DNA of 64,000 bases. Source: Lacrimispora sp. BS-2 (GTDB lineage Bacteria > Bacillota > Clostridia > Lachnospirales > Lachnospiraceae). A program made the position numbers and the translations under genes. Location of the stretch: contig NZ_CP157940.1 of the NCBI RefSeq assembly GCF_040207125.1, positions 248,001 to 312,000 on the forward strand. The letters are read 5' to 3'. Below are positions 1-64,000 of the stretch, in pieces (position 1 is the stretch's first letter; every line of letters starts with the position of its first letter). The notes beneath the pieces are model-generated. The model saw only the letters and a program-made list of their open reading frames with translations. It did not search any database and was not told the origin of the DNA.

Positions 1-241
1 GGCCTTTAAAAATGTGGTACCTACCCTTGCGAATGAATTTATCGTACTTTTAAAGGAGACTTCTGTAGCGGGGTACATAGGGCTGCAGGATTTGACCAAG
101 GGCGGCGATATCATCAAGAGCCGTACTTATTCTGCATTTATGCCTCTGATTGCAGTGGCCATTATTTATCTGGTTATGGTTATGATATTTTCATATCTCG
201 TAAAATTACTGGAGAGGAGGCTGCACAGAAGTGAGCATTGA
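1..241 (+). CDS. Amino-acid ABC transporter permease (HisM/GlnP type), 3' end only
   Basis: Only the last 79 or so codons are in the window; the reading frame is already open at base 2, so the true start lies upstream. The visible part has the conserved permease stretch around [15 protein letters not shown], which is the typical ATPase-contacting region of polar amino-acid ABC permeases, followed by one hydrophobic segment ([18 protein letters not shown]) and a basic C-terminus. It overlaps the downstream ATPase start by 11 bases, so the two are translationally coupled and form one importer. Substrate cannot be told from this fragment. The family call is secure; the exact amino acid is unknown. 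Confidence 0.88.
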
Positions 242-980
242 TAGAATGGAAAAACCCCTGATTCAGGTACAGAACCTGGGTAAAAAGTTTGGTGAGGCAG
301 AAGTGCTTAAGGACATTTCCGTCGATATTTATAAAGGGGATGTGGTATGCGTCATTGGGCCTTCCGGTTCAGGAAAGAGTACATTTCTCCGCTGTTTAAA
401 CCGTCTGGAAGAACCAACCGGGGGACATATCCTGTTTGAAGGCGTGGACATTGTGGATAAGAAAACCGACATTGATAAGCACCGTCAGAAGATGGGAATG
501 GTGTTCCAGCAGTTTAACCTGTTTCCCCATATGACTATTTTAAAGAATTTGACCCTTGCGCCCATAAAGCTTCAGGGACGCAGCAGAAAGGAAGCGGAAG
601 AACAGGCCTTAGGGCTGCTTCATAAGGTGGGTCTTGCCGATCGGGCGGATTCCTATCCCAATCAGCTGTCCGGCGGGCAGAAGCAGCGTATTGCCATTGT
701 CCGCGCCCTGTGCATGAATCCTGATGTAATGCTGTTTGACGAACCAACCTCTGCTCTTGATCCTGAGATGGTTGGTGAGGTCTTAAATGTAATGCGGGAG
801 TTGGCCGAAGAGCGGATGACCATGGTCGTGGTCACTCATGAAATGGGCTTTGCCAGGGAAGTGGCAACCCGGGTGATGTTCATGGATGGCGGCTATTTCC
901 TGGAAGAAAATGAACCGAATGAATTTTTTGCTAATCCGCAAAATGACAGACTGAAACTTTTTTTAAGTAAAGTGCTTTAA
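231..980 (+). CDS. Amino-acid ABC transporter ATP-binding protein (GlnQ/HisP type)
   Basis: 249 residues, the normal length for the polar amino-acid importer ATPases. Walker [10 protein letters not shown] is near residue 42, the signature LSGGQKQR near residue 143, Walker [13 protein letters not shown] follows, and the switch His is in VTHEMGFA. The protein would sit on the cytoplasmic face and power uptake with the permease encoded just upstream. A GTG start at 231 is preferred because GGAGAGGAGG lies 11 bases upstream; an ATG at 246 is the alternative. A strong hairpin follows the stop codon, so this is the last gene of the operon. Confidence 0.93.
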
Positions 981-991
981 AAACAAAAGTT

Positions 992-1036
992 GCTGTAAAA
1001 TCAACTGATAGAGATTTCATCAGTTGATTTTACAGC
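992..1036 (+). terminator. Perfect 18-bp hairpin after ABC operon
   Basis: Bases 992-1009 and 1019-1036 are exact reverse complements separated by a 9-base loop, just after the ATPase stop codon. The following sequence is T-rich but interrupted, so it is a probable rather than textbook intrinsic terminator. Confidence 0.75.
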
Positions 1037-1309
1037 ATTAATTTTATCTTCTTTTTTCACTTCTTGCTTCTGCTTCCCGTATGCTGTATTTTCTTTTTAC
1101 CGTTATGGCTTTACTAACTATTTGAATCCTATTGGATGTGCTTGATTATAATAAGTTAATTTCATTGTTGTCGAATTTTATATAAAAATGTCTGAATTAT
1201 TGCGATGAAAAAATAAATTAACAGTTTATATTTTGGAAAAATTTCTTTATTATATTAGTAGATACTAATCAATCCAATTAACCCAAGTAGAATAGAAAGG
1301 AGACTCAAT
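1037..1309. other. AT-rich intergenic region upstream of chitinase
   Basis: No open frame with a ribosome site was seen. The segment is strongly AT-rich towards its right end and must hold the chitinase promoter, but no clean -35/-10 pair could be picked. AAGGAG at about 1297-1302 is the chitinase ribosome site. Confidence 0.5.
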
Positions 1310-3400
1310 ATGAAACAAAACCGTAAAAAGAATGTATTACTTTCAACAGCGCTTATACTTGCGCTGGGGACAAGCAGTTACGCCACAATACCTGTCTGTG
1401 CCGTAGGCAATGAAAAAGCTGTTGAATACACAAAGGACAGCGGTAGACTCAAAAACGTTATGTATTATGGAGACTGGTCGATTTGGGGAGGGCAGGGGAA
1501 TTTTTATCCCAAAGGGATTCCAATGGATCAGCTTACCCATTTGAACTTCGCATTTCTGGATTTCAATTCAAATGGGGATCTGGTATTCACTGACAAAGAC
1601 GCAGCAGTTGGTGCACCCGTAGGCATGGAAGGCGCACAATGGGACGCACCGGGGTCCGGTATTTTGTCTGCCCTGCAGGATTTAAGAGCGCAATATCCTA
1701 ATGTCAGGATTGGAGTTTCCATTGGTGGTTGGTCTAAGTCAGGAGATTTCTCAACAGTTGCCGCTAATCCGGCAGTCCGGCAAAACTTTGTTAATAATGT
1801 AATGAAGTTTATCCGTTACACGAATATGGACTTTGTGGACATAGACTGGGAATATCCTACGTCTGTCCGCCAGCCTGATTTGGTAGATAACAAAAATGAT
1901 GAAGGGACTCCTTTCGCCATACCGGCGGATAAGCAGAACTACATCACTTTACTGCAGGATTTAAGGGAAGCTTTGAATGAACAGGGTAAAGAATTAGGCA
2001 GAGTGTACGAGCTTTCAGTGGCTTTGCCTGCTTCCAGAACTCTTTTAGAAGCAGGAATTGACATTCCCGCCTTATTTAACATCGTAGATTTTGCCAATGT
2101 CATGACCTATGACCTCCACGGTGCCTGGGATACACTCAGCGGACATCACACTGGCCTTTATACGAACCCCAATGACCCAGCAGAAGGTGAAGGACTGTCT
2201 GTAGACGCTTCCATACAGTATCTGCTGTCCGAGGGAGCTTTGGCGGATAAGATCGTAGTTGGCAGCGCTTTTTATACCCGGGGTTGGGAACGGGTATTAA
2301 ATGACGGTCCGGATCAGAATCTTCCCGGACTGTTCGGCAGTGCCGAACAGGTGACAAAAGACGCAGATCAAACGCCCAGCAGAGGTGCGAAAAATGAAAT
2401 TGCCATCGCTTCCGGAGATGGGGGACGCAGCAGCGGCGTATGGTCTTATCGTAATCTGGACAGTTTAAAAACAGCTTATCCGGGATTGAAAGAGTACTGG
2501 GATGACTATGCAAAAGCGCCTTATCTTTACAATGAACAGACGGGAGCATTTTTTACCTATGATAATATAAAGTCAATTCAGGAAAAAACCGCCTACGTAA
2601 AGAACCATAACCTGGGTGGAATCATAAGCTGGATGGCTTCGCAGGACGCGGAAAAGACCACAGGAAAACGGGATAAACTGACAAGTGCAATAAAAGAAGG
2701 TCTGTTTGGTTACGCAAAGCTTCCAGAGTATACTCTTTCCGAGCCAGAACTTAACGTAACCGCAACTATAAGAACATACAATGATTATGGCGCCAAGGGC
2801 TACGAAATAACAATCACAAACAATGAAACTTCTGACGAGAGTAATGCTGTACTGGCAGCTACGGAACTGTCTTATGAAACAGTTAAAAACCCAAGAGTCT
2901 ATATTTCCACTTACAGTGGGGCTGTTTTATCCAGTGGCGGATACGGTTCTGGCAGCGTAACAATGAAGGATGGCGTTGCAATTGCTGATTTGTCCAGTGT
3001 TTACGATTATAAGAATTTAAAACAAGGTCATGCGGCAACATTCAAAATCAGTACCAATGGAATTGCAGATATAAACGATATCAAATCAATAGAAATATCT
3101 CAGCGTATCGTTCCTTCCAGTGTAGAAATCAGCCGTCAGAAACTATACGAAGGCACAGGAGCAGTGAGTCCCGGTACCGAGCCAGTGACCGAGCCAGTGA
3201 CCGAGCCAGTGACCGAGCCAGTGACCGAACCGGAAACAGACATAGATACTGGTACAATCAGCCAATACTCTTCTGAGACAATCTACGTACAAGGAGATTT
3301 GGTAAGGTACAACGGAAACATTTACAAGGCAAAATGGTGGACGCAGGGAGACATACCCGGAGCAGAACAATGGGGACCTTGGGAATTAGTGCAGCAATAA
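1310..3400 (+). CDS. Secreted chitinase, GH18 with C-terminal chitin-binding domain
   Basis: 696 residues. A signal peptide (basic MKQNRKK then a hydrophobic stretch, cleavage near residue 31) is followed by a GH18 barrel from about 45 to 470. The substrate motif SIGG is present and the catalytic DxxDxDxE motif is D174, D177, D179, E181 (FVDIDWEYP), so the proton donor Glu is intact. A Pro-Thr-Glu linker of TEPV repeats (about 622-643) leads to a C-terminal CBM5/12-like domain with AKWWTQGDIP, an aromatic chitin-binding signature. The enzyme should hydrolyse beta-1,4 GlcNAc polymers outside the cell. A middle domain (about 480-615) is of unknown type. The gene stands alone between a terminator and a hairpin. 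Confidence 0.93.
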   Translation: MKQNRKKNVLLSTALILALGTSSYATIPVCAVGNEKAVEYTKDSGRLKNVMYYGDWSIWGGQGNFYPKGIPMDQLTHLNFAFLDFNSNGDLVFTDKDAAVGAPVGMEGAQWDAPGSGILSALQDLRAQYPNVRIGVSIGGWSKSGDFSTVAANPAVRQNFVNNVMKFIRYTNMDFVDIDWEYPTSVRQPDLVDNKNDEGTPFAIPADKQNYITLLQDLREALNEQGKELGRVYELSVALPASRTLLEAGIDIPALFNIVDFANVMTYDLHGAWDTLSGHHTGLYTNPNDPAEGEGLSVDASIQYLLSEGALADKIVVGSAFYTRGWERVLNDGPDQNLPGLFGSAEQVTKDADQTPSRGAKNEIAIASGDGGRSSGVWSYRNLDSLKTAYPGLKEYWDDYAKAPYLYNEQTGAFFTYDNIKSIQEKTAYVKNHNLGGIISWMASQDAEKTTGKRDKLTSAIKEGLFGYAKLPEYTLSEPELNVTATIRTYNDYGAKGYEITITNNETSDESNAVLAATELSYETVKNPRVYISTYSGAVLSSGGYGSGSVTMKDGVAIADLSSVYDYKNLKQGHAATFKISTNGIADINDIKSIEISQRIVPSSVEISRQKLYEGTGAVSPGTEPVTEPVTEPVTEPVTEPETDIDTGTISQYSSETIYVQGDLVRYNGNIYKAKWWTQGDIPGAEQWGPWELVQQ
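3176..3232 (+). repeat. 12-bp tandem repeat encoding TEPV linker
   Basis: Four exact copies of ACCGAGCCAGTG run from 3176 to 3223, followed by a partial, diverged fifth copy. They are in frame in the chitinase and encode the flexible linker before the chitin-binding domain. Exact identity suggests copy number can change by slippage. Confidence 0.9.
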
Positions 3401-3434
3401 CAGAATTTCCTTTTTTCATTTTTTGAGTATAGTA

Positions 3435-3480
3435 GAAGGTGCTGAAAAATAGCTAAGTCATGGCTGTTTTCGGCACCTTC
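3435..3480 (+). terminator. Hairpin downstream of chitinase
   Basis: 3435-3453 pairs with 3463-3480 (GAAGGTGC against GCACCTTC at the base, one mismatch and one bulge). There is no long T run, so terminator function is likely but not certain. Confidence 0.5.
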
Positions 3481-3798
3481 CTCTATGATAAACAAAAATA
3501 GAACTGGTGCAGGTTGTATTAAATAATCAAATCAGGAGTTGGCTGCAGAATTATTCAAATGAGCGGAAATGCCTGAGGAAAATCCGGCTATCATAGAAAA
3601 GTGATAAAACTACAAAAAAAACATAGAAAAGTATACCCTTCTATATCAGTAATGCAAAAAGATATGGAAGGGTATTTTGAATTTGTATAAAAAAATCCTA
3701 TAATAAACGATCAATTATTGGTATTTTTCAACAAAGACAAATTGTGTTAAAATAAAAACAAGAGTGTTAAAAAAATAACTTGAAAGGGGTAACAAAGG
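3481..3798. other. Intergenic region upstream of the 4-hydroxybutyrate cluster, with a second hairpin
   Basis: No credible gene. A second hairpin (3633-3647 with 3661-3675, one G-T pair) is followed by a weakly T-rich stretch about 120 bases before the first gene of the cluster. It could be a leftover terminator or part of a leader. No strong -35/-10 pair was identified; the best -10-like sequence is TAAAAT at about 3747. Confidence 0.4.
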
Positions 3799-5157
3799 AT
3801 GGGTTCTTATGTTCAGACGTTGGTTGAGCGGTCCAGAAAAGCACAGGAGATACTGGCTACTTATGACCAGGCTAAAACAGATGAGATTGTAAAGATGTTC
3901 GCAAAAGTGGTTTTCGACCATGCAGAGCCTTTGGCAAAACTGGCTGTGGAGGAAAGCCGCATGGGAGTTTATGAAGACAAGATTATGAAAAACAAGGGGA
4001 AATCCAGGATTATCTGGAATGCGATGAAAGGCAGGAAATCTGTTGGGATCATCGGAAAAAACGAAGAGGCAGGAATCATTGAGTTGGCAAAGCCAATGGG
4101 CATCATTGCGGCAGCCACTCCCTGTACGAATCCGGTGGTCACGCCCATGTGCAATGCCATGTTTGCTGTTAAATGCCAAAATACCATTATCATTGCTCCT
4201 CATCCCAGAGGCAGGAAATGCGCGGCAGCGGTAGCGGACCTGTATTATAAGGAATTAGACCGTATGGGCGTGCCGAGAGATATCTTTCTTGTTATGGAGG
4301 AGCCCAGTGTAGAACTGACCACAGAACTTATGGCAGCCTGTGACGCAGTGATAGCCACCGGCGGTATGGCAATGGTGAAGTCTGCTTATTCCAGCGGAAA
4401 GCCCAGCTATGGCGTTGGTCCGGGCAATGTACAGGGATTGATTGATGAAGGAATCGATTACAAAGCAGCAGCAGGCCGCATGATTGCCAGCCGTATCTTT
4501 GACAATGGAATCATCTGCTCCGGCACTCAGAGCATTATCGCCCCTGAGAAGGATTATGATAAGATCATGAAGGAGTTTGAAGACCAGGGCGCATATTTTA
4601 TTGACGATCCGGCCGTAACTTCCAAGCTGGCGGAAGTGGTGTTCCCGGGCGGAAACATCAGTAAGCATGTGGTGGGCCAGTCGGTGCAGGCCATTGCAGG
4701 GCTGGCAGGGATTTCCATACCTGAGGACAGGAAGGTGATTGTTGTCAAACCGGAAAAATATGGAGCAGGAGTTGTGTGGAGCAAGGAGAAAATGTGTCCC
4801 ATAATGGCTGCTTACAGCTACAAAACCTGGGAGGAAGCCGTAGACATTGCTTATGAGAACCTGTTGGTAGAAGGGGAAGGTCATTCTGCTGATATTCAGT
4901 CGGATAATCGGGAGCACGTCGAATATGCAGGTGTGAAGCTTCCTGTAAGCCGGGTAATGGTGAACCAGACCAGTTCCAGCATGGCAGGCGGGGCTTTTGC
5001 CAATTCCTTAAATCCTACCACCACTTTAGGCTGCGGAAGCTGGGGCAATAACGCCATCAGTGAAAACCTGTTTTATACCCATCTGATGAATAAGAGCAGG
5101 ATCGTTCTGATTAAGAAGAACTGGAAACAGCCGTCGGATGAAGAGATTTTTTCATAG
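3799..5157 (+). CDS. sucD: CoA-acylating succinate-semialdehyde dehydrogenase (SucD-like)
   Basis: 452 residues, matching the CoA-dependent aldehyde dehydrogenases of the SucD / AdhE N-terminal family. It would reduce succinyl-CoA with NAD(P)H to succinate semialdehyde in the cytosol. The catalytic Cys is C240 in DNGIICSGTQS, and TPCTNP near residue 108 and GPGN at 208 are family motifs. The succinate-semialdehyde role rather than acetaldehyde or butyraldehyde rests on the neighbours: a 4-hydroxybutyrate dehydrogenase-like gene 11 bases downstream, then 4-hydroxybutyryl-CoA dehydratase and CoA-transferases, the order expected for a Clostridium kluyveri / aminobutyricum-type pathway. The start ATG follows GAAAGGGG at a somewhat long distance. 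Confidence 0.85.
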   Translation: MGSYVQTLVERSRKAQEILATYDQAKTDEIVKMFAKVVFDHAEPLAKLAVEESRMGVYEDKIMKNKGKSRIIWNAMKGRKSVGIIGKNEEAGIIELAKPMGIIAAATPCTNPVVTPMCNAMFAVKCQNTIIIAPHPRGRKCAAAVADLYYKELDRMGVPRDIFLVMEEPSVELTTELMAACDAVIATGGMAMVKSAYSSGKPSYGVGPGNVQGLIDEGIDYKAAAGRMIASRIFDNGIICSGTQSIIAPEKDYDKIMKEFEDQGAYFIDDPAVTSKLAEVVFPGGNISKHVVGQSVQAIAGLAGISIPEDRKVIVVKPEKYGAGVVWSKEKMCPIMAAYSYKTWEEAVDIAYENLLVEGEGHSADIQSDNREHVEYAGVKLPVSRVMVNQTSSSMAGGAFANSLNPTTTLGCGSWGNNAISENLFYTHLMNKSRIVLIKKNWKQPSDEEIFS

Positions 5158-5168
5158 GGAGAGCGGAC

Positions 5169-6284
5169 ATGACAGAATTAATATTAAATACACAGATCTC
5201 TTACTACGATACCTGCGCTGAATTCGCAAAAGAATTTAAACTAGGAAGAGGCGATCTGGTATTGACCAATGAATACATATACAATCCCTGTTTTGGAAAT
5301 CTGGGGCTGGAAGTGGAGACGATTTTCCAGGAAGAGTACGGCAGCGGAGAACCTACGGACATTATGGTGGACCAGATCCTGGAAGCAGCAGAGAGAATGG
5401 ATTGCCAGAGGATCATTGCCATAGGAGGCGGTACGGTCATCGACATAGCCAAAGTTCTGGCTGTTTCGACAGGAGAATCTCTGGATTCCCTGTATGAGGC
5501 GCCGGCTTCTGCGAAAAAGAGAAGGAAGCTGGTGATTCTTCCCACTACCTGCGGTACGGGCAGTGAGGTGACCAATATTTCCATTATCAACAGGACCAGG
5601 CTGGGAACGAAAATGGGCCTTGTATCTCCCGCTATGTATGCGGATGATGCGGTGCTGGTTCCGGAGCTTTTAAACGGACTTCCCTTTGGCGTATTTGCAG
5701 CCAGTTCCATTGACGCTCTGGTCCACGCTGTGGAATCCAGCTTATCTCCCAAGGCTACACCTTATACCAAGCTGTTCGGATACAAGGCCATTGAAATGAT
5801 CATTAAGGGGTATCAGAAAATAGCGGCTGAGGGAAGGGAAGAATTAAAACCCCTTATGAAAGATTTCCTTATTGCCAGTAATTATGCGGGGATTGCTTTT
5901 GGGACCGCCGGATGTGCGGCAGTCCATGCCACCAGCTATCCTCTTGGAGGCAGCTATCACGTGGCTCATGGGGAAAGCAATTATGCCATGTTTACCGGAG
6001 TGTTAAAAAACTATATGGAAATACGCAGAGACGGGGAAATAGCAGTCTTAAACCAGCGTCTTTCCAGACTTTTGGGCTGTGGGGAAGAAGAGGTCTATGA
6101 CAAGCTGGATGAACTTCTGGGAACGGTCCTTCCTAAGAAGTCCCTCCATGAATACGGCGTAAAGCCGGAGGAGCTTCCGGTGTTTGCAAAGAGCGTTATG
6201 GAGCGTCAGGGGAGGCTTATGGCCAACAATTTTGTACCCCTGGACGAAGAGAGGGTTTTAAAAATCTACAGGGAACTATATTGA
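5169..6284 (+). CDS. 4hbD: 4-Hydroxybutyrate dehydrogenase (iron-type alcohol dehydrogenase)
   Basis: 371 residues, the size of the 4HbD branch of group III metal-dependent alcohol dehydrogenases. The NAD(P)-binding GGGTVIDIAK lies at about 96-105, PTTCGTGSE follows, and metal-binding His candidates are in DALVHAVES and near the SYHVAHGE segment. Expected reaction: succinate semialdehyde plus NAD(P)H to 4-hydroxybutyrate. It lies 11 bases after the semialdehyde dehydrogenase and 28 bases before the dehydratase, with its own GGGAGAGCGG ribosome site. Other substrates in this superfamily are possible, but the cluster makes 4-hydroxybutyrate by far the best choice. Confidence 0.87.
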   Translation: MTELILNTQISYYDTCAEFAKEFKLGRGDLVLTNEYIYNPCFGNLGLEVETIFQEEYGSGEPTDIMVDQILEAAERMDCQRIIAIGGGTVIDIAKVLAVSTGESLDSLYEAPASAKKRRKLVILPTTCGTGSEVTNISIINRTRLGTKMGLVSPAMYADDAVLVPELLNGLPFGVFAASSIDALVHAVESSLSPKATPYTKLFGYKAIEMIIKGYQKIAAEGREELKPLMKDFLIASNYAGIAFGTAGCAAVHATSYPLGGSYHVAHGESNYAMFTGVLKNYMEIRRDGEIAVLNQRLSRLLGCGEEEVYDKLDELLGTVLPKKSLHEYGVKPEELPVFAKSVMERQGRLMANNFVPLDEERVLKIYRELY

Positions 6285-6311
6285 TTTTGAATTAAAAAGG
6301 GGGAAATAGCA

Positions 6312-7760
6312 ATGGCATTGATGACAGGGGAAGAGTATGTAGAAAGCATACGCAAAATGAAACTGAATGTTTATATGTTCGGAGAGAAAATTGAAAATCC
6401 GGTTGATAACCCGATTTTACGGCCATCTCTTAATTCGGTAAAGGCGACCTATGATTTGGCGCAGATGCCGGAACATGAGGATCTGATGACTGTGACCTTG
6501 GAGGATGGCCGGAAGATCAACCGTTTTGCCAATATTCACAGGAATACGGATGATTTAATAAAAAAAGTAAAGATGCAGAGGCTCTGCGGCCAGAAGACAG
6601 CAGCCTGTTTTCAGCGGTGTGTGGGAATGGATGCATTTAATGCAGTATGGTCCACCACCTATGAGATTGATAAGGAGTACTCCACCCATTACCATGAGAA
6701 TTTTAAGAATTACCTCCGCATGGTACAGGACAATGATTATACGGTGGATGGCGCAATGACCGACCCAAAGGGCGACAGAAGCCTGGCCCCTCATGCTCAG
6801 CCTGATCTGGATATGTATCTCCGGGTGGTGGAGCGGCGTGAGGATGGGATCGTAGTCAGAGGGGCAAAGGCCCACCAGACGGGTATTATCAATTCCCAGG
6901 AAGTAATTGTCATGCCTACCGTAGCCATGGGACCGGACGATAAGGATTTTGCCGTATCGTTTGCTGTGCCGACGGACGCAGAAGGAATTACCATGATAAT
7001 CGGAAGGCAGTCCTGCGATACCAGAAAGCTGGAAGGCTCTTCCATGGATGTGGGGAACAGTGAATTCGGAGGCGTGGAAGCCCTGGTTGTGTTTGACGAT
7101 GTGTTTGTACCCAATGACAGGATTTTCTTAAATGGGGAGCATGAGTTTGCCGGTATGCTGGTGGAACGCTTTGCAGGCTATCACAGGCAGTCCTATGGCG
7201 GCTGCAAGGTGGGCGTGGGAGATGTTCTGATCGGAGCCGCTGCCCTGGCTGCGGATTATAACGGAGTGCCGAAAGTCTCCCACATTAAGGATAAACTGAT
7301 TGAAATGGTCCATTTAAATGAAACTCTCTATTGCTGCGGAATTGCCTGTTCTGCGGAAGGCAGTCCTACGGAGTCAGGAAACTATCTGATCGATCTTTTG
7401 CTTGCCAACGTATGCAAGCAGAATGTTACCAGATACCCCTATGAGATCGCGCGGCTGGCGGAAGACATTGCAGGGGGCATTATGGTGACCGCGCCTTCTG
7501 AAAAGGATTTAAGAAGCCCGGTGGTCGGCCCGATGGTGGAGAAATACTTAAAGGGAGTAGATGGAGTTTCTACAGAAAACCGCCTAAAGGTTCTGCGCCT
7601 GATCGAGAATCTGACCCTTGGAACAGCAGCAGTGGGTTACCGGACAGAATCCATGCATGGAGCCGGTTCTCCACAGGCACAGAGGATCATGATTTCCCGC
7701 CAGGGTAACATTGGAAAGAAGAAACAGCTTGCAAAAGAGATTGCAAAGATCCGGGATTAA
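6312..7760 (+). CDS. abfD: 4-Hydroxybutyryl-CoA dehydratase / vinylacetyl-CoA isomerase
   Basis: 482 residues. This FAD and [4Fe-4S] enzyme converts 4-hydroxybutyryl-CoA to crotonyl-CoA through a ketyl radical. The cluster ligands known in the C. aminobutyricum enzyme (C99, C103, H292, C299) are all present: C99 and C103 in ACFQRCVGMDAF, and H291 with C298 in GYHRQSYGGCKVG, with the same seven-residue spacing. This makes the call firm compared with the related 4-hydroxyphenylacetate hydroxylases, which lack these residues. AAAGGGGG precedes the ATG. Oxygen sensitivity of the enzyme family fits a strict anaerobe. Confidence 0.96.
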   Translation: MALMTGEEYVESIRKMKLNVYMFGEKIENPVDNPILRPSLNSVKATYDLAQMPEHEDLMTVTLEDGRKINRFANIHRNTDDLIKKVKMQRLCGQKTAACFQRCVGMDAFNAVWSTTYEIDKEYSTHYHENFKNYLRMVQDNDYTVDGAMTDPKGDRSLAPHAQPDLDMYLRVVERREDGIVVRGAKAHQTGIINSQEVIVMPTVAMGPDDKDFAVSFAVPTDAEGITMIIGRQSCDTRKLEGSSMDVGNSEFGGVEALVVFDDVFVPNDRIFLNGEHEFAGMLVERFAGYHRQSYGGCKVGVGDVLIGAAALAADYNGVPKVSHIKDKLIEMVHLNETLYCCGIACSAEGSPTESGNYLIDLLLANVCKQNVTRYPYEIARLAEDIAGGIMVTAPSEKDLRSPVVGPMVEKYLKGVDGVSTENRLKVLRLIENLTLGTAAVGYRTESMHGAGSPQAQRIMISRQGNIGKKKQLAKEIAKIRD

Positions 7761-7799
7761 GACGGGGTTTAAATGGATTTAACAGGGAGGATTGGGAGG

Positions 7800-9116
7800 A
7801 TGAATTGGAAAGAACTGTATTTGTCAAAGCTTAAGACTGCGGAAGAGGCAGTGAAGATCATTAAGTCCGGAGACCGGGTGGTAATCGGCCATGCGGTGGG
7901 AGAGCCGGTGAAACTGGTAGATGCCATGGTGGACTATGCTGTAAAAATGGATTTGAGAGATATTGAGATCAACCAGCAGATCGATATGGGGCATTCACTT
8001 TATGCCCGGCCGGGAATGGAAAAACATTTCAGGCAGAACAGCTTTTTTCTGGGAGCCAATACCAGAGACTGTGTCAACAGCGGCCGGGGAGATTTTACGC
8101 CCTGTTTCTTTTACCAGATACCGGAATTGTTCCGCTCTTCTTTAAAGCCGGATGTGCTTCTGGCAACCTTTTCCCTGCCGGATGAGCACGGGTACTGCAG
8201 CTTTGGTGTAGCCTGTGATTATACCAAGCCGGCCGCGGAGATTGAGAGTGTAAAGGTGATTGGGGTATTAAACTCCACCATGCCAAGGACTCACGGAGAC
8301 TGCTTTATACATATCAGTGACATTGACGTGATCGTGGAAGACGATACGCCGGTAACGCAGCTGCCCATTCCTGAGAGCGGTGACGTGGAACTGGCTATAG
8401 GAGAGCATATTGCCTCTTTAATAAAGGATGGGGACTGCTTACAGCTTGGAATCGGGGCTATACCTGATGCTGTTTTAAAATTCCTGGGAGGCAAGAAAAA
8501 TCTGGGGATCCATTCGGAAATGCTGTCCGACGGCATTGTGGATTTATATGAGAAAGGCGTTGTTAATTGCAGTGCCAAGAACTTTAATCAGGATAAGATG
8601 GTGGTGTCCTTCCTTATGGGAACCAGGCGTTTGTACGATTTTGCAGATGACAACCCCTGCATTTACATGGCTCCCGTGGATTATGTCAATAATCCCGCAA
8701 TCATAGGACGCAATGATAACATGGTATCCATCAATTCATCTCTGGAAGTGAATTTAATGGGTGAGGCCTGTTCGGAAGCTATGGGCTTAAAGCAGTTTTC
8801 CGGAATCGGCGGGCAGGTGGACTTTATCCGGGGAGCTGCGTTCTCAAAGGGCGGGCGTTCCATCCTTGCCTTTTCCTCCACTGCGAAAAAGGGTACCATT
8901 TCAAGGATCGTCCCATTTTTGACTCAAGGGGCAACTGTGACCACGTGCAGAAATGACGTGGACTATATTGTGACGGAATATGGGATCGCTAAGATGAAGG
9001 GCCGTACCTTAAGAGACAGGGCCCGTCAGTTGATCCGGATCGCTGCTCCCCAGTTCAGGGAGGGGCTTGCGCAGGAGTTTGAAAAACGTTTTTCTGAAAA
9101 ATACCTGGAGGTGTAG
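7800..9116 (+). CDS. 4-Hydroxybutyrate CoA-transferase family protein, copy 1
   Basis: 438 residues, the length of AbfT/Cat2 family CoA-transferases. The covalent-intermediate Glu is E240 in GIHSEM, matching E238 of C. aminobutyricum AbfT, and the GIGAIPDAV loop precedes it. The start at 7800 (MNWKELYLSKLKTAEEA) is chosen over 7773 because GGGAGG is well placed upstream and the tandem paralogue begins with the same pattern. Likely reaction: CoA transfer between acetyl-CoA (or butyryl-CoA) and 4-hydroxybutyrate. The substrate of each copy cannot be read from sequence; one of the two may instead activate succinate or release butyrate. Confidence 0.88.
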   Translation: MNWKELYLSKLKTAEEAVKIIKSGDRVVIGHAVGEPVKLVDAMVDYAVKMDLRDIEINQQIDMGHSLYARPGMEKHFRQNSFFLGANTRDCVNSGRGDFTPCFFYQIPELFRSSLKPDVLLATFSLPDEHGYCSFGVACDYTKPAAEIESVKVIGVLNSTMPRTHGDCFIHISDIDVIVEDDTPVTQLPIPESGDVELAIGEHIASLIKDGDCLQLGIGAIPDAVLKFLGGKKNLGIHSEMLSDGIVDLYEKGVVNCSAKNFNQDKMVVSFLMGTRRLYDFADDNPCIYMAPVDYVNNPAIIGRNDNMVSINSSLEVNLMGEACSEAMGLKQFSGIGGQVDFIRGAAFSKGGRSILAFSSTAKKGTISRIVPFLTQGATVTTCRNDVDYIVTEYGIAKMKGRTLRDRARQLIRIAAPQFREGLAQEFEKRFSEKYLEV

Positions 9117-9120
9117 GAAT

Positions 9121-10446
9121 ATGGACTGGAGAGAAATATATGCCTCAAAGCTGAAAACGCCGGAAGAGGCTGTGAAGGAGATCCATTCCGGAGATACGGT
9201 GCTGATTGCACATGCGGCTTCGGAGCCCGGAGTTCTTGTGGAGGCTATGGTGGATTATGCGGTAGAACAGGATTTGAGGAACATACGCATTGTCCAGCAG
9301 CATGATTTAGGGCCATGTAAGTATTTAGGGCCTGGAATGGAGCGGCATTTCAGCTTTAACAACCTGTTTGTAGGCCCTGCCAGCAGAAACCACATTGCAG
9401 CGGGAAAAGGGGATTATACGCCCTGCTTCTTTTATCAGATACCGGACTATGTGGTAAATGTGGAGCCTGCGGATGTTTTTTTAGTCACTTTGTCTCTGCC
9501 GGATGAGCATGGCTATTGCAGCTATGGCATTTCCTGTGATTTTGCAAAGGAAGCAGGACAAAACCCAAGGACCAGGGTGATCGGGTCTGTGAATCCCAAT
9601 ATGCCAAGGGTAATGGGAGACAATTTTATCCATGTCAGCAGGCTGGCTGCCATAGTGGAAAGTGATGAGCCGGTTCTTGAACATGGAAATTCCAAGATAG
9701 GCGAGACAGAGGCTGCCATTGGCTGTCATATTGCTTCCCTTGTACGGGACGGGGACTGCCTCCAGCTTGGAATCGGCGCCATACCGGATGCGGTTTTAAG
9801 GTGTCTGGACGATAAAAAGGATCTGGGAATCCATTCGGAGATGGTATCCGACGGAGTGGTGGATTTGTATGAAAAGGGAGTCATTACAGGAAAAAGGAAG
9901 AACATTGACAAAGGGAAAATGGTGGTTACCTTTATGCTTGGCACAAGAAGGCTCTATGACTTTGTAGATGACAATCCGGCCGTGTCCTTAATGCCTGTCA
10001 GCTATGTAAACGATCCTTTTGTCATAAGCCAGAATGACAACGTGGTGTCCATAAATTCCGCGCTTCAGGTGGACTTGATGGGGCAGGTGTGTGCAGAGGC
10101 CATTGGATTAAAGCAATATTCCGCAGTGGGAGGACAGGTGGATTTTGTGAGAGGTGCAGCCGCATCTAAGGGCGGGCGATCCATAATTGCATTCCCTTCT
10201 ACTACAAAGGGGGGAAGCGTATCAAAAGTCGTTCCTTTCCTGTTGGAGGGAGCAGCCGTGACCACCAGCAGAAATGATGTGGATTATATTGTGACAGAAT
10301 ATGGAATCGCCCGTATGAAGGGAAAGACATTAAGGGAACGGGCCAGAGCACTGGTAAAGATTGCCCACCCAAACTTTCAGGAGGGGCTTAAAGAAGAGTT
10401 TGAAAAACGTTTTTCAGAACCGTTTTGCGACGGAAAAGCCTTGTAA
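9121..10446 (+). CDS. 4-Hydroxybutyrate CoA-transferase family protein, copy 2
   Basis: 441 residues, collinear with the gene 4 bases upstream over its whole length, with the same catalytic E240 (GIHSEM), GIGAIPDAV loop and C-terminal YIVTEYGIA(R/K)MKG block. It is a diverged tandem duplicate rather than a recent copy: many surface positions differ while motifs are fixed. The ATG at 9121 has GGAGGTG nine bases upstream. Divergence suggests different acyl partners: 4-hydroxybutyrate for one, succinate, butyrate or acetate for the other. It is the last gene of the cluster before a GC-rich hairpin and a convergent gene. Confidence 0.87.
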   Translation: MDWREIYASKLKTPEEAVKEIHSGDTVLIAHAASEPGVLVEAMVDYAVEQDLRNIRIVQQHDLGPCKYLGPGMERHFSFNNLFVGPASRNHIAAGKGDYTPCFFYQIPDYVVNVEPADVFLVTLSLPDEHGYCSYGISCDFAKEAGQNPRTRVIGSVNPNMPRVMGDNFIHVSRLAAIVESDEPVLEHGNSKIGETEAAIGCHIASLVRDGDCLQLGIGAIPDAVLRCLDDKKDLGIHSEMVSDGVVDLYEKGVITGKRKNIDKGKMVVTFMLGTRRLYDFVDDNPAVSLMPVSYVNDPFVISQNDNVVSINSALQVDLMGQVCAEAIGLKQYSAVGGQVDFVRGAAASKGGRSIIAFPSTTKGGSVSKVVPFLLEGAAVTTSRNDVDYIVTEYGIARMKGKTLRERARALVKIAHPNFQEGLKEEFEKRFSEPFCDGKAL

Positions 10447-10502
10447 TATCTTTGAATCTATGGTATGTAAGAAATGCCGGGTCCTAAAGAAATGCCCGGT
10501 TT

Positions 10503-10531
10503 CCGGTCCGGAGGAATATAATCCGGACCGG
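10503..10531. terminator. GC-rich hairpin between convergent genes
   Basis: CCGGTCCGGA at 10503-10512 pairs exactly with TCCGGACCGG at 10522-10531, loop 9 bases. A second pairing GCCGGG/CCCGGT lies just upstream. There is no T tract, so it may end transcription in a factor-dependent way or act as an RNA 3' stabiliser. Confidence 0.45.
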
Positions 10532-10548
10532 GACTGTAACATTTGTCT

Positions 10549-10836
10549 TTAAGAAGGAAGCCCCAGCAGTTTCCTTGCCGCATCCAGTAATTCCTGGCTT
10601 GTTTCCTCTACCAGGACAACGTCTGCGACAGAGGGAAATGCGGCTTTGATCTCAGCTGCGATCAGCTCTTCGCTGGTGCGGCTGGCAGCGGGACATCCGG
10701 AGCATTTGCCGGTCAACCGGACTTTTAAAATGTCATTTTCAAAGCTCAGTACCGTGACGTTGCCTTCGTGCTTCGCCAAAGCCGGGCGTACCTTCTTATC
10801 GAGGATCATTTCAATTTGCTCTCTTGTTGCTTTCAT
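10549..10836 (-). CDS. NifU C-terminal-like iron-sulfur scaffold protein
   Basis: 95 residues on the minus strand, starting at the ATG at 10836 preceded by AGGAGG; a longer in-frame extension to 10977 has no ribosome site and is discarded. The protein is a single NifU C-terminal (Nfu) domain with the CxxC motif CSGCPAA that binds a labile [4Fe-4S] cluster in the family. It could help deliver clusters to the many Fe-S proteins encoded nearby, such as the dehydratase and Hdr proteins; this role is inferred from proximity. It is divergent from the LysR gene and convergent with the CoA-transferase. Confidence 0.85.
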   Translation of the reverse strand: MKATREQIEMILDKKVRPALAKHEGNVTVLSFENDILKVRLTGKCSGCPAASRTSEELIAAEIKAAFPSVADVVLVEETSQELLDAARKLLGLPS

Positions 10837-10904
10837 GGCGAACCTCCTTTTGAAATAGTTTAACAGCAGGAAGGAGTTTTTGTCAATCCGGCGACTGATA
10901 CGAA

Positions 10905-10923
10905 TATCTGATGAATACAGATA
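10905..10923. promoter_or_regulatory. Candidate LysR-type binding dyad
   Basis: TATCTG and CAGATA form an inverted repeat with a 7-base spacer and fit the T-N11-A pattern of LysR operators. It lies in the 120-bp gap between the divergent NifU-like and LysR genes, the usual place for an autoregulatory site. Confidence 0.35.
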
Positions 10924-10956
10924 GGAAAAAACAATAAAAGAAAAGAGGGAAAGGGT

Positions 10957-11874
10957 ATGTCGGCTAATTTTGAACATTACAAGGTTTTTTATTATGTGGC
11001 AAAGTATAAGAACTTCACAAGGGCGGCCAACGCTCTTTTAACCAGTCAGCCATCAGTGACCTGCTATATACAGAACTTGGAAAACGTGCTGGGCTGCAAG
11101 CTGTTTATACGGTCGAAAAAGGGCGTTGTTTTGACTAGTCAGGGAGAACTGCTTTACAGCTATGTGGAACCTGCCTGCAGGCAGCTGATGCTAGGAGAGG
11201 AAGCCTTAAAGGAGAGCCTGGGAAGACATAGTGAGCAGATTAACGTGGGAGCCACTCAGATGGCCATGCATTCCTATCTGCTTACAGGACTTCATGAGTT
11301 TCAGGAACAATTTCCCCAGGTCAGGTTAAACATTTTTACCTATAACACGCCCCAGACTTTAAGCGAACTGAAGGCAGGAAAAATTGACTTGGGAATTATT
11401 ACAACACCGTTTTACTGCGATGAGAACATAAAGGCAGTTAAAGTAAAGACCTTCCGCAGCCTGCTGGCGGGAGGAAAGAAGTATAAGGAATACGGCGGAA
11501 AACCCAGTTTCCTTTCGGAACTTTCGTCACTTCCGCTGATAACCATGTCAGGCGGCACAACTACCTTTGCCTTTTTTCAGGAATTTTACCATTCCTGCGG
11601 CCTGGTCATGCAGCCGGCCATTGAAGTGGCGGGAATTGACTTAGTTCTTCCGGTAATCATGAAAAACTTAGGAATTGGATTTGTTCCCGAAGAGCTGGCC
11701 CAGCCGGCCCTTGAAAAGGGAGAGATCGTAGAAATCAAGCTGCATGAACAGATACCGGAGCGGAGCATCTGCATTGTCAGCGACAGCCGCCGGCCCTTAA
11801 GCTCGGCTGCAAAGCAGCTTCAGCTGATGCTGGAAGACAATGTTGAGATGACACAATATCCACGAAAGCAATGA
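10957..11874 (+). CDS. LysR-family transcriptional regulator
   Basis: 305 residues. The N-terminal winged helix-turn-helix (about 1-62) has the family pattern KNFTRAANALLTSQPSVT, and the rest is a periplasmic-binding-like effector domain (about 90-295). AGAGGGAAAGGGT precedes the ATG. It sits between the 4-hydroxybutyrate genes and bcd-etfBA and is divergent from the NifU-like gene, so it may control one or more of these fermentation operons; the effector is unknown. A pathway acyl-CoA or organic acid is a reasonable guess only. Confidence 0.9.
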   Translation: MSANFEHYKVFYYVAKYKNFTRAANALLTSQPSVTCYIQNLENVLGCKLFIRSKKGVVLTSQGELLYSYVEPACRQLMLGEEALKESLGRHSEQINVGATQMAMHSYLLTGLHEFQEQFPQVRLNIFTYNTPQTLSELKAGKIDLGIITTPFYCDENIKAVKVKTFRSLLAGGKKYKEYGGKPSFLSELSSLPLITMSGGTTTFAFFQEFYHSCGLVMQPAIEVAGIDLVLPVIMKNLGIGFVPEELAQPALEKGEIVEIKLHEQIPERSICIVSDSRRPLSSAAKQLQLMLEDNVEMTQYPRKQ

Positions 11875-11882
11875 GCAGTGGG

Positions 11883-11945
11883 AAATGCAGCAGAAAAAGA
11901 TTTTCGTTGTGCTCGCACATAAGAAAATCTTTTCCTGCTACATTT
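11883..11945 (+). terminator. Long hairpin after LysR gene
   Basis: 11883-11905 pairs with 11923-11945 over 23 positions with two mismatches that are both G-U compatible in RNA. It follows the LysR stop by about 10 bases and is the likely terminator of that gene, although the 3' T run is short. Confidence 0.6.
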
Positions 11946-11964
11946 CATAGGGCGACTGCCCGTG

Positions 11965-11993
11965 AGCTGGTAAAACCGCAGGTTTTACCAGCT
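11965..11993 (+). other. Second, perfect 13-bp hairpin before bcd
   Basis: AGCTGGTAAAACC at 11965-11977 pairs exactly with 11981-11993 around a GCA triloop. It sits about 40 bases upstream of the bcd start, so it may be in the bcd leader or be part of a two-hairpin repeat unit. No T tract follows. Confidence 0.5.
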
Positions 11994-12031
11994 GCACTGC
12001 GGACTTATCATCTAAGAAAAGGAGCGTAAGC

Positions 12032-13183
12032 ATGGATTTCAATTTATCGAAAAAACACCTTCTCGCCAGGACCCTGTTTCAGCATTTTGCTGAAAGTGAG
12101 GTAAAGCCCCTAGCTCAGGAGACCGACGAGACGGAAAAGTTTCCGAAATCAACCGTTGAAAAGATGGCAGAATACGGATTCCTGGGGATTCCGGTCCCCA
12201 GAGAATACGGCGGCCAGGGATGTGATCCCCTTACATACGTTATGTGCGTGGAGGAGCTTGCCAAGGTGTGTGCGACCACTGCCGTCATTGTATCTGCCCA
12301 CACGTCTCTTTGCATTGATCCCATACTTACCTATGGGACGGAAGCACAGAAGCAAAAATACATCCCTGACCTGGCTTCCGGAAAGAAGCTTGGCGCCTTT
12401 GGACTGACAGAGTCCGGGGCAGGAACCGACGCCCAGGGACAGCAGACAAAGGCAGTGCTACATGAGGACCATTGGGTGTTAAATGGCTCCAAATGCTTTA
12501 TCACCAATGGAAAAGAAGCGGATGTCTACGTGATCATTGCCGTGACCGGCACCGTGGAAAAGCGGGGAAAAAAGATGAAGGAAATCTCCGCCTTTCTTGT
12601 GGAAAAGGGGACTCCGGGCTTTTCTTTCGGGACAAAGGAAAAGAAAATGGGGATCAGGGGTTCATCTACCTATGAACTGATTTTCACGGACTGCCACATC
12701 CCTAAGGAAAACCTGCTTGGAAGCCTTGGAAAGGGATTTCAGATCGCCATGCATACCTTAGACGGCGGCAGGATCGGCATTGCTGCCCAGGCCCTGGGAA
12801 TTGCGGAAGGAGCATTTGACTCCACGGTGAAATATGTTATGGAAAGAAAGCAGTTTGGCCGCAGCATAGGCCAGTTCCAGAATACCCAGTTCCAGATAGC
12901 AGATATGGCTGCCAGGATCGAAGCTGCAAAGCTGCTGGTCTACAAGGCTGCCATGGCAAAAGCAGCGCAAAAGAACTACAGCGTGGAAGCCGCCATGGCA
13001 AAGTTATATGCGGCGGAGGCTGCCATGGATGTGACCACAAAAGCAGTCCAGCTTCATGGTGGCTACGGATATACCAGGGAATATGAAGTGGAGCGCATGA
13101 TGCGGGATGCCAAAATCACGGAGATATATGAAGGAACCTCGGAGGTGCAGCGCATGGTCATATCCGGGAATATTTTAAAATAA
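12032..13183 (+). CDS. bcd: Butyryl-CoA dehydrogenase (short-chain acyl-CoA dehydrogenase)
   Basis: 383 residues, normal for acyl-CoA dehydrogenases. FAD-binding motifs LTESGAGTDAQ (about 131-141) and the C-terminal QLHGGYGYTREYEVERMMRD and YEGTSEVQR blocks are present; the latter holds the catalytic Glu region. It would reduce crotonyl-CoA to butyryl-CoA using the EtfBA pair encoded immediately downstream. The start ATG has AAAAGGAG upstream. It supplies the step after 4-hydroxybutyryl-CoA dehydratase. No crotonase, thiolase or 3-hydroxybutyryl-CoA dehydrogenase lies with it, which fits crotonyl-CoA arriving from 4-hydroxybutyrate rather than from acetyl-CoA. Confidence 0.92.
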   Translation: MDFNLSKKHLLARTLFQHFAESEVKPLAQETDETEKFPKSTVEKMAEYGFLGIPVPREYGGQGCDPLTYVMCVEELAKVCATTAVIVSAHTSLCIDPILTYGTEAQKQKYIPDLASGKKLGAFGLTESGAGTDAQGQQTKAVLHEDHWVLNGSKCFITNGKEADVYVIIAVTGTVEKRGKKMKEISAFLVEKGTPGFSFGTKEKKMGIRGSSTYELIFTDCHIPKENLLGSLGKGFQIAMHTLDGGRIGIAAQALGIAEGAFDSTVKYVMERKQFGRSIGQFQNTQFQIADMAARIEAAKLLVYKAAMAKAAQKNYSVEAAMAKLYAAEAAMDVTTKAVQLHGGYGYTREYEVERMMRDAKITEIYEGTSEVQRMVISGNILK

Positions 13184-13195
13184 GGAGGACTTGTT

Positions 13196-13978
13196 GTGAA
13201 AATTGTAGTATGTATCAAACAGGTACCTGATACAAAGAACGGGGTAAAATTCAAGCCGGACGGCACTCTGGACCGGGGGTCCATGGCAAGTGTCATGAAC
13301 CCGGACGACAAAGCAGGACTGGAAGCTGCCCTGCGCATAAAGGACCAGCATGGCGGGGAAGTGACTGCCATCACCATGGGACTTCCCAAAGCGGATGAGG
13401 TCTTGCGGGAGGCTCTGGCCATGGGGGCAGATAAGGGAATCTTAATAACCGACCGGGTGCTGGGAGGAGCCGATACCTGGGCTACTTCCTCCACATTGGC
13501 AGGCGCCATCAGAAACCTGGAATACGATCTGATTATTACAGGCCGTCAGGCCATTGACGGAGATACGGCGCAGGTGGGGCCACAGATTTCTGAACATTTA
13601 GGCATTCCGGTTATTTCCTATGCCCAGAATATCCGGGTAGAGGGAGACTGTGTGGTCGTGGAGCGCCAGTTTGAGGACCGGTATCACGTTTTAAAGGCAA
13701 AGCTTCCCTGCCTGATCACAGCGCTTTCCGAGCTGAACGAGCCACGTTACATGACTCCGGGCGGTATCTTTGATGCGTATGATGCGGATATCACGGTATG
13801 GGGAAGAGACGATTTAAAAGACGTAGCTGACACGGACATTGGATTAAAAGGTTCTCCCACCCAGATAGCAAAGGCTTCCGACAAGGTGAAAAAGGGAACG
13901 GGAGAGATGATAAGTGGAAGTCCTGGAGAATCTGCGGCGTTTATTGTGGAAAAGTTAAAGGAAAGACATGTTATTTAG
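13196..13978 (+). CDS. etfB: Electron-transfer flavoprotein beta subunit
   Basis: 260 residues starting at GTG 13196 after AAGGAGG. The N-terminus MKIVVCIKQVPDTK is diagnostic of EtfB, and TGRQAIDGDTAQVGPQ is the family signature near residue 121. With EtfA it passes electrons to butyryl-CoA dehydrogenase. In clostridial Bcd-Etf complexes this pair can bifurcate electrons from NADH to crotonyl-CoA and ferredoxin; the bcd-etfB-etfA order here is the same, so bifurcation is plausible but not proven by the sequence read alone. Confidence 0.93.
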   Translation: MKIVVCIKQVPDTKNGVKFKPDGTLDRGSMASVMNPDDKAGLEAALRIKDQHGGEVTAITMGLPKADEVLREALAMGADKGILITDRVLGGADTWATSSTLAGAIRNLEYDLIITGRQAIDGDTAQVGPQISEHLGIPVISYAQNIRVEGDCVVVERQFEDRYHVLKAKLPCLITALSELNEPRYMTPGGIFDAYDADITVWGRDDLKDVADTDIGLKGSPTQIAKASDKVKKGTGEMISGSPGESAAFIVEKLKERHVI

Positions 13979-14001
13979 CGGAATAGATGGGAGGCGGCTA
14001 T

Positions 14002-15045
14002 ATGAATCTGGAAGAATACAAAGGGATCTGCGTTTTTGCGCAGCAGACAGATAACCGGTTAAACAGCATTGCTTTTGAATTGCTTGGAAAAGGAAAGGAA
14101 CTTGCAAAAGATTTAGATACAGATGTCACCGCAGTGCTCATTGGCTCCGGTGTTATGGGATTGGCGGATGAGCTTGCCGCATATGGTGCCGACAGGGTGA
14201 TAGTCGTAGACGGTCCGGAATTAAAGGAGTACAGGGCAGAGCCTTATACCCATGCACTTGCTTCGGCAATCAGAAAATACAAGCCGGAAATTGTTCTCAT
14301 AGGAGCAACTGCTGTGGGAAGAGAGTTAGGGCCTAAGGTGTCGGCCAGAATTGCAACAGGACTGACTGCGGATTGTACAAAGCTGGAAATCGGGAATTTT
14401 CCGTTAAATCCGGTTTCAGGAAAAGAACAGAAAGCAAATCAGCTTCTGATGACACGCCCTGCTTTCGGCGGCAATACCATAGCTACCATTGCCTGCCCCA
14501 ATCATCGTCCCCAGATGGCCACGGTCCGTCCGGGAGTGATGCGCGCCGAAGAGAAAGTTCCGGGCAGAAAGGCAGTCATTGAGGAATTTGATCCTGGCTT
14601 TCTTCAAAAAAAGAATGATACGGAAATTCTTGAGATTGTGAAAGCCGTAAATGAAACAGCAGATATTATGGACGCCAAAATACTGGTGTCAGGGGGACGA
14701 GGCATAGGCTGTCCGGAAAACTTCCACCTTCTGGAAGAGTTTGCAAGGGCAGTAGGCGGAGAGGTAAGCTGCTCAAGGGCGGTTGTGGACGCAGGATGGA
14801 AGCCAAAGGACTTACAGGTGGGCCAGACCGGAAAGACCGTTCGTCCCAATGTGTATTTTGCCGTTGGAATTTCCGGGGCAATCCAGCATGTGGCAGGTAT
14901 GGAAGAGTCTGATTTGATCATTGCCATCAATAAGGATGAAAGCGCACCCATTTTTGAGGTCGCAGATTACGGTATTACCGGAGACTGGAAGAAAATTGTG
15001 CCGGAACTGATCAGGCAGCTTCAGGCAGTGAGAGCCGGAATGTAA
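14002..15045 (+). CDS. etfA: Electron-transfer flavoprotein alpha subunit
   Basis: 347 residues from ATG 14002, chosen because GGGAGGCGG sits just upstream; an ATG at 13987 lacks such a site. The C-terminal FAD-binding domain is clear: VSGGRGIG, then SRAVVDAGW, VGQTGKTVRPNVYFAVGISGAIQH and the terminal INKDESAPIFEVADYGI block. The N-terminal domain is shorter than in ferredoxin-fused EtfA proteins; no extra Fe-S motif is present. It is the partner of EtfB 23 bases upstream and serves butyryl-CoA dehydrogenase. Confidence 0.93.
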   Translation: MNLEEYKGICVFAQQTDNRLNSIAFELLGKGKELAKDLDTDVTAVLIGSGVMGLADELAAYGADRVIVVDGPELKEYRAEPYTHALASAIRKYKPEIVLIGATAVGRELGPKVSARIATGLTADCTKLEIGNFPLNPVSGKEQKANQLLMTRPAFGGNTIATIACPNHRPQMATVRPGVMRAEEKVPGRKAVIEEFDPGFLQKKNDTEILEIVKAVNETADIMDAKILVSGGRGIGCPENFHLLEEFARAVGGEVSCSRAVVDAGWKPKDLQVGQTGKTVRPNVYFAVGISGAIQHVAGMEESDLIIAINKDESAPIFEVADYGITGDWKKIVPELIRQLQAVRAGM

Positions 15046-15071
15046 GAATCTCATCTTAAGCCGGATTGGTA

Positions 15072-15100
15072 TTGAAATAGCAGATATGGTATGTTATAAT
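15072..15100 (+). promoter_or_regulatory. Sigma-A-type promoter upstream of response regulator
   Basis: TTGAAA at 15072-15077 and TATAAT at 15095-15100 with a 17-base spacer. It starts transcription ahead of the terminator-like hairpin at 15128-15172. Confidence 0.6.
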
Positions 15101-15127
15101 AATTATATATCGTCCAGAGAGAAAGAG

Positions 15128-15172
15128 AGCGCACAGGACAACTTAACAGTTGTCTTTTAGTGCGCTTTTTTT
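15128..15172 (+). terminator. Intrinsic terminator, end of etf operon or leader attenuator
   Basis: AGCGCAC (15128-15134) pairs with GTGCGCT (15160-15166), with an inner GACAAC/GTTGTC pairing (15137-15142 with 15149-15154), followed by seven T. It ends the bcd-etf transcript, and because a promoter lies just before it, it would also cap a roughly 65-base leader RNA of the response-regulator gene. Confidence 0.85.
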
Positions 15173-15230
15173 GTGGGAAGATTAAGGGAACTTATTTGAT
15201 GCCATTATTTTACAGGAGGGGTTGGGGAAT

Positions 15231-15923
15231 ATGTATCAAACAATCATCATTGAAGATGACCCTATCGTTGCTTCTATTAACCGTCATTATGTAGAGCTAA
15301 ACAAAGACATGGAAGTATGCGGTTGTTTTTCCAATGGGCGGGATGCTCTTAATTATTTAGAGGAGCATTCCGTAGATTTGGCCATTACGGCACTGTATAT
15401 GCCGAAAATGGATGGTATGGAGCTTTTACGGGAAATCCGGAGACAGGAGAAGGATCTGGATTTCATAGTAGTAAGTTCCGCCAATGATGTAAAGCATGTG
15501 AAGAAGTTTCTTTCGCTTGGAATTATCGATTATTTGATAAAGCCATTTGAATATAACAGGTTTAATCATGCTTTGGAGAAATTCACGAAAAGTCAGGAGT
15601 TGCTGAAACCGCGCAATTTCTCCCAGTCCCAGTTAGATAAACTGTTTCATGTTTCTTCTCTGCCACAGGCAGAAGAAAACAGTAAGGGAATCCAGGAAGC
15701 TACTTTGTATAACATATTGGATTATATGAAGATAAACCAGTTAAATCCAATGACAAGCGAGAAAATCGCCAAAGAGGTCCAGTTATCTAGTGTAACGGTC
15801 AGAAGGTACATGAACTATCTGCTGGAAAAACAAAGGGTTATCAGTGACATTGATTATAATACAGGAGGAAGGCCCGGTGTTGTTTACCGTTACATAGAAC
15901 AAGAGGATCGCCTGGCAGAGTGA
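15231..15923 (+). CDS. CitB/DcuR-like response regulator with missing phospho-Asp
   Basis: 230 residues from ATG 15231, after AGGAGGGG. The receiver domain (about 1-120) keeps the acidic pair IIEDDP, the MPKMDG loop, the Ser in VVSSAND and the Lys in IKPFEY, but the phospho-accepting position 54 is Ala (codon GCA at 15390-15392), in DLAITALYMP where relatives have Asp. The C-terminal helix-turn-helix (about 150-230: MTSEKIAKEVQLSSVTVRRYM) is like the DcuR/CitB/DctR regulators of C4-dicarboxylate and citrate metabolism. No histidine kinase is adjacent. It lies between the bcd-etf and the Hdr-fumarate reductase operons, which suits a dicarboxylate-pathway regulator working without phosphorylation; that role is inference. 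Confidence 0.85.
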   Translation: MYQTIIIEDDPIVASINRHYVELNKDMEVCGCFSNGRDALNYLEEHSVDLAITALYMPKMDGMELLREIRRQEKDLDFIVVSSANDVKHVKKFLSLGIIDYLIKPFEYNRFNHALEKFTKSQELLKPRNFSQSQLDKLFHVSSLPQAEENSKGIQEATLYNILDYMKINQLNPMTSEKIAKEVQLSSVTVRRYMNYLLEKQRVISDIDYNTGGRPGVVYRYIEQEDRLAE

Positions 15924-15930
15924 GAAAAGT

Positions 15931-15967
15931 GCCGGAAACACTATGGAAGTGTTCCGGCCTTTTTTCT
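15931..15967. terminator. Bidirectional terminator between response regulator and glpF
   Basis: GCCGGAAACACT (15931-15942) pairs with AGTGTTCCGGC (15948-15958) with one bulged base. T-rich on the + side and A-rich on the left side, so it can end both convergent transcripts. Confidence 0.8.
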
Positions 15968-16001
15968 TTCTGGTCACTTTTGCAGGTATGTAAAGAAAAA
16001 A

Positions 16002-16715
16002 TTATACCCAGGGAATTGCGCTGTAGAGAAGTACTGCAGCAAGGCCGCCGATCACGGGGCCGAATAACACGATGGGAGCATATTTCCAGTTAGAACTGCC
16101 TTTATCCTTGATGGGAAGAACTGCGTGAGCAAGGCGGGGGCCTAAGTCTCTGGCAGGGTTGATCGCGTATCCTGTTAAGCCTCCAAGGGACATACCGATG
16201 GAAACGATGATTCCAAACACAAGAATGTTATTAACTCCTGCAGGAACAGCTCCTGCCTGTCCGATGCCTTTAATAGCAAATACCAGAACGAATGTCCCGA
16301 CAATTTCGCTTAAAAGGTTGCGGCCGGTGTTTGGAATCGCAGGTGAAGTACAGAAAACGCCTCTTTTTGTGGCCTGGCATTCCGTTGCGTCAAGCTGATC
16401 CTTAAACAATAAGTAAACCAGGACGGCGCCGGTAAATGCTCCTGCAAATTGTGCGATCACATATCCCGGGACAAGGTCCCATGGAAGGCTTCCGTCTGCT
16501 GCCATGGCTATGGTAACAGCCGGATTAAAATGGGCTCCGGAAGCTGCGCCGAAGATGAAAGCAGGAATCATAACCGCGAACCCCCATGCAAAGGAGACTT
16601 GAATGGAACCTCCACCCTTCATACCTGACTTATCCAGGTTAACATTGGCGACCACGCCATCTCCAAGCAAAATCAAAATCATAGTTCCTAAAAATTCTGC
16701 TAAATACACTAACAT
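16002..16715 (-). CDS. glpF: Glycerol uptake facilitator (aquaglyceroporin)
   Basis: 237 residues, six membrane segments. The two pore half-helix motifs are N64-P-A (HFNPAVT) and N186-P-A (AINPARDLGPR); the Asp after the second NPA-Arg (D190) marks glycerol-conducting rather than water-only channels. AGGGAGG precedes the ATG. It lies 32 bases after glpK on the same strand, so glycerol entry and trapping are co-transcribed. It shares a terminator with the convergent response-regulator gene. Confidence 0.95.
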   Translation of the reverse strand: MLVYLAEFLGTMILILLGDGVVANVNLDKSGMKGGGSIQVSFAWGFAVMIPAFIFGAASGAHFNPAVTIAMAADGSLPWDLVPGYVIAQFAGAFTGAVLVYLLFKDQLDATECQATKRGVFCTSPAIPNTGRNLLSEIVGTFVLVFAIKGIGQAGAVPAGVNNILVFGIIVSIGMSLGGLTGYAINPARDLGPRLAHAVLPIKDKGSSNWKYAPIVLFGPVIGGLAAVLLYSAIPWV

Positions 16716-16747
16716 ACTTTTTCCTCCCTGAATCTATTATTTAATTT

Positions 16748-18374
<1,627 letters not shown>

Positions 18375-18458
18375 ATATTTATTACTTGCTTATGATTTCA
18401 CTCATTTCTGATTTATGATAAATTATTATCAATGTAAGAGGTTGGGAGGTTTTAGACA

Positions 18459-19259
18459 ATGGTTTACAGTTATTATCCGGGCTGTACATTGAAGGCAAAG
18501 GCGAAGAAACTGGACCGCTATGCAAGGGAATGTGCCCATATATTAGAAATTGAGCTGGAAGAGATAGAGAACTGGCAATGCTGCGGAGGCGTCTATCCCG
18601 GGATGGCGGACGAACTGGCTACACGCCTTTCTCCTGTGCGTGCATTAAGGGAGGCAGGGGAGAAAAAGCAGGATCTGGTGACTGTATGCTCAGCATGTCA
18701 CCACGTGTTAAAAAGGGTCAATGAGGATATGAAGACTTCCGGAGAAATAAGACAGAAGATCAATGCTTATCTGGAGCCTGAAAATGGTTATGAAGGTGAG
18801 ACAAAGGTCATTCACTACTTGGAACTGCTTCGGGACCGTATCGGCTTTGACCGGATCAAAGAAAAAGTAAAACATCCTCTTAATGGAAAGAAGATAGCAC
18901 CTTATTATGGCTGCCTGCTTCTAAGGCCTTTCCAGGTAATGAATTTTGATGATCCGGAAAATCCATCCATTATGGAAGAGTTTCTCCTTGCAATCGGCGC
19001 CCAGCCGGTTCACTACGCTTTAAAAAACGAGTGCTGCGGCGGATATGTGACTGTGGAAGATGAGAAATTTGCTTCTGAAAAAAGTTCCTCTATTATGGAA
19101 GCTGCTATGGACCAGGGTGCAAAAGGCATGATTACGGCCTGTCCGTTATGTAAATACAATCTGGAAAATGGCGGGCTGAAAGAGGACATTCCGGTTTACT
19201 ATTTTACGGAACTTCTGGCGGAGGCTTTGGGAGTGAAAGAACAGGAGGAAGGAACGTGA
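18459..19259 (+). CDS. hdrB: Heterodisulfide reductase subunit B-like protein (HdrB)
   Basis: 266 residues with two complete CCG domains. The first has C9, C41-C42, C77 and C80; the second has C152, C192-C193, C228 and C231. These are the cysteines that hold the two non-cubane [4Fe-4S] clusters at the disulfide site of methanogen HdrB. Clostridia do not make CoM/CoB, so the natural acceptor is not the classical heterodisulfide; the fumarate reductase genes in the same operon suggest electrons may go there. First gene of the operon, after GGTTGGGAGG. Confidence 0.92.
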   Translation: MVYSYYPGCTLKAKAKKLDRYARECAHILEIELEEIENWQCCGGVYPGMADELATRLSPVRALREAGEKKQDLVTVCSACHHVLKRVNEDMKTSGEIRQKINAYLEPENGYEGETKVIHYLELLRDRIGFDRIKEKVKHPLNGKKIAPYYGCLLLRPFQVMNFDDPENPSIMEEFLLAIGAQPVHYALKNECCGGYVTVEDEKFASEKSSSIMEAAMDQGAKGMITACPLCKYNLENGGLKEDIPVYYFTELLAEALGVKEQEEGT

Positions 19260-19627
19260 GGGAAGAAATTTTAAGGATCAGCGGTGTGAACCCCTCAAAA
19301 TGCATGAAATGCGGAAAATGTACAGCTACCTGCCCTGCATTTGAAAAGATGGAATATCACCCTCATCAATTTGTGGATATGGTTAAGAACAATCAGATAT
19401 CCCCTCTTTTGGAATCGGAATCCCTGTATTGCTGTATGACCTGTCTGGCCTGTGAGGAACGGTGTCCCAGAGGGGTGAAGCCCCAGAAACTCATAGAAGC
19501 CGTCCAGGTTATAAAGCTGAGGGCATCGGGGGCCAACCGGCTGAAACCCCAGGATGTAGCGGAACGGCTGGATCCATCGCTTCCCCAGCAGGCCCTTATG
19601 GCGGCATTCAGAAAATACAGCAGGTGA
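19256..19627 (+). CDS. hdrC: Heterodisulfide reductase subunit C-like protein (HdrC)
   Basis: 123 residues with two [4Fe-4S] motifs, CMKCGKCTATCPA (about 17-29) and CMTCLACEERCPRG (about 62-75). Starts with GTG at 19256, overlapping the hdrB stop by 4 bases, so it is translationally coupled; GGAGGAAGG lies upstream. It is the usual electron bridge between HdrA and HdrB. Lacks any membrane segment, as expected for the soluble HdrABC type. Confidence 0.92.
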   Translation: MREEILRISGVNPSKCMKCGKCTATCPAFEKMEYHPHQFVDMVKNNQISPLLESESLYCCMTCLACEERCPRGVKPQKLIEAVQVIKLRASGANRLKPQDVAERLDPSLPQQALMAAFRKYSR

Positions 19628-19649
19628 CAAAAGAAAGGAAGGGAAAATT

Positions 19650-21638
19650 TTGCAGAAAATAGGAGTTTTTGTCTGTTGGTGCGGAAGCAACATTGCGGCT
19701 ACTGTGGATGTAAGTCAGGTCGCAGCTGCTGCCAAGGAAGAACCAGGCGTTGTTTTTGCATCTGATTATGCATATATGTGCTCGGAAGCCGGCCAGCTTA
19801 TGATTCAAAACGCGATCAGGGAAAAGGGGCTGACCGGAATCGTAATATGCTCCTGCTCCCCGCGCATGCATGAGGCCACGTTCCGCAAAGCAGCACAGGC
19901 TGCGGGACTGAATCCCTACATGGTGGAAATTGCCAATATCAGGGAGCAGTGCTCCTGGATCCATAAAAATAAAGAAGAAGGAACGAAAAAAGCAATTCTC
20001 TTAGCAAAGGCCGCAATCGCCAAGGTCCATTTGAACGAACCGCTGACAGCGGGAGAAACTCCTGTGACAAAGCGGGCCCTGGTAATCGGAGGGGGAATTG
20101 CAGGGATCCAGACTGCCCTTGATATTGCTGATGCAGGATTTGAGGTTGACATTGTAGAGAAATCACCTACCATAGGCGGAAAAATGGCTCAGCTTGATAA
20201 GACCTTTCCCACTTTGGACTGTTCGGCCTGTATCCTTACCCCTAAGATGGTGGATGCAGCAGCCCATGAGAAGATCCGTTTGTTTACTTATAGTGAAGTA
20301 GAGAAGGTAAAAGGCTTTGTGGGGAATTTTACCGTAGACATCCGGAAAAAAGCCAGAAGCATACTGGAAGAGAAGTGTACGGGATGCGGAGTATGTACGA
20401 CAAAATGTCCTTCCAGGAAAACGGGAAACGAATTTAACGAAGGGCTGGATAACCGGACAGCCATTTATATTCCCTTTGCCCAGGCAATTCCCAACATTCC
20501 GACCATTGACAGGGAAGCCTGTATCCATTTTAAGACCGGAAAATGCGGCCTGTGCCAGAAGACCTGCGGCGTGGGTGCCATTGACTTTGACCAGCAGGAT
20601 GAGATCATCACCAGGAACTACGGTGCCATTGTGGCTGCCACAGGGTTTCAGACCATATCCCTGGAAAGGTTTGATGAATTCCAGTATTCCAAAAGTCCTG
20701 ATGTCATCACTTCCTTAGAACTGGAGCGGCTGATGAATGCCGCCGGCCCAACTAAGGGAGAACTGGTAAAGCCTTCAAACCGGGAACACCCGAAAGATAT
20801 GGTATTTATCCAGTGCGTCGGCTCCCGGGGAGAGTCCTGCAGGGAAAAGAGCTACTGCTCTAAGATCTGCTGCATGTACACGGCCAAACACGCCATGATG
20901 ATCCGTGACAAATATCCGGACATCAATGTCCATGTATTTTACATTGACGTACGCACACCGGGAAAGAATTTCGACGAATTTTACCGCAGGGCAGTGGAAG
21001 ATTACGGCGTTGATTACCGGAAGGGAATGGTAGGAAAGGTAATGGAGCAAAAGGACGGCAGGCTGTTGGTTCAGGCCTCCGACTTACTGAATGGACAACA
21101 GCTTTTGCTGCAAACCGATATGGTGGTACTGGCAACAGCCATAGAGCCTGATAAATCAGCCAGAAATCTTGCTACCATGCTCACTGCCAGCATGGACACC
21201 AACGACTTTTTTACGGAGGCCCATCCCAAACTGAGGCCTGTGGAAAGTCCCACTGCCGGAGTATTCTTATCAGGAACCTGTCAGGGGCCAAAGGACATTC
21301 CGGAGACTGTGGCTCAGGCAGGAGCGGCAGCAGCCAAGGTCATCGGACTTTTATGCAGGGATAAGCTTCTTAATAACCCTCAAGTGGCCCAGGCAAAGGA
21401 ACGTTTGTGCAGCGGGTGCTCTAATTGTTCCAAAGTCTGTCCATACGGAGCCATTGATTACGAAGAGAGAGAAGTTTTGGATCATGGAGTCAGGGAAACG
21501 CGGAGGCTTGCTATGGTAAACGAGGCGGTGTGCCAGGGCTGCGGAGCCTGTACGGTGGCTTGTCCATCGGGAGCCATGGATTTAAAAGGATTTACCGTAA
21601 AACAGATTATGGCGGAGGTAGATGCGATATGCAGATAG
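19650..21638 (+). CDS. hdrA: Heterodisulfide reductase subunit A-like flavoprotein (HdrA)
   Basis: 662 residues from a TTG start after AAGGAAGGGA. The FAD-binding motif VIGGGIAG is at about 145-152, followed by the HdrA signature KMAQLDKTFPTLDCSACIL. Fe-S motifs: C243/C246/C249/C253, a second set around C291-C306, and two C-terminal ferredoxin-like clusters CSGCSNCSKVCPYG and CQGCGACTVACPSG. In the family HdrA carries the bifurcating FAD, splitting electrons between ferredoxin and the HdrBC branch. Here it would receive electrons from the FlxD/FlxABC partners encoded next. Its last 10 bases overlap the next gene. Confidence 0.93.
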   Translation: MQKIGVFVCWCGSNIAATVDVSQVAAAAKEEPGVVFASDYAYMCSEAGQLMIQNAIREKGLTGIVICSCSPRMHEATFRKAAQAAGLNPYMVEIANIREQCSWIHKNKEEGTKKAILLAKAAIAKVHLNEPLTAGETPVTKRALVIGGGIAGIQTALDIADAGFEVDIVEKSPTIGGKMAQLDKTFPTLDCSACILTPKMVDAAAHEKIRLFTYSEVEKVKGFVGNFTVDIRKKARSILEEKCTGCGVCTTKCPSRKTGNEFNEGLDNRTAIYIPFAQAIPNIPTIDREACIHFKTGKCGLCQKTCGVGAIDFDQQDEIITRNYGAIVAATGFQTISLERFDEFQYSKSPDVITSLELERLMNAAGPTKGELVKPSNREHPKDMVFIQCVGSRGESCREKSYCSKICCMYTAKHAMMIRDKYPDINVHVFYIDVRTPGKNFDEFYRRAVEDYGVDYRKGMVGKVMEQKDGRLLVQASDLLNGQQLLLQTDMVVLATAIEPDKSARNLATMLTASMDTNDFFTEAHPKLRPVESPTAGVFLSGTCQGPKDIPETVAQAGAAAAKVIGLLCRDKLLNNPQVAQAKERLCSGCSNCSKVCPYGAIDYEEREVLDHGVRETRRLAMVNEAVCQGCGACTVACPSGAMDLKGFTVKQIMAEVDAICR

Positions 21639-22078
21639 AAGATAACAGCAACAAGGAGTTTAAGCCTCTCATCCTGGCGTTTTGCTGCAACTGGTGCAGC
21701 TATGCAGGGGCCGATCTGGCGGGGTCAAGCCGCTCTTCCTATCCGGCAGAAGTAAAGATTATCCGGGTTCCCTGTTCCTGCAGGGTGAATCCCTTATTCC
21801 TGTTAAGGGCCTTTGAACGGGGGGCGGATGGCGTGATCTTAGCCGGCTGCCATCCGGGAGACTGCCATTATTCCACAGGCAATTACTATGCCAGAAGAAG
21901 GATGACCCTTTTGTTTGGCATGTTGGACTACCTTGGAATCGAACGGGAAAGAACCATGGTGGAATGGATCTCCGCAGCAGAGGGCGCCAAGTTTTCTGCG
22001 ACCATGAATGCTTTCACCCAGTCCATAAAAGAACTGGGACCAAACAGAAAGTTGAGGGATTTACGATGCATGCCATAG
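21629..22078 (+). CDS. mvhD: MvhD/FlxD-like [2Fe-2S] electron-transfer subunit
   Basis: 149 residues from ATG 21629, chosen because GCGGAGG lies just upstream; the open frame extends 99 bases further up inside hdrA but that extension has no ribosome site. The protein has the MvhD cysteine pattern: FCCNWCSYAGAD, PCSCRVNP and GCHPGDCHY. In methanogens MvhD links hydrogenase to HdrA, and in Flx-Hdr systems FlxD links an NADH dehydrogenase module. No hydrogenase genes are in this operon, so the Flx version fits. Confidence 0.9.
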   Translation: MQIEDNSNKEFKPLILAFCCNWCSYAGADLAGSSRSSYPAEVKIIRVPCSCRVNPLFLLRAFERGADGVILAGCHPGDCHYSTGNYYARRRMTLLFGMLDYLGIERERTMVEWISAAEGAKFSATMNAFTQSIKELGPNRKLRDLRCMP

Positions 22079-22941
22079 AAGAGACCATAAAAGAAACGTG
22101 TAAAAAGCTCTGGAATGAAGGAGAGATAAACCGGATTCTGGCATGGGAAAAAGGACTCTTTGACTACGAGGCGGCACCTGCCCTGTTCCGGAACCGGGAA
22201 AGCATCTCCCGTCTGGTTTACAATGAGCACTGCGGGGGAAATTTAAGCAAATTCCTTATAAAAGAAATGGGAAAAGAAGGAAAGGTACTGGTCCTTTTAA
22301 AGCCCTGCGATACATATGGATTTAACCAGCTTTTATCGGAAAAAAGGGTAAAACGGGAAAAGGTTTATATTCTGGGAGTTCCCTGTGGTGGAATGAGGGA
22401 TGAAAAGGGCCTGCTTTTCAAATGCCAGTCCTGTAAGGGCAATGATTTTAAAGCCTTTGACCAGATCATAGAATCGGATCTGTCCGTTCCGGCTCCGGTC
22501 CCCTCGAAAGAAGAGGAAAAATTGAACCAGATGACTGCAGAAGAACGCTTTGCTTTTTGGCGGGGGCAGCTTTCCAAATGTATCCGCTGCAATGCCTGCC
22601 GTAACATATGTCCTGCCTGCAGCTGCATCAAATGCGTGTTTGATAACCAGGATTCCGGAGTAGAGGCAAAGGCTAATTCCGATGCCTTTGAGGAAAATCT
22701 GTTTCATATTATAAGAGCCTTCCATGTAGCGGGAAGGTGTACGGACTGCGGGGAGTGCAGCCGGGTCTGTCCCCAGAACATTCCACTTTATCTGCTGAAC
22801 CGGAAAATGATTGAGGAGATCAATGAACGGTACGGAACCCATCAGGCAGGAGAAAGTCCTGACTCAAAGTCTCCGTTAACGGATTTTAAGGAGTCTGATC
22901 CGGAAATTTCGGCTATATATGGGAAAGGTGGTGTGTCTTGA
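22066..22941 (+). CDS. 4Fe-4S dicluster protein, FlxB-like / F420-hydrogenase beta-like
   Basis: 291 residues from ATG 22066, which follows TTGAGG and overlaps the mvhD end by 13 bases; a 34-codon upstream extension is unsupported. The N-terminal half resembles FrhB/FdhB-type electron input proteins (LLKPCDTYGF, GVPCGGMRD, CQSC), and the C-terminal half has two cluster motifs, CIRCNACRNICPACSC and CTDCGECSRVCPQN. Probably passes electrons between the NAD-binding subunit and HdrA. The Flx assignment is by gene order and general domain makeup; exact subunit naming is uncertain. Confidence 0.72.
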   Translation: MHAIEETIKETCKKLWNEGEINRILAWEKGLFDYEAAPALFRNRESISRLVYNEHCGGNLSKFLIKEMGKEGKVLVLLKPCDTYGFNQLLSEKRVKREKVYILGVPCGGMRDEKGLLFKCQSCKGNDFKAFDQIIESDLSVPAPVPSKEEEKLNQMTAEERFAFWRGQLSKCIRCNACRNICPACSCIKCVFDNQDSGVEAKANSDAFEENLFHIIRAFHVAGRCTDCGECSRVCPQNIPLYLLNRKMIEEINERYGTHQAGESPDSKSPLTDFKESDPEISAIYGKGGVS

Positions 22942-23987
22942 TGCTAAAAATGCCATTGGAACGTCTTGATGAACTTTTTTTTGAACTTTCAAAGGAGCAT
23001 CAGATATTTGCTCCCATGGAAAAGGCTGGCAGTGTTTCGTTTTTTCCATGGAAAAAAGGGGATACCCTGTGTTTTGATACTCTTTTGACAGATCGTGCAC
23101 CCAAGTCCTTTTTCTTTCCCCAGTCGGAGACTTTGTACCGAGCCAGGAAAGAAGAGGGGAGCCTTTCCATTGTGCCTGAAGAGGCAGAGGAAAAGAGCGC
23201 TGTTTATTTTGGTGTAAGGGCCTGTGACAGGAGAAGCTTTGAGCTTCTGGACCGGGTGTTCTTAAGCACACCCTGCGATTCCTGCTATGAATCCAAAAGA
23301 AGGAACGGGTATGTGGTGGCTTTAGCCTGTAAGAACCCTGAAAACACCTGTTTTTGCCAAAGCTTTGGCATCGATCCTGCCTGGCCGGGAGGAGATGTGT
23401 CCGTCTGGATCGCAGACGGAGAACTGTACTGGAAAAGCCTGACGGAAAAGGGAGATGCATTGACGGAATTAGTTTCAGAAATGTTTGAGGAGGGAGACCG
23501 TAAAAAGGTTGAGGAGCAGAAAGCAGAGATCCGTAAAAAGCTGGATGCTCTGCCCCTGAAGGATTTGAGTCTGGAACGGTTTGAACATCCGGATTCTTCC
23601 ATGGAGTTGTTTGAGTCGGAACAATGGGAATCCTTATCCGAAACCTGCTTAGGCTGCGGAATCTGCACCTTTGTATGTCCTACCTGCCAGTGCTATGATA
23701 TATGCGACTACAACGCAGGCCATGAAGTCAGGAAATTCCGCTGCTGGGATTCCTGTATGTATCCGGGCTTTACCGAGATGGCCCATGGAAACAACAGAAA
23801 CAACCAGATGCAGCGGTTCCGCCAGAGATTCATGCATAAGCTGGTATATTTTCCGGAAAACAACGGCGGCATATATTCCTGTGTGGGCTGCGGAAGGTGC
23901 CTGCGTAAATGTCCGTCTTCCTTAAATATTGCCAGGGTGATAAAAGCCCTGGGAGAGAACGGCACGGAAGGAGGAAACCATGAGTGA
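22941..23987 (+). CDS. 4Fe-4S protein, FlxC-like / anaerobic sulfite reductase A-like
   Basis: 348 residues from ATG 22941, sharing one base with the previous stop (TGATG). It resembles AsrA-type proteins: a GVRACDRRSFELLDRVF segment and CDSCYESKRR in the N-terminal domain, then C-terminal clusters CLGCGICTFVCPTCQCYD and CVGCGRCLRKCPSS. AsrA-like and AsrB-like proteins together form NADH-oxidising electron modules; here there is no AsrC sulfite reductase, so the electrons most likely go to HdrA. Overlaps the next gene by 8 bases. Confidence 0.75.
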   Translation: MLKMPLERLDELFFELSKEHQIFAPMEKAGSVSFFPWKKGDTLCFDTLLTDRAPKSFFFPQSETLYRARKEEGSLSIVPEEAEEKSAVYFGVRACDRRSFELLDRVFLSTPCDSCYESKRRNGYVVALACKNPENTCFCQSFGIDPAWPGGDVSVWIADGELYWKSLTEKGDALTELVSEMFEEGDRKKVEEQKAEIRKKLDALPLKDLSLERFEHPDSSMELFESEQWESLSETCLGCGICTFVCPTCQCYDICDYNAGHEVRKFRCWDSCMYPGFTEMAHGNNRNNQMQRFRQRFMHKLVYFPENNGGIYSCVGCGRCLRKCPSSLNIARVIKALGENGTEGGNHE

Positions 23988-24813
23988 CAGAACCAATGTA
24001 TTGATTCCGGAAATCGGTATGATTACAGATGTAAGAAGAGATACGCCGGATGTGAAAACTTTTCGCGTAAACGGGTTAGAGGGGAGAAAGCCCTTTGACC
24101 ATATGCCGGGGCAATGTGCCATGCTTTCCATTCCAGGAGTGGGGGAAGCCATGTTTTCCATCACTTCCTCACCAACCAACAGGGATTACATGGAGTTTTC
24201 CATTAAAAAATGCGGCTGCCTCACCGACTGGCTCCACCAGATGGAAAAGGGGCAGGAAATTGCCCTGCGGGGTCCATACGGCAATTACTTTCCCGTTGAT
24301 ACGGAGTTAAAAGGCAAGAACCTGCTCTTTATCGCCGGCGGGATCGGAATCGCGCCTCTGCGGTCTGTGATTAATTACGTCATTGACAACCGGGCGGATT
24401 ACGGCCAGGTGGATATTGTTTACGGGGCCCGTTCGGCAGAGGATCTGGTAGATTTAGAAGAAATGAGAAAAGACTGGTCAAAGGTCCAGGGCTTCCGTGT
24501 GCATCTGACCATAGACCGGGCTGAAGAAGGCTGGGAAGGGAACGTGGCTTTTGTACCTGATTATGTCAGGGAGCTGAAGTTTTCAAACGACAGAACCGTT
24601 TTGGTATGCGGTCCGCCTGTGATGATAAAATATGTGCTGAAGGCACTGGAAGAAATGGAATTTGCCAGTACACAGGTCTATACGACCATGGAACTGAAGA
24701 TGAAATGCGGAGTGGGCAAATGCGGACGCTGCAACATAGGTGCTAAATACGTCTGCAAGGATGGACCTGTGTTCCGTTATGATGAATTGGGCGTCCTGCC
24801 CTCTGAATATTAG
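23980..24813 (+). CDS. NAD(P)H/FAD oxidoreductase subunit, FlxA-like / AsrB-like
   Basis: 277 residues of the ferredoxin-NADP reductase superfamily. The FAD-binding segment MFSITSSP (about 54-61), the NAD-binding GGIGIAPLRSVI (about 117-128) and VCGPPVMIKY (about 209-218) are in order, and the C-terminus has a [2Fe-2S] motif CGVGKCGRCNIG with a further Cys (YVCKDGPVF). This is the likely NADH entry point of the complex. It is also similar to PyrK and sulfhydrogenase gamma subunits, but the operon favours the Hdr-linked Flx role. Confidence 0.85.
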   Translation: MSDRTNVLIPEIGMITDVRRDTPDVKTFRVNGLEGRKPFDHMPGQCAMLSIPGVGEAMFSITSSPTNRDYMEFSIKKCGCLTDWLHQMEKGQEIALRGPYGNYFPVDTELKGKNLLFIAGGIGIAPLRSVINYVIDNRADYGQVDIVYGARSAEDLVDLEEMRKDWSKVQGFRVHLTIDRAEEGWEGNVAFVPDYVRELKFSNDRTVLVCGPPVMIKYVLKALEEMEFASTQVYTTMELKMKCGVGKCGRCNIGAKYVCKDGPVFRYDELGVLPSEY

Positions 24814-24824
24814 GAGGTTGACCA

Positions 24825-25499
24825 ATGAATGATATGATTACTGTTTATCTGTTCGGTAAAAAATATACAGTTCCGTCCAATTTAACCATAATGGGAGCAA
24901 TGGAATATGCAGGATACCAGCTTGTGCGGGGCTGCGGCTGCAGGTGCGGCTTCTGCGGAGCCTGTGCCACGATTTACCGTATCAAAGGAGACAGGGAATT
25001 AAAGACCTGTCTGGCCTGCCAGACCCAGGTCCGGGAAAACATGTATGTGGCCACCCTTCCCTTTTTCCCTCTGGTAAAGGAGGTTTATGACATAAGTAAG
25101 GTTTCGGTCAATGAACAGGTCATGATGGAGCTGTATCCGGAAATCTACAAGTGCATCGGGTGTGCAGCCTGTACCAAAAGCTGTCCCCAGGGCCTTGATA
25201 CCATGCAGTATATTGCATATGCCCAGAGAGGGGAATTGGAGAAATGTGCCGAAGAATCCTTTGACTGTGTGATGTGCGGGATTTGTTCTTCCAGGTGTCC
25301 GGCCGGGATTTCCCATCCTCAGGTCGGCCTTCTGGCCAGACGGATCACCGGAAAATATCTGGCTCCGGAATCAAGGCACTTAACCAACCGGGTAAGAGAG
25401 GTAGAGGCGGGGGATTTTACGGAGCTCATTGAAGCGATCATGGCAAAACCCCTGGAAGAACTGAAAAACCTTTATAATACCAGAGAAATCGAAAAGTAG
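24825..25499 (+). CDS. Fumarate reductase iron-sulfur-like subunit (FrdB-like, short)
   Basis: 224 residues. An N-terminal plant-ferredoxin-like domain carries GCGCRCGFCGAC and a later Cys (LKTCLAC) for a [2Fe-2S] cluster; two motifs follow, CIGCAACTKSCPQG (about 110-123) and CVMCGICSSRCPAG (about 147-160), of [4Fe-4S] type. This differs from classical FrdB/SdhB, which have one [2Fe-2S], one [4Fe-4S] and one [3Fe-4S] cluster. It lies 11 bases before frdA and after the Flx genes, so it is the obvious bridge between the Hdr/Flx complex and FrdA. AGGAGG precedes the ATG. Confidence 0.78.
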   Translation: MNDMITVYLFGKKYTVPSNLTIMGAMEYAGYQLVRGCGCRCGFCGACATIYRIKGDRELKTCLACQTQVRENMYVATLPFFPLVKEVYDISKVSVNEQVMMELYPEIYKCIGCAACTKSCPQGLDTMQYIAYAQRGELEKCAEESFDCVMCGICSSRCPAGISHPQVGLLARRITGKYLAPESRHLTNRVREVEAGDFTELIEAIMAKPLEELKNLYNTREIEK

Positions 25500-25510
25500 G
25501 AGGAATAGAC

Positions 25511-27112
25511 ATGTTTACAGCCAAGATGATGGATTCCGTAAAAAAGGTCGAGGCCACCAGGGAAGAACGGATGCAGACAGAGCCCCGGAGAATGACGGCA
25601 GAGGAAAAGGAAAAACTGCTGAAAGCCTATCACCCGGATTATAAAGAGGAAGAGTTTGCCATACTAAAGGCAGGCCCCAATAAGGGAGAAAAAGTGCCCA
25701 AAGAACTGGGAGTCCTTTTGCAGGCAAGGAGCCGGATCAGAGACACTGACGTGGATTTATCATCTCCGGACTACGATACGGATGTTCTGATCATAGGAGG
25801 AGGGGGAGCTGGCTGTGCGGCTGCCATTGAGGCTTACAGGGCAGGGGCAAAGGTACTGATAGCCACCAAGCTCCGTCTGGGGGATGCCAACACCATGATG
25901 GCGGAAGGCGGGATCCAGGCTGCGGACAAAGAAAACGATTCCCCCCAGATCCACTACTTAGACGCATTGGGAGGGGGACATTTCGCCAACCGGCCGGAGC
26001 TTTTGAAAAAGCTGGTCATGGAAGCTCCGGAAGCCCTTAAATGGTTAAATGAGCTGGGAGTGATGTTTGACAAGGACAAAGACGGAAACATGGTCACCAC
26101 TCACGGAGGCGGTACTTCCAGAAAGCGTATGCACGCGGCGGCCGACTACACGGGTGCTGAAATCATGAGAGTGCTCCGGGATGAAGTATTAAACCTTCCG
26201 ATTTCCGTGGCTGATTATACCTCTGCCGTGGAGCTCATTTTAGATGAGGATAAAAAGGCGGCGGGAGCAGTCCTTTTGAACATGGAAACAGGAGAACTTT
26301 TGACAGCCAGGGCAAAAACTGTTATTCTTGCCACAGGGGGAGCCGGACGGCTCCACTATCAGGGATTCCCCACCTCCAACCACTACGGGGCAACGGCCGA
26401 CGGCCTGGTTTTAGCTTACCGGGCAGGAGCAAAGCTTCTCTATCAGGATACCCTTCAATACCATCCCACCGGAGTTGCTTTTCCGGAGCAGATTTACGGG
26501 GCTTTGGTGACGGAAAAGGTCCGTTCCTTAGGCGCCATGTTAGTCAATGCCTTGGGGGAAGCTTTCATGCATCCACTGGAGACCAGGGATGTGTCTGCAG
26601 CCTCCATTATCAGAGAATGTGCAGATGGAAAAGGAGTTGTCACTCCTCTTGGGAAGGGAATCTGGCTGGATACTCCCATGATCGACTTAATTCATGGGAA
26701 AGGAACCCTGGAAAAGCGTCTCCCCGGAATGCTGCGCATGTATTTGAAATATGAAATCGATATGAGAAAAACCCCTATCTTGATCTATCCTACCCTCCAC
26801 TATCAAAACGGCGGAATCCAGATCCAAGCGGATTGCCAGAGCACCATAGAGAACTTGTTTGTGGCAGGAGAAGCAGTGGGAGGGATCCACGGAAGGAACA
26901 GGCTTATGGGAAATTCTCTTCTGGATATTATTGTTTTTGGCCGCAATGCCGGAAAATGTGCGGCCGGGCGCGTGAAAGACGTACATATAGGAAAGCTTGC
27001 TTTGTCACATATAAATGAAATGGAAGAGGAGTGCCAAAGAGCCGGTATTGTTATGGATAAAATTTCCCCGCTGCTTTTGCCAAAGTATGCCAGGACAGCG
27101 GGACAGCTATAA
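25511..27112 (+). CDS. frdA: Fumarate reductase flavoprotein subunit (FrdA-like)
   Basis: 533 residues. FAD-binding IIGGGGAG is at about 94-101, preceded by an unusual ~88-residue charged N-terminal extension. Family motifs include the MMAEGGIQAA loop, THGGGTSRKRMHAA, YHPTGVAF (H318) and ETRDVS (R359, the expected proton-shuttle Arg region), ending with the NRLMGNSLLDIIVFGR FAD block. It should interconvert fumarate and succinate. No cytochrome or membrane anchor gene is present, so the enzyme is probably soluble. L-aspartate oxidase (NadB) is a close relative, but no NAD-synthesis genes are near and fumarase follows directly. Confidence 0.87.
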   Translation: MFTAKMMDSVKKVEATREERMQTEPRRMTAEEKEKLLKAYHPDYKEEEFAILKAGPNKGEKVPKELGVLLQARSRIRDTDVDLSSPDYDTDVLIIGGGGAGCAAAIEAYRAGAKVLIATKLRLGDANTMMAEGGIQAADKENDSPQIHYLDALGGGHFANRPELLKKLVMEAPEALKWLNELGVMFDKDKDGNMVTTHGGGTSRKRMHAAADYTGAEIMRVLRDEVLNLPISVADYTSAVELILDEDKKAAGAVLLNMETGELLTARAKTVILATGGAGRLHYQGFPTSNHYGATADGLVLAYRAGAKLLYQDTLQYHPTGVAFPEQIYGALVTEKVRSLGAMLVNALGEAFMHPLETRDVSAASIIRECADGKGVVTPLGKGIWLDTPMIDLIHGKGTLEKRLPGMLRMYLKYEIDMRKTPILIYPTLHYQNGGIQIQADCQSTIENLFVAGEAVGGIHGRNRLMGNSLLDIIVFGRNAGKCAAGRVKDVHIGKLALSHINEMEEECQRAGIVMDKISPLLLPKYARTAGQL

Positions 27113-27125
27113 GGAGGAGGAAAAG

Positions 27126-27968
27126 ATGAGAGAAATATCAGTAAAAACATTGATCGACGTAGTAGAAAAGCTGTGTATTGATGCAAACCAGTACCTGCCC
27201 GAGGATGTGAAGAAGGCGATCAAGACCTGCCGCGCCTGTGAGGACTGGGACATTGCCTGCGGAGTTCTTGACAAGATCATCGAGAATTTCGAAATCGCAG
27301 AAAGGGAAGATGTGCCCATTTGTCAGGATACGGGCATGGCCTGTGTGTTTCTGGAGATCGGCCAGGATGTCCACTTTATTGACGGGGACTTGACCGAAGC
27401 CATCAATGAAGGCGTGCGCAGAGGCTACGAAAAGGGATTTTTAAGAAAATCCGTGGTAAAAGACCCGGTAAGGCGGGGAAATACAGGTGACAACACTCCG
27501 GCTCTGATTTATACGGAAATCGTTCCGGGAGACAAAGTGAAAATTACCGTAGGACCCAAGGGCTTTGGAAGCGAGAACATGAGTGCCATCCGCATGTTTA
27601 AGCCTTCTGCAGGAATCCAGGGAATCAAGGATTTTATTCTGGAGACCGTATCCGCCGCAGGTCCCAATCCATGCCCTCCTGTAGTAGTGGGCGTAGGAAT
27701 TGGAGGAAGCTTTGACAAGGCAGCCCTTCTGGCGAAAAAGGCTTTGATGAGAGAACTGGATTCCTCCCATCCGGACCCTTACTATGCTGATTTAGAAAAG
27801 GAAATGCTGGAAAAGATCAACCTTCTGGGAATTGGCCCCCAGGGCTTTGGCGGAAAGACCACTGCAATTGGAGTAAACATTGAGACCATGCCTACCCATA
27901 TCGCAGGCATGCCCTGTGCCATCAACATCAACTGTCATGTGACACGCCATAAAACGGAAATAGTCTAA
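27126..27968 (+). CDS. Class I fumarate hydratase, alpha subunit
   Basis: 280 residues from ATG 27126 after AAGGAGGAGG; a longer open frame starts within frdA but is unsupported. The protein is the N-terminal half of iron-sulfur fumarases: CQDTGMACVF carries one cluster Cys, and GGSFDKAALLAKKALMR and CAININCHVTRHK are family blocks. Together with the beta subunit it interconverts malate and fumarate. A tartrate dehydratase (TtdAB) cannot be ruled out by sequence, but the neighbouring fumarate reductase and malate dehydrogenase make fumarase the best call. Confidence 0.9.
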   Translation: MREISVKTLIDVVEKLCIDANQYLPEDVKKAIKTCRACEDWDIACGVLDKIIENFEIAEREDVPICQDTGMACVFLEIGQDVHFIDGDLTEAINEGVRRGYEKGFLRKSVVKDPVRRGNTGDNTPALIYTEIVPGDKVKITVGPKGFGSENMSAIRMFKPSAGIQGIKDFILETVSAAGPNPCPPVVVGVGIGGSFDKAALLAKKALMRELDSSHPDPYYADLEKEMLEKINLLGIGPQGFGGKTTAIGVNIETMPTHIAGMPCAININCHVTRHKTEIV

Positions 27969-28058
27969 TGTCTTTGAAAGGCTTAAGCGGTGAAAGACGC
28001 ACGCCGTTTTTCCTTACATTTTCGTGCCGCAGGCGTCAGCGGCGGATTGGAGATAATA

Positions 28059-28616
28059 ATGATAAAGCATATTACACTGCCTTTGACAAGAGAATTGTCC
28101 AAAACCCTTCACGCAGGAGATACGGTTTATCTGACCGGTGATATCTACACTTCCAGGGACGCCGGGCATAAGCGTATGTGTGAGACTCTGGCAAAAGGAG
28201 AGAAGCTGCCCTTTGATCCCATGGATGCCACGATTTATTACGTAGGGCCAACTCCCGCAAAGCCGGGCCAGGTGATCGGCTCTGCAGGACCTACTACCAG
28301 CGGCCGGATGGATGCCTATGCTCCCACCATGATGTCCGTAGGAGCCAGGGGAATGATTGGAAAAGGAGCCAGGCAGCCGGAAGTGATCGAAGCCATAAAG
28401 AAGTATGATGGTGTTTACTTTGGTGCCATTGGGGGAGCAGGAGCGTTGCTCGCCAAATGCATTAAAAAGCTGGAACCCATCGCTTATGAGGATTTGGGAG
28501 CAGAGGCTTTATGCAGATTATATGTAGAAGAAATGCCTCTTGTAGTCATTATCGACTGCGAAGGAAATAATCTCTATGAAGAGGGAAAAAATTCTTATTT
28601 AAAGTCAAAAGAGTAA
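28059..28616 (+). CDS. Class I fumarate hydratase, beta subunit
   Basis: 185 residues from ATG 28059, chosen because TTGGAG sits upstream and the protein then starts at the family's usual position (MIKHITLPLT). Key blocks are LTGDIYTSRDAGHKRM, GPTTSGRMD and GAIGGAGALLAKCI. It pairs with the alpha subunit encoded 90 bases upstream; the gap has a weak inverted repeat (CGCACGCCG) and no gene. Last gene of the hdr-frd-fum operon, about 100 bases before the malate dehydrogenase gene. Confidence 0.9.
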   Translation: MIKHITLPLTRELSKTLHAGDTVYLTGDIYTSRDAGHKRMCETLAKGEKLPFDPMDATIYYVGPTPAKPGQVIGSAGPTTSGRMDAYAPTMMSVGARGMIGKGARQPEVIEAIKKYDGVYFGAIGGAGALLAKCIKKLEPIAYEDLGAEALCRLYVEEMPLVVIIDCEGNNLYEEGKNSYLKSKE

Positions 28617-28718
28617 TTGGATTGATGAGTACCGGCTTTATGATGAAAAAGCAGTGGTTTCTGCCATATGGAAACCAATGTTTTTAAATAAATTATAAAA
28701 AATTACAGGAGGTATTTT

Positions 28719-29831
28719 ATGGGAACCAAAACAAACATTGTGGATTGGAAGACAATTACGGATTTTGTAGTGGATGCATTCAAGGGATATGGGATTCCGG
28801 AAGAAGATGCGAAAATCTGTGCGGATGTATTGCTGGAGTCTGATAAGAGGGGCATCGAATCTCATGGGGTAAACCGCTTTAAGCCCATTTATCTGGACCG
28901 TATCAAAGCGGGAATCCAGAGCCCGGTAACAAATTTTGAAGTAGTAAAGGAAACAAAAACTACAGCAGTTGTTGACGGCCATGACGGCATGGGCCAGGTA
29001 ATCGGTGTAAAATCCATGAATATGGCCATTGCGAAAGCCAAAGAATATGGCATGGGCATGGTTGTTGCCCGTAATTCCACCCATTACGGCATTGCAGGCT
29101 ACTATGCAACCATGGCTTCCCAGGCAGGCTGTATCGGAATTACAGGAACCAATGCAAGGCCTTCCATAGCTCCTACCTTTGGTGTGGAAAATATGCTGGG
29201 AACCAATCCTATTACCTTTGGTATGCCTACGGATGAGGAATTCCCCTTTGTGCTGGACTGTGCTACTTCCATTACCCAAAGAGGCAGAATCGAATACTAT
29301 TCCCGTATCGGCAAGTCCACTCCTTCCGGCATGGTAATCGGACGGGACGGAAAGCCCCAGACGGATTCAGATCAGATTCTTGTTGATTTGAATACGGGAA
29401 AAGCGGCCCTTGCACCTTTAGGCGGAATCGGTGAAGAACTGGCAGGCTACAAGGGATACGGCTATGCTACTGTGGTTGAAATTCTTTCCGCAGCTTTGCA
29501 GCAGGGAAATTTCTTAAGAGCCTTGACCGGCATTGGCGAAAATGGAGAAAAGGTACCCTTCCACCTTGGCCATTTCTTCATTGCCATTGATACGGAAGCC
29601 TTTATGGGCCTGGAATCCTTTAAAAAGACCTGCGGGGATATTCTCCGGGATCTTCGCGGTTCTGTTAAAGCTCCAGGGGAAGAACGCATTTATACGGCAG
29701 GTGAAAAAGAGTATCTGGTATGGCAGGAGCGCAAAAACAGCGGAGTGCCGATCAATGATGCAGTACAGAAAGAACTTATTAAGATCAGGGAGGAACTGGC
29801 ACTTAACCAGTACCGGTTCCCATTTGAATAA
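28719..29831 (+). CDS. Malate/L-lactate dehydrogenase, Ldh2 family
   Basis: 370 residues of the Ldh2/AllD/ComC family, which use NAD(P)H for 2-oxo to 2-hydroxy acid conversions and are unrelated to classical MDH. Motifs: ESDKRGIESHGVNRF (about 47-61), RNSTHYGIAGYY (catalytic His near residue 117) and GTNPITFG. Following fumarase it most likely supplies malate from oxaloacetate, giving the entry of the reductive branch. Other 2-oxo acids are possible for this family. AGGAGG precedes the ATG and a long hairpin follows the stop. Confidence 0.86.
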   Translation: MGTKTNIVDWKTITDFVVDAFKGYGIPEEDAKICADVLLESDKRGIESHGVNRFKPIYLDRIKAGIQSPVTNFEVVKETKTTAVVDGHDGMGQVIGVKSMNMAIAKAKEYGMGMVVARNSTHYGIAGYYATMASQAGCIGITGTNARPSIAPTFGVENMLGTNPITFGMPTDEEFPFVLDCATSITQRGRIEYYSRIGKSTPSGMVIGRDGKPQTDSDQILVDLNTGKAALAPLGGIGEELAGYKGYGYATVVEILSAALQQGNFLRALTGIGENGEKVPFHLGHFFIAIDTEAFMGLESFKKTCGDILRDLRGSVKAPGEERIYTAGEKEYLVWQERKNSGVPINDAVQKELIKIREELALNQYRFPFE

Positions 29832-29855
29832 GAAATATAATGCCATTTGATTAAT

Positions 29856-29914
29856 ATGCCCCCTTTCAGACAAACGAGTGAAGTAATAAAACTTGTTTGC
29901 CTGGAAGGGGGCAT
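29856..29914 (+). terminator. Long hairpin after malate dehydrogenase gene
   Basis: 29856-29879 pairs with 29891-29914 over 24 positions with three wobble-compatible mismatches. Likely end of the whole hdr-frd-fum-mdh transcript; the T run is short. Confidence 0.7.
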
Positions 29915-30023
29915 TTAGTGCCTGACCCTAAGGCATGGAATGTCTGGTTGCTCTTTTCTGTCGATCTATGTTAGAATAGGTAAGAGTTTTTATGAACTGA
30001 TTCTAACGATAAGAAGGCTGGAA

Positions 30024-31187
30024 ATGATGTATTGTATGAGTGTAAGCCATAAAAAGGCTTCGGTGAATATCCGGGAACGATTCGCCTTCCATGAAAAAGA
30101 GAAGACAGAATTTATAGAACGGCTGATGAGAAAGGAAGCGGTGACCGGCGTGGTTGTGCTTTGCACCTGTAACCGCAGTGAGATTTATGTTTCAGGAACA
30201 AAGCATGCAATCAGTGAGCTTCAGCGGGAGGCTGCTGATTTTAAAGGGATCCGCCTGGAAGAACTGCTGAAATATTTAAATATCTACAGCGGGGAAAGCG
30301 CCATCGGGCATTTGTTTAAAGTGGCCTGCGGGTTTGATTCCATGGTCCTGGGAGAAGACGAGATTTTAGGGCAGGCAAAGGCTGCCTATGAGATTTCCAG
30401 GGATCAGGGGGCAGTGGATTACGAAATGAATGTGCTGTTCCAAAGGGCGTTTGCCTGTGCCAAACGGATCAAAACAGATACCAATTTGTCCAGAACCCCT
30501 CTCTCCGTTGCAACTCTTGTAGCCAATGAGGTGTTCCGCTTTGAAAAAGAGGACGGGGAAAAGAATGTAATGGTAATCGGCATGACCGGTAAAATGGGAA
30601 ATACTATAACAAAGAATATTTTAAGCAAGCCGGGCATCCGTGTTACAGGAACGGTCAGAAGCCATAAGTCCCATCTTACCATAGAGGGAAAGGGGGACCG
30701 GGTGAGGGTCGTAGATTACAAGGACCGCTATCAGTACATGGATGAGATGGATATCGTCATCAGCGCCACTTCGGGACCTCATTATACCGTGACCTGTGAT
30801 GAACTGTCTGAGCGGATAGTTCCCGGGAAAAAACGGCTGTTCATGGATGTGGCTGTTCCTGTGGACATGGACGCTGAGATTGGGGAAATGGAAGGGCTGA
30901 CCCTTTATAACATTGATTATTTTGACACGCTTTCAAAAAATAACACAGAAATAAAGCTAAAGGAGCTGGACCGGGCAGCCGTAATCATGGAAGAGGAGCT
31001 GGATGGGGCCATCAAGGAGGTGGTGTTCCATCCATATATCAAGAGAATGGCGGAACTAAAGGAAGCATTTGCGGGAAAACGTCTGGATGCCCTTCTCTAT
31101 GAAATCAGGGATCATGTTTCCAGCGAGGACTTAAAGGTGGTCCTTAAAACCCTGGATGGCCTGGAGTACTGGATTAAGGAGGGATGA
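30024..31187 (+). CDS. hemA: Glutamyl-tRNA reductase
   Basis: 387 residues from ATG 30024; the listed upstream extension has no ribosome site and the family N-terminus matches here (MMYCMSVSHKKA). The nucleophilic Cys is C49 in VLCTCNRSEIY. The central NADPH-binding domain has VMVIGMTGKMG. It makes glutamate-1-semialdehyde, the first step of tetrapyrrole synthesis. First gene of a five-gene operon whose members overlap or nearly touch. It is slightly shorter at the C-terminus than many HemA proteins. Confidence 0.92.
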   Translation: MMYCMSVSHKKASVNIRERFAFHEKEKTEFIERLMRKEAVTGVVVLCTCNRSEIYVSGTKHAISELQREAADFKGIRLEELLKYLNIYSGESAIGHLFKVACGFDSMVLGEDEILGQAKAAYEISRDQGAVDYEMNVLFQRAFACAKRIKTDTNLSRTPLSVATLVANEVFRFEKEDGEKNVMVIGMTGKMGNTITKNILSKPGIRVTGTVRSHKSHLTIEGKGDRVRVVDYKDRYQYMDEMDIVISATSGPHYTVTCDELSERIVPGKKRLFMDVAVPVDMDAEIGEMEGLTLYNIDYFDTLSKNNTEIKLKELDRAAVIMEEELDGAIKEVVFHPYIKRMAELKEAFAGKRLDALLYEIRDHVSSEDLKVVLKTLDGLEYWIKEG

Positions 31188-31828
31188 CCGTGGCTTATTT
31201 TCCGTTTTTTGTTGATATTGAGGGAAAAAAGTGTCTGATCGCAGGCGGAGGAACCGTTGCCTGCCGCAAGGCCCTGACTCTCATGGATTATGGCCCGGAT
31301 ATTGTGATCGTGGCTCCCAGGGTGATTCCTGAGATGGAACAGCTCATAAAGGAGAGTAAGGGAAAACTCACATGGAGGTGTAGGAAATTCGAAGAATCCG
31401 ATTTGGAACATATGGATTTTGTAATAGCGGCAACCTCGGATGAAGGGGTAAACCGGATGATATCCATCTGGTGCAGGAAGGGGAAAATTCCGGTCAATGT
31501 GGCGGATATCCAGGAGGAATGCAGCTTTATTTTCCCGGCTCTTATTAAGGAAGGGGAAATTACGGTAGGCATTTCCACGGGAGGAAGCTCTCCGGCCCTT
31601 GCCCGGTATTTAAAAAAGAAGCTTAAGGAAGCCATTCCAAAGGGACTTGGCAGTCTGGCAGGGCAGCTTGGTTCATACAGGGATACGGTCAGGGAAAGGG
31701 TGGATTCCCTTCCTGTCAGAAGGTCAATTTTTAAAGCCATGACAGAGGAGGGAATCCGCCAGGAAGGCTATACCAGAGAACAGGCAGAAGAACTGATAGA
31801 AAGGAAGCTGGCGGAGCATGAAAAGTAA
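31184..31828 (+). CDS. Precorrin-2 dehydrogenase / sirohydrochlorin ferrochelatase N-domain (CysG-N/Met8 type)
   Basis: 214 residues, start overlapping the hemA stop by 4 bases (ATGA). An NAD-binding GGGTVACRKALTLMDYG motif near residue 22 and the ISTGGSSPALARYLKKKL block are typical of CysG N-terminal / Met8 proteins. It would oxidise precorrin-2 to sirohydrochlorin on the route to siroheme or cobalamin. The presence of CobA two genes downstream supports this branch. Confidence 0.88.
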   Translation: MTVAYFPFFVDIEGKKCLIAGGGTVACRKALTLMDYGPDIVIVAPRVIPEMEQLIKESKGKLTWRCRKFEESDLEHMDFVIAATSDEGVNRMISIWCRKGKIPVNVADIQEECSFIFPALIKEGEITVGISTGGSSPALARYLKKKLKEAIPKGLGSLAGQLGSYRDTVRERVDSLPVRRSIFKAMTEEGIRQEGYTREQAEELIERKLAEHEK

Positions 31829-32720
31829 GACCATTCGCATAGGAACAAGAAGAAGCGCTTTGGCCGTGGCCCAGGCAAACATAATGGCTGAGGCTCTTGT
31901 GAGAACAGGTGCCGGCCTGTCGGCAGAACTGGTGCTGAAACAGACGGAAGGGGACCGGATCCTTGATAAACCGCTTTTGGAATTCGGGGGAAAGGGCGTG
32001 TTTGTGACGGAATTTGAGCAGGCCCTTTTGCGGGGCGAGATTGATTTCGCAGTCCACAGCGCCAAGGATCTGCCCATGGACTTAGAAGAGGGCCTGGGAA
32101 TTGTGGCAGTTTTGGAGAGGGAAGATCCCAGGGACGTTTTGGTGACGCCTGTATCCAGTGATCTTTCCGGAAAAAGAGAAATCATAATCGGAACCTCCAG
32201 TTTAAGAAGAAAGATTCAGATTGAGGAAATCGGAAAGACCATGTGGCCGGAGGCTTTGGTGCGCTGCGAGAATTTAAGGGGAAATGTACAGACCAGGCTT
32301 TCAAAGCTTATGGAAGGCTCTTATGACGGCATTATTCTGGCAGCCGCAGGATTAAAGCGGCTGGGACTTTGGGAAGATGGCCGGTATCATTACCATTGTT
32401 TTGATTGTGAGACCTTTATTCCGGCCGGAGGCCAGGGAATCCTTGCCGTGGAAGGACGGCTGGATTCCGGGCTTGAGACAGTGGCAAGACCTCTTGAGGA
32501 TGAGGAAGCCAGGCTGTGCCTGTCTTTGGAACGGAAAATTTTAAGGCTTTTAGATGCAGGCTGCCATGAACCCATTGGCGTGTATTCCCGGCTTAAAGGC
32601 GGGGAAATGGAGATTCTTGGAATCAGCAGAAGAGGGGAAGAAATAAAGCGGATCCATCTGCGGGGAGAAACCGGGGAACTTGACAGGCTGGCGCAGCTGG
32701 CCGCCCAGGGCCTTGCGTAA
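31818..32720 (+). CDS. hemC: Porphobilinogen deaminase (hydroxymethylbilane synthase)
   Basis: 300 residues, overlapping the previous gene by 11 bases. Signature blocks: IGTRRSALAVAQAN at the N-terminus, FVTEFEQALLRGEIDFAVHSAKDLP, GTSSLRRKIQ, and the dipyrromethane-anchoring Cys in LLDAGCHEPIGVY (about residue 242). It polymerises four porphobilinogens to hydroxymethylbilane. The start ATG has GGAG upstream within the end of the preceding gene. Confidence 0.94.
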   Translation: MKSKTIRIGTRRSALAVAQANIMAEALVRTGAGLSAELVLKQTEGDRILDKPLLEFGGKGVFVTEFEQALLRGEIDFAVHSAKDLPMDLEEGLGIVAVLEREDPRDVLVTPVSSDLSGKREIIIGTSSLRRKIQIEEIGKTMWPEALVRCENLRGNVQTRLSKLMEGSYDGIILAAAGLKRLGLWEDGRYHYHCFDCETFIPAGGQGILAVEGRLDSGLETVARPLEDEEARLCLSLERKILRLLDAGCHEPIGVYSRLKGGEMEILGISRRGEEIKRIHLRGETGELDRLAQLAAQGLA

Positions 32721-32733
32721 AAAGGAGGATGCT

Positions 32734-34311
32734 ATGAAGGAAACAGGAGTCGTCTATCTGGTAGGGGCCGGTCCCGGAGATCCGGGGCTTATTACAGAAA
32801 AAGGGTTGTCACGGCTGCGAATATGCGACGCAGTGGTTTATGATGCACTTCTTTCCTCACGCCTTCTTGATGAGGTACCGGACCAATGTCGGAAAATCCA
32901 TGTGGGGAAACGGGCCGGGCATCATTCCATGAAGCAGGAGGAGATCAATCAGCTTCTGGTGGAACTGGCCGGGGAAGGTCTTTCCGTGGTGAGGCTAAAG
33001 GGCGGTGACCCCTTTGTGTTTGGAAGGGGAGGAGAGGAAATCATGGCCCTTTCTGAGGCTGGGATCCCATATGAGGTGGTTTCGGGAGTCACCTCTGCAG
33101 TTGCAGCCCTTGCAAGCGCCGGGATCCCGGTGACCCACCGGGCGGTAAGCAGAAGCTTTCACGTCATGACCGGACACACTCTTTCAGAAGAAGGAACGCT
33201 TCCGGCCGATTTTAATGAATTTGCCAGGCTTTCCGGCACATTGGTTTTTTTGATGGGGCTTGGAAATCTGTCTCTCATTGTAAAGGGGCTGTTAAATCAG
33301 GGGAAATCAGGAGAAACACCTGCTGCGGTCATTCAAAACGGAACCCTTCCTGGAGAGAGGACCGTCCGGGGGGCCTTAAGGGATATTGAGGAAAAGGTAC
33401 TGGCGGCTGGAATAAAAAGTCCTGCCATCATTGTGGTGGGAGAGGTGGCTTCCCTTGATTTTTCTTCTACATTGAAACAGCCTTTAGAAGGGTGCCGGAT
33501 CGGAGTGACAGGAACAGACTCCTTTACGGACAGGCTGAGAAAACAGCTTACATCTTTTGGAGGAACTTCGGAATCAATCCTGAGCCTATTGATAGAGTCC
33601 TGTCGTAAGAGCGGAAAAATGAAGGAAGCATATGAAAAACTGCCGTCTTATACCTGGATCGTGTTTACCAGCGCCAATGGAGTAAGGGAATTTTTCCATG
33701 GGCTTTTGGAATGGGGATATGATTTCCGGGCGGTGGGTCATGTGAAGTTCGCCGTGGTCGGAAGGGGAACTGCCGATGAATTGCTGCGGCATGGTTTTTC
33801 TGCCGATTACATACCAAAGAAATATCAGGTGCAGGACCTGGCAGCAGGCTTAAAAGGCCTGATTTCCGGGGAAGACAGGCTTTTGATCCCCAGATCATCA
33901 GGCGGCTCTAAGGAACTGAATGAGATTCTTGATGAAGCCGGGGCTTCTTATGATGACATCGTGCTGTATGATGTGGCCTCAGCAGGCATAAAGACGGAAA
34001 ACAGGGCAGAGGCCTTAAAGCAATTAGATTATCTGACCTTTTCAAGCGCTTCCGGTGTGGAAGCCTTTTTCAGGGAAGCAGATGAGGAAATAAAGGAAGC
34101 CCTGGCAGGCCTTAAAGTGGTCTGTATCGGGGATATTACAGCAAAAGCCCTTATGGAGCATGGGAGGAAGGCGGATATCATTGCCGGGGTCTACACCATC
34201 CGGGGGATAACGGAAGCGATCTGCCGGGACTGGAAAGAGGAAGCGCCCTGCGGGCATACCATTATGCCCAAAAACCTGGGCAGGAAAGAGGAAAGGAGTC
34301 ATACAAAATGA
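32734..34311 (+). CDS. cobA-hemD: Fused uroporphyrinogen-III C-methyltransferase / uroporphyrinogen-III synthase
   Basis: 525 residues from ATG 32734 after AAAGGAGG; an open-frame extension into hemC is discarded. Residues 1-245 are a SAM methyltransferase (LVGAGPGDPGLIT, VVRLKGGDPFVFGRGGEE, GVTSAVAALASAGIPVTHR), and 260-505 are a HemD-type synthase (WIVFTSANGVREFF, LTFSSASGVEAFF). The fusion, common in clostridia, makes uroporphyrinogen III and methylates it to precorrin-2. Its stop overlaps the hemL start by 4 bases. Confidence 0.93.
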   Translation: MKETGVVYLVGAGPGDPGLITEKGLSRLRICDAVVYDALLSSRLLDEVPDQCRKIHVGKRAGHHSMKQEEINQLLVELAGEGLSVVRLKGGDPFVFGRGGEEIMALSEAGIPYEVVSGVTSAVAALASAGIPVTHRAVSRSFHVMTGHTLSEEGTLPADFNEFARLSGTLVFLMGLGNLSLIVKGLLNQGKSGETPAAVIQNGTLPGERTVRGALRDIEEKVLAAGIKSPAIIVVGEVASLDFSSTLKQPLEGCRIGVTGTDSFTDRLRKQLTSFGGTSESILSLLIESCRKSGKMKEAYEKLPSYTWIVFTSANGVREFFHGLLEWGYDFRAVGHVKFAVVGRGTADELLRHGFSADYIPKKYQVQDLAAGLKGLISGEDRLLIPRSSGGSKELNEILDEAGASYDDIVLYDVASAGIKTENRAEALKQLDYLTFSSASGVEAFFREADEEIKEALAGLKVVCIGDITAKALMEHGRKADIIAGVYTIRGITEAICRDWKEEAPCGHTIMPKNLGRKEERSHTK

Positions 34312-35585
34312 AAATAGAAGAATCCAAAGCATTATTTGAAAAATCAGGGGAGTATTTTCCGGGCGGAGTCAACAGTCCGGTTCGGGCATTTGGTTCTGTT
34401 AAAGGAACCCCGGTCTTTGTAAAACGGGCGTCTGGCTCCCATATTTACGATGAAGATGGAAATGAATACCTTGATTATGTGAATTCATGGGGACCATGCA
34501 TTCTTGGACATGCCTTCGGGCCGGTAGTGGAGGCGGTAAGAGATGCCTGTATGGACGGCTTATCCTTTGGAGCGCCTACCAGAAAAGAACTGGTTCTTGG
34601 ATCGCTTATCAGGGAGTGTATGCCTTCCATGGAGATGATGCGGATGGTAAGTTCAGGAACAGAAGCAGTCATGAGTGCGATCCGTGCGGCAAGAGGTTAT
34701 ACGGGAAGGGATAAGATCATTAAGTTTAAAGGCTGCTATCATGGACATTCCGATGGCCTGCTGGTCAAAGCCGGTTCCGGCGCTTTGACTGGTTCTGCAC
34801 CGGACAGTGCCGGTGTACCGGCTTCCTATACCCAGCACACATTGCTTGCCGGTTATAATGATGAGGATTCTGTTAAAAAGCTGTTTTCAGAATATCCCCA
34901 TGACATCGGGGCACTGGTGGTGGAGCCGGTTGCAGCTAATATGGGACTTGTTCCGCCAAAGCCCGGTTTTCTTGAATTTTTAAGGGAGATCACCACAAGG
35001 TATGGAGCGGTTCTCATCTTTGATGAGGTCATTACCGGATTTCGTATGGGTCTTGGAGGAGCACAGGGATATTACGGCGTTGTTCCTGATATGACGACTC
35101 TGGGAAAGATCGCAGGCGGAGGAATGCCCATGGGAGTATATGGAGGAAGAAAGGAGATCATGGAAGTGGTGTCTCCTTTGGGAAAGGTTTATCAGGCAGG
35201 AACCCTTTCCGGCAATCCTATTGCAACGGCAGCCGGAATCGTGACCATCAGGACCCTGATGGAACAGCCGGAAATTTATCCGGCCCTGGAAGAAAAAGCG
35301 GGAAAGCTTGTGAAGGCACTTAGGGAAGCTCTTCCGGACACCTGGGTGAATCAGGCTGGCTCTCTTTTCAGCGTATTTTTCACAAAAGATCCGGTCGTGG
35401 ATTATGATACGGCTCTGGCTTCTGACACGGTCAAGTATGGAACCTATTTCCATTATCTTTTGGAGCATGGCATTTACACCGCTCCATCTCAGTTTGAAAT
35501 TTTGTTTCTTTCTGCGGCCCATACGGATGAGGATATTGAAAAAACCTGCGGCATTATAAAGGCGGCGGCAGGGATTTTTTCTTAG
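34308..35585 (+). CDS. hemL: Glutamate-1-semialdehyde 2,1-aminomutase
   Basis: 425 residues, PLP class III aminotransferase fold. VNSPVRAFG near the N-terminus, RMVSSGTEAVMSAIRAARG, FDEVITGFR and the PLP-lysine segment TTLGKIAGGGMPMG are all present. It makes 5-aminolevulinate from the HemA product. Its position directly after cobA-hemD is notable because hemB, which usually sits in this place in clostridial operons, is absent. GAAAGGAG precedes the ATG. Confidence 0.94.
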   Translation: MKIEESKALFEKSGEYFPGGVNSPVRAFGSVKGTPVFVKRASGSHIYDEDGNEYLDYVNSWGPCILGHAFGPVVEAVRDACMDGLSFGAPTRKELVLGSLIRECMPSMEMMRMVSSGTEAVMSAIRAARGYTGRDKIIKFKGCYHGHSDGLLVKAGSGALTGSAPDSAGVPASYTQHTLLAGYNDEDSVKKLFSEYPHDIGALVVEPVAANMGLVPPKPGFLEFLREITTRYGAVLIFDEVITGFRMGLGGAQGYYGVVPDMTTLGKIAGGGMPMGVYGGRKEIMEVVSPLGKVYQAGTLSGNPIATAAGIVTIRTLMEQPEIYPALEEKAGKLVKALREALPDTWVNQAGSLFSVFFTKDPVVDYDTALASDTVKYGTYFHYLLEHGIYTAPSQFEILFLSAAHTDEDIEKTCGIIKAAAGIFS

Positions 35586-35594
35586 GAGAGGCGA

Positions 35595-35655
35595 AAAAAG
35601 CTTTGGAATGGCTGGCAACAGCTTTTCCAAAGCTTTTTAAAAACCCCTCTGGGAG
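35595..35655 (+). terminator. Terminator of the hem operon
   Basis: AAAAAGCTTTGGAA at 35595-35608 is the exact reverse complement of 35635-35648, ending in a T run on the right and A run on the left. It follows hemL by about 10 bases. A GC-rich stretch without a gene follows up to about 35700, with a short GTTGCT/AGCAAC hairpin. Confidence 0.8.
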
Positions 35656-35812
35656 ACGCGCTACTCCGGGTTAAGGAAATATGGTTGCTGGAGCAACGGC
35701 GCACCGGTACACAATTTTAAAAATAAATGGTTATATTTTCCATTTCTATGTCGATATATCAAATAAAGTAGTGCAAACTGACATTACCTAATAAAATTCA
35801 AGGGGGATTTTT

Positions 35813-36379
35813 ATGTTTAGCATGAGTAAAAAAGTGAGAAAATGGAGTACGTTATTAATGCTGGTAATGAGTATATCTATGCTTTTCGGTGTTACCGCAA
35901 TGGCTTCCGATGATGGAAAGTGCGAAAAAGCACTAAATTATTCAAATGACAACCAAGTTTTAAGCCGTGCCAATGGTTACCCCAGTGAGGTGAAGATTAA
36001 TCAGTTAAAAGTATATCCTGCTAATGTTGATACGCAAAAAGCTTATACTGATGGATATTATACTTCCAGTGGACCAACAGATAACCAATGGTTAAGTACA
36101 TATATAGGTTCAAAGACAACACAGGATTATAAAAAGAATAATTGCAATGGATTTTATATAGAATTGTATACTTCTAACTATAGTGTAGCTAATCGATATG
36201 AAGCATTAGATGGGAATAATGTGGTAAAAAAGGGGACTTCCACGTGGAAGATTGATTTTTTCGTAAGAACTAAATATAAGACTGGTGATTATGACTATGC
36301 TCGTTGGGAAGTAGATTTTTATGGTACTAAGAATCAGGGATTTCCTCTTTATGGGTCCATTTACGTAAAGTCCAATTAA
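35813..36379 (+). CDS. Secreted protein of unknown function
   Basis: 188 residues. A clear signal peptide (basic KKVRKW, then hydrophobic LLMLVMSISMLFGVTAMA, cleavage about residue 35) is followed by a mature part rich in Tyr, Ser, Thr and Asn, probably beta-stranded, with two Cys. I do not recognise the family. It is visibly more AT-rich than the hem operon upstream and ftsH downstream and is flanked by terminators on both sides, so it is a single-gene unit. AAGGGGGA is the ribosome site. Secreted surface or antimicrobial-like protein are only guesses. Confidence 0.75.
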   Translation: MFSMSKKVRKWSTLLMLVMSISMLFGVTAMASDDGKCEKALNYSNDNQVLSRANGYPSEVKINQLKVYPANVDTQKAYTDGYYTSSGPTDNQWLSTYIGSKTTQDYKKNNCNGFYIELYTSNYSVANRYEALDGNNVVKKGTSTWKIDFFVRTKYKTGDYDYARWEVDFYGTKNQGFPLYGSIYVKSN

Positions 36380-36391
36380 AAGGCTGAAAAT

Positions 36392-36424
36392 AGGGGAAAT
36401 ATAATCGATTTCCCCTGTTTTTTA
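36392..36424 (+). terminator. Terminator after secreted-protein gene
   Basis: AGGGGAAAT (36392-36400) pairs with ATTTCCCCT (36408-36416), followed by a run of six T interrupted by one G at its start. Confidence 0.88.
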
Positions 36425-36543
36425 GTTTTCTTTTGCGCTAAGGTACCATGACACCGCTTTTGACTATAGCACCTTAGGGTAGTTTGGAGAGGATTTGCAG
36501 TATACCAAATTCCCTAAATGGAACGAAAGGAATCGATATAATT

Positions 36544-37278
36544 ATGAGAATCTCTAACAGTTTTTTTCCTGCCTCTGCTCCAATAAATAAAAAGGCAGAA
36601 ATAAAGCAAAAATTTTCTGATATGTTTCAAATGAACAGGGACATTATTGACGTGGCTGGCAGTGTTCAGACATCGTCTGCGAATAAAGAAGAACCGCATA
36701 AAAAAGAATTAGAAGATGAGTTTGATGATGAAAAGCTGGCTTCTCATTTAGACGATTATTCTGGCAAAAAAATATCTACAGAAAAACATGTAAATTGGAA
36801 TAGCTTAGGGCTGGGAAAACTGACTTTGCAACAATTAAATTATCTGAAATCGACTTATGATGTTGAAAACATGGATCCTCAATCTTGTTATGATCTTCTG
36901 GCTGATTTAAGTAATATGGGAGTATTGTCAGGTTATGATATTGTCAGACAGTATACCAGTTTTCCAGTTCCAGGAGGCAGAAATCCTGTGGGCGGGGGTT
37001 TTGATGGGCTCCCTCTTGAGAAGCTGATAGCCATGGGACGAGCAGTTCCTTTGCCTCAAGGAGGATATGAAATAAACAATACCATTTGCGCAGGTGGAAA
37101 TGTATTAGAAAATCAACAAATGTCTTATGATTCTGCCTTAGGACGTTTAAGCTCAACTTTGAACAGCCCAACAGGTTTTGATAATCCGTCAGAGCATCAG
37201 AGAGCAATCGCAGAAGAAAGGATGGAATTATATGCCCATGAAAAATTTCTAAATATACTCAAACAGATTAAACGGTAA
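36544..37278 (+). CDS. Hypothetical protein, AT-rich gene
   Basis: 244 residues from ATG 36544 (MRISNSFFPASAPINKK), preferred because GAAAGG lies upstream; a 20-codon extension has no such site. No signal peptide and no membrane segment. The N-terminal third is polar and charged (EEPHKKELEDEFDDEKL), the middle has a helical LTLQQLNYLKSTYDVENM region, and a Gly/Pro stretch PVPGGRNPVGGGFDG follows. The family is not recognised. Base composition matches the adjacent secreted protein gene. Followed by a perfect terminator. Confidence 0.7.
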   Translation: MRISNSFFPASAPINKKAEIKQKFSDMFQMNRDIIDVAGSVQTSSANKEEPHKKELEDEFDDEKLASHLDDYSGKKISTEKHVNWNSLGLGKLTLQQLNYLKSTYDVENMDPQSCYDLLADLSNMGVLSGYDIVRQYTSFPVPGGRNPVGGGFDGLPLEKLIAMGRAVPLPQGGYEINNTICAGGNVLENQQMSYDSALGRLSSTLNSPTGFDNPSEHQRAIAEERMELYAHEKFLNILKQIKR

Positions 37279-37361
37279 CCATGAAAGGAATTATTTCAAA
37301 CTATGATCCGAACTATGAAATTCCGAGTGGAACTTTAAGAAGCATATGCTGTCAGATTGTC

Positions 37362-37400
37362 AAGAAACCCCATTTTCAAACGGTGAAAATGGGGTTTCTT
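37362..37400 (+). terminator. Strong terminator, 16-bp perfect stem
   Basis: 37362-37377 and 37385-37400 are exact reverse complements with a 7-base loop and T-rich 3' side. Confidence 0.88.
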
Positions 37401-37539
37401 TTGACTTTAATTTAAGCTGGATGGCTGTGAACTTTGCCATATAGATTCTAAAAGTTACATAAATTGTATTAACATTTTCTCCAATCTCTTGATAAATAAC
37501 CTGATTTGGTATATTTTAATCTCATAGGAGGCTGAATAT

Positions 37540-38043
37540 ATGGACTATTTAGTTGTATATACAAGTAATACTGGAAATACCCAAAAGGTAGCCATGAAAA
37601 TTTTTGAGACGCTTCCCGGAAAATCCAAGGACATTGTCAGTCTGGAAGAACTTCATGGAGAGGAAGCAGATATGTATTTTGTAGGATTCTGGAATAACCG
37701 TGGAACCTGCAAGACGGAAGTGATTGACTTTCTTTCGGATCTCCACGGAAAACGAGTGGCTTTATTTGGTACCTGCGGGCTTTCCGGAAATAAAGAATAT
37801 TTTAAGCAGGTGGAAAAGCAGGTATCCGTATTTCTGCCGGATGATAATGAATATCTTGGCTGTTTTTTATGCGGAGGGAAAATGGCTCCCCAGATTCTTG
37901 AAAAATACAGGCAAATGCAGGCAATTCACGATACTCCTCAGATCAGGGCCTTGATATCTGCATATGAGGATGGGATGTCGCATCCCAATGAACAGGATTT
38001 TAAGGACGCGGAAGAATTTGTAAAATCGGTCCTCAGGGAGTAA
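37540..38043 (+). CDS. Flavodoxin family protein
   Basis: 167 residues. The FMN phosphate loop is at the N-terminus: YTSNTGNTQKVA (about 8-19); GFWNNRGTCKTE near 49-60 and FGTCGLSGNKEYF near 75-88 match the loops that contact the flavin ring in short-chain flavodoxins. It is a likely soluble FMN electron carrier. It resembles the BilS-type flavodoxins found near bilirubin reductase in gut clostridia, but no reductase gene is here, so that name is not used. It is 23 bases upstream of ftsH on the same strand. ATAGGAGG precedes the ATG. Confidence 0.82.
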   Translation: MDYLVVYTSNTGNTQKVAMKIFETLPGKSKDIVSLEELHGEEADMYFVGFWNNRGTCKTEVIDFLSDLHGKRVALFGTCGLSGNKEYFKQVEKQVSVFLPDDNEYLGCFLCGGKMAPQILEKYRQMQAIHDTPQIRALISAYEDGMSHPNEQDFKDAEEFVKSVLRE

Positions 38044-38066
38044 CAGAAGAAAAAAGGAGGAGTATT

Positions 38067-39944
38067 ATGGGTTTGAAAGATGACGGCAGTTCACAAAATA
38101 ATCAGAAAAAACCGTTTATTTTTTATTATGTAATTGTTTTATTAATTATGATATTGTTTAATGCATTGACAGTTCCCTGGATTCAGTCCAAATCCGTGAC
38201 TGAAGTTCCTTACAGCACGTTTCTGGAGATGGTGGATCAGGGGAAGGTTCAGGCAGTTGCAAAGACGGAAACAGAAATCCAGTTTAAATCCGATACCGGA
38301 AAGAAGGATTGGGAAGGCAAGCCTGTGTATGACGTATATAAGACCGGGCTGTGGCCGGATGATACGCTGACTGAAAGGCTGATTGCCCATGACGTTTCCT
38401 TTGAAAAGACCATAGTCGTGCAGATGTCCCCTCTGCTTTCTTTTTTGCTCACCTGGATCATTCCCATCCTGATCTTTGTGTTCCTGGGAAATTTTTTATC
38501 CGGCCAACTGCAAAAAAAGATGGGCGGCGGCAATGCCATGACCTTTGGAAAGTCCAATCCTAAAATCTATGCGGAATCAGAGACAGGAAAGACTTTCCGG
38601 GACGTAGCCGGACAGGAGGAGGCAAAGGAAGCTTTAAAGGAGATCGTGGATTTTCTTCATAATCCCCAGAAATATGCGGATATCGGAGCTTCCCTTCCAA
38701 AGGGCGCCCTGCTGGTAGGCCCTCCGGGAACCGGTAAGACACTCCTTGCCAGGGCGGTGGCAGGGGAAGCCCATGTGCCGTTTTTTTCCATATCCGGTTC
38801 TGAATTTGTGGAAATGTTTGTAGGTATGGGTGCGGCAAAGGTAAGGGACTTATTTAAGCAGGCTGGTGATAAGGCTCCCTGTATCGTATTTATCGATGAA
38901 ATTGATACCATAGGTAAGAAACGTGACGGAGGCGGTTTTACCGGAAATGACGAACGGGAACAGACCTTAAACCAGCTTTTGGCTGAAATGGATGGATTTG
39001 ACGGAAAAAAGGGCGTTGTCATATTGGCTGCCACCAACCGTCCGGATTCCCTGGATAAAGCGCTTTTAAGGCCAGGCCGTTTTGACCGCAGGATTCCTGT
39101 GGAGCTTCCTGACTTAAACGGACGGGAAGCCATATTAAAGGTTCACGGCAAAAATGTAAAACTTTCCGATGATGTGGATTTTCATGGAGTAGCCCTTGCC
39201 ACGGCAGGGTCCAGCGGCGCAGAGCTTGCCAATATCGTCAATGAGGCGGCCCTCAGGGCGGTCCGCATGGGCAGAAAGACCGTAACCCAGAGAGATTTAG
39301 AGGAAAGCGTGGAAGTAGTGATCGCCGGATATCAGAAGAAGGACGCTTCTGTCAATGCCAGGGAAAGGAAGATCATTGCTTACCATGAGGTGGGCCATGC
39401 GCTGGTGGCTGCCTGCCAGAACCACTCAGCACCAGTTCATAAGATCACCATTATACCAAGAACCTCCGGCGCCCTCGGTTATACCATGCAGGTGGATGAG
39501 GAAGAACGCCACCTTTTGACAAAGGAGGCTGCCTTAAGTAAGATCGCCACCTTTACCGGAGGAAGGGCGGCAGAAGAACTGGTATTTGATACAGTCACCA
39601 GCGGGGCTTCCAATGACATTGAGCAGGCTACCAGGATCGCCAGAGCCATGGTGACCCGCTATGGCATGACCGATGAGTTTGATATGGTGGCCCTTGAGAC
39701 AGTGACCAACCAGTATCTGGGCGGAGATACCGCTCTTGCCTGTTCTCCTGAAACGGCCAGGCAGATCGACAACGCTGTAATCAGAATTGTAAAGGATCAG
39801 CATCAAAAGGCTTTAAAGATTCTTAAGGACAATGAAACAAAGCTTCATGAGATCGCAGAATATCTTCTGGAACGGGAAACCATAACAGGAGAAGAGTTCA
39901 TGAAGATCGCAGGATTTGATTCTGCAGGAACCCAGGAAAGTTAA
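38067..39944 (+). CDS. ftsH: ATP-dependent zinc metalloprotease FtsH
   Basis: 625 residues. Two membrane segments (about 17-36 and 121-143) flank a short extracytoplasmic domain; then come the AAA+ domain with Walker A GPPGTGKT (218-225), Walker B VFIDEID, the SRH segment NRPDSLDKALLRPGRFDRR, and the zinc protease motif H440-E-V-G-H444. It degrades membrane and regulatory proteins in a hexamer at the inner membrane. Unlike many ftsH genes it is not beside tilS/hpt, so it may be a second paralogue. AAAAGGAGG precedes the ATG. Confidence 0.95.
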   Translation: MGLKDDGSSQNNQKKPFIFYYVIVLLIMILFNALTVPWIQSKSVTEVPYSTFLEMVDQGKVQAVAKTETEIQFKSDTGKKDWEGKPVYDVYKTGLWPDDTLTERLIAHDVSFEKTIVVQMSPLLSFLLTWIIPILIFVFLGNFLSGQLQKKMGGGNAMTFGKSNPKIYAESETGKTFRDVAGQEEAKEALKEIVDFLHNPQKYADIGASLPKGALLVGPPGTGKTLLARAVAGEAHVPFFSISGSEFVEMFVGMGAAKVRDLFKQAGDKAPCIVFIDEIDTIGKKRDGGGFTGNDEREQTLNQLLAEMDGFDGKKGVVILAATNRPDSLDKALLRPGRFDRRIPVELPDLNGREAILKVHGKNVKLSDDVDFHGVALATAGSSGAELANIVNEAALRAVRMGRKTVTQRDLEESVEVVIAGYQKKDASVNARERKIIAYHEVGHALVAACQNHSAPVHKITIIPRTSGALGYTMQVDEEERHLLTKEAALSKIATFTGGRAAEELVFDTVTSGASNDIEQATRIARAMVTRYGMTDEFDMVALETVTNQYLGGDTALACSPETARQIDNAVIRIVKDQHQKALKILKDNETKLHEIAEYLLERETITGEEFMKIAGFDSAGTQES

Positions 39945-40033
39945 AAAGCAGGCTTAAGAAAAGAGGGTTTGCCTGCCTGCTGGTTATGGATTAAGAAATT
40001 GTAAATATGTTCCAAAGAATATAGAAAATATGT

Positions 40034-40061
40034 TTCACACTTTGGTAAAATATGGTATAAT
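40034..40061 (+). promoter_or_regulatory. Promoter of first chemoreceptor gene
   Basis: TTCACA (40034-40039) and TATAAT (40056-40061), 16-base spacer, about 38 bases upstream of the ATG. Confidence 0.6.
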
Positions 40062-40099
40062 CCCCGTAAACGTTGTAACTTATAGAGGGGGATTATGCA

Positions 40100-42289
40100 A
40101 TGAAGGTACAGTTTTTCGGTAAATGGAAGAATCGTGGTTCAGGGCACAGAGGTATGTCATGGCTAAAGCAGAAAGGAGCAGGGAAATATAAGCTTTCAAC
40201 TAAGATCGCATGCATCGCCGGAATCATGCTGGTGGTCGTTTTTACGGTTTTGATCGGAATCACTTCAAGAATGACAAAAGACGCCATGAAACAGTCCGCA
40301 TTCAGGGAACTGAAGACTCTGGCATCTGAGAATGGAAAGGTGATCCAGCAGACGCTTGATGAGGCAAGGCAGGTATCGGACAGTATTGCGTATTATCTTG
40401 AGAATTCCACGGCTAACAGAAAGGTCCTTCAGGGGCTGAGGATTAAGTCAGGCCCTTCAGCCGAGCCGCTCTATAAGAGCCAGGTATTTGATAATATTAC
40501 ACTGGACAGCTATGGTATGAAAATGGAAGATTATATGCTGACGACCATCAAGTCCTCTGTTCTATACTCCGAAGATATTGTAGGAGTCGGTATCCTGTTT
40601 GAGCAGTATGCCATGAGCTCTGCAGCCAGAAGCTATGGCCTGTATGCCGGCAAGGATGGGGCGGTTAAGGACTGCGGTCTGTACGAGGATTATTCTTCTG
40701 CTGATTATTTTGCAAAGGTGATGGAGAAAAAGGCCCAGGTCATTACGCAGCCCTATGAATCAAATGGAATGATGATGATCACCATGGCGGTGCCTGTGAT
40801 CGTAGGCGACAGGGTGCTGTGCGTGGTCACAGTCGATGTAGGCCTGGACCGTTTCAGCCAGATGAAAACAGCGGGTTCCTCTTATCCAAGCATGCAGACC
40901 TTCATTTTAAATGAATCAGGAACAATTATTTCAGAAAGCACAGGCAGCGGACTTGTGGGAACCAATGTTTCTGATTCCGTCAACAGTGGGACATGCAAGG
41001 AGGAAATAAGTACCAGAATTTCCTCTGGCTCTGATTTTTATACTGTGGATCCAGGCAAAAAAGGAGATACATATTATTTCTTTGAGCCGATTCAGCTAAA
41101 TGGTTCCAACTGGTATTCCGTTACGGCGGTGGAAGCGGGAGACATGAACCGGGAAGCAGACAGGGTGTCTTCTTTGATGGTCATTATTTCCATCGTTGCC
41201 ATGATTGTTATTCTATTTATCATTGCATTTATCATAAAAAGGCAGTTAAAGCCCATCCATAAGATCGTAGCAGCTGCCGGGAAGATTGCGGAAGGGGATT
41301 TAAACGTTTTTGTTGATGTGGAATCCAACGATGAAATCGGCCTTGTGGCGGCTTCCTTTGAACAAATGACCGTGAACCTAAAAGAGGTAATTGACCGCAT
41401 CTCCTTTACGCTGAACGAAGTTGCGGATAACCATTTGGACTTAGACGTGGAACTGGGCCTAAAGGGAGATTTTTCCCAGCTTGAAAAAGCGGTAAAGCAG
41501 ATTGTCATGAATTTAAATTCGGTTATGAATGAAGTCAATCAGGCAGCAGCCCAGGTGGCCCTAAGCTCCGGGCAGGTTGCAAACGGTTCCCAGCTTCTGG
41601 CAAACGGCTCGGAAGAGCAGGAAAGAACCGTTGACATGCTATCCGGTTCCATCAGCCAGGTTGCGGAAAAGGTCAGACGTCTGGCAGAAAAAGCCGGAGA
41701 AGTTTCCATGCAGGTTCAGATGACCGGTACAGAGGTGGTAAACTGCGATATGTCCATGCAGAATCTTTCCAGTGCCATGAATGAAATCCACGTTTCCTCC
41801 GGGGAGATCGGAAAGATCATCAAGGTAATTGAAGATATTGCATTCCAGACCAATATCCTGGCTTTAAATGCTGCCATAGAGGCGGCAAGGGCAGGGGAGT
41901 CCGGAAGAGGATTTGCAGTGGTTGCCGGTGAGGTGCGGAATCTGGCAGCGAAAAGCTCTGAAGCAGCAAAAAATACCACAGCTTTAATCAAGGATTCCAT
42001 AAATGCTGTAGAAAAAGGCAATGAGATATTGGATGAAACCGTTCAATCCATGATGAAGGTTTTGGAGGATTCCGCCCTGGCAGTGGAATCCGTGGATTCC
42101 ATCTCAAACATAGCTTCCCAGGAAGCAAAAGCAGTAGAAGAGGTGACAAAGGAGCTTGGAAGGATCTCTTCCGTAGTTCAGAACAATGCTGCAGCCGCGG
42201 AAGAAAGTGCGGCCTCCAGTGAAGAGTTATCCCAGCAGGCACAGCTTTTGCGGGAACTGGTAAAGAGCTTCCGCCTGAGAGAGGAATAA
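40100..42289 (+). CDS. Methyl-accepting chemotaxis protein with dCache-like sensor
   Basis: 729 residues. Membrane segments are near 34-54 and 356-377, enclosing a ~300-residue extracellular sensor of the Cache type (VGVGILFEQ, VTVDVGLDRFSQM). HAMP follows (about 378-430), and the C-terminal signalling hairpin has the conserved tip with [21 protein letters not shown]-like sequence, of which IEAARAGE is diagnostic. The ligand is unknown. The gene is a single unit with its own promoter and terminator. Sequence similarity of its signalling domain to the second receptor at 47548 suggests both feed the same chemotaxis pathway. Confidence 0.94.
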   Translation: MKVQFFGKWKNRGSGHRGMSWLKQKGAGKYKLSTKIACIAGIMLVVVFTVLIGITSRMTKDAMKQSAFRELKTLASENGKVIQQTLDEARQVSDSIAYYLENSTANRKVLQGLRIKSGPSAEPLYKSQVFDNITLDSYGMKMEDYMLTTIKSSVLYSEDIVGVGILFEQYAMSSAARSYGLYAGKDGAVKDCGLYEDYSSADYFAKVMEKKAQVITQPYESNGMMMITMAVPVIVGDRVLCVVTVDVGLDRFSQMKTAGSSYPSMQTFILNESGTIISESTGSGLVGTNVSDSVNSGTCKEEISTRISSGSDFYTVDPGKKGDTYYFFEPIQLNGSNWYSVTAVEAGDMNREADRVSSLMVIISIVAMIVILFIIAFIIKRQLKPIHKIVAAAGKIAEGDLNVFVDVESNDEIGLVAASFEQMTVNLKEVIDRISFTLNEVADNHLDLDVELGLKGDFSQLEKAVKQIVMNLNSVMNEVNQAAAQVALSSGQVANGSQLLANGSEEQERTVDMLSGSISQVAEKVRRLAEKAGEVSMQVQMTGTEVVNCDMSMQNLSSAMNEIHVSSGEIGKIIKVIEDIAFQTNILALNAAIEAARAGESGRGFAVVAGEVRNLAAKSSEAAKNTTALIKDSINAVEKGNEILDETVQSMMKVLEDSALAVESVDSISNIASQEAKAVEEVTKELGRISSVVQNNAAAAEESAASSEELSQQAQLLRELVKSFRLREE

Positions 42290-42324
42290 ATGATCCATAA
42301 TTAATCTTATACAGGAATGAGGAA

Positions 42325-42362
42325 ACAGAGTTAAATGATGCTCACATTTAACTCTGTTTTTT
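42325..42362 (+). terminator. Terminator after first chemoreceptor
   Basis: ACAGAGTTAAATG (42325-42337) pairs exactly with 42345-42357, followed by six T. Confidence 0.88.
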
Positions 42363-42508
42363 CTGTTCAGACGTATAAAAAATATATAATTTTCAAATAA
42401 AAGCAAAAATATGTTTTTAAACAAAATTATGAAAATGAATATAAAATCTAAATAATTATAATCAATTTGAAAATTAACAAATAATATATAAAAATAATTA
42501 AAGAAGTA
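42363..42508. promoter_or_regulatory. Extremely AT-rich block upstream of a consensus promoter
   Basis: About 145 bases with very few G or C, in A and T runs, directly upstream of the -35 box at 42509. This is the place and composition of an UP element that raises transcription from stable-RNA promoters. No coding potential was seen. Confidence 0.5.
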
Positions 42509-42537
42509 TTGACAAAATAGAGCTTGTACGCTATAAT
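42509..42537 (+). promoter_or_regulatory. Perfect consensus sigma-A promoter for the ncRNA
   Basis: TTGACA (42509-42514), 17-base spacer, TATAAT (42532-42537). Both hexamers match the consensus exactly; transcription would start about 42543-42545. Confidence 0.85.
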
Positions 42538-42542
42538 AAAGC

Positions 42543-42996
42543 CATAACAAAAGTAACTAATTAAAAGAGATCAAATCTAACGAAAGGAGGTACAGTCCAC
42601 CAGAAAGAGCAGTCTGGCTTCGTTTATATAATGATAAATGAAGCAAAAGGAAAACCAATCTGCCGATGTGAAAAGCCAATCTTTGAAGCAATGATCAGTC
42701 ATTAATGAAAAAGAGAGAATTCATGAGAAGGAAAAACTGTAAGAGATCCAAAGGTCAAGAAAAGAGATTTTAAGACATATGAGGAAACAGTTAAGTAAGA
42801 GAGCAAAGCCCATGAATCTGGTGTATAACAACGGGGAGCGGAAAAATTAATATAGATCATGCTGAAAAACGTGTACCATGTACAAGGCAGCAGACATGAG
42901 AGAAACGAGGTATCAAGACCAATGGACGAGATAATATAGAAACGGGTATCGATGGTAAAGAAATTTCAAATCGGTATCCGTTTCTATCTGTTTTTT
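42543..42996 (+). ncRNA. Probable ~450-nt structured non-coding RNA
   Basis: The segment lies between a perfect consensus promoter and an intrinsic terminator (42936-42953 pairs with 42970-42987 over 18 positions with two wobble pairs, then TTTTTT at 42991-42996), with no open frame over about 26 codons. It is purine-rich and contains local hairpins, for example GCTTC...GAAGC enclosing TTTAT...ATAAA (about 42618-42645), CCAGA...TCTGG just before it, AATGA...TCATT near 42690-42705, and GTAC...GTAC near 42875. An exact AAAGGAGGT (42583-42591) lacks a start codon nearby. RNase P RNA, tmRNA, SRP RNA and 6S RNA landmarks were not found. The strand is fixed by promoter and terminator direction. Function unknown. 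Confidence 0.65.
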
Positions 42997-42997
42997 A

Positions 42998-43906
42998 TTA
43001 AAAGATCCCTTCTAAATTAAAGGACGGCGTGTATTCTTCTTTTGCGCTGCTTTTTTCCTGCATAAATCCCTGATCCAACCCAAGTCTGATGGCTTCATCC
43101 AACACTTTTCCATATTCATAAGATGTAATTCTCCGGTTAATTTCCGGGAAGCTTCCGCTCCGGTAGAATGGGGTGTACTGGCTCATAAGACTGATGTAAT
43201 ACATTCCCTCCGGCAGCTCATCTTTCATCCAGTGAAGAAGGCGGATGGAATCCTCCTTTGCCCCTGGAAGCACCATATGGCGTATGATGACACCCTTTTT
43301 AATAAGTTCTCCTTCAGAATCAAACTGTGGAGCTCCGGTCTGGAGTATCATCTGTTTTATTGCCTTTGAGGCCGCAGCAAAATAGTCAGGTGCCTTGCTG
43401 TAGCGTGAGGAAAGCTCAGAACTGAAGTACTTTAAATCAGGAAGCCACACATCGATGTATGGGGCCAGCTCCTTTATGATTTCTTCTGATTCATATCCTC
43501 CGCAGTTATAAACTACAGGAATCGTAAGCTCTGATTTTATAAGATCCAGGGCCTTTAAAACAGAGGGAAGATACTGGGTGGCCGTGACCAGATTAATGTT
43601 GTGGGCGCCTTCCTCCTGAAGCCTTAAGAAAATACGGGAAAGCTCTTTGCTTGCGATTTCCTTTCCTAAACCCTCCTGGCTGATGGTATAATTCTGGCAA
43701 AAGCAGCAGCCAAGCGTACAGCCGGAAAAAAATACGGTACCGCTTCCCCGGCTTCCGCTGATACAGGGTTCCTCCCAGTGGTGAAGTGCGGCCCGGGCCG
43801 CTTTTATGGTATCGCCGCACCCGCAAAAGCCGGTACTTACATGGCGGTTGACTCCGCAGCTTCTGGGACAGAGGCTGCAGGATTCGTATAGATGTTCTAG
43901 GTTCAT
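42998..43906 (-). CDS. Radical SAM protein, PflA-like (COG1313 type)
   Basis: 302 residues. The SAM cluster motif CxxxCxxC is C63, C67, C70 (GCTLGCCFCQNY), and an N-terminal Cys set (CSLCPRSCG, FCGCG) precedes it, as in the pyruvate-formate-lyase-activating-enzyme-like COG1313 proteins. YNCGGYES and DVWLPDLKYFS are later family blocks. The target is unknown; no glycyl-radical enzyme gene is near. The gene runs toward the ncRNA gene and ends two bases from its terminator T run. About 100 bases separate it from the AraC gene on the same strand. Confidence 0.88.
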   Translation of the reverse strand: MNLEHLYESCSLCPRSCGVNRHVSTGFCGCGDTIKAARAALHHWEEPCISGSRGSGTVFFSGCTLGCCFCQNYTISQEGLGKEIASKELSRIFLRLQEEGAHNINLVTATQYLPSVLKALDLIKSELTIPVVYNCGGYESEEIIKELAPYIDVWLPDLKYFSSELSSRYSKAPDYFAAASKAIKQMILQTGAPQFDSEGELIKKGVIIRHMVLPGAKEDSIRLLHWMKDELPEGMYYISLMSQYTPFYRSGSFPEINRRITSYEYGKVLDEAIRLGLDQGFMQEKSSAKEEYTPSFNLEGIF

Positions 43907-44003
43907 ATGTTAAACTCCTGTTATTTATGAAGGCAGCCAGCCGGGAGGACATGCCTGCATGTTCATTGGGCTGCTGCTGTTATGACGATAAGAAATTTGC
44001 AAA

Positions 44004-44882
44004 TCAATATCCTTTTGGCAGAACGGCCTGCTCCCGGTATTCTTTGGGGGAAAGGCCGAATTCCTTTTTAAAGGCCCGGTAAAAGCTGGTGTAATCCGTA
44101 AAGCCGTACTGATGGTACAGCTCCCCAAAGGGGATGCCGGAGAGGATTCCGTTTTTACTGGCCTGAAGCCTTTTTTTCAGGATGTACTGGTGAAGAGAAA
44201 TCCCCATATTATCCTTAAATACATGGGAAATGTGATATTTGCTGGCATAAAAGAAGGAGGCCAGATGGTCCAGGGACAGATTTTCTTCCAAATGGTTGTT
44301 AATATAATCACAAATATTTAAATAAAGCACGTTTTCATAGGCAGCAGGCACCTGATGGAGCATGTCGTAAGTGATCCGGTTCAGCAGCAGCATGAAGGAA
44401 TGGATCTGCAGCTCTGAATTCAGCTTATGGAATGCCTTATTTCCGTGAATTTCTTCAAGCAGATCCAAAAGACGGCCCTGGATATTCTGAAATGTGACAA
44501 AATCCCTGCGGAAATGGTAATGTTTATTCTCCGATACATAACGAAAACTGTAAGAAAAATCCTCTGACCAGGAACACATGGTCTCAAAATAATAACGGCT
44601 GATCCAGAGAACGATCCGCTGATAGGTTTTTCCGGTGGAATGGAAAATAGGGTGGTGCTTTACTTCGGGAGGAATTAACAGGTAATCCCCGTACTGCAAT
44701 GGATACTGTTTCCCTTCCACATCATAGGTCACATCTCCGTTTAAGAAAAAATACACCTCATAATAGGAGTGGCTGTGGTCCACAACATGATTCAAGTCCA
44801 GATCTTTATAAAAAAACACTTCAAATTCTCCTGAATTCATATATTGCCGCTCATTAAAGCCGGTGGACAATTCTTTTCTCAT
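44004..44882 (-). CDS. AraC-family regulator with cupin sensor domain
   Basis: 292 residues. The N-terminal part (about 20-100) is a cupin-like ligand domain (HSHSYYEVYFFLNGDVTYDV, PPEVKHHPIF). The C-terminal part (about 190-290) has two helix-turn-helix motifs with LSLDHLASFFYASKYHISHVF and GFTDYTSFYRAFKKEFGLSPKEYR. AAAGGAG precedes the ATG at 44882. It is divergent from uxuA, 266 bases away, and probably senses a hexuronate or mannonate-pathway sugar and activates the uxuA-uxuB operon; this is inferred from arrangement only. Confidence 0.9.
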   Translation of the reverse strand: MRKELSTGFNERQYMNSGEFEVFFYKDLDLNHVVDHSHSYYEVYFFLNGDVTYDVEGKQYPLQYGDYLLIPPEVKHHPIFHSTGKTYQRIVLWISRYYFETMCSWSEDFSYSFRYVSENKHYHFRRDFVTFQNIQGRLLDLLEEIHGNKAFHKLNSELQIHSFMLLLNRITYDMLHQVPAAYENVLYLNICDYINNHLEENLSLDHLASFFYASKYHISHVFKDNMGISLHQYILKKRLQASKNGILSGIPFGELYHQYGFTDYTSFYRAFKKEFGLSPKEYREQAVLPKGY

Positions 44883-45148
44883 TTAAAAATCTCCTTTCCC
44901 GTTTTTCTCATGTTAAAGGATATTATGAAAACAAAACGATGTTTTTATAAACCCATGGACGGGCTAAAAAACAGTCCCTTTATCTTCCCTTGGATTGCAG
45001 CTTCTGATAAGTTGTATTATAAGCCATGACCGCAAGTTTTGCAATGTGAACGGCAAATAAATCCATGGTAATAAGGTAAGGTTTTGTTTATACTGAATCC
45101 ACAAGGCAGGAAAAGAAACTTATTATAGGATTGCTAAGGAGGTATTTT

Positions 45149-46204
45149 ATGAAATTATCATTCAGATGGTATGGAGACGATGACAAGGTAACCTTACAAA
45201 ACATCCGCCAGATTCCAGGCATGCATTCCATTGTAACGGCTGTTTACGATGTTCCCGTAGGGGAAGTGTGGAGCAGAGAAAGCATTGCCCACTTAAAAGA
45301 AGAAACGGAAAAAGCAGGACTTGCTTTTGAAGTGATTGAGAGCATTCCGGTTCATGAGGATATTAAATTAGGAAAGTCAACCAGAGATATGTATATTGCT
45401 AATTATTGTGAGAACATCAGGCGTGTGGCAAAAGCAGGGATCAAGTGCATCTGCTATAACTTTATGCCGGTGTTTGACTGGACCAGGACCCAGCTGGATC
45501 ATGTGCTGGAGGATGGTTCTACCTCTCTGGTCTATTATCAGGATCAGGTTGATAAGGTCAATCCCCTGGAAAGTGAAAGCGACTTAAGTCTTCCCGGCTG
45601 GGATTCCAGTTACACAAGAGATGAGCTTAAGCAGGTGGTAAGCGAGTACAATTCCATGTCAGAGGATGACCTTTGGGATAATTTAAAATATTTTCTGGAG
45701 GCGATCATTCCTGTTGCAGCGGAATGTGACGTAAACATGGCGATCCATGAGGATGACCCATGCTGGAGCATCTTTGGGCTTCCAAGAATCATTACCTGTG
45801 AGGAGAACCTGGACCGTTTCTTAAAGCTTGTGGATGATAAGCACAATGGAATCACCCTCTGTACCGGTTCATTAGGCTGCTCCAATAAAAATGACGTGGT
45901 GAAGATGGCTGCCAAATATGCGGCTATGGGACGTATTCACTTTGTCCATGCAAGAAATGTGGCTATTCTGGAAGATAACCAGGGCTTTGAAGAGCGCGCC
46001 CATTTGTCAGCCTGCGGTTCCCTGGACATGTTTGCCATCTTAAAGGCTCTTCATGACAATGGATTTGACGGTTACATGCGTCCGGACCACGGCCGTATGA
46101 TCTGGGGTGAAACAGGCCGGGCCGGTTACGGGCTTTATGACCGTGCGCTTGGCGCAACCTATTTAAACGGTCTTTGGGAAGCGATTGAAAAAACCAGCAA
46201 ATAA
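45149..46204 (+). CDS. uxuA: Mannonate dehydratase
   Basis: 351 residues from ATG 45149 after AAGGAGG. The N-terminus [12 protein letters not shown] and blocks [29 protein letters not shown] and [12 protein letters not shown] match UxuA, a metal-dependent TIM-barrel enzyme that dehydrates D-mannonate to 2-keto-3-deoxygluconate in glucuronate breakdown. Metal-binding His and Cys candidates lie in HEDD, CTGSLGC, HVHAR-type and DHG segments. The partner oxidoreductase is encoded 43 bases downstream. Confidence 0.95.
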
Positions 46205-46247
46205 AAGGCACTCTGAATGGACAATAAATAGGAAAGAGGGAATTCAT

Positions 46248-47096
46248 ATGGCATTATCATTTGGAACGGATTTAAGCGGCAAGGTAGCAGTTGTAACAGG
46301 AGCAGGCGGAGTATTATGCGGCATGTTTGCAAAGACTCTTGCAGAAGCGGGCGCAAAGGTAGCGGTTCTGGATTTAAACGAAAGCGCTGCAGAGGAAATT
46401 GCGGCTTCCATTAATGAAGCAGGCTATAAGGCAAAGGCTTATAAGGCCAATGTTCTGGAACGGGCAAGCCTTGAGGAAGTTCATGCAAAGGTTTTGGCGG
46501 AGCTTGGTCCCTGCGACATCCTGGTAAACGGCGCAGGCGGTAATAACCCAAGGGCCAATACGGATAAGGAATATTTTGAGATGGGAGATATTGAGGCGGA
46601 TACAAAATCCTTCTTTGATCTGGACCAGACTGGTGTTGAATTCGTTTTCAACTTAAACTTTCTTGGAACCCTGCTTCCCTGCCAGATTTTTGCAAAGGAC
46701 ATGATTGGCAGAGAGGGCTGCAGTATTTTGAATATTTCATCCATGAATGCCTTTACTCCCCTTACAAAAATTCCGGCATACAGCGGTGCAAAAGCTGCTA
46801 TCAGCAACTTTACCCAGTGGCTTGCAGTCCATTTTTCCAAGGTGGGTATCCGGGTAAATGCAATAGCACCTGGCTTTTTCGTTACAGCGCAGAATGAGAA
46901 GCTTCTGTTTCATGAAGATGGCACTCCCACACCAAGGACCAACAAGATTCTGTCTGCAACTCCAATGGGACGTTTTGGAGAAGCAGAGGAATTAAACGGC
47001 GCCCTGTTATTCCTTTTGAACCATGGGGCAGCAGGCTTCATCACCGGCGTGGTACTGCCTATTGACGGCGGATTTTCTGCTTATTCCGGCGCATAA
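46248..47096 (+). CDS. uxuB: SDR-family D-mannonate oxidoreductase (fructuronate reductase)
   Basis: 282 residues from ATG 46248 after GAAAGAGGG. It is a short-chain dehydrogenase with the NAD loop VTGAGGVLCGMFA (about 15-27), NGAGG, the catalytic Ser in ISSMNA and the YSGAKAA Tyr-Lys pair. It follows uxuA, as in the Bacillus yjmE-yjmF pair, and should interconvert fructuronate and mannonate. Gluconate 5-dehydrogenase-like activity is an alternative. A terminator follows. Confidence 0.88.
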   Translation: MALSFGTDLSGKVAVVTGAGGVLCGMFAKTLAEAGAKVAVLDLNESAAEEIAASINEAGYKAKAYKANVLERASLEEVHAKVLAELGPCDILVNGAGGNNPRANTDKEYFEMGDIEADTKSFFDLDQTGVEFVFNLNFLGTLLPCQIFAKDMIGREGCSILNISSMNAFTPLTKIPAYSGAKAAISNFTQWLAVHFSKVGIRVNAIAPGFFVTAQNEKLLFHEDGTPTPRTNKILSATPMGRFGEAEELNGALLFLLNHGAAGFITGVVLPIDGGFSAYSGA

Positions 47097-47128
47097 TCAG
47101 AACATTAAAAAATATCAGCCATGTCTAA

Positions 47129-47167
47129 AAAACAAGGTATGGTTTCAGTCAAGCCATACCTTGTTTT
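47129..47167 (+). terminator. Terminator of uxuA-uxuB
   Basis: AAAACAAGGTATGG (47129-47142) is the exact reverse complement of 47154-47167, with T-rich right side. Confidence 0.88.
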
Positions 47168-47456
47168 ACTTTGCAGAGAAATTAAAAAGCCGGGGTTGGG
47201 GTGTCTGTACGCCAGCCCTGTTTGCCGTTTAGCGGAAAGCCCTAAACCAAGCGGGTTTCTATTACAAATGCAATAAGGCGTGATAAAATGTACTTATATA
47301 TAGCTGCTATTTTATATAGTAAAAGGAGCAAAGAATGAATATAAGGGGCTATTTTTTTGTCAATGGATTTTCACCAAAGGAAAAAATAAAAAATACTTAG
47401 TTGTAATTTCTTTTTAATGAAAATTCGACAAAATTCTTTTCCATTTTCTGGATGCG
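47168..47456. other. Intergenic region with structured segment and tiny ORF
   Basis: Between the uxu terminator and the chemoreceptor promoter. At about 47189-47260 a GC-rich stretch can fold (GGTTGG with CCAGCC; GTTTAG with CTAAAC; CCC...TTG with CAA...GGG). No known riboswitch core was recognised and it lies upstream of the downstream promoter, so it is not that gene's leader. A 21-codon frame at 47335-47400 is listed separately. Confidence 0.4.
47335..47400 (+). CDS. Possible 21-residue small protein
   Basis: ATG at 47335 follows AAAAGGAG at proper spacing and reads 21 codons (MNIRGYFFVNGFSPKEKIKNT) to a TAG. No clear promoter was seen upstream and the sequence is AT-rich, so chance is quite possible. 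Kept because the ribosome site is good. Confidence 0.2.
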   Translation: MNIRGYFFVNGFSPKEKIKNT

Positions 47457-47486
47457 TTGACAAATGGTTACAAAATATTGTATAAT
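47457..47486 (+). promoter_or_regulatory. Promoter of second chemoreceptor gene
   Basis: TTGACA (47457-47462), 18-base spacer, TATAAT (47481-47486), 61 bases ahead of the chosen ATG. Confidence 0.75.
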
Positions 47487-47547
47487 GAGAAAAACCATAA
47501 ACAAAGTGTTATGGTTTACATTTACCAAAGACGAGGAGCATAAGGCA

Positions 47548-49587
47548 ATGAAGACATCGGGGGATAAGAAACGAAACCTGAAAGCGTTACTAGCGACGAA
47601 GAGAGTGAAGCCGGAAAAAACAGGAAGTAAGAGTACATTCCTGAAATCACTGAAGATGAAAATGCTGGCATTCATTATCGCAATTATTTTGGGATTGGCT
47701 GTGACCAACATGGTAATCAGTATTACAGTCAGTTACAAAGGAATCACAGATGTTGTGAAAAATGATTTGGAATCAACGGGTAAGCTTGTGAACAGCCTGG
47801 TAGTACAGAACTTAAATCAGATGAAGCTAAGCGTTGAGGCCAGTTCACAGGGCGGTAGCTTAAAATCGATAAATTCCAGAGTTGTGACGGAATATCTTTC
47901 CAACCAGTGCAAGCTTTACGGTTACAAAGACCTTGAAGTGATCAGTATGGATGGCACTATAACCCGAAGTGCAAGCGGAGAGAATATCGGAGGGAAATAC
48001 GAAGTCACAGGATACCTTGAAAAGGCCATGAATGGTGAGACCAGCATTTCCACCACGGAATATAACAATAACAACGAATTGGTGATCCGTGTTGCGACTC
48101 CTTATGAGTATGGAGTTCTTTTAGGAACTTATGACGGCTCCGTTTTAAGTGCTCTGATCAGTGACTTAAGGATCGGAGAGACCGGCAATGCCTTTATTAT
48201 TGATAATACAGGAACTATGATCGCCAATATAACACCAGAGCTGGTTCATGACCGCCAGAATTTTATTGAGCTTGCAAAGTCAGATAAATCTTATGCTTCT
48301 GTAGGCCGTATGATCCAGACCATGCTGAGTGGAAAAACGGGAACCGGCAATTACGAATACAAGGGAGACAACCGTTTTTGCTTCTACAGCCCGGTAACAG
48401 GCAGCGACGGCTGGGCTTTGGGCGTGGCAGCATCGGTTAAGGAAACCACTGCTTCCATCTATATGGTAGTTTTTGCAATGGGCGTGTTTGCCGTTATATC
48501 AATTGTTGTCGGTTGCTTCCTGGCATTCTGGTTCGCAGGATCCATTGCAGGTCCGGTATCAGCTATTGCAGCGAGAATGAAGCTCTTTACGGAAGGAGAT
48601 TTATCCAGTGAAGTTCCGGTTGTAAAGCGCAAAGATGAGATCGGCCAGCTTGCCGATGAGATCACCAGTTCCGTACATAGCGTTAAATCCTATATCACTG
48701 AGATCGCAGCTGTATTAGGAAATATCGCATCCGGAGATTTCAGCCAGTCCGTTGGCATGGAATTCCAGGGAGATTTTAAGGTGATTAAAGACTCCATTGA
48801 CAGAGCGGAAGACTTGCTTTCAAAGACCATGGAAACCATTAGTATTTCTGCGGATGAAGTGGCAAAGGGCAGTACCCAGGTGTCCCAGGGGGCGCAGAAT
48901 TTAAGCCAGGGTTCTGTGGAACAGGCAGCCTCTGTGGAAGAGTTATCTTCCTCAGTTAATGAGATATCTAACAGCCTTATGAGCACGGCTAAGGCTGTGG
49001 AAGATGTGAATAAGCAGGCAGGACGGGTAGGAGAAGCCATGGAGAGCGGAAATGCCCAGATGCATGAAATGATGCAGTCCATGGATCAGATCAACAGAAA
49101 ATCCAAGGAAATTGAAAAGGTCAATAAGCTTATCGAAGATATTGCCTTCCAGACAAACATTCTTGCACTTAATGCCGCCGTAGAAGCAGCCAGGGCAGGC
49201 GAAGCGGGAAAAGGCTTTGCAGTTGTTGCGGATGAGGTCCGCAATCTTGCAGGCAAGAGTGCCAATGCGGCAAAGGATACCTCAAGCCTGGTCGCAGATA
49301 CCATTGCAGCTGTTAATACGGGAACCAACATTGCATCATCAACAGGGGAAACATTGAACGGAGTTCTTTCAGAAACCAAGAGCATGGTTTCCGCCATTCG
49401 CAGATCAGCAGAGGAACTGAAAGAGCAGAGTGATAAGGTTACCCAGGTAACCTATGGAATTGAGCAGATTTCTTCCGTAGTTCAGAATAACTCTGCTACT
49501 GCAGAGGAAAGCGCTGCCGCCAGCGAAGAATTATCCGGCCAGGCAGAAGGCTTACGGGAATTAATGAGTAAATTCCGGCTGCGTTAA
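47548..49587 (+). CDS. Methyl-accepting chemotaxis protein with Cache sensor
   Basis: 679 residues from ATG 47548. An in-frame ATG at 47464 lies between the -35 and -10 boxes of the gene's promoter and so cannot be the start; GAGGAG is upstream of 47548. A basic N-terminal tail leads to a first membrane segment near 38-62, an extracellular dCache-like domain, a second segment near 310-335, HAMP, and a signalling domain with the [12 protein letters not shown] and [13 protein letters not shown] motifs. Ligand unknown. Ends in a shared bidirectional terminator. Confidence 0.94.
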
Positions 49588-49609
49588 GGCTTTGGAGTTT
49601 TAAAATATT

Positions 49610-49648
49610 AAAAATAAGAAGACCCTCTTAAGGGGTCTTCTTATTTTT
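49610..49648. terminator. Bidirectional terminator between chemoreceptor and small minus-strand gene
   Basis: AAAAATAAGAAGACCC (49610-49625) is the exact reverse complement of 49633-49648; A run on the left and T run on the right let it work both ways. Confidence 0.88.
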
Positions 49649-49660
49649 GGATTCATTTTC

Positions 49661-49864
49661 TCAGTCCTTATCCACATTTTTTGCATGGGTAATGTAGGGA
49701 TAAAGATCTTCATATGCTTCCAGTTCAGCTTCAGACTGTGGAGCCGCGGGAATAAGTCCCGTGCAGTCTGTAGCGGAACAGGTCTGAATGTCGATATCAT
49801 AATTATTTTTAGAGGTTAAGGATTCAGACTTCTTTTTATTGGTCTCTTTTTTTCCTGATTTCAT
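49661..49864 (-). CDS. Small hypothetical protein, 67 residues
   Basis: Minus-strand frame from ATG 49864 with GGAAGGAG eight bases upstream; a 21-codon extension lacks a site. It has a Lys-rich N-terminus (KSGKKETNKKKSE), then IQTCSATDCTGLIPAAP with two Cys five apart, and an acidic helical C-terminus (SEAELEAYEDLYPYI). No signal peptide or membrane segment. Family not recognised. Terminator and ribosome site make it a likely real gene. Confidence 0.65.
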   Translation of the reverse strand: MKSGKKETNKKKSESLTSKNNYDIDIQTCSATDCTGLIPAAPQSEAELEAYEDLYPYITHAKNVDKD

Positions 49865-50048
49865 TTCATATTCTCCTTCCGGCAGTCTAATAAGAATTTC
49901 TTCTTTTAGTTTGAGGAAAACCAGCATAATTATTCGTTGCCTGTATGATCTCTTTTATTTTTGCGTTATAAGACACACTGAAAACCGTTTTATAGGTAAC
50001 AAGACAGCGTTGTTCATCAGCAAATGAGTGTAACGGGAGGGAATGAAT

Positions 50049-50570
50049 ATGAAGATTGCCTTTTTTATAAATGAAAAACAGATGCCGAGATCAGAAAAGG
50101 CCTGTCCCGGTAATTGGAACTGCCTGCCAAAGGTCGATTATTTTCCCATAAAAGATGGGATTTTCCCGACGGTGGAATGTTCCGTGTATGACGTGATTGT
50201 AATTTTTCCAAAAGGGAAAACAGGCTTATTTCAGGAAAAATATTCTGTATTCTTTAACGGTCAGTCCTACATACTGGATATCAGGGATATTCTTTATCTG
50301 GAATCCTATTACCGGAAAACCAGCGTGGTGGCAGGCAGCGGCAGGATCCGGATCAGGGCAAGGCTTGATGAAGAGGAAGAAAAACTTCCAAAAGACCGGT
50401 TTGTCAGAATCAGCAGGCATAACATCATCAACATGCAATATGTGAGGAATGTAAAAGGAGAGGCTGTTGAGATGCAGAACGGGGAGGTTCTGTATGTCAA
50501 TGGCGGGAGAAGAAAAAAGTTTGAAAAAATATACAGGGACTTTTTAAAAAATAATTGTATTCTATTGTAG
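50049..50570 (+). CDS. LytTR DNA-binding domain protein without receiver
   Basis: 173 residues from ATG 50049, chosen over ATG 50043 because GGGAGG needs the longer spacing. The C-terminal ~100 residues are a LytTR domain (ILDIRDILYLESYYRKTSVV, FVRISRHNIINMQYVRNV). The N-terminal ~65 residues are short and do not form a response-regulator receiver, so it is a stand-alone LytTR regulator. Target genes are unknown; such regulators often act on adjacent surface, bacteriocin or virulence genes. Followed by a clean terminator. Confidence 0.87.
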   Translation: MKIAFFINEKQMPRSEKACPGNWNCLPKVDYFPIKDGIFPTVECSVYDVIVIFPKGKTGLFQEKYSVFFNGQSYILDIRDILYLESYYRKTSVVAGSGRIRIRARLDEEEEKLPKDRFVRISRHNIINMQYVRNVKGEAVEMQNGEVLYVNGGRRKKFEKIYRDFLKNNCILL

Positions 50571-50732
50571 AAGCATTTTGAAAAAGTGTAATAATTCCAT
50601 TAAAAAGCGCAAACCGCCTTGCGCTGGGTAAAAGACCATGATAATGTTATTCCTATCGAAAGAGATAAGGATTTCATTTCAAAAGTCGGAAGATCACATC
50701 TAAATCCATTCTACATATTCTGTAAAATCAGG

Positions 50733-50773
50733 ACAGGCAGCGAGAATCGGCCGATTTCGCTGCCTGTTTTTTT
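50733..50773 (+). terminator. Terminator after LytTR gene
   Basis: ACAGGCAGCGA (50733-50743) pairs exactly with 50757-50767, followed by seven T. The loop itself contains a self-complementary AATCGGCCGATT. Confidence 0.9.
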
Positions 50774-50777
50774 ATCG

Positions 50778-51659
50778 TCAAAGAATCTCTATGGAAAGGC
50801 CATAGTTTTTTATATTCCCTGGACTTAAGGTCTGCACATGGTTCTTATGGATGAATTCATCATCTTCCGTAGCATAGATGGCAGAACCATTCCATGGCTC
50901 CACACAGATAAAGGGTGCTTTTGCAGGATAAGGGGTCCAGAAGGCTACGGTTTCAAAGCCTGGGAAGGAAACTTCCACACCCCGGCCGGTTTTTCTGTTT
51001 ACAATGGAAACTTTTCTGGACTCTAAATCGTCAAAATAAATAGCATCATCTTTAAATAATTCACGGTTCAGGGAAAGGGTATTGGTTCCTTTCAGCTGAT
51101 CGATCCTGTTTTCGGGGTTGAATTCCAGATGTTCGGAATCATATATCATACTGGATATGGTTTCCTTCTTTTCAAACACCAGATCATAATCTTCAAATAC
51201 AGCGCTATCATCCATTGGGCAGTTAAAGCCAGGATGAGCGCCCAGACAGTAGTATATGGTCCGGTCATCGGTGTTTGCAACCTGGTATTCCATTAATAAG
51301 GTTCCGTCTTTGAGGGTATAGGCGAGACTTAAACGGAAGGAATAGGGATAAATCTTTTTTGTTTCTTTAGAATCCCTGATTTCAAAGGTCACGGATGTGT
51401 TTGTCTGCTCAGCGGCGGTAAAATCCATTTCCCGGCAAAAGCCGTGCTTGGGGATTTCCCATGTCTGCCCTTCCAGGCGGGTCCGGCCATTTCTGCAGTT
51501 TCCTACAATGGGGAAAAGAAGAGGAGAGCATTTGCCCCAGAACCGGGGATCTCTCTGCCATATGTATTCCGTGCCGGCAGAATCTTTAAATGAGATGAGC
51601 TGGGCACCGATGGAATCGATGACAGCTGTTGCTTTGGAATCGTGAAGTGTAACCAGCAT
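50778..51659 (-). CDS. Aldose 1-epimerase family protein (GalM-like)
   Basis: 293 residues of the GalM / YeaD superfamily (LacX-like). Motifs: an N-terminal beta-sandwich start (SIGAQLISFKDSAGTEYIWQRDP), GNCRNGRT, PKHGFCREMDF with a conserved His, and YCLGAHPGFNCP with the second His; FICVEPWNG near the C-terminus holds the conserved Glu. It would interconvert alpha and beta anomers of a sugar; the sugar is unknown. It stands alone and is convergent with the LytTR gene. Confidence 0.9.
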   Translation of the reverse strand: MLVTLHDSKATAVIDSIGAQLISFKDSAGTEYIWQRDPRFWGKCSPLLFPIVGNCRNGRTRLEGQTWEIPKHGFCREMDFTAAEQTNTSVTFEIRDSKETKKIYPYSFRLSLAYTLKDGTLLMEYQVANTDDRTIYYCLGAHPGFNCPMDDSAVFEDYDLVFEKKETISSMIYDSEHLEFNPENRIDQLKGTNTLSLNRELFKDDAIYFDDLESRKVSIVNRKTGRGVEVSFPGFETVAFWTPYPAKAPFICVEPWNGSAIYATEDDEFIHKNHVQTLSPGNIKNYGLSIEIL

Positions 51660-51718
51660 TTTAAAATTACCTCGTTTCTTTGTTCAGTTGTTTTACCTTT
51701 TGAATGGCCGTTCTCAGC

Positions 51719-51734
51719 CTTATCTTAAGATAAG
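51719..51734. promoter_or_regulatory. 16-bp perfect palindrome upstream of the epimerase gene
   Basis: CTTATCTTAAGATAAG reads the same on both strands and lies about 60 bases upstream of the minus-strand ATG, next to a TATACT -10-like box (51735-51740 on the opposite strand). A candidate operator. Confidence 0.35.
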
Positions 51735-52070
51735 TATACTAAATAAGAAAAGAAAATTCTATGGGTTTTGTAAAAATTAACAATTCCAGCTATTGCCGGC
51801 TTTTTCCTTAGTTTCATTAATTTGTAAGAACTGGTAAGGGATTTGTCAGAACATGTCCGAAAACTTTAGGGAAATATAAGGAATTATTCCTGTTTTTAGT
51901 GGAACTCTATGATACAATTTAATCAGAATTATGACATATCATATAATAAAAATCCCTTCCATGGATACCTGTATGCCAAACGGCCGTGGGAGGATAAGAG
52001 GAAATATCCTGGGGGTATCCCTATATACCCAAAAAGCGTGGGCAAAAAAAGGAAAGGAGGCAGTGTATCT
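51735..52070. other. Intergenic region upstream of transglycosylase gene
   Basis: Carries the divergent promoters of the epimerase and transglycosylase genes. GATACAAT near 51911-51918 is a likely -10. The open frame extends upstream of 52071 into this region but lacks a ribosome site and encodes no recognised domain. Nothing else seen. Confidence 0.4.
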
Positions 52071-52787
52071 ATGAAAATTGGAACGTTTATAAGAAGAACT
52101 TTATTTTTACTGATGACGGTATGTCTATTGGCCGGATTCAATGTGACATATAAGGGGTATGAGATGTACCGGAAAGCCCTTTTAGAAACCGGGCTCCAGG
52201 ACCGGGTGGAGGCTGTCCGGGATAAGGAAGGATATACGGAATATGAAAACCTGCCCCAGATTTATGTGAATGCAGTCATATCCGTTGAGGATCACCGTTT
52301 TTACCACCATAACGGAATCGATCTGATCGCCATTGCCCGGGCCGCAGCTAATGATATCAGAGCCGGACGGTTTGTGGAAGGCGGCAGCACCATAACCCAG
52401 CAGCTTGCTAAGAACTTATATTTTGACCAGGACAAAGAGATTGCCAGAAAAGCGGCTGAAGTGTTCATGGCCTTTGACATTGAGAAGAATTATACCAAGG
52501 ATGAAATATTTGAATTGTATGTAAACTGTATTTATTTTGGGGATGGATATTACAGCGTGGGCGATGCCAGCGAGGGCTATTTTAAAAAGGAGCCTGAGGA
52601 AATGACTGAGTATGAGAGCACTCTCTTAGCCGGTGTTCCTAACGCCCCTTCCAGATACGCTCCGTCCAAGAATCCTGTTCTGGCGGAGAAAAGGCAGATG
52701 AAGGTCCTCCAAAGAATGGAGAAGTGCGGATATTTTTCAGCGGAAGAGGCGGAGACCGTGGCGGAGCAGATGGTGGCCATTCGTTGA
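52071..52787 (+). CDS. Monofunctional peptidoglycan transglycosylase (GT51)
   Basis: 238 residues from ATG 52071, after AAAGGAGG ten bases upstream; an upstream 54-codon extension is rejected. One N-terminal membrane anchor (about 10-28, LFLLMTVCLLAGFNVTY) is followed by the GT51 domain with the catalytic EDHRFYHHNG (about 72-81), GGSTITQQLAKNL, and the KDEIFELYVNCIYFG block. No transpeptidase domain follows, so this is an MtgA-like enzyme that polymerises glycan strands from lipid II at the outer face of the membrane. Confidence 0.92.
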   Translation: MKIGTFIRRTLFLLMTVCLLAGFNVTYKGYEMYRKALLETGLQDRVEAVRDKEGYTEYENLPQIYVNAVISVEDHRFYHHNGIDLIAIARAAANDIRAGRFVEGGSTITQQLAKNLYFDQDKEIARKAAEVFMAFDIEKNYTKDEIFELYVNCIYFGDGYYSVGDASEGYFKKEPEEMTEYESTLLAGVPNAPSRYAPSKNPVLAEKRQMKVLQRMEKCGYFSAEEAETVAEQMVAIR

Positions 52788-52871
52788 TTTTTGCTTGATG
52801 AATGAAAGGATAGAGGGTATAATGGAGATGTTACATGTATCCTTTTTACTTACAAAAGAATGGAGGAATCG

Positions 52872-53540
52872 ATGTCCATCAGACAGTTCACAGGCAGACG
52901 TTTAAACCAATATGCAGATAATTACGTAGTATTTGATCTAGAAACAACAGGAATCAGCGCCGAAGAAGATTCCATTATTGAGATTTCCGCCATCAAGGTG
53001 AGGGGCCATGAGCCTGTCGCCGAGTTTAATACACTGGTTAATCCCGGGACCCATATTCCGGCTGGAGCTACGAATGTAAATGGAATTACAGATGACATGG
53101 TAAGGGAAGCCCCTGGACTAAAGGAGGTTCTGCCGGATTTCCTCACCTTTATTGAAGGGGAGATTCTGGTAGGGCATAACATTCAGTCCTTTGACCTGCT
53201 TTTCCTTTACAGGGCAGCAGAGGAGCTTCTGGGAAGAGAGGTGGCAAATGATTACGTTGACACTCTTTTTATGGCGAGAGCCTGTTTGCCCCAGCTAAGC
53301 CGTTACCGCTTAACGGATATTTCAGCGTATTTTCATATTGATACAGTGGGAGCTCACCGGGCACTTGCTGATTGTATCATGAATCAAAGGTGCTACGAGC
53401 ATATGGGAAAGCTGGATTATAAAGAGGAGGCTGAGATCTGCCCCCAATGCGGCGGAGTGCTTAAGCGCCGCAGCGGAAAATTCGGGGAATTTTATGGCTG
53501 TTCTAATTTTCCCCAGTGTCGTTTTACAAGGAATGTTTAA
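52872..53540 (+). CDS. DEDDh 3'-5' exonuclease with topoisomerase-type zinc finger
   Basis: 222 residues from ATG 52872 (GGAGGA upstream). The DnaQ/PolC-type exonuclease motifs are FDLETTG (about 21-27), HNIQSFD and HRALADC (H and D of DEDDh). After about residue 190 a Cys4 zinc finger CPQCGGVLKRRSGKFGEFYGC...CRF, like those of topoisomerase I C-termini, probably binds single-stranded DNA. The combination suggests a repair or RNA/DNA trimming nuclease rather than a polymerase subunit. Its exact role is unknown. Confidence 0.87.
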   Translation: MSIRQFTGRRLNQYADNYVVFDLETTGISAEEDSIIEISAIKVRGHEPVAEFNTLVNPGTHIPAGATNVNGITDDMVREAPGLKEVLPDFLTFIEGEILVGHNIQSFDLLFLYRAAEELLGREVANDYVDTLFMARACLPQLSRYRLTDISAYFHIDTVGAHRALADCIMNQRCYEHMGKLDYKEEAEICPQCGGVLKRRSGKFGEFYGCSNFPQCRFTRNV

Positions 53541-53647
53541 GAAACCGGCTATGAGTGTTATTTCTGCAGGCAATGAGCCGGGCTCAGGAATGCAGGAATA
53601 CTCAGGAAGCATAGACTGGTTACATAATGGAAGAAAGGGGAAAGGGT

Positions 53648-53851
53648 ATGGAAGATAAAAATTTATATAATAAGATTATGCTGATCGCATTTTGTCTGAT
53701 TGTGATTTTGCTTTGTGCCGGTATGTACAGCTGGTTCCATGGCGGGAGTACTGCGCCGGAGGTGGGAGTGCCCCAGGAAAAGGTCCAGGTCCTTCAATGG
53801 GAAGCCAGAGAGCCTGCTGTTTTTGAGGAAGATGGGATATGGAATTTTTGA
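53648..53851 (+). CDS. Small single-pass membrane protein
   Basis: 67 residues from ATG 53648, with a purine-rich GGGGAAAGG upstream. One hydrophobic segment (about 9-27, KIMLIAFCLIVILLCAGMYSW) follows a short charged N-terminus, and the rest is a short outside or inside tail. Function unknown. It overlaps the acetyltransferase start by 13 bases, so the two are coupled. Confidence 0.65.
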   Translation: MEDKNLYNKIMLIAFCLIVILLCAGMYSWFHGGSTAPEVGVPQEKVQVLQWEAREPAVFEEDGIWNF

Positions 53852-54372
53852 TTGAGAGGACAGTCCATGGGGATTATCAGCTGGTGGCTGACGTGATTCA
53901 AAGGGTTTGGCAGCAAATTCAGGAGAAGGACTGGTTTGTTGCAGATGATTCGGAATACATATTCCATACGCTTAAGGAGGGAAACGGGATCGGTTATAAG
54001 GCTTTTGAAAAGGATACCGGGGCTTTGGCAGGTGTATTTATTGCTGCGCTGCCGGGAAAGGGAGAAGAAAACCTTGGCCTGGACATCGGCCTTCCCGAAG
54101 AAGAGCTGGCAAAAGTCGCCCATATGGAGACGGTCGCCATTCTCCCCGGATACCGGGGAAACGGCCTTCAGTATTCCATGATGAAATCCGCAGAAGAAGA
54201 ACTTTGGAAACAGGGTTACCGGTATCTGATGTGCACGGTTCATCCGGAGAACAGATACAGCAAAGACAATATGATCAAACAGGGTTATAAGGTCGTCATG
54301 ACCAAAGAAAAGTACGGCGGATATTTAAGAGATATCTTATTAAAGAAACTTTCTTTAAATGCTGGGATTTGA
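53839..54372 (+). CDS. GNAT-family N-acetyltransferase
   Basis: 177 residues. The acetyl-CoA binding region is ETVAILPGYRGNGLQYSMMKSAEEE (motif A, with the Q/R-x-x-G-x-G/A pattern as GYRGNGL), about residues 95-119, followed by MCTVHPENRYSKDNMIKQGYKVV (motif B). Substrate unknown. Start ATG lies inside the preceding gene. A promoter for the nickel operon begins about 20 bases after the stop. Confidence 0.87.
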   Translation: MEFLIERTVHGDYQLVADVIQRVWQQIQEKDWFVADDSEYIFHTLKEGNGIGYKAFEKDTGALAGVFIAALPGKGEENLGLDIGLPEEELAKVAHMETVAILPGYRGNGLQYSMMKSAEEELWKQGYRYLMCTVHPENRYSKDNMIKQGYKVVMTKEKYGGYLRDILLKKLSLNAGI

Positions 54373-54392
54373 AAATATTTGCATAAAAGCCG

Positions 54393-54421
54393 TTGACGTA
54401 CAGGAAATTTTTTTGTATACT
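54393..54421 (+). promoter_or_regulatory. Promoter of the nickel-transport / lar operon
   Basis: TTGACG (54393-54398), 17-base spacer, TATACT (54416-54421). About 180 bases of leader separate it from the first ATG. Confidence 0.75.
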
Positions 54422-54424
54422 TTT

Positions 54425-54552
54425 TCTTAACGGCTGACAGAAGTCACCACTGATAGGAAGATTGAAAATCGAATCATAAATGATAACAGATACCAGGAAG
54501 GTATGGGTATTCCCAAGGAATACGTATGACTGTTTCTGGTATCTGTTTTTTT
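54425..54552 (+). promoter_or_regulatory. Leader RNA with intrinsic terminator (possible attenuator)
   Basis: Between promoter and first gene, ACAGATACCAG (54486-54496) pairs with CTGGTATCTGT (54536-54546), with a nested GTATTCC/GGAATAC hairpin, followed by seven T (54546-54552). Upstream of it, from 54425, lies about 60 bases able to fold (TGAC...GTCA). A terminator inside the leader of a metal-uptake operon is the usual sign of a riboswitch or attenuator. The conserved core of the known NiCo riboswitch was not recognised by eye. Confidence 0.7.
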
Positions 54553-54598
54553 GCGGTAATACCGGATACGGAACAATTTCTTATGGAGGAGGAGAACA

Positions 54599-56245
54599 AT
54601 GATAAAGCAAAGATGGGGTCTTGCCGCTGCTTTGGTACTGTCTGCCATGGTTATGAGCGGCTGCGGAAAGACCGCCGGGACTCAGGATGGGAAACAGGCC
54701 CAGGCAGTGACAAAATCGGTGGAAGCAGATAATGCAGGGAAAAAGGACGGGGTCGTAGTGGTGATGAACGTCAGTTCAGAGCCTGAGGCAGGATTTGATC
54801 CGGCTTATGGCTGGGGAGCCGGGGAGCACGTCCATGAACCTTTGATTCAAAGCACCCTTACTGTCACGGATAAGGATTTAAAGATCGGCTATGATCTGGC
54901 AACGGACTTAGCAGTCAGCAGCGACGGACTGAGCTGGACCGTTAAGATCCGGGATGATGTTTTCTTTACAGATGGGGGGAAACTGACCGGACAGGATGTG
55001 GCATTTACTTATAATACATTGAGAGACACCAGTTCGGTGAATGATTTCACCATGCTGGACAGGGCGGAGGCAATCGATGACACCACCGTGATATTCCATA
55101 TGAAGCATCCCTATTCCATCTGGCCTTATACCATGGCTGTGACAGGGATCGTGCCGGAGCATGCATATGGGCCGGATTATGGGGAACACCCCATCGGATC
55201 CGGCAGGTACATATTAAAACAATGGGACAGAGGGCAGCAGGTGATCCTGGAAGCCAATCCGGACTATTATGGAGAAGCGCCAAAGATGAAAAAGGTCACG
55301 GTCCTCTTCATGGAAGAGGATGGGGCTTTGGCAGCGGTTCAGTCCGGTCAGGCGGATATTGGGTATACGGCTGCCTCCTATACGGACCTTACGGTACCTG
55401 GCTATGGACTTTTGGACTGTAAGACCGTGGATAACCGGGGCTTTAACCTTCCGGCCATTCCTTCCGGAAGCGTATCGGAAGAGGGAGTTCCTCTTGGAAA
55501 TGATTTTACCAGTGATGTAAGGGTCAGAAGGGCGATCAACATCGGAATTGACCGGGATGAAATGATAAATAATGTGCTCAACGGCTACGGCAGTCCCGCT
55601 TACAGCGTTTGTGATAAAATGCCATGGCATGAGCCTTCTGCAAAGATAGAGTATGATCCGGAAGGGGCAGGGGCATTGCTTGATGAGGCAGGCTGGATCA
55701 TGGGCAGCGACGGAATCCGGGTGAAAGAGGGAAAACGGGCGGAGCTTCATTTCCTCTATACGGCAGGAGATTCCGTAAGGCAGGCCCTTGCGGCGGATAC
55801 CATCAATCAGTTAAAAAAGCTGGGAATTGACGGACAGATGGAAGGAGCAGGCTGGGATACTGCCTATGACAAAGCCCAGACACAGCCTTTGATCTGGGGC
55901 TGGGGCGCCCACACTCCTATGGAGCTTTATAATATTTACCATACCATGGAGGAAACAGGGCTGGCTTCCTATTCTCCTTATGCCAGCCAAAAGGTAGACC
56001 AGTACATGGATGAAGCTCTTGCGGAAAGTGATCTGGAAAAATCTTATGAGTTATGGAAAAAGGCCCAGTGGGATGGGGAAACAGGCATTACCCAGAGCGG
56101 AGATATTCCCTGGATCTGGCTTGTGAATATCGATCATTTATATTGGGTAAGAGATGGATTAAAGGTTGCAGATCAGAAGCTTCATCCCCACGGGCACGGC
56201 TGGACCATTGTTAATAACGTGGATCAGTGGAGTTGGGAACCATGA
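54599..56245 (+). CDS. nikA: Nickel/peptide-type ABC transporter substrate-binding lipoprotein
   Basis: 548 residues of the SBP_bac_5 family. A lipoprotein signal with lipobox VMSGC puts lipid on C22. Features include PEAGFDPAYGWGAGEHVHEPL near the N-terminus, SGRYILKQWDRGQQV, and RRAINIGIDRDEMI. The family includes nickel, peptide and glutathione binders. Nickel is inferred from the co-transcribed larBCE genes, which need nickel for their cofactor. It is the first gene of a tightly coupled operon; GGAGGAGG precedes the ATG. Confidence 0.82.
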   Translation: MIKQRWGLAAALVLSAMVMSGCGKTAGTQDGKQAQAVTKSVEADNAGKKDGVVVVMNVSSEPEAGFDPAYGWGAGEHVHEPLIQSTLTVTDKDLKIGYDLATDLAVSSDGLSWTVKIRDDVFFTDGGKLTGQDVAFTYNTLRDTSSVNDFTMLDRAEAIDDTTVIFHMKHPYSIWPYTMAVTGIVPEHAYGPDYGEHPIGSGRYILKQWDRGQQVILEANPDYYGEAPKMKKVTVLFMEEDGALAAVQSGQADIGYTAASYTDLTVPGYGLLDCKTVDNRGFNLPAIPSGSVSEEGVPLGNDFTSDVRVRRAINIGIDRDEMINNVLNGYGSPAYSVCDKMPWHEPSAKIEYDPEGAGALLDEAGWIMGSDGIRVKEGKRAELHFLYTAGDSVRQALAADTINQLKKLGIDGQMEGAGWDTAYDKAQTQPLIWGWGAHTPMELYNIYHTMEETGLASYSPYASQKVDQYMDEALAESDLEKSYELWKKAQWDGETGITQSGDIPWIWLVNIDHLYWVRDGLKVADQKLHPHGHGWTIVNNVDQWSWEP

Positions 56246-57252
56246 AAAGCAGCCTGTCTGGAAGGAAAAACCTTTGGTTTTTACTGAAACAGCTTGGCCG
56301 GATGGCAATCCTTCTTTTTCTGGTAAGTTTGGCGGCTTTTTTTCTGGTAACAGTTTCTCCCATTGATCCTTTAAAGGTCAATGTGGGTCAGGCTGCTCTT
56401 GGCTCCATGAGCCAGGAGCAGATCGCAAAGCTTTCGGAATACTGGGGAACTGACTTACCGCCGATAGAACGCTTCCTTTCCTGGGCCGGCGATTTTCTGA
56501 AAGGGGATATGGGAACCTCTCTGTTATACCGCCAGCCCGTATCCCATGTGATCGGAGTGAAGCTGTCAAACTCTCTTTGGCTGATGGCAGTTTCCTGGCT
56601 GGTTTCCGGGGCGGCTGGTTTTGCCCTGGGAACCCTGGCAGGCGCAAACAGGGGAAAAGCAGTGGATAAGGTGATCTCCGCTTATGCTCTCATGACTGCA
56701 AGCACGCCTGCTTTTTGGCTGGGCCTGGTGCTTTTGATGGTGTTTGCTGTCTGGCTTAAGCTGCTTCCTATCGGCTTAAGCGTTCCCATAGGCATGGAAG
56801 CGGCAGAGGTTACGTTAAGGGATCGGGTGGTGCATGGGATTTTGCCCTGCCTGACCCTTTCCATTTCCGGAATGTCCGGCATTCTTCTTCATACAAGAGG
56901 GAAAATGATTCAGGTTATGGAGAGCGATTATGTCCTTTTTGCAAGGGCAAGAGGTGAGTCCAAAAGCCAGATCGTATTCCGGCATGGAATCCGGAACGTT
57001 CTTCTGCCTGCCCTGACCCTTCAGTTTGCTTCGGTCAGCGAAATTTTTGGAGGTTCGGTCCTGGTGGAACAGGTATTTTCCTATCCGGGACTGGGACAGG
57101 CGGCTGTGACAGCCGGACTTGGCGGTGATGTCCCCCTGCTTCTGGGAATCACGGTCATCAGTGCTGCCATTGTATTTACAGGGAATTTTACGGCAAACCT
57201 GCTTTACGGCGCGGTGGACCCAAGAATGAGGAAAGGGAGGAAAAGCGCATGA
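56242..57252 (+). CDS. nikB: Nickel/peptide-type ABC permease 1 (NikB-like)
   Basis: 336 residues from ATG 56242, overlapping the substrate-binding gene by 4 bases (ATGA). It has six membrane segments, a long extracellular loop after the first, and the BPD_transp_1 EAA loop (ARARGESKSQIVFRHGIRN, about 238-256), which contacts the ATPase. It is paired with the next permease. The substrate assignment follows the operon context, as above. Confidence 0.88.
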   Translation: MKSSLSGRKNLWFLLKQLGRMAILLFLVSLAAFFLVTVSPIDPLKVNVGQAALGSMSQEQIAKLSEYWGTDLPPIERFLSWAGDFLKGDMGTSLLYRQPVSHVIGVKLSNSLWLMAVSWLVSGAAGFALGTLAGANRGKAVDKVISAYALMTASTPAFWLGLVLLMVFAVWLKLLPIGLSVPIGMEAAEVTLRDRVVHGILPCLTLSISGMSGILLHTRGKMIQVMESDYVLFARARGESKSQIVFRHGIRNVLLPALTLQFASVSEIFGGSVLVEQVFSYPGLGQAAVTAGLGGDVPLLLGITVISAAIVFTGNFTANLLYGAVDPRMRKGRKSA

Positions 57253-58073
57253 AACAATGGAATGGCCGGAAGTCCATGATCTGCCTCCTGGTGCTTTTTA
57301 CCGTTCTTTTGGCGGCTGTGGCCATTGCCGGGCAGTTTTACAGGACAGAGGCCCTGGTCACTGATTTTTCTAGAAAGAATCTGCCGCCCTGCTTTTCCCA
57401 TCCCTTTGGTACGGACTGGATGGGCCGGGATATGTTTGCGCGGACCATGACAGGCCTTTCCATGAGCATCCGGATTGGTCTTCTCACAGCAGCGGTCAGC
57501 ACAGTGATCGCTTTTTTTCTGGGGCTTTTTGCAGCTTCCATGGGAAAGGCGGCGGATGGGCTTGTAATCGGGCTCATTGATCTTGTGATGGGGATTCCCC
57601 ATATTCTTTTGCTGGTTTTGATCTCCTTTGCCATGGGAAAGGGCTTTAAGGGCGTTGTGGTGGGAATCTCCCTGACCCACTGGACCTCCCTTGCAAGGCT
57701 GATCAGAGGGGAAGTTCTTCAGCTTAAGGAGAGCCAATACATAAAAATTGCCCGTAAGCTTGGCCACGGCGGATTTAAAACAGCCCTTAAGCATATGACG
57801 CCTCATTTGATCCCACAGCTTTTGGTGGGGCTTGTGCTGTTATTTCCACACGCGATCCTTCATGAGGCCAGCATTACGTTTCTTGGCTTTGGGCTTTCTC
57901 CTGAGCAGCCTGCTATCGGCGTGATCCTGTCAGAAAGCATGAAATACCTGGCAATGGGAAAATGGTGGCTGGCCCTGTTTCCGGGGGTGTTTCTGGTTGC
58001 TGTTGTTCTGCTGTTTCATTTAACAGGAGAAATGGTGAGCAGGCTCATGGATCCGGGCTTTGTGCATCAATAG
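57249..58073 (+). CDS. nikC: Nickel/peptide-type ABC permease 2 (NikC-like)
   Basis: 274 residues, overlapping nikB by 4 bases (ATGA). The N-terminal FSHPFGTDWMGRDMFARTM segment is a standard NikC/DppC marker, and the EAA loop is KIARKLGHGGFKTALKHMTPH (about 162-182). Five or six membrane segments. With NikB it forms the membrane pore for metal or metal-chelate import. Confidence 0.88.
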   Translation: MKQWNGRKSMICLLVLFTVLLAAVAIAGQFYRTEALVTDFSRKNLPPCFSHPFGTDWMGRDMFARTMTGLSMSIRIGLLTAAVSTVIAFFLGLFAASMGKAADGLVIGLIDLVMGIPHILLLVLISFAMGKGFKGVVVGISLTHWTSLARLIRGEVLQLKESQYIKIARKLGHGGFKTALKHMTPHLIPQLLVGLVLLFPHAILHEASITFLGFGLSPEQPAIGVILSESMKYLAMGKWWLALFPGVFLVAVVLLFHLTGEMVSRLMDPGFVHQ

Positions 58074-58084
58074 GAGGGAATGGA

Positions 58085-59020
58085 TTGGAAGAGAAGAAAA
58101 CGGTTCTGTCGGTAAAAAACCTGTCAGTTTCATTTACCCAATATGAACGGTGGATCCAAAGGACAACTCTTTTGGCTGTCAAGGACGTGAGCCTGACTGT
58201 AAAAGAAGGGGAGCTGGTGGCTGTAGTGGGTTCCAGCGGCTCGGGAAAGAGCCTTCTGGCTCATGGAGTGCTGGGAATCCTGCCTTATAATGCTTCCTGG
58301 TCAGGGGAGATATCGTATTATGGGGAAAAGCTTACGGAAAAACGGATGGAGAAGCTTCGGGGAAAGGAGATCGTTCTGGTTCCCCAAAGCGTTTCCTATC
58401 TGGATCCTTTAATGAAAGCAGGTCCTCAGATCAGAAAAGGAAAACGGGATCAGGACAGCAGGAACGAAAGCATTAAGACCCTTAGGAGATATGGACTTGA
58501 TGAGACTGTGGAAAAGCTCTATCCCTTTGAACTGTCGGGGGGAATGACCAGAAGAATCTTAATTTCCACTGCGGTCATGGAAAGGCCTAAGCTGGTCATA
58601 GCAGATGAGCCTACCCCAGGTCTTCATCTGGAGGCGGCAAAAAGGGTATTGTCCCATTTCCGGGAAATAGCTGATGAGGGAGCAGGTGTGCTTCTCATCG
58701 CTCATGATCTGGAGTTGGCACTTAAAGTTGCGGACCGAATTGTGGTATTCTATGCAGGAACCAGCGTTGAGGAGGCTTCTGCCGCTGATTTTAAGGAGGA
58801 AAGATCTCTTCGCCATCCATATTCAAAGGCTCTTTACAGGGCTATGCCTGAGCATGGATTTTGGGCGGTGCCGGGAACCCAGCCTTATTTAAAGGACCGC
58901 CCTTCAGGCTGCCCCTATGCCCCCAGATGTGAGCTTCGGGAGGAAAGGTGTTTAAGGGAAGTGGAATACGTTGGCCTGGCTGGTGGAATGGTCCGGTGCG
59001 TAAAGGCAGAGGAGGAATAA
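58085..59020 (+). CDS. nikD: Nickel/peptide-type ABC ATPase 1 (NikD-like)
   Basis: 311 residues from TTG 58085, which follows AGGAGGGA; the open frame upstream overlaps nikC and is discarded. Walker A VVGSSGSGKS, Walker B VIADEPTPGLHLE and the OppD-type C-terminal Cys motif CPYAPRCELREERC are present. The signature is LSGGMTRR. It is longer than NikE because of this C-terminal extension, which the family uses for regulation or dimerisation. Confidence 0.87.
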   Translation: MEEKKTVLSVKNLSVSFTQYERWIQRTTLLAVKDVSLTVKEGELVAVVGSSGSGKSLLAHGVLGILPYNASWSGEISYYGEKLTEKRMEKLRGKEIVLVPQSVSYLDPLMKAGPQIRKGKRDQDSRNESIKTLRRYGLDETVEKLYPFELSGGMTRRILISTAVMERPKLVIADEPTPGLHLEAAKRVLSHFREIADEGAGVLLIAHDLELALKVADRIVVFYAGTSVEEASAADFKEERSLRHPYSKALYRAMPEHGFWAVPGTQPYLKDRPSGCPYAPRCELREERCLREVEYVGLAGGMVRCVKAEEE

Positions 59021-59021
59021 G

Positions 59022-59630
59022 GTGAGGTTGGAAGCGAAAAACATATCATTTCGGTATGATAATGGGAATAAGCAGATATTAAACAATCTGTCTATGTACA
59101 TGGACAGCGGAGAACGGCTGGGGCTGGTTGCGCCCAGTGGTTTTGGAAAAACCACCTGCTGTAAAATTCTTGCCGGATATGAAAAGCCGGACAAGGGAGA
59201 GATACTTCTTAATGGAAAGCCCCTTTCTTCCTACAAGGGCTATTGTCCGGTTCAAATGATCTGGCAGCACCCGGAAAGCTCCGTAAATCCAAGGCTTAAG
59301 CTTAAGGAGGTTTTAAAGGAGGGGGACGGGGTGGAAGACCGGGTGATAAAAGGGCTGGGTATTGAACCGGAATGGTTAAACCGGTACCCTTCCGAGGTTT
59401 CGGGAGGTGAGCTTCAGCGCTTTTGCATAGCCCGGGCACTGGGCGGAGGAACCAGGTTTCTCCTTGCGGATGAGATCAGCGCCATGCTGGATTTAATTAC
59501 CCAGAGCCAGATCTGGAATTTTCTCATGTCAGAAGTGGAGAGACGGGGAATCGGCCTTTTGGTAGTCAGTCATTCCCAGGGCCTTTTAGAACGTGTATGC
59601 ACAAGAAAACTTGATTTGGGCGGGCAATGA
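59022..59630 (+). CDS. nikE: Nickel/peptide-type ABC ATPase 2 (NikE-like, short)
   Basis: 202 residues from GTG 59022, one base after the preceding stop, after GAGGAGGA. Walker A is LVAPSGFGKTT (about 33-43), signature VSGGELQR and Walker B LLADEISAMLD. It is shorter than OppF-type proteins and has no C-terminal Cys motif, but the catalytic core is complete. The Asp-Glu pair DE in Walker B is intact. Confidence 0.87.
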   Translation: MRLEAKNISFRYDNGNKQILNNLSMYMDSGERLGLVAPSGFGKTTCCKILAGYEKPDKGEILLNGKPLSSYKGYCPVQMIWQHPESSVNPRLKLKEVLKEGDGVEDRVIKGLGIEPEWLNRYPSEVSGGELQRFCIARALGGGTRFLLADEISAMLDLITQSQIWNFLMSEVERRGIGLLVVSHSQGLLERVCTRKLDLGGQ

Positions 59631-59742
59631 ACCAGGAGTTGGCTTGCCGTCATTTGACCAATGCAGCGCAGGCTGAGAAAAAACCGAAATGTATGTTTTT
59701 CTAAGCCGAAACGGAACACCGTAAGAGGAGGGAGTCGGGATA

Positions 59743-60486
59743 ATGGATGTTAGAGATATGCTTAACCTGGTAAAATCAGGTGAAATGGAAATCCTGGAAG
59801 CAGAACGGCTGTTAAAGGATCTTCCTTATGAGGATCTGGGCTATGCAAAGCTGGATCACCACAGGGCGCTTCGTTCCGGCTTTGGTGAAACAGTTTTTTG
59901 TCAGGGAAAGCCGGATCAATACCTGGTGGAGATTTACAGGAAATTTTATGAAAGAGACGGTGAGGTACTGGGGACCAGGGCCTGCAAAGAGCAATTTGAG
60001 CTGGTAAAATCCGCTGTGCCGGATGTCCTGTATGATCCTATATCCAGGATCTTAAAGGTGGAGCGGCCGGGTAAAGAAAGAAAGGGGTGTGTGGCGGTCT
60101 GTACAGGCGGTACGGCAGACATCCCGGTAGCGGAGGAAGCGGCACAGACTGCGGAATATTTCGGCTGCAATGTGGACCGGATATTCGATGTGGGGGTAGC
60201 CGGAATCCACCGCCTTCTGTCCCAGAGAGACAGAATCAGGAATGCCAGATGTATTATTGCGGTGGCAGGGATGGAAGGAGCCTTGGGAACGGTCATCGCC
60301 GGGCTGGCAGACTGCCCGGTCATTGCGGTTCCCACCTCGGTAGGCTATGGAGCCAGCTTTCATGGGTTGTCTGCTCTTCTTACAATGCTTAATTCCTGCG
60401 CAAATGGAATTTCTGTTGTAAATATTGATAATGGATACGGGGCCGGGTATATTGCAACACAAATCAATCGACTGGCGGTGAGATAA
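59743..60486 (+). CDS. larB: Nicotinate mononucleotide carboxylase for nickel-pincer cofactor (LarB)
   Basis: 247 residues. LarB carboxylates and hydrolyses nicotinic acid adenine dinucleotide to pyridine-3,5-dicarboxylate mononucleotide, the first step of nickel-pincer nucleotide synthesis. PurE-like motifs VCTGGTADIPVAEEA (about 120-134), FDVGVAGIHRLL, VAGMEGALGTVIAG and PTSVGYGASFHG are conserved in order. GAGGAGGG precedes the ATG. The gene follows a 112-base gap after nikE, without an evident terminator, so co-transcription is likely. Confidence 0.93.
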   Translation: MDVRDMLNLVKSGEMEILEAERLLKDLPYEDLGYAKLDHHRALRSGFGETVFCQGKPDQYLVEIYRKFYERDGEVLGTRACKEQFELVKSAVPDVLYDPISRILKVERPGKERKGCVAVCTGGTADIPVAEEAAQTAEYFGCNVDRIFDVGVAGIHRLLSQRDRIRNARCIIAVAGMEGALGTVIAGLADCPVIAVPTSVGYGASFHGLSALLTMLNSCANGISVVNIDNGYGAGYIATQINRLAVR

Positions 60487-60487
60487 A

Positions 60488-61849
60488 ATGGGAAAAGTGC
60501 TGTATTTGGAATGTAATTCAGGAATCAGCGGCGATATGACGGTAGGCGCTCTTTTAGACCTGGGAGCGGATAAGGAAGCTTTAATAAAGGCTTTGCAAAG
60601 TCTGGGGGTGGCTGGCTATCATCTTTACTTTGGCAGGACCAGGAAATGCGGGTTGGATGCTTATGATTTTGACGTTCTTCTGGAAGATGAAGGGCATGGA
60701 CATGAGGGGGATCGCGGACATGACCATGGTCATAGCCACGAGCAAGGTCACGAGTGTGACTATGGTCATAGCCATCAACATGATGACAGCAATAACCATG
60801 AGCATTGTCAAGAACATGATGACAGCAATAACCATAAGCATTGTCACGACCATGAGTGTGGCCATAGTCATGACCATGACCACCTCCAGGTTCACCGGAA
60901 TCTTCAGGATATATATACTATCATCGACCGGCTGGATTCCGGCAGCAAGGTAAAGGCAATGGCAAAGCAGATGTTTGGTATGGTGGCAGAAGCAGAGTCA
61001 AAGGCTCATGGAATCCCTGTGGAAGAGGTTCATTTTCATGAGGTAGGAGCCATTGATTCCATTGTGGACATCATCAGCGTGGCGGTCTGTGTGGACAGCC
61101 TGGGAGTGGATGAGATCGTGGTATCTCCTCTGGCGGAAGGTCATGGCAGTGTCCGGTGCCAGCATGGCGTTATCCCGGTTCCTGTTCCGGCTACGGCCAA
61201 CATTGCGGCGGCCCATGGTCTGAAGCTTCGTTTCACGGACAATGAAGGGGAGATGGTGACTCCCACCGGAGCAGCTATAGCGGCGGCTCTTGAGACAAGA
61301 AAAAATCTTCCCTCCTCCTTTCAGATCTTAAAGACAGGGATTGGTGCAGGAAAAAAGGACTTTAAACAGGCAAACGTTCTGCGGGCCATGCTTCTTCTGG
61401 AAGAGGAAGAAGGCACAGGAGAAAATATGTGGGTTTTGGAAGCCAATATTGACGACTGCAGTGGGGAAGCCTTTGGCTTTGCCATGGAATCCTTATTGGA
61501 GGCCGGAGCGGCTGATGTCTGGTATACCCCTGTTTTTATGAAAAAGAACCGGCCTGCCTATATGCTCAGCCTGATCTGCCGGGAAGAGGAGATAAGCAGA
61601 ATGGAAGATATCCTGTTCATTCAGACTACCACCATAGGAGTCAGAAGATACCCGGTATTGAGAACCATTCTGGACCGGAAAAAAAGGAAGGTCATGACAG
61701 AATTCGGTGAGGCAGAGGTGAAAGTCTGTACCTACAAAAGCAGGACGTTCTGCTACCCGGAATTTGAAAGTGTAAGAAGTATCTGCAAAGAAAATGGACT
61801 GGATTACCAGACCGTATACAATGTCATACGCAGGGAGGCGGAGAAATAA
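60488..61849 (+). CDS. larC: Nickel insertion protein LarC, with His-rich insert
   Basis: 453 residues as one unbroken frame. LarC inserts nickel into the pincer cofactor using CTP. The N-terminal domain starts CNSGISGDMTVGALLDLG and contains the VEEVHFHEVGAIDSI region; the C-terminal domain starts near WVLEANIDDCSGEAFG. A His/Asp-rich insert of about 65 residues (around 70-137, for example GHDHGHSHEQGH) sits in the first domain and probably binds nickel. In Lactiplantibacillus the two LarC domains are joined by ribosomal frameshifting; here no shift is needed. Starts one base after larB. Confidence 0.93.
   Translation: MGKVLYLECNSGISGDMTVGALLDLGADKEALIKALQSLGVAGYHLYFGRTRKCGLDAYDFDVLLEDEGHGHEGDRGHDHGHSHEQGHECDYGHSHQHDDSNNHEHCQEHDDSNNHKHCHDHECGHSHDHDHLQVHRNLQDIYTIIDRLDSGSKVKAMAKQMFGMVAEAESKAHGIPVEEVHFHEVGAIDSIVDIISVAVCVDSLGVDEIVVSPLAEGHGSVRCQHGVIPVPVPATANIAAAHGLKLRFTDNEGEMVTPTGAAIAAALETRKNLPSSFQILKTGIGAGKKDFKQANVLRAMLLLEEEEGTGENMWVLEANIDDCSGEAFGFAMESLLEAGAADVWYTPVFMKKNRPAYMLSLICREEEISRMEDILFIQTTTIGVRRYPVLRTILDRKKRKVMTEFGEAEVKVCTYKSRTFCYPEFESVRSICKENGLDYQTVYNVIRREAEK
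60777..60846 (+). repeat. 36-bp direct duplication inside the LarC His-rich insert
   Basis: Two 34-base blocks, 60777-60810 and 60813-60846, differ at one position (G/A) and lie 36 bases apart, adding 12 residues in frame each (HDDSNNHEHCQE-like). A recent in-frame expansion of the metal-binding insert. Confidence 0.85.
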
Positions 61850-62679
61850 TGGAGGAGAACATTCTGAAAATGAAAATAAGGCTGGAACAGATGATGGCGG
61901 ATTATGCCAAAGAGGATATCTGCCTGGCTTTTTCTGGGGGAGTGGATTCCAGCTTATTGCTGAAGGCAGCGGCAGATGCTGCAGGAAAAACGGGAAAAAA
62001 CGTTTATGCAGTAACCTTTGACAGCCGTCTCCATCCTTCCTGTGATTTAGAGATCGCAGCCAGAGTGGCAAAGGAGCTGGGGGGCGTTCATAAAGTGGTT
62101 TCCGTCAATGAGCTGGAACAGGAGGAGATACGCTATAATCCGGTAAACCGGTGCTATCTGTGCAAAAAGAAGCTGTTCCAGTCTTTGAAGGATTTTGCAC
62201 AGGAAATGAACATTCCTTATATCATGGATGGGACCAACGAGGATGATCTTCATGTTTACCGTCCTGGAATCAAGGCTTTAAGGGAACTGGGGATCATCAG
62301 TCCCCTGGCTGAGCTTCACATTACCAAGTCCCAGGTCAAGGAACTGGCTTCATGGTACGGAATCTCCGTGGCGTCCAGGCCTTCTGCTCCATGTATGGCG
62401 ACCCGTCTTCCTTATAATACGGAAATTGATTATGATATCCTGAACCGCATTGGAAAAGGAGAGGAATTTGTAAGTTCTCTTGTGAAAGGAAATGTGCGGC
62501 TGAGGTTTCATAATGACATTGTCCGCATTGAGGTGGACCGGGACGCAATGGGAGAAGTGATGGAAAAGAGTAAGGAAATTATCTTTTATCTGAAGGAATT
62601 GGGATTTACATATATTACCATGGATTTGGAAGGATTCCGGTCCGGAAGCATGGATGTGGGAATGGAATCCATTGGGTAA
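61849..62679 (+). CDS. larE: Sulfur-transfer protein LarE (pincer cofactor synthesis)
   Basis: 276 residues, start sharing one base with the larC stop. The ATP PP-loop is SGGVDSS (29-35). C182 in PSAPCMATRLPY corresponds to the Lactiplantibacillus sulfur-donor Cys176; C102 and C105 (RCYLC) give additional cysteines. LarE converts the dicarboxylate nucleotide to its bis-thiocarboxylate form before nickel insertion. Whether it sacrifices its own Cys or uses an iron-sulfur cluster, as some LarE do, cannot be decided here. Last gene before a strong terminator. Confidence 0.92.
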   Translation: MEENILKMKIRLEQMMADYAKEDICLAFSGGVDSSLLLKAAADAAGKTGKNVYAVTFDSRLHPSCDLEIAARVAKELGGVHKVVSVNELEQEEIRYNPVNRCYLCKKKLFQSLKDFAQEMNIPYIMDGTNEDDLHVYRPGIKALRELGIISPLAELHITKSQVKELASWYGISVASRPSAPCMATRLPYNTEIDYDILNRIGKGEEFVSSLVKGNVRLRFHNDIVRIEVDRDAMGEVMEKSKEIIFYLKELGFTYITMDLEGFRSGSMDVGMESIG

Positions 62680-62751
62680 AATTGATTGTGCTTCTTATGA
62701 AGTTACTGATATTGCTGTGTTAATTTTTGATTTCATACTGATACGAAAAAG

Positions 62752-62784
62752 TGCGGTTCCATGTTCGGGAACCGCATTTTTTTT
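62752..62784 (+). terminator. Terminator of the nik-lar operon
   Basis: TGCGGTTCC (62752-62760) pairs exactly with GGAACCGCA (62768-62776), followed by eight T. Confidence 0.9.
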
Positions 62785-63245
62785 CGTGTATTTAGTATTC
62801 TCTGTTCCAATGATATAGAGCTATCATGAATCAAAAGTTCCTTGTAAGCTTATTCATGCTTCTGCTTGCCTTAAGGCAGATTATGTTTCACAATATGGCC
62901 TCCTTGTCTGATGCATCAGGACGATTTTCTAACCTCAATTCCTGGTAGCTGTACCATAGACGCTGAATTTTATGATAGGAACCGGAAAATGCTGTATGAG
63001 GGCTTTAGGCAATGGGGTTTTCCTGCTGCATTATAGAATGGTGTACATAATTCAACAGTATTCTTAATCAATGTCGGTTTATATCAAGGGATATGGGAAA
63101 TATCGAAAAGATTGGACGGCATGTCCAAAACAAATTTATTAATTATAACCTAAAATATAGGATATAAATAAGAATAAATGTCGAATTATGATATAAAATG
63201 TAAGTTTATGAAGAAAGTTAATGTGAAAATGCACAATGAATTCTA
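62785..63245. other. Gene-free region holding an aminotransferase remnant
   Basis: No intact gene. The remnant is at 62875-63036 (listed). The rest is AT-rich with a short TGGAC/GTCCA hairpin at 63112-63126. Confidence 0.4.
62875..63036 (+). pseudogene. Remnant of a PLP aminotransferase (class I/II), C-terminal part
   Basis: The frame from 62875 (after an in-frame TAA) to the TAG at 63036 reads a segment ending in DAEFYDRNRKMLYEGFRQWGF, which strongly resembles the C-terminal helix of clostridial class I/II aminotransferases. It has no start codon with a ribosome site, has a stop upstream and ends too early, missing the usual GAFYLF block. Best read as a decayed gene fragment. Identification rests on this single short match by eye. 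Confidence 0.35.
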
Positions 63246-63274
63246 TTGTACTTTGGGTTTGTTTGTGCTAATAT
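63246..63274 (+). promoter_or_regulatory. Promoter of pepD-like gene
   Basis: TTGTAC (63246-63251), 17-base spacer, TAATAT (63269-63274), about 80 bases before the start codon. A short ATGGG/CCCAT hairpin and T run (to about 63308) lie in the leader. Confidence 0.5.
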
Positions 63275-63354
63275 ATTAATGGGTTTTTTGCCCATAAATC
63301 CTGTTTTTTTAAACACATGGAGGGCAAATTTTTTAGTAAAGGAGATAATATACC

Positions 63355-64000
63355 GTGGGTAACAGAGCATTGGAAAACATGGAACCGGTGGAAGTGTTTC
63401 AGTATTTTGAGGAAATTAGCAGTATTCCCAGGGGTTCGGGAAATGAAAGAAGAATCAGCGATTATCTGGTTTCTTTTGCCAAGGAACACAAGTTGGAGGT
63501 CATACAGGATAAAGCGCTGAATGTGATCATCAAGAAACCAGGCTCCAAGGGCTATGAAGAAAGTCCCGGCGTTATCATTCAGGGACATATGGATATGGTA
63601 TGTGAGAAAAGGCCTGACGTAACCCATGATTTCATGACAGACCCCATTAAATTGAAAATCCATGGAGATATGATTTACGCAGACGGTACAACTCTTGGAG
63701 GAGACGATGGTATTGCGGTCGCCATGGGGTTAGCGGTTATGGCATCGGATACACTGGAACACCCTCCCATTGAATTGTTAGTTACCACCGCCGAAGAGAC
63801 CGGAATGGATGGTGCCCATGCGCTGGATCCTAAAAACATATCGGGCAAAACCCTTATTAATATCGATTCAGAGGAAGAAGGAATCCTGACGGTAAGCTGT
63901 GCAGGCGGCTGTTCCTCTAAAATCAATATTCCCATAATATGGGAAGGTGCAGACAGCAGCAGGGCTGCTTATGAAATTGAAATTACGGGCCTGCAGGGCG
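63355..64000 (+). CDS. pepD: Aminoacyl-histidine dipeptidase (PepD, M20 family), 5' part
   Basis: The frame from GTG 63355, after AAAGGAGATAATATACC, is open to the end of the window, giving 215 codons. It reads VFQYFEEISSIPRGSGNE at the N-terminus, then metal-binding motifs GHMDMV (His and Asp), TLGGDDGIAVAMG (Asp) and TTAEETGMDGA (catalytic and metal Glu), and CAGGCSSK, in the order of M20C Xaa-His dipeptidases. It would cleave dipeptides in the cytosol. It is cut by the window edge, so the C-terminal half is not seen. Confidence 0.9.
   Translation, partial: MGNRALENMEPVEVFQYFEEISSIPRGSGNERRISDYLVSFAKEHKLEVIQDKALNVIIKKPGSKGYEESPGVIIQGHMDMVCEKRPDVTHDFMTDPIKLKIHGDMIYADGTTLGGDDGIAVAMGLAVMASDTLEHPPIELLVTTAEETGMDGAHALDPKNISGKTLINIDSEEEGILTVSCAGGCSSKINIPIIWEGADSSRAAYEIEITGLQG

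Follow-up and report, generated by a model that had tools for sequence, protein, structure and literature searches.

Organisms with quinones capture the energy of fumarate reduction by NADH at the membrane, and quinone-free strict anaerobes need another way. The thiol:fumarate reductase of methanogens (TfrAB) uses thiols, and FlxABCD-HdrABC of Desulfovibrio vulgaris has the same seven kinds of subunit as the genes described here; the source text available reports that the latter of these interacts with DsrC. In the available portion of PMC7282089, the "succinate operon" of Pseudoclostridium thermosuccinogenes holds the same set of modules, with Flx-Hdr tags RS03360 to 30 (seven tags if numbered in steps of five), and ferredoxin-coupled fumarate reduction is proposed; that portion also cites a 2019 preprint (10.20944/preprints201912.0288.v1) for a fumarate reductase that may take part in bifurcation. 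A TfrAB + FlxABCD-HdrABC complex is proposed in tubeworm symbionts in the available part of PMC6315080. The supposition of our first-pass annotation that a complex of this makeup might be undescribed is thus wrong. We found no biochemical proof of an NADH-driven, bifurcating, soluble fumarate reductase in the open-access papers searched, and the genes below add another member to a proposed, apparently unproven kind of enzyme.

The window is a stretch of 64,000 nucleotides from Lacrimispora sp. BS-2 (NZ_CP157940.1, positions 248,001 to 312,000). It carries hdrB-hdrC-hdrA-flxDBCA-frdB-frdA as one run, which a two-subunit class I fumarase continues (Table 1). The nine genes named by the first-pass annotation, with all seven hdrABC and flxABCD genes together, are intact; their spacing, put there at within 25 bases, comes to overlaps or gaps of at most 22 bases. 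Its remark that a membrane anchor gene is lacking also held, as none lies in the run and PF01127 (Sdh_cyt), the one anchor family searched, had no match genome-wide. Two congeners (L195 and L196) lack both the unit from hdrB to fumB and a nearby succinate-to-butyryl-CoA gene set. The Ldh2/malate-dehydrogenase-like gene at 28719-29831 at first resembled a further member of the operon, but it is retained in both empty sites, and we therefore left it out. Promoter and terminator scans gave sites no commoner than in shuffled sequence.

Table 1. Features of the run, in window coordinates
Feature	Position	Strand	Basis or remark
hdrB, FrdA-linked type	18459..19259	+	ten of ten Cys of two noncubane [4Fe-4S] sites kept; tree
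hdrC, short form (123 aa), GTG start	19256..19627	+	two [4Fe-4S] motifs
hdrA, full length (662 aa), TTG start, candidate bifurcating FAD protein	19650..21638	+	C389/K413 align with 5odc C386/K409
flxD / mvhD	21629..22078	+	PF02662, 8e-54
flxB-like, FdhB/FrhB-related Fe-S protein	22066..22941	+	homology
flxC, AsrA / sulfhydrogenase beta-like	about 22941..23987	+	homology
flxA, AsrB / sulfhydrogenase gamma-like, NAD- and FAD-binding domains	23980..24813	+	domain matches
frdB-like, ligands for one [2Fe-2S] and two [4Fe-4S]	24825..25499	+	no fused HdrB domain
frdA, fumarate reductase flavoprotein	25511..27112	+	profile, alignment, predicted structure
Fumarase alpha subunit	27126..27968	+	PF05681, 2.7e-119
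Fumarase beta subunit	28059..28616	+	NF005310, 281.2 bits (cut-off 238)
hdrB-to-fumB unit, absent at the same site in two congeners (L195, L196)	18446..28650	.	L196 match resumes at 28701

We suggest, on the strength of sequence comparisons, that the nine genes probably encode a soluble NADH:fumarate reductase that bifurcates electrons to ferredoxin. FlxA would oxidise NADH and pass electrons via FlxB/FlxC and then FlxD to the flavin of HdrA, which would split the pair. One electron would go to ferredoxin and the other through HdrC, the noncubane clusters of HdrB and the [4Fe-4S] and [2Fe-2S] clusters of FrdB to the FAD of FrdA, where fumarate would be reduced to succinate. Two rounds would amount to 2 NADH + fumarate + oxidised ferredoxin → 2 NAD+ + succinate + reduced ferredoxin; Rnf could then convert reduced ferredoxin into an ion gradient, and the fumarase in the run could supply fumarate from malate. 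The coupling of NADH oxidation to fumarate reduction via Flx-Hdr, as the first-pass annotation had it, has good support from gene order, co-occurrence, the conservation of catalytic and cluster-binding residues, and the type of HdrB and HdrC. The ferredoxin reduction that it claimed alongside we infer from a Cys/Lys pair in HdrA and the presence of Rnf; a physical complex, direct transfer from HdrB to FrdB, and the direction of the reaction are likewise what we would expect from the data below.

Of 80 named loci, 59 extend 7.6 kb or more upstream of frdA, and the 21 shorter ones were set aside. All nine genes keep the same order in 58 of the 59, including that of Ruminococcus flavefaciens FD-1; the sole exception (L153) has frdBA alone. 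Hence, the arrangement is not due to chance. The FrdA family occurs in 39 of the 398 genomes of our phylum sample; within the genus, just 5 of 25 genomes have this FrdA. Flx-Hdr and frdBA lie together in several different layouts, and the FrdA tree, in which the cut locus L057 was given the same label as its congener L050, shows no fewer than four changes of linkage. A separate HdrB site proved to be a full hdrBCA-flxDBCA operon in the seven genomes fetched, one contig ending before flxA.

Among the 398 genomes, the 27 whose best HdrB match is highest (at least 218 bits) are all FrdA-positive; this cut is after the fact, because the 28th genome, FrdA-positive G340 at 197.5 bits, scores level with the top FrdA-negative one, G108 at 196.1 bits. 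The searches for HdrB, RnfC, PF01127, DsrC, and MenD covered 37 FrdA-positive genomes out of the 47 known at that point, the set used for HdrB differing in three members from that of the other searches. Five of the 37 (G439, G131, G355, G190, and G127) gave no HdrB match, and in another five of the 39 (G099, G441, G093, G135, and G140) every HdrB has a score typical of FrdA-negative genomes. It seems, then, that FrdBA can draw on another donor, a point against our reading.

We then compared the subunits themselves. The ten cysteines of the HdrB noncubane clusters are conserved in 72 of 72 loci and in 87 of 87 alignment rows, from 107 rows (87 plus 20) filtered to 240-340 aa, or up to 420 aa for FrdA-negative ones. 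In a tree of 62 rows, a 100/100 branch separates 41 HdrBs of FrdA-positive loci from one paralog and the 20 HdrBs of FrdA-negative loci; the HdrBs of the last five genomes named above, the G340 locus, and most paralogs were left out. The FrdA-negative loci had been picked from the best HdrB scorers, a selection that works against the split found, and the separate lineage holds even where the two operons are unlinked.

HdrB and HdrC set the two groups apart when 12 FrdA-positive loci, none of them from the close clade of the window, were compared with 14 of the 20 FrdA-negative ones; the other six lack a full Flx set. One locus was without HdrC and a second without FlxA. Relative to the window, HdrB identity is 41%-55% versus 35%-40%, and HdrC scores are 81-109 versus 57-72 bits, both without overlap. 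Median identities are equal for HdrA (56.3% versus 56.3%) and alike for FlxC (36.2% versus 36.3%); the FrdA-positive loci have a slightly more window-like FlxD (p = 3e-4) and FlxA (p = 0.04) and a less similar FlxB (p = 0.03), values that are only a guide because the loci are related. Counted over the longest open frame that begins with a start codon, HdrC measures 123-160 aa in 84 of the 85 linked FrdA-positive loci and 131-143 aa in seven unlinked ones, against 172-224 aa in 18 FrdA-negative loci. These comparisons support a dedicated HdrB/HdrC type that goes with FrdA and are new evidence for coupling, as is the joint absence of the hdrB-to-fumB unit and the succinate-to-butyryl-CoA set from the two congeners.

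FrdA has an N-terminal extension of about 88 residues and lacks the C-terminal flavoprotein domain (the TfrA-model match ends at 421 of 546); its Pfam matches are only FAD_binding_2 and other FAD/NAD-domain models. TfrA is its top-scoring model, at 356.2 bits, far under the curated cut-off of 718. Alignment to Escherichia coli FrdA shows that the dicarboxylate active site is kept, with H318, E335, R338, and H430 in 72 of 72 loci and R464 in 71 (one gap). N127, aligned with the histidine of 2b76, replaces the covalent-FAD histidine in all 72, and asparagine at this position is a better fit to fumarate reduction than to succinate oxidation. The predicted structure (pLDDT 77, pTM 0.83; residues 1-67 hardly probed by fold comparison) confirms a fold of the Frd/flavocytochrome c type and adds only that. 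FrdB has [2Fe-2S] ligands C39, C44, C47, and C65 and two full [4Fe-4S] motifs; it scores 36.1 bits against TfrB (cut-off 385) and has no match to PF02754 (the HdrB-like CCG domain), HdrB being encoded separately. Its predicted structure is poor (mean pLDDT 55).

The Cys and Lys of HdrA that align with 5odc C386 and K409, which we take to be residues near the bifurcating FAD, are kept in 72 of 72 loci. Among solved structures, the FlxB-like protein is closest to the beta subunits of F420-dependent formate dehydrogenase ("FrhB-like"). Rnf is complete in the window genome, and RnfC is over its cut-off in 30 of the 37 FrdA-positive genomes, so most of them can make use of ferredoxin. Direct reduction of fumarate by NADH yields about -68 kJ/mol; with ferredoxin at its potentials of -0.50 to -0.40 V, -33 to -53 kJ/mol would be left.

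That direct reaction is strongly downhill, and the same soluble enzyme might work without bifurcation, with HdrA a mere relay and the free energy lost or making the step irreversible. We consider this unlikely: HdrA is full length with an invariant Cys/Lys pair, a simple diaphorase would need no HdrA, and the spread of RnfC also argues against it. Alternatively, one operon could encode two enzymes, an Flx-Hdr that reduces a small or protein disulfide and an FrdBA that takes thiols or another carrier, much as the methanogen enzyme does with thiols. The disulfide-reductase cysteines of HdrB are all kept, which might count against our own reading, as a mere wire need not have them, and FrdBA occurs without any HdrB match in five genomes. 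Against this stand the HdrB and HdrC type that goes with FrdA, an FrdB without the HdrB-like domain of TfrB, and the absence of DsrC from 31 of 37 FrdA-positive genomes, the window genome (G000; PF04358) included. Two enzymes seem quite improbable, and DsrC was rejected as the acceptor. On a search limited to PF01127 and MenD, a quinol-linked enzyme was also rejected: PF01127 is missing from the window genome, and MenD is over its cut-off in one of 37 FrdA-positive genomes and not in that of the window.

A further reading makes the flavoprotein an L-aspartate oxidase or other superfamily member, or mainly a succinate oxidiser. NadB models do match FrdA, and NadB is over its cut-off in none of seven congeners searched, yet the match (about 268 bits; 267.6-268.6) is far below the cut-off of 452.75. 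We rejected L-aspartate oxidase on that score and because the occurrence of FrdA is not tied to a lack of NadB. True NadB accompanies FrdA in 4 of 15 genomes searched; FrdA is confined to those 5 of 25 genus genomes and two FrdA-negative congeners lack NadB as well, so FrdA is no stand-in for it. With a fumarase in the same run and N127 favouring fumarate reduction, we regard this reading as very improbable.

If the soluble NADH:fumarate reductase is bifurcating, it would give quinone-free anaerobes a way to capture those ~68 kJ/mol, and a widespread one, given its FrdA in 39 of 398 genomes. In the window genome, a succinyl-CoA-to-butyryl-CoA gene set adjoins the run and ends in an acyl-CoA dehydrogenase with EtfBA. 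Succinate would feed this set; if its last step is bifurcating as well, as it may be, ferredoxin would be reduced at two steps on the way from fumarate to butyrate. More broadly, though with slightly less than even confidence, we envisage a distinct branch of bifurcating HdrABC enzymes whose acceptor is fumarate rather than a disulfide, in which the dedicated HdrB and shortened HdrC form the electron exit to FrdB, and by which quinone- and cytochrome-free anaerobes conserve energy. An idea in print since 2019 would become directly testable, and the HdrB lineage and short HdrC would serve as signatures that tell fumarate-linked from other Flx-Hdr in the phylum. It would also bear on succinate and butyrate formation in the gut and rumen. 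One observation counts against our reading: the available text of PMC8092306 says that fumarate reductase was not seen to be highly transcribed by the two rumen ruminococci in sheep ("data not shown").

Among described systems, P. thermosuccinogenes likewise combines in a single operon a fumarase, an Flx-Hdr block, and a fumarate reductase of two tags; compared by the description in the available part of PMC7282089, its fumarase comes first by tag order rather than last, and a possible succinate transporter follows. A CRISPRi method exists for this species (PMC9044749). Tubeworm symbionts and Thioflavicoccus have tfrAB amid flxABCD-hdrABC, with direct electron shuttling proposed, but these are Gammaproteobacteria whose rTCA clusters include korABCD and carbon fixation (PMC6315080, as far as available), whereas the window belongs to a Clostridium-type genome. 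FlxABCD-HdrABC of D. vulgaris differs in its reported DsrC partner, which the window genome lacks. The FrdA-negative Flx-Hdr loci compared, all from the window's phylum, have a longer HdrC and an HdrB of another lineage. Methanogen TfrAB shares the best FrdA model and has both FrdB-like and HdrB-like parts; in the window, HdrB is a separate protein beside HdrC, HdrA, and Flx, and the scores lie far below the curated cut-offs (356 versus 718; 36 versus 385). Finally, quinol:fumarate reductase/Sdh (FrdABCD) has the same flavoprotein fold and active site, but the window enzyme is without an anchor that we could find, the covalent-FAD histidine, and the C-terminal domain, and its FrdB carries two full [4Fe-4S] motifs.

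Nine closely spaced genes make up the hdr-flx-frd run, on a genome consisting of a single contig of 4,489,992 bases (C1; the window is C1:248001-312000). All nine are intact, which confirmed the first-pass annotation in placing hdrBCA, Flx-like genes, and frdAB in one run. Its function as an NADH-linked fumarate reductase is well supported.

Features of the window, the remainder of C1, and two other loci
Feature	Position	Strand	Remark
4hbD-like (4-hydroxybutyrate-dehydrogenase-like), two CoA-transferases, LysR, bcd (acyl-CoA dehydrogenase), etfBA	981-15044		stretch also holding sucD and abfD
DcuR-like response regulator	15222-15923		between the two units; 155.6 bits against a cut-off of 262; retained in both empty sites
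13-base inverted repeat, ATTATGTAAGTAA / TTACTTACATAAT	18329-18341 and 18362-18374		glpK-hdrB gap; spotted by eye
hdrB, hdrC, hdrA, flxD, flxB-like, flxC, flxA, frdB-like, frdA	18459-27112	+	complete genes
Class I fumarase, two subunits	27126-28616		directly after frdA
Second abfD	C1:364718		same genome
HdrA fusion, 1,092 aa	L054:11434-14709		extra NAD(P)/FAD-binding domains; hdr-frd cluster without flxA
HdrA fusion, 1,489 aa	L068:11401-15867		as for L054

The FrdA family of the window was present in 39 of the 398 genomes of the phylum sample (weakest match, E = 2.6e-174), in 9 of 61 nearer genomes, and in 5 of 25 within the genus, its own genome counted. Among named genomes, the best 80 loci, retained from at least 80 matches listed, are mostly from Clostridia; they include Ruminococcus flavefaciens FD-1 (L144), [Clostridium] asparagiforme (L090), and Blautia schinkii (L155), as well as MAGs labelled Synergistaceae (L156), Treponema (L113), Spirochaetaceae (L160), and Bacteroidaceae (L140). 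Where at least 7.6 kb of upstream sequence was available for these 80, the nine genes occur in the same order in 58 of 59 loci.

A separate survey of 47 further FrdA loci revealed several other layouts. The gene order of the window recurs in eight, and hdrC lies ahead of hdrB in one (L079); frdBA precedes hdrBCA-flxDBCA in four. Eleven loci encode two HdrA proteins plus flxD, without flxA as far as the contigs extend, the larger HdrA being ~1,050-1,490 aa where complete, with extra NAD(P)/FAD domains in both proteins scanned. In four loci (L050, L065, L069, and L070), hdrCB is immediately upstream of frdBA with no HdrA or Flx gene adjoining, a layout like that of a split thiol:fumarate reductase. 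No hdr gene was seen near frdBA within the stretch examined in 18 loci (2-3 kb upstream for L051, L066, and L084), in several of which fumarase adjoins frdBA with a malic enzyme between (identified by Pfam in L055); the remaining locus is cut. HdrB has a separate place, in an hdrBCA-flxDBCA operon, in all seven genomes with unlinked frdBA that were examined (one contig stops short of flxA). At least four switches between linkage and separation occur on the FrdA tree. The association of Flx-Hdr with frdBA is thus retained through repeated rearrangement, as functional coupling predicts. Five loci (L047-L049, L051, and L052) carry frdBA in genomes without an HdrB match (G439, G131, G355, G190, and G127); in G439, frdBA adjoins pyruvate carboxylase. 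An FMN_bind + Fer4 protein and a small Fer4 protein are encoded upstream of frdBA in L062, and L053 has genes upstream of frdB likened to these by size alone; perhaps these proteins are a different electron donor.

HdrB and HdrC differ according to the presence of FrdA. In an HdrB search of the same 398 genomes, the top 27 scorers (218-609 bits) were all FrdA-positive, and the 28th (G340, FrdA-positive, 197.5 bits) was about level with the first FrdA-negative genome (G108, 196.1 bits). A tree of 62 HdrB sequences has a 100/100 branch of length 0.72 dividing the 41 FrdA-positive ones (34 from linked and 7 from unlinked loci) from 20 FrdA-negative sequences and one paralog. We compared each subunit with that of the window in 12 FrdA-positive and 14 FrdA-negative Flx-Hdr loci. 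Median HdrB identity was 46.8 versus 36.9%, with disjoint ranges; HdrC scores (92 versus 69 bits) were also disjoint, although identities overlapped. FlxD (60.5 versus 57.2%) and FlxA (54.2 versus 52.4%) were slightly closer in FrdA-positive loci, HdrA (56.3 versus 56.3%) and FlxC (36.2 versus 36.3%) did not differ, and FlxB was further away (32.4 versus 35.9%). HdrC measures 123-160 aa in 84 of the 85 linked FrdA-positive loci and 131-143 aa in all 7 unlinked ones, versus 172-224 aa in 18 FrdA-negative loci. Both kinds of HdrB have all ten cluster cysteines; the FrdA-linked kind is marked by T10, which adjoins a ligand, and V83 (87/87 each), positions held in FrdA-negative HdrB by S (20/20) and R (18/20), respectively. 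The presumed acceptor-facing subunits are thus specialised, and those facing NADH and ferredoxin mostly are not. Of the 20 FrdA-negative HdrB loci (L175-L194), 12 have an in-frame TGA in hdrA, placed where the DCSAC motif of the window has its second Cys, and 8 have one in flxD, as would be expected for selenocysteine; nine-gene FrdA-linked loci have Cys at these sites (hdrA, 71/72 with one gap; flxD, 72/72).

Two of the 20 FrdA-negative congeners, G008 and G011, were compared as empty sites. Both flanks match the window, and the match skips from 18446 to 28651 in G008 and from 18445 to 28701 in G011; hdrB to fumB is missing, so that glpK adjoins an Ldh2-like gene. Both also lack 981-15044, having instead ~650 bases that encode a small acetyltransferase-like protein; FrdA-positive G005 (L197) carries this stretch. 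It holds genes for succinyl-CoA reductase (sucD; closest solved match 8cei, 1e-150) and 4-hydroxybutyryl-CoA dehydratase (abfD; 1u8v, 2e-233), alongside the 4hbD-like, CoA-transferase, LysR, bcd, and etfBA genes. Judged by sequence, it would be a gene set leading from succinyl-CoA to butyryl-CoA through 4-hydroxybutyrate. Within the genus, all five genomes that carry FrdA have the dehydratase gene ~9 kb from glpK, and genes of this set were not found in the examined flanks of FrdA loci outside the genus; the pairing is therefore local to the genus. We infer a functional link from fumarate through succinate to butyrate.

The window's genome has a single HdrB match and a complete rnfCDGEAB set, with no Sdh_cyt match, no DsrC match, and no MenD above the cut-off. 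Among 37 FrdA-positive genomes, RnfC was above the cut-off in 30, Sdh_cyt was absent from 29, and DsrC from 31; DsrC is carried by all four hdrCB-frdBA genomes (G311, G359, G423, and G104) and by G093 and G140. For the energetics, we used a ferredoxin potential of -0.50 to -0.40 V. Across this range the bifurcating reaction still yields a calculated -33 to -53 kJ/mol and is hence feasible; bifurcation to ferredoxin by this complex is probable. Direct fumarate reduction by NADH comes to ~-68 kJ/mol, calculated, like the bifurcating yield, from the +33 mV (fumarate) and -320 mV (NAD) given in the accessible text of PMC5861303.

The term 'bifurcating fumarate reductase' was not found in the open-access literature searched, nor was biochemical proof in its accessible text. 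The complex had been thought possibly undescribed, yet its composition is already proposed in print. The accessible text of PMC7282089, which cites a 2019 preprint by Koendjbiharie and van Kranenburg, describes a 'succinate operon' of fumarase, Flx-Hdr, and fumarate reductase, which rose about 4-fold when CO2 was limiting (though not significantly for every subunit), and that of PMC6315080 proposes a TfrAB + FlxABCD-HdrABC complex. Added to these proposals here are the breadth of the association and its modular arrangements, as well as the paired empty sites and a dedicated HdrB/HdrC type.
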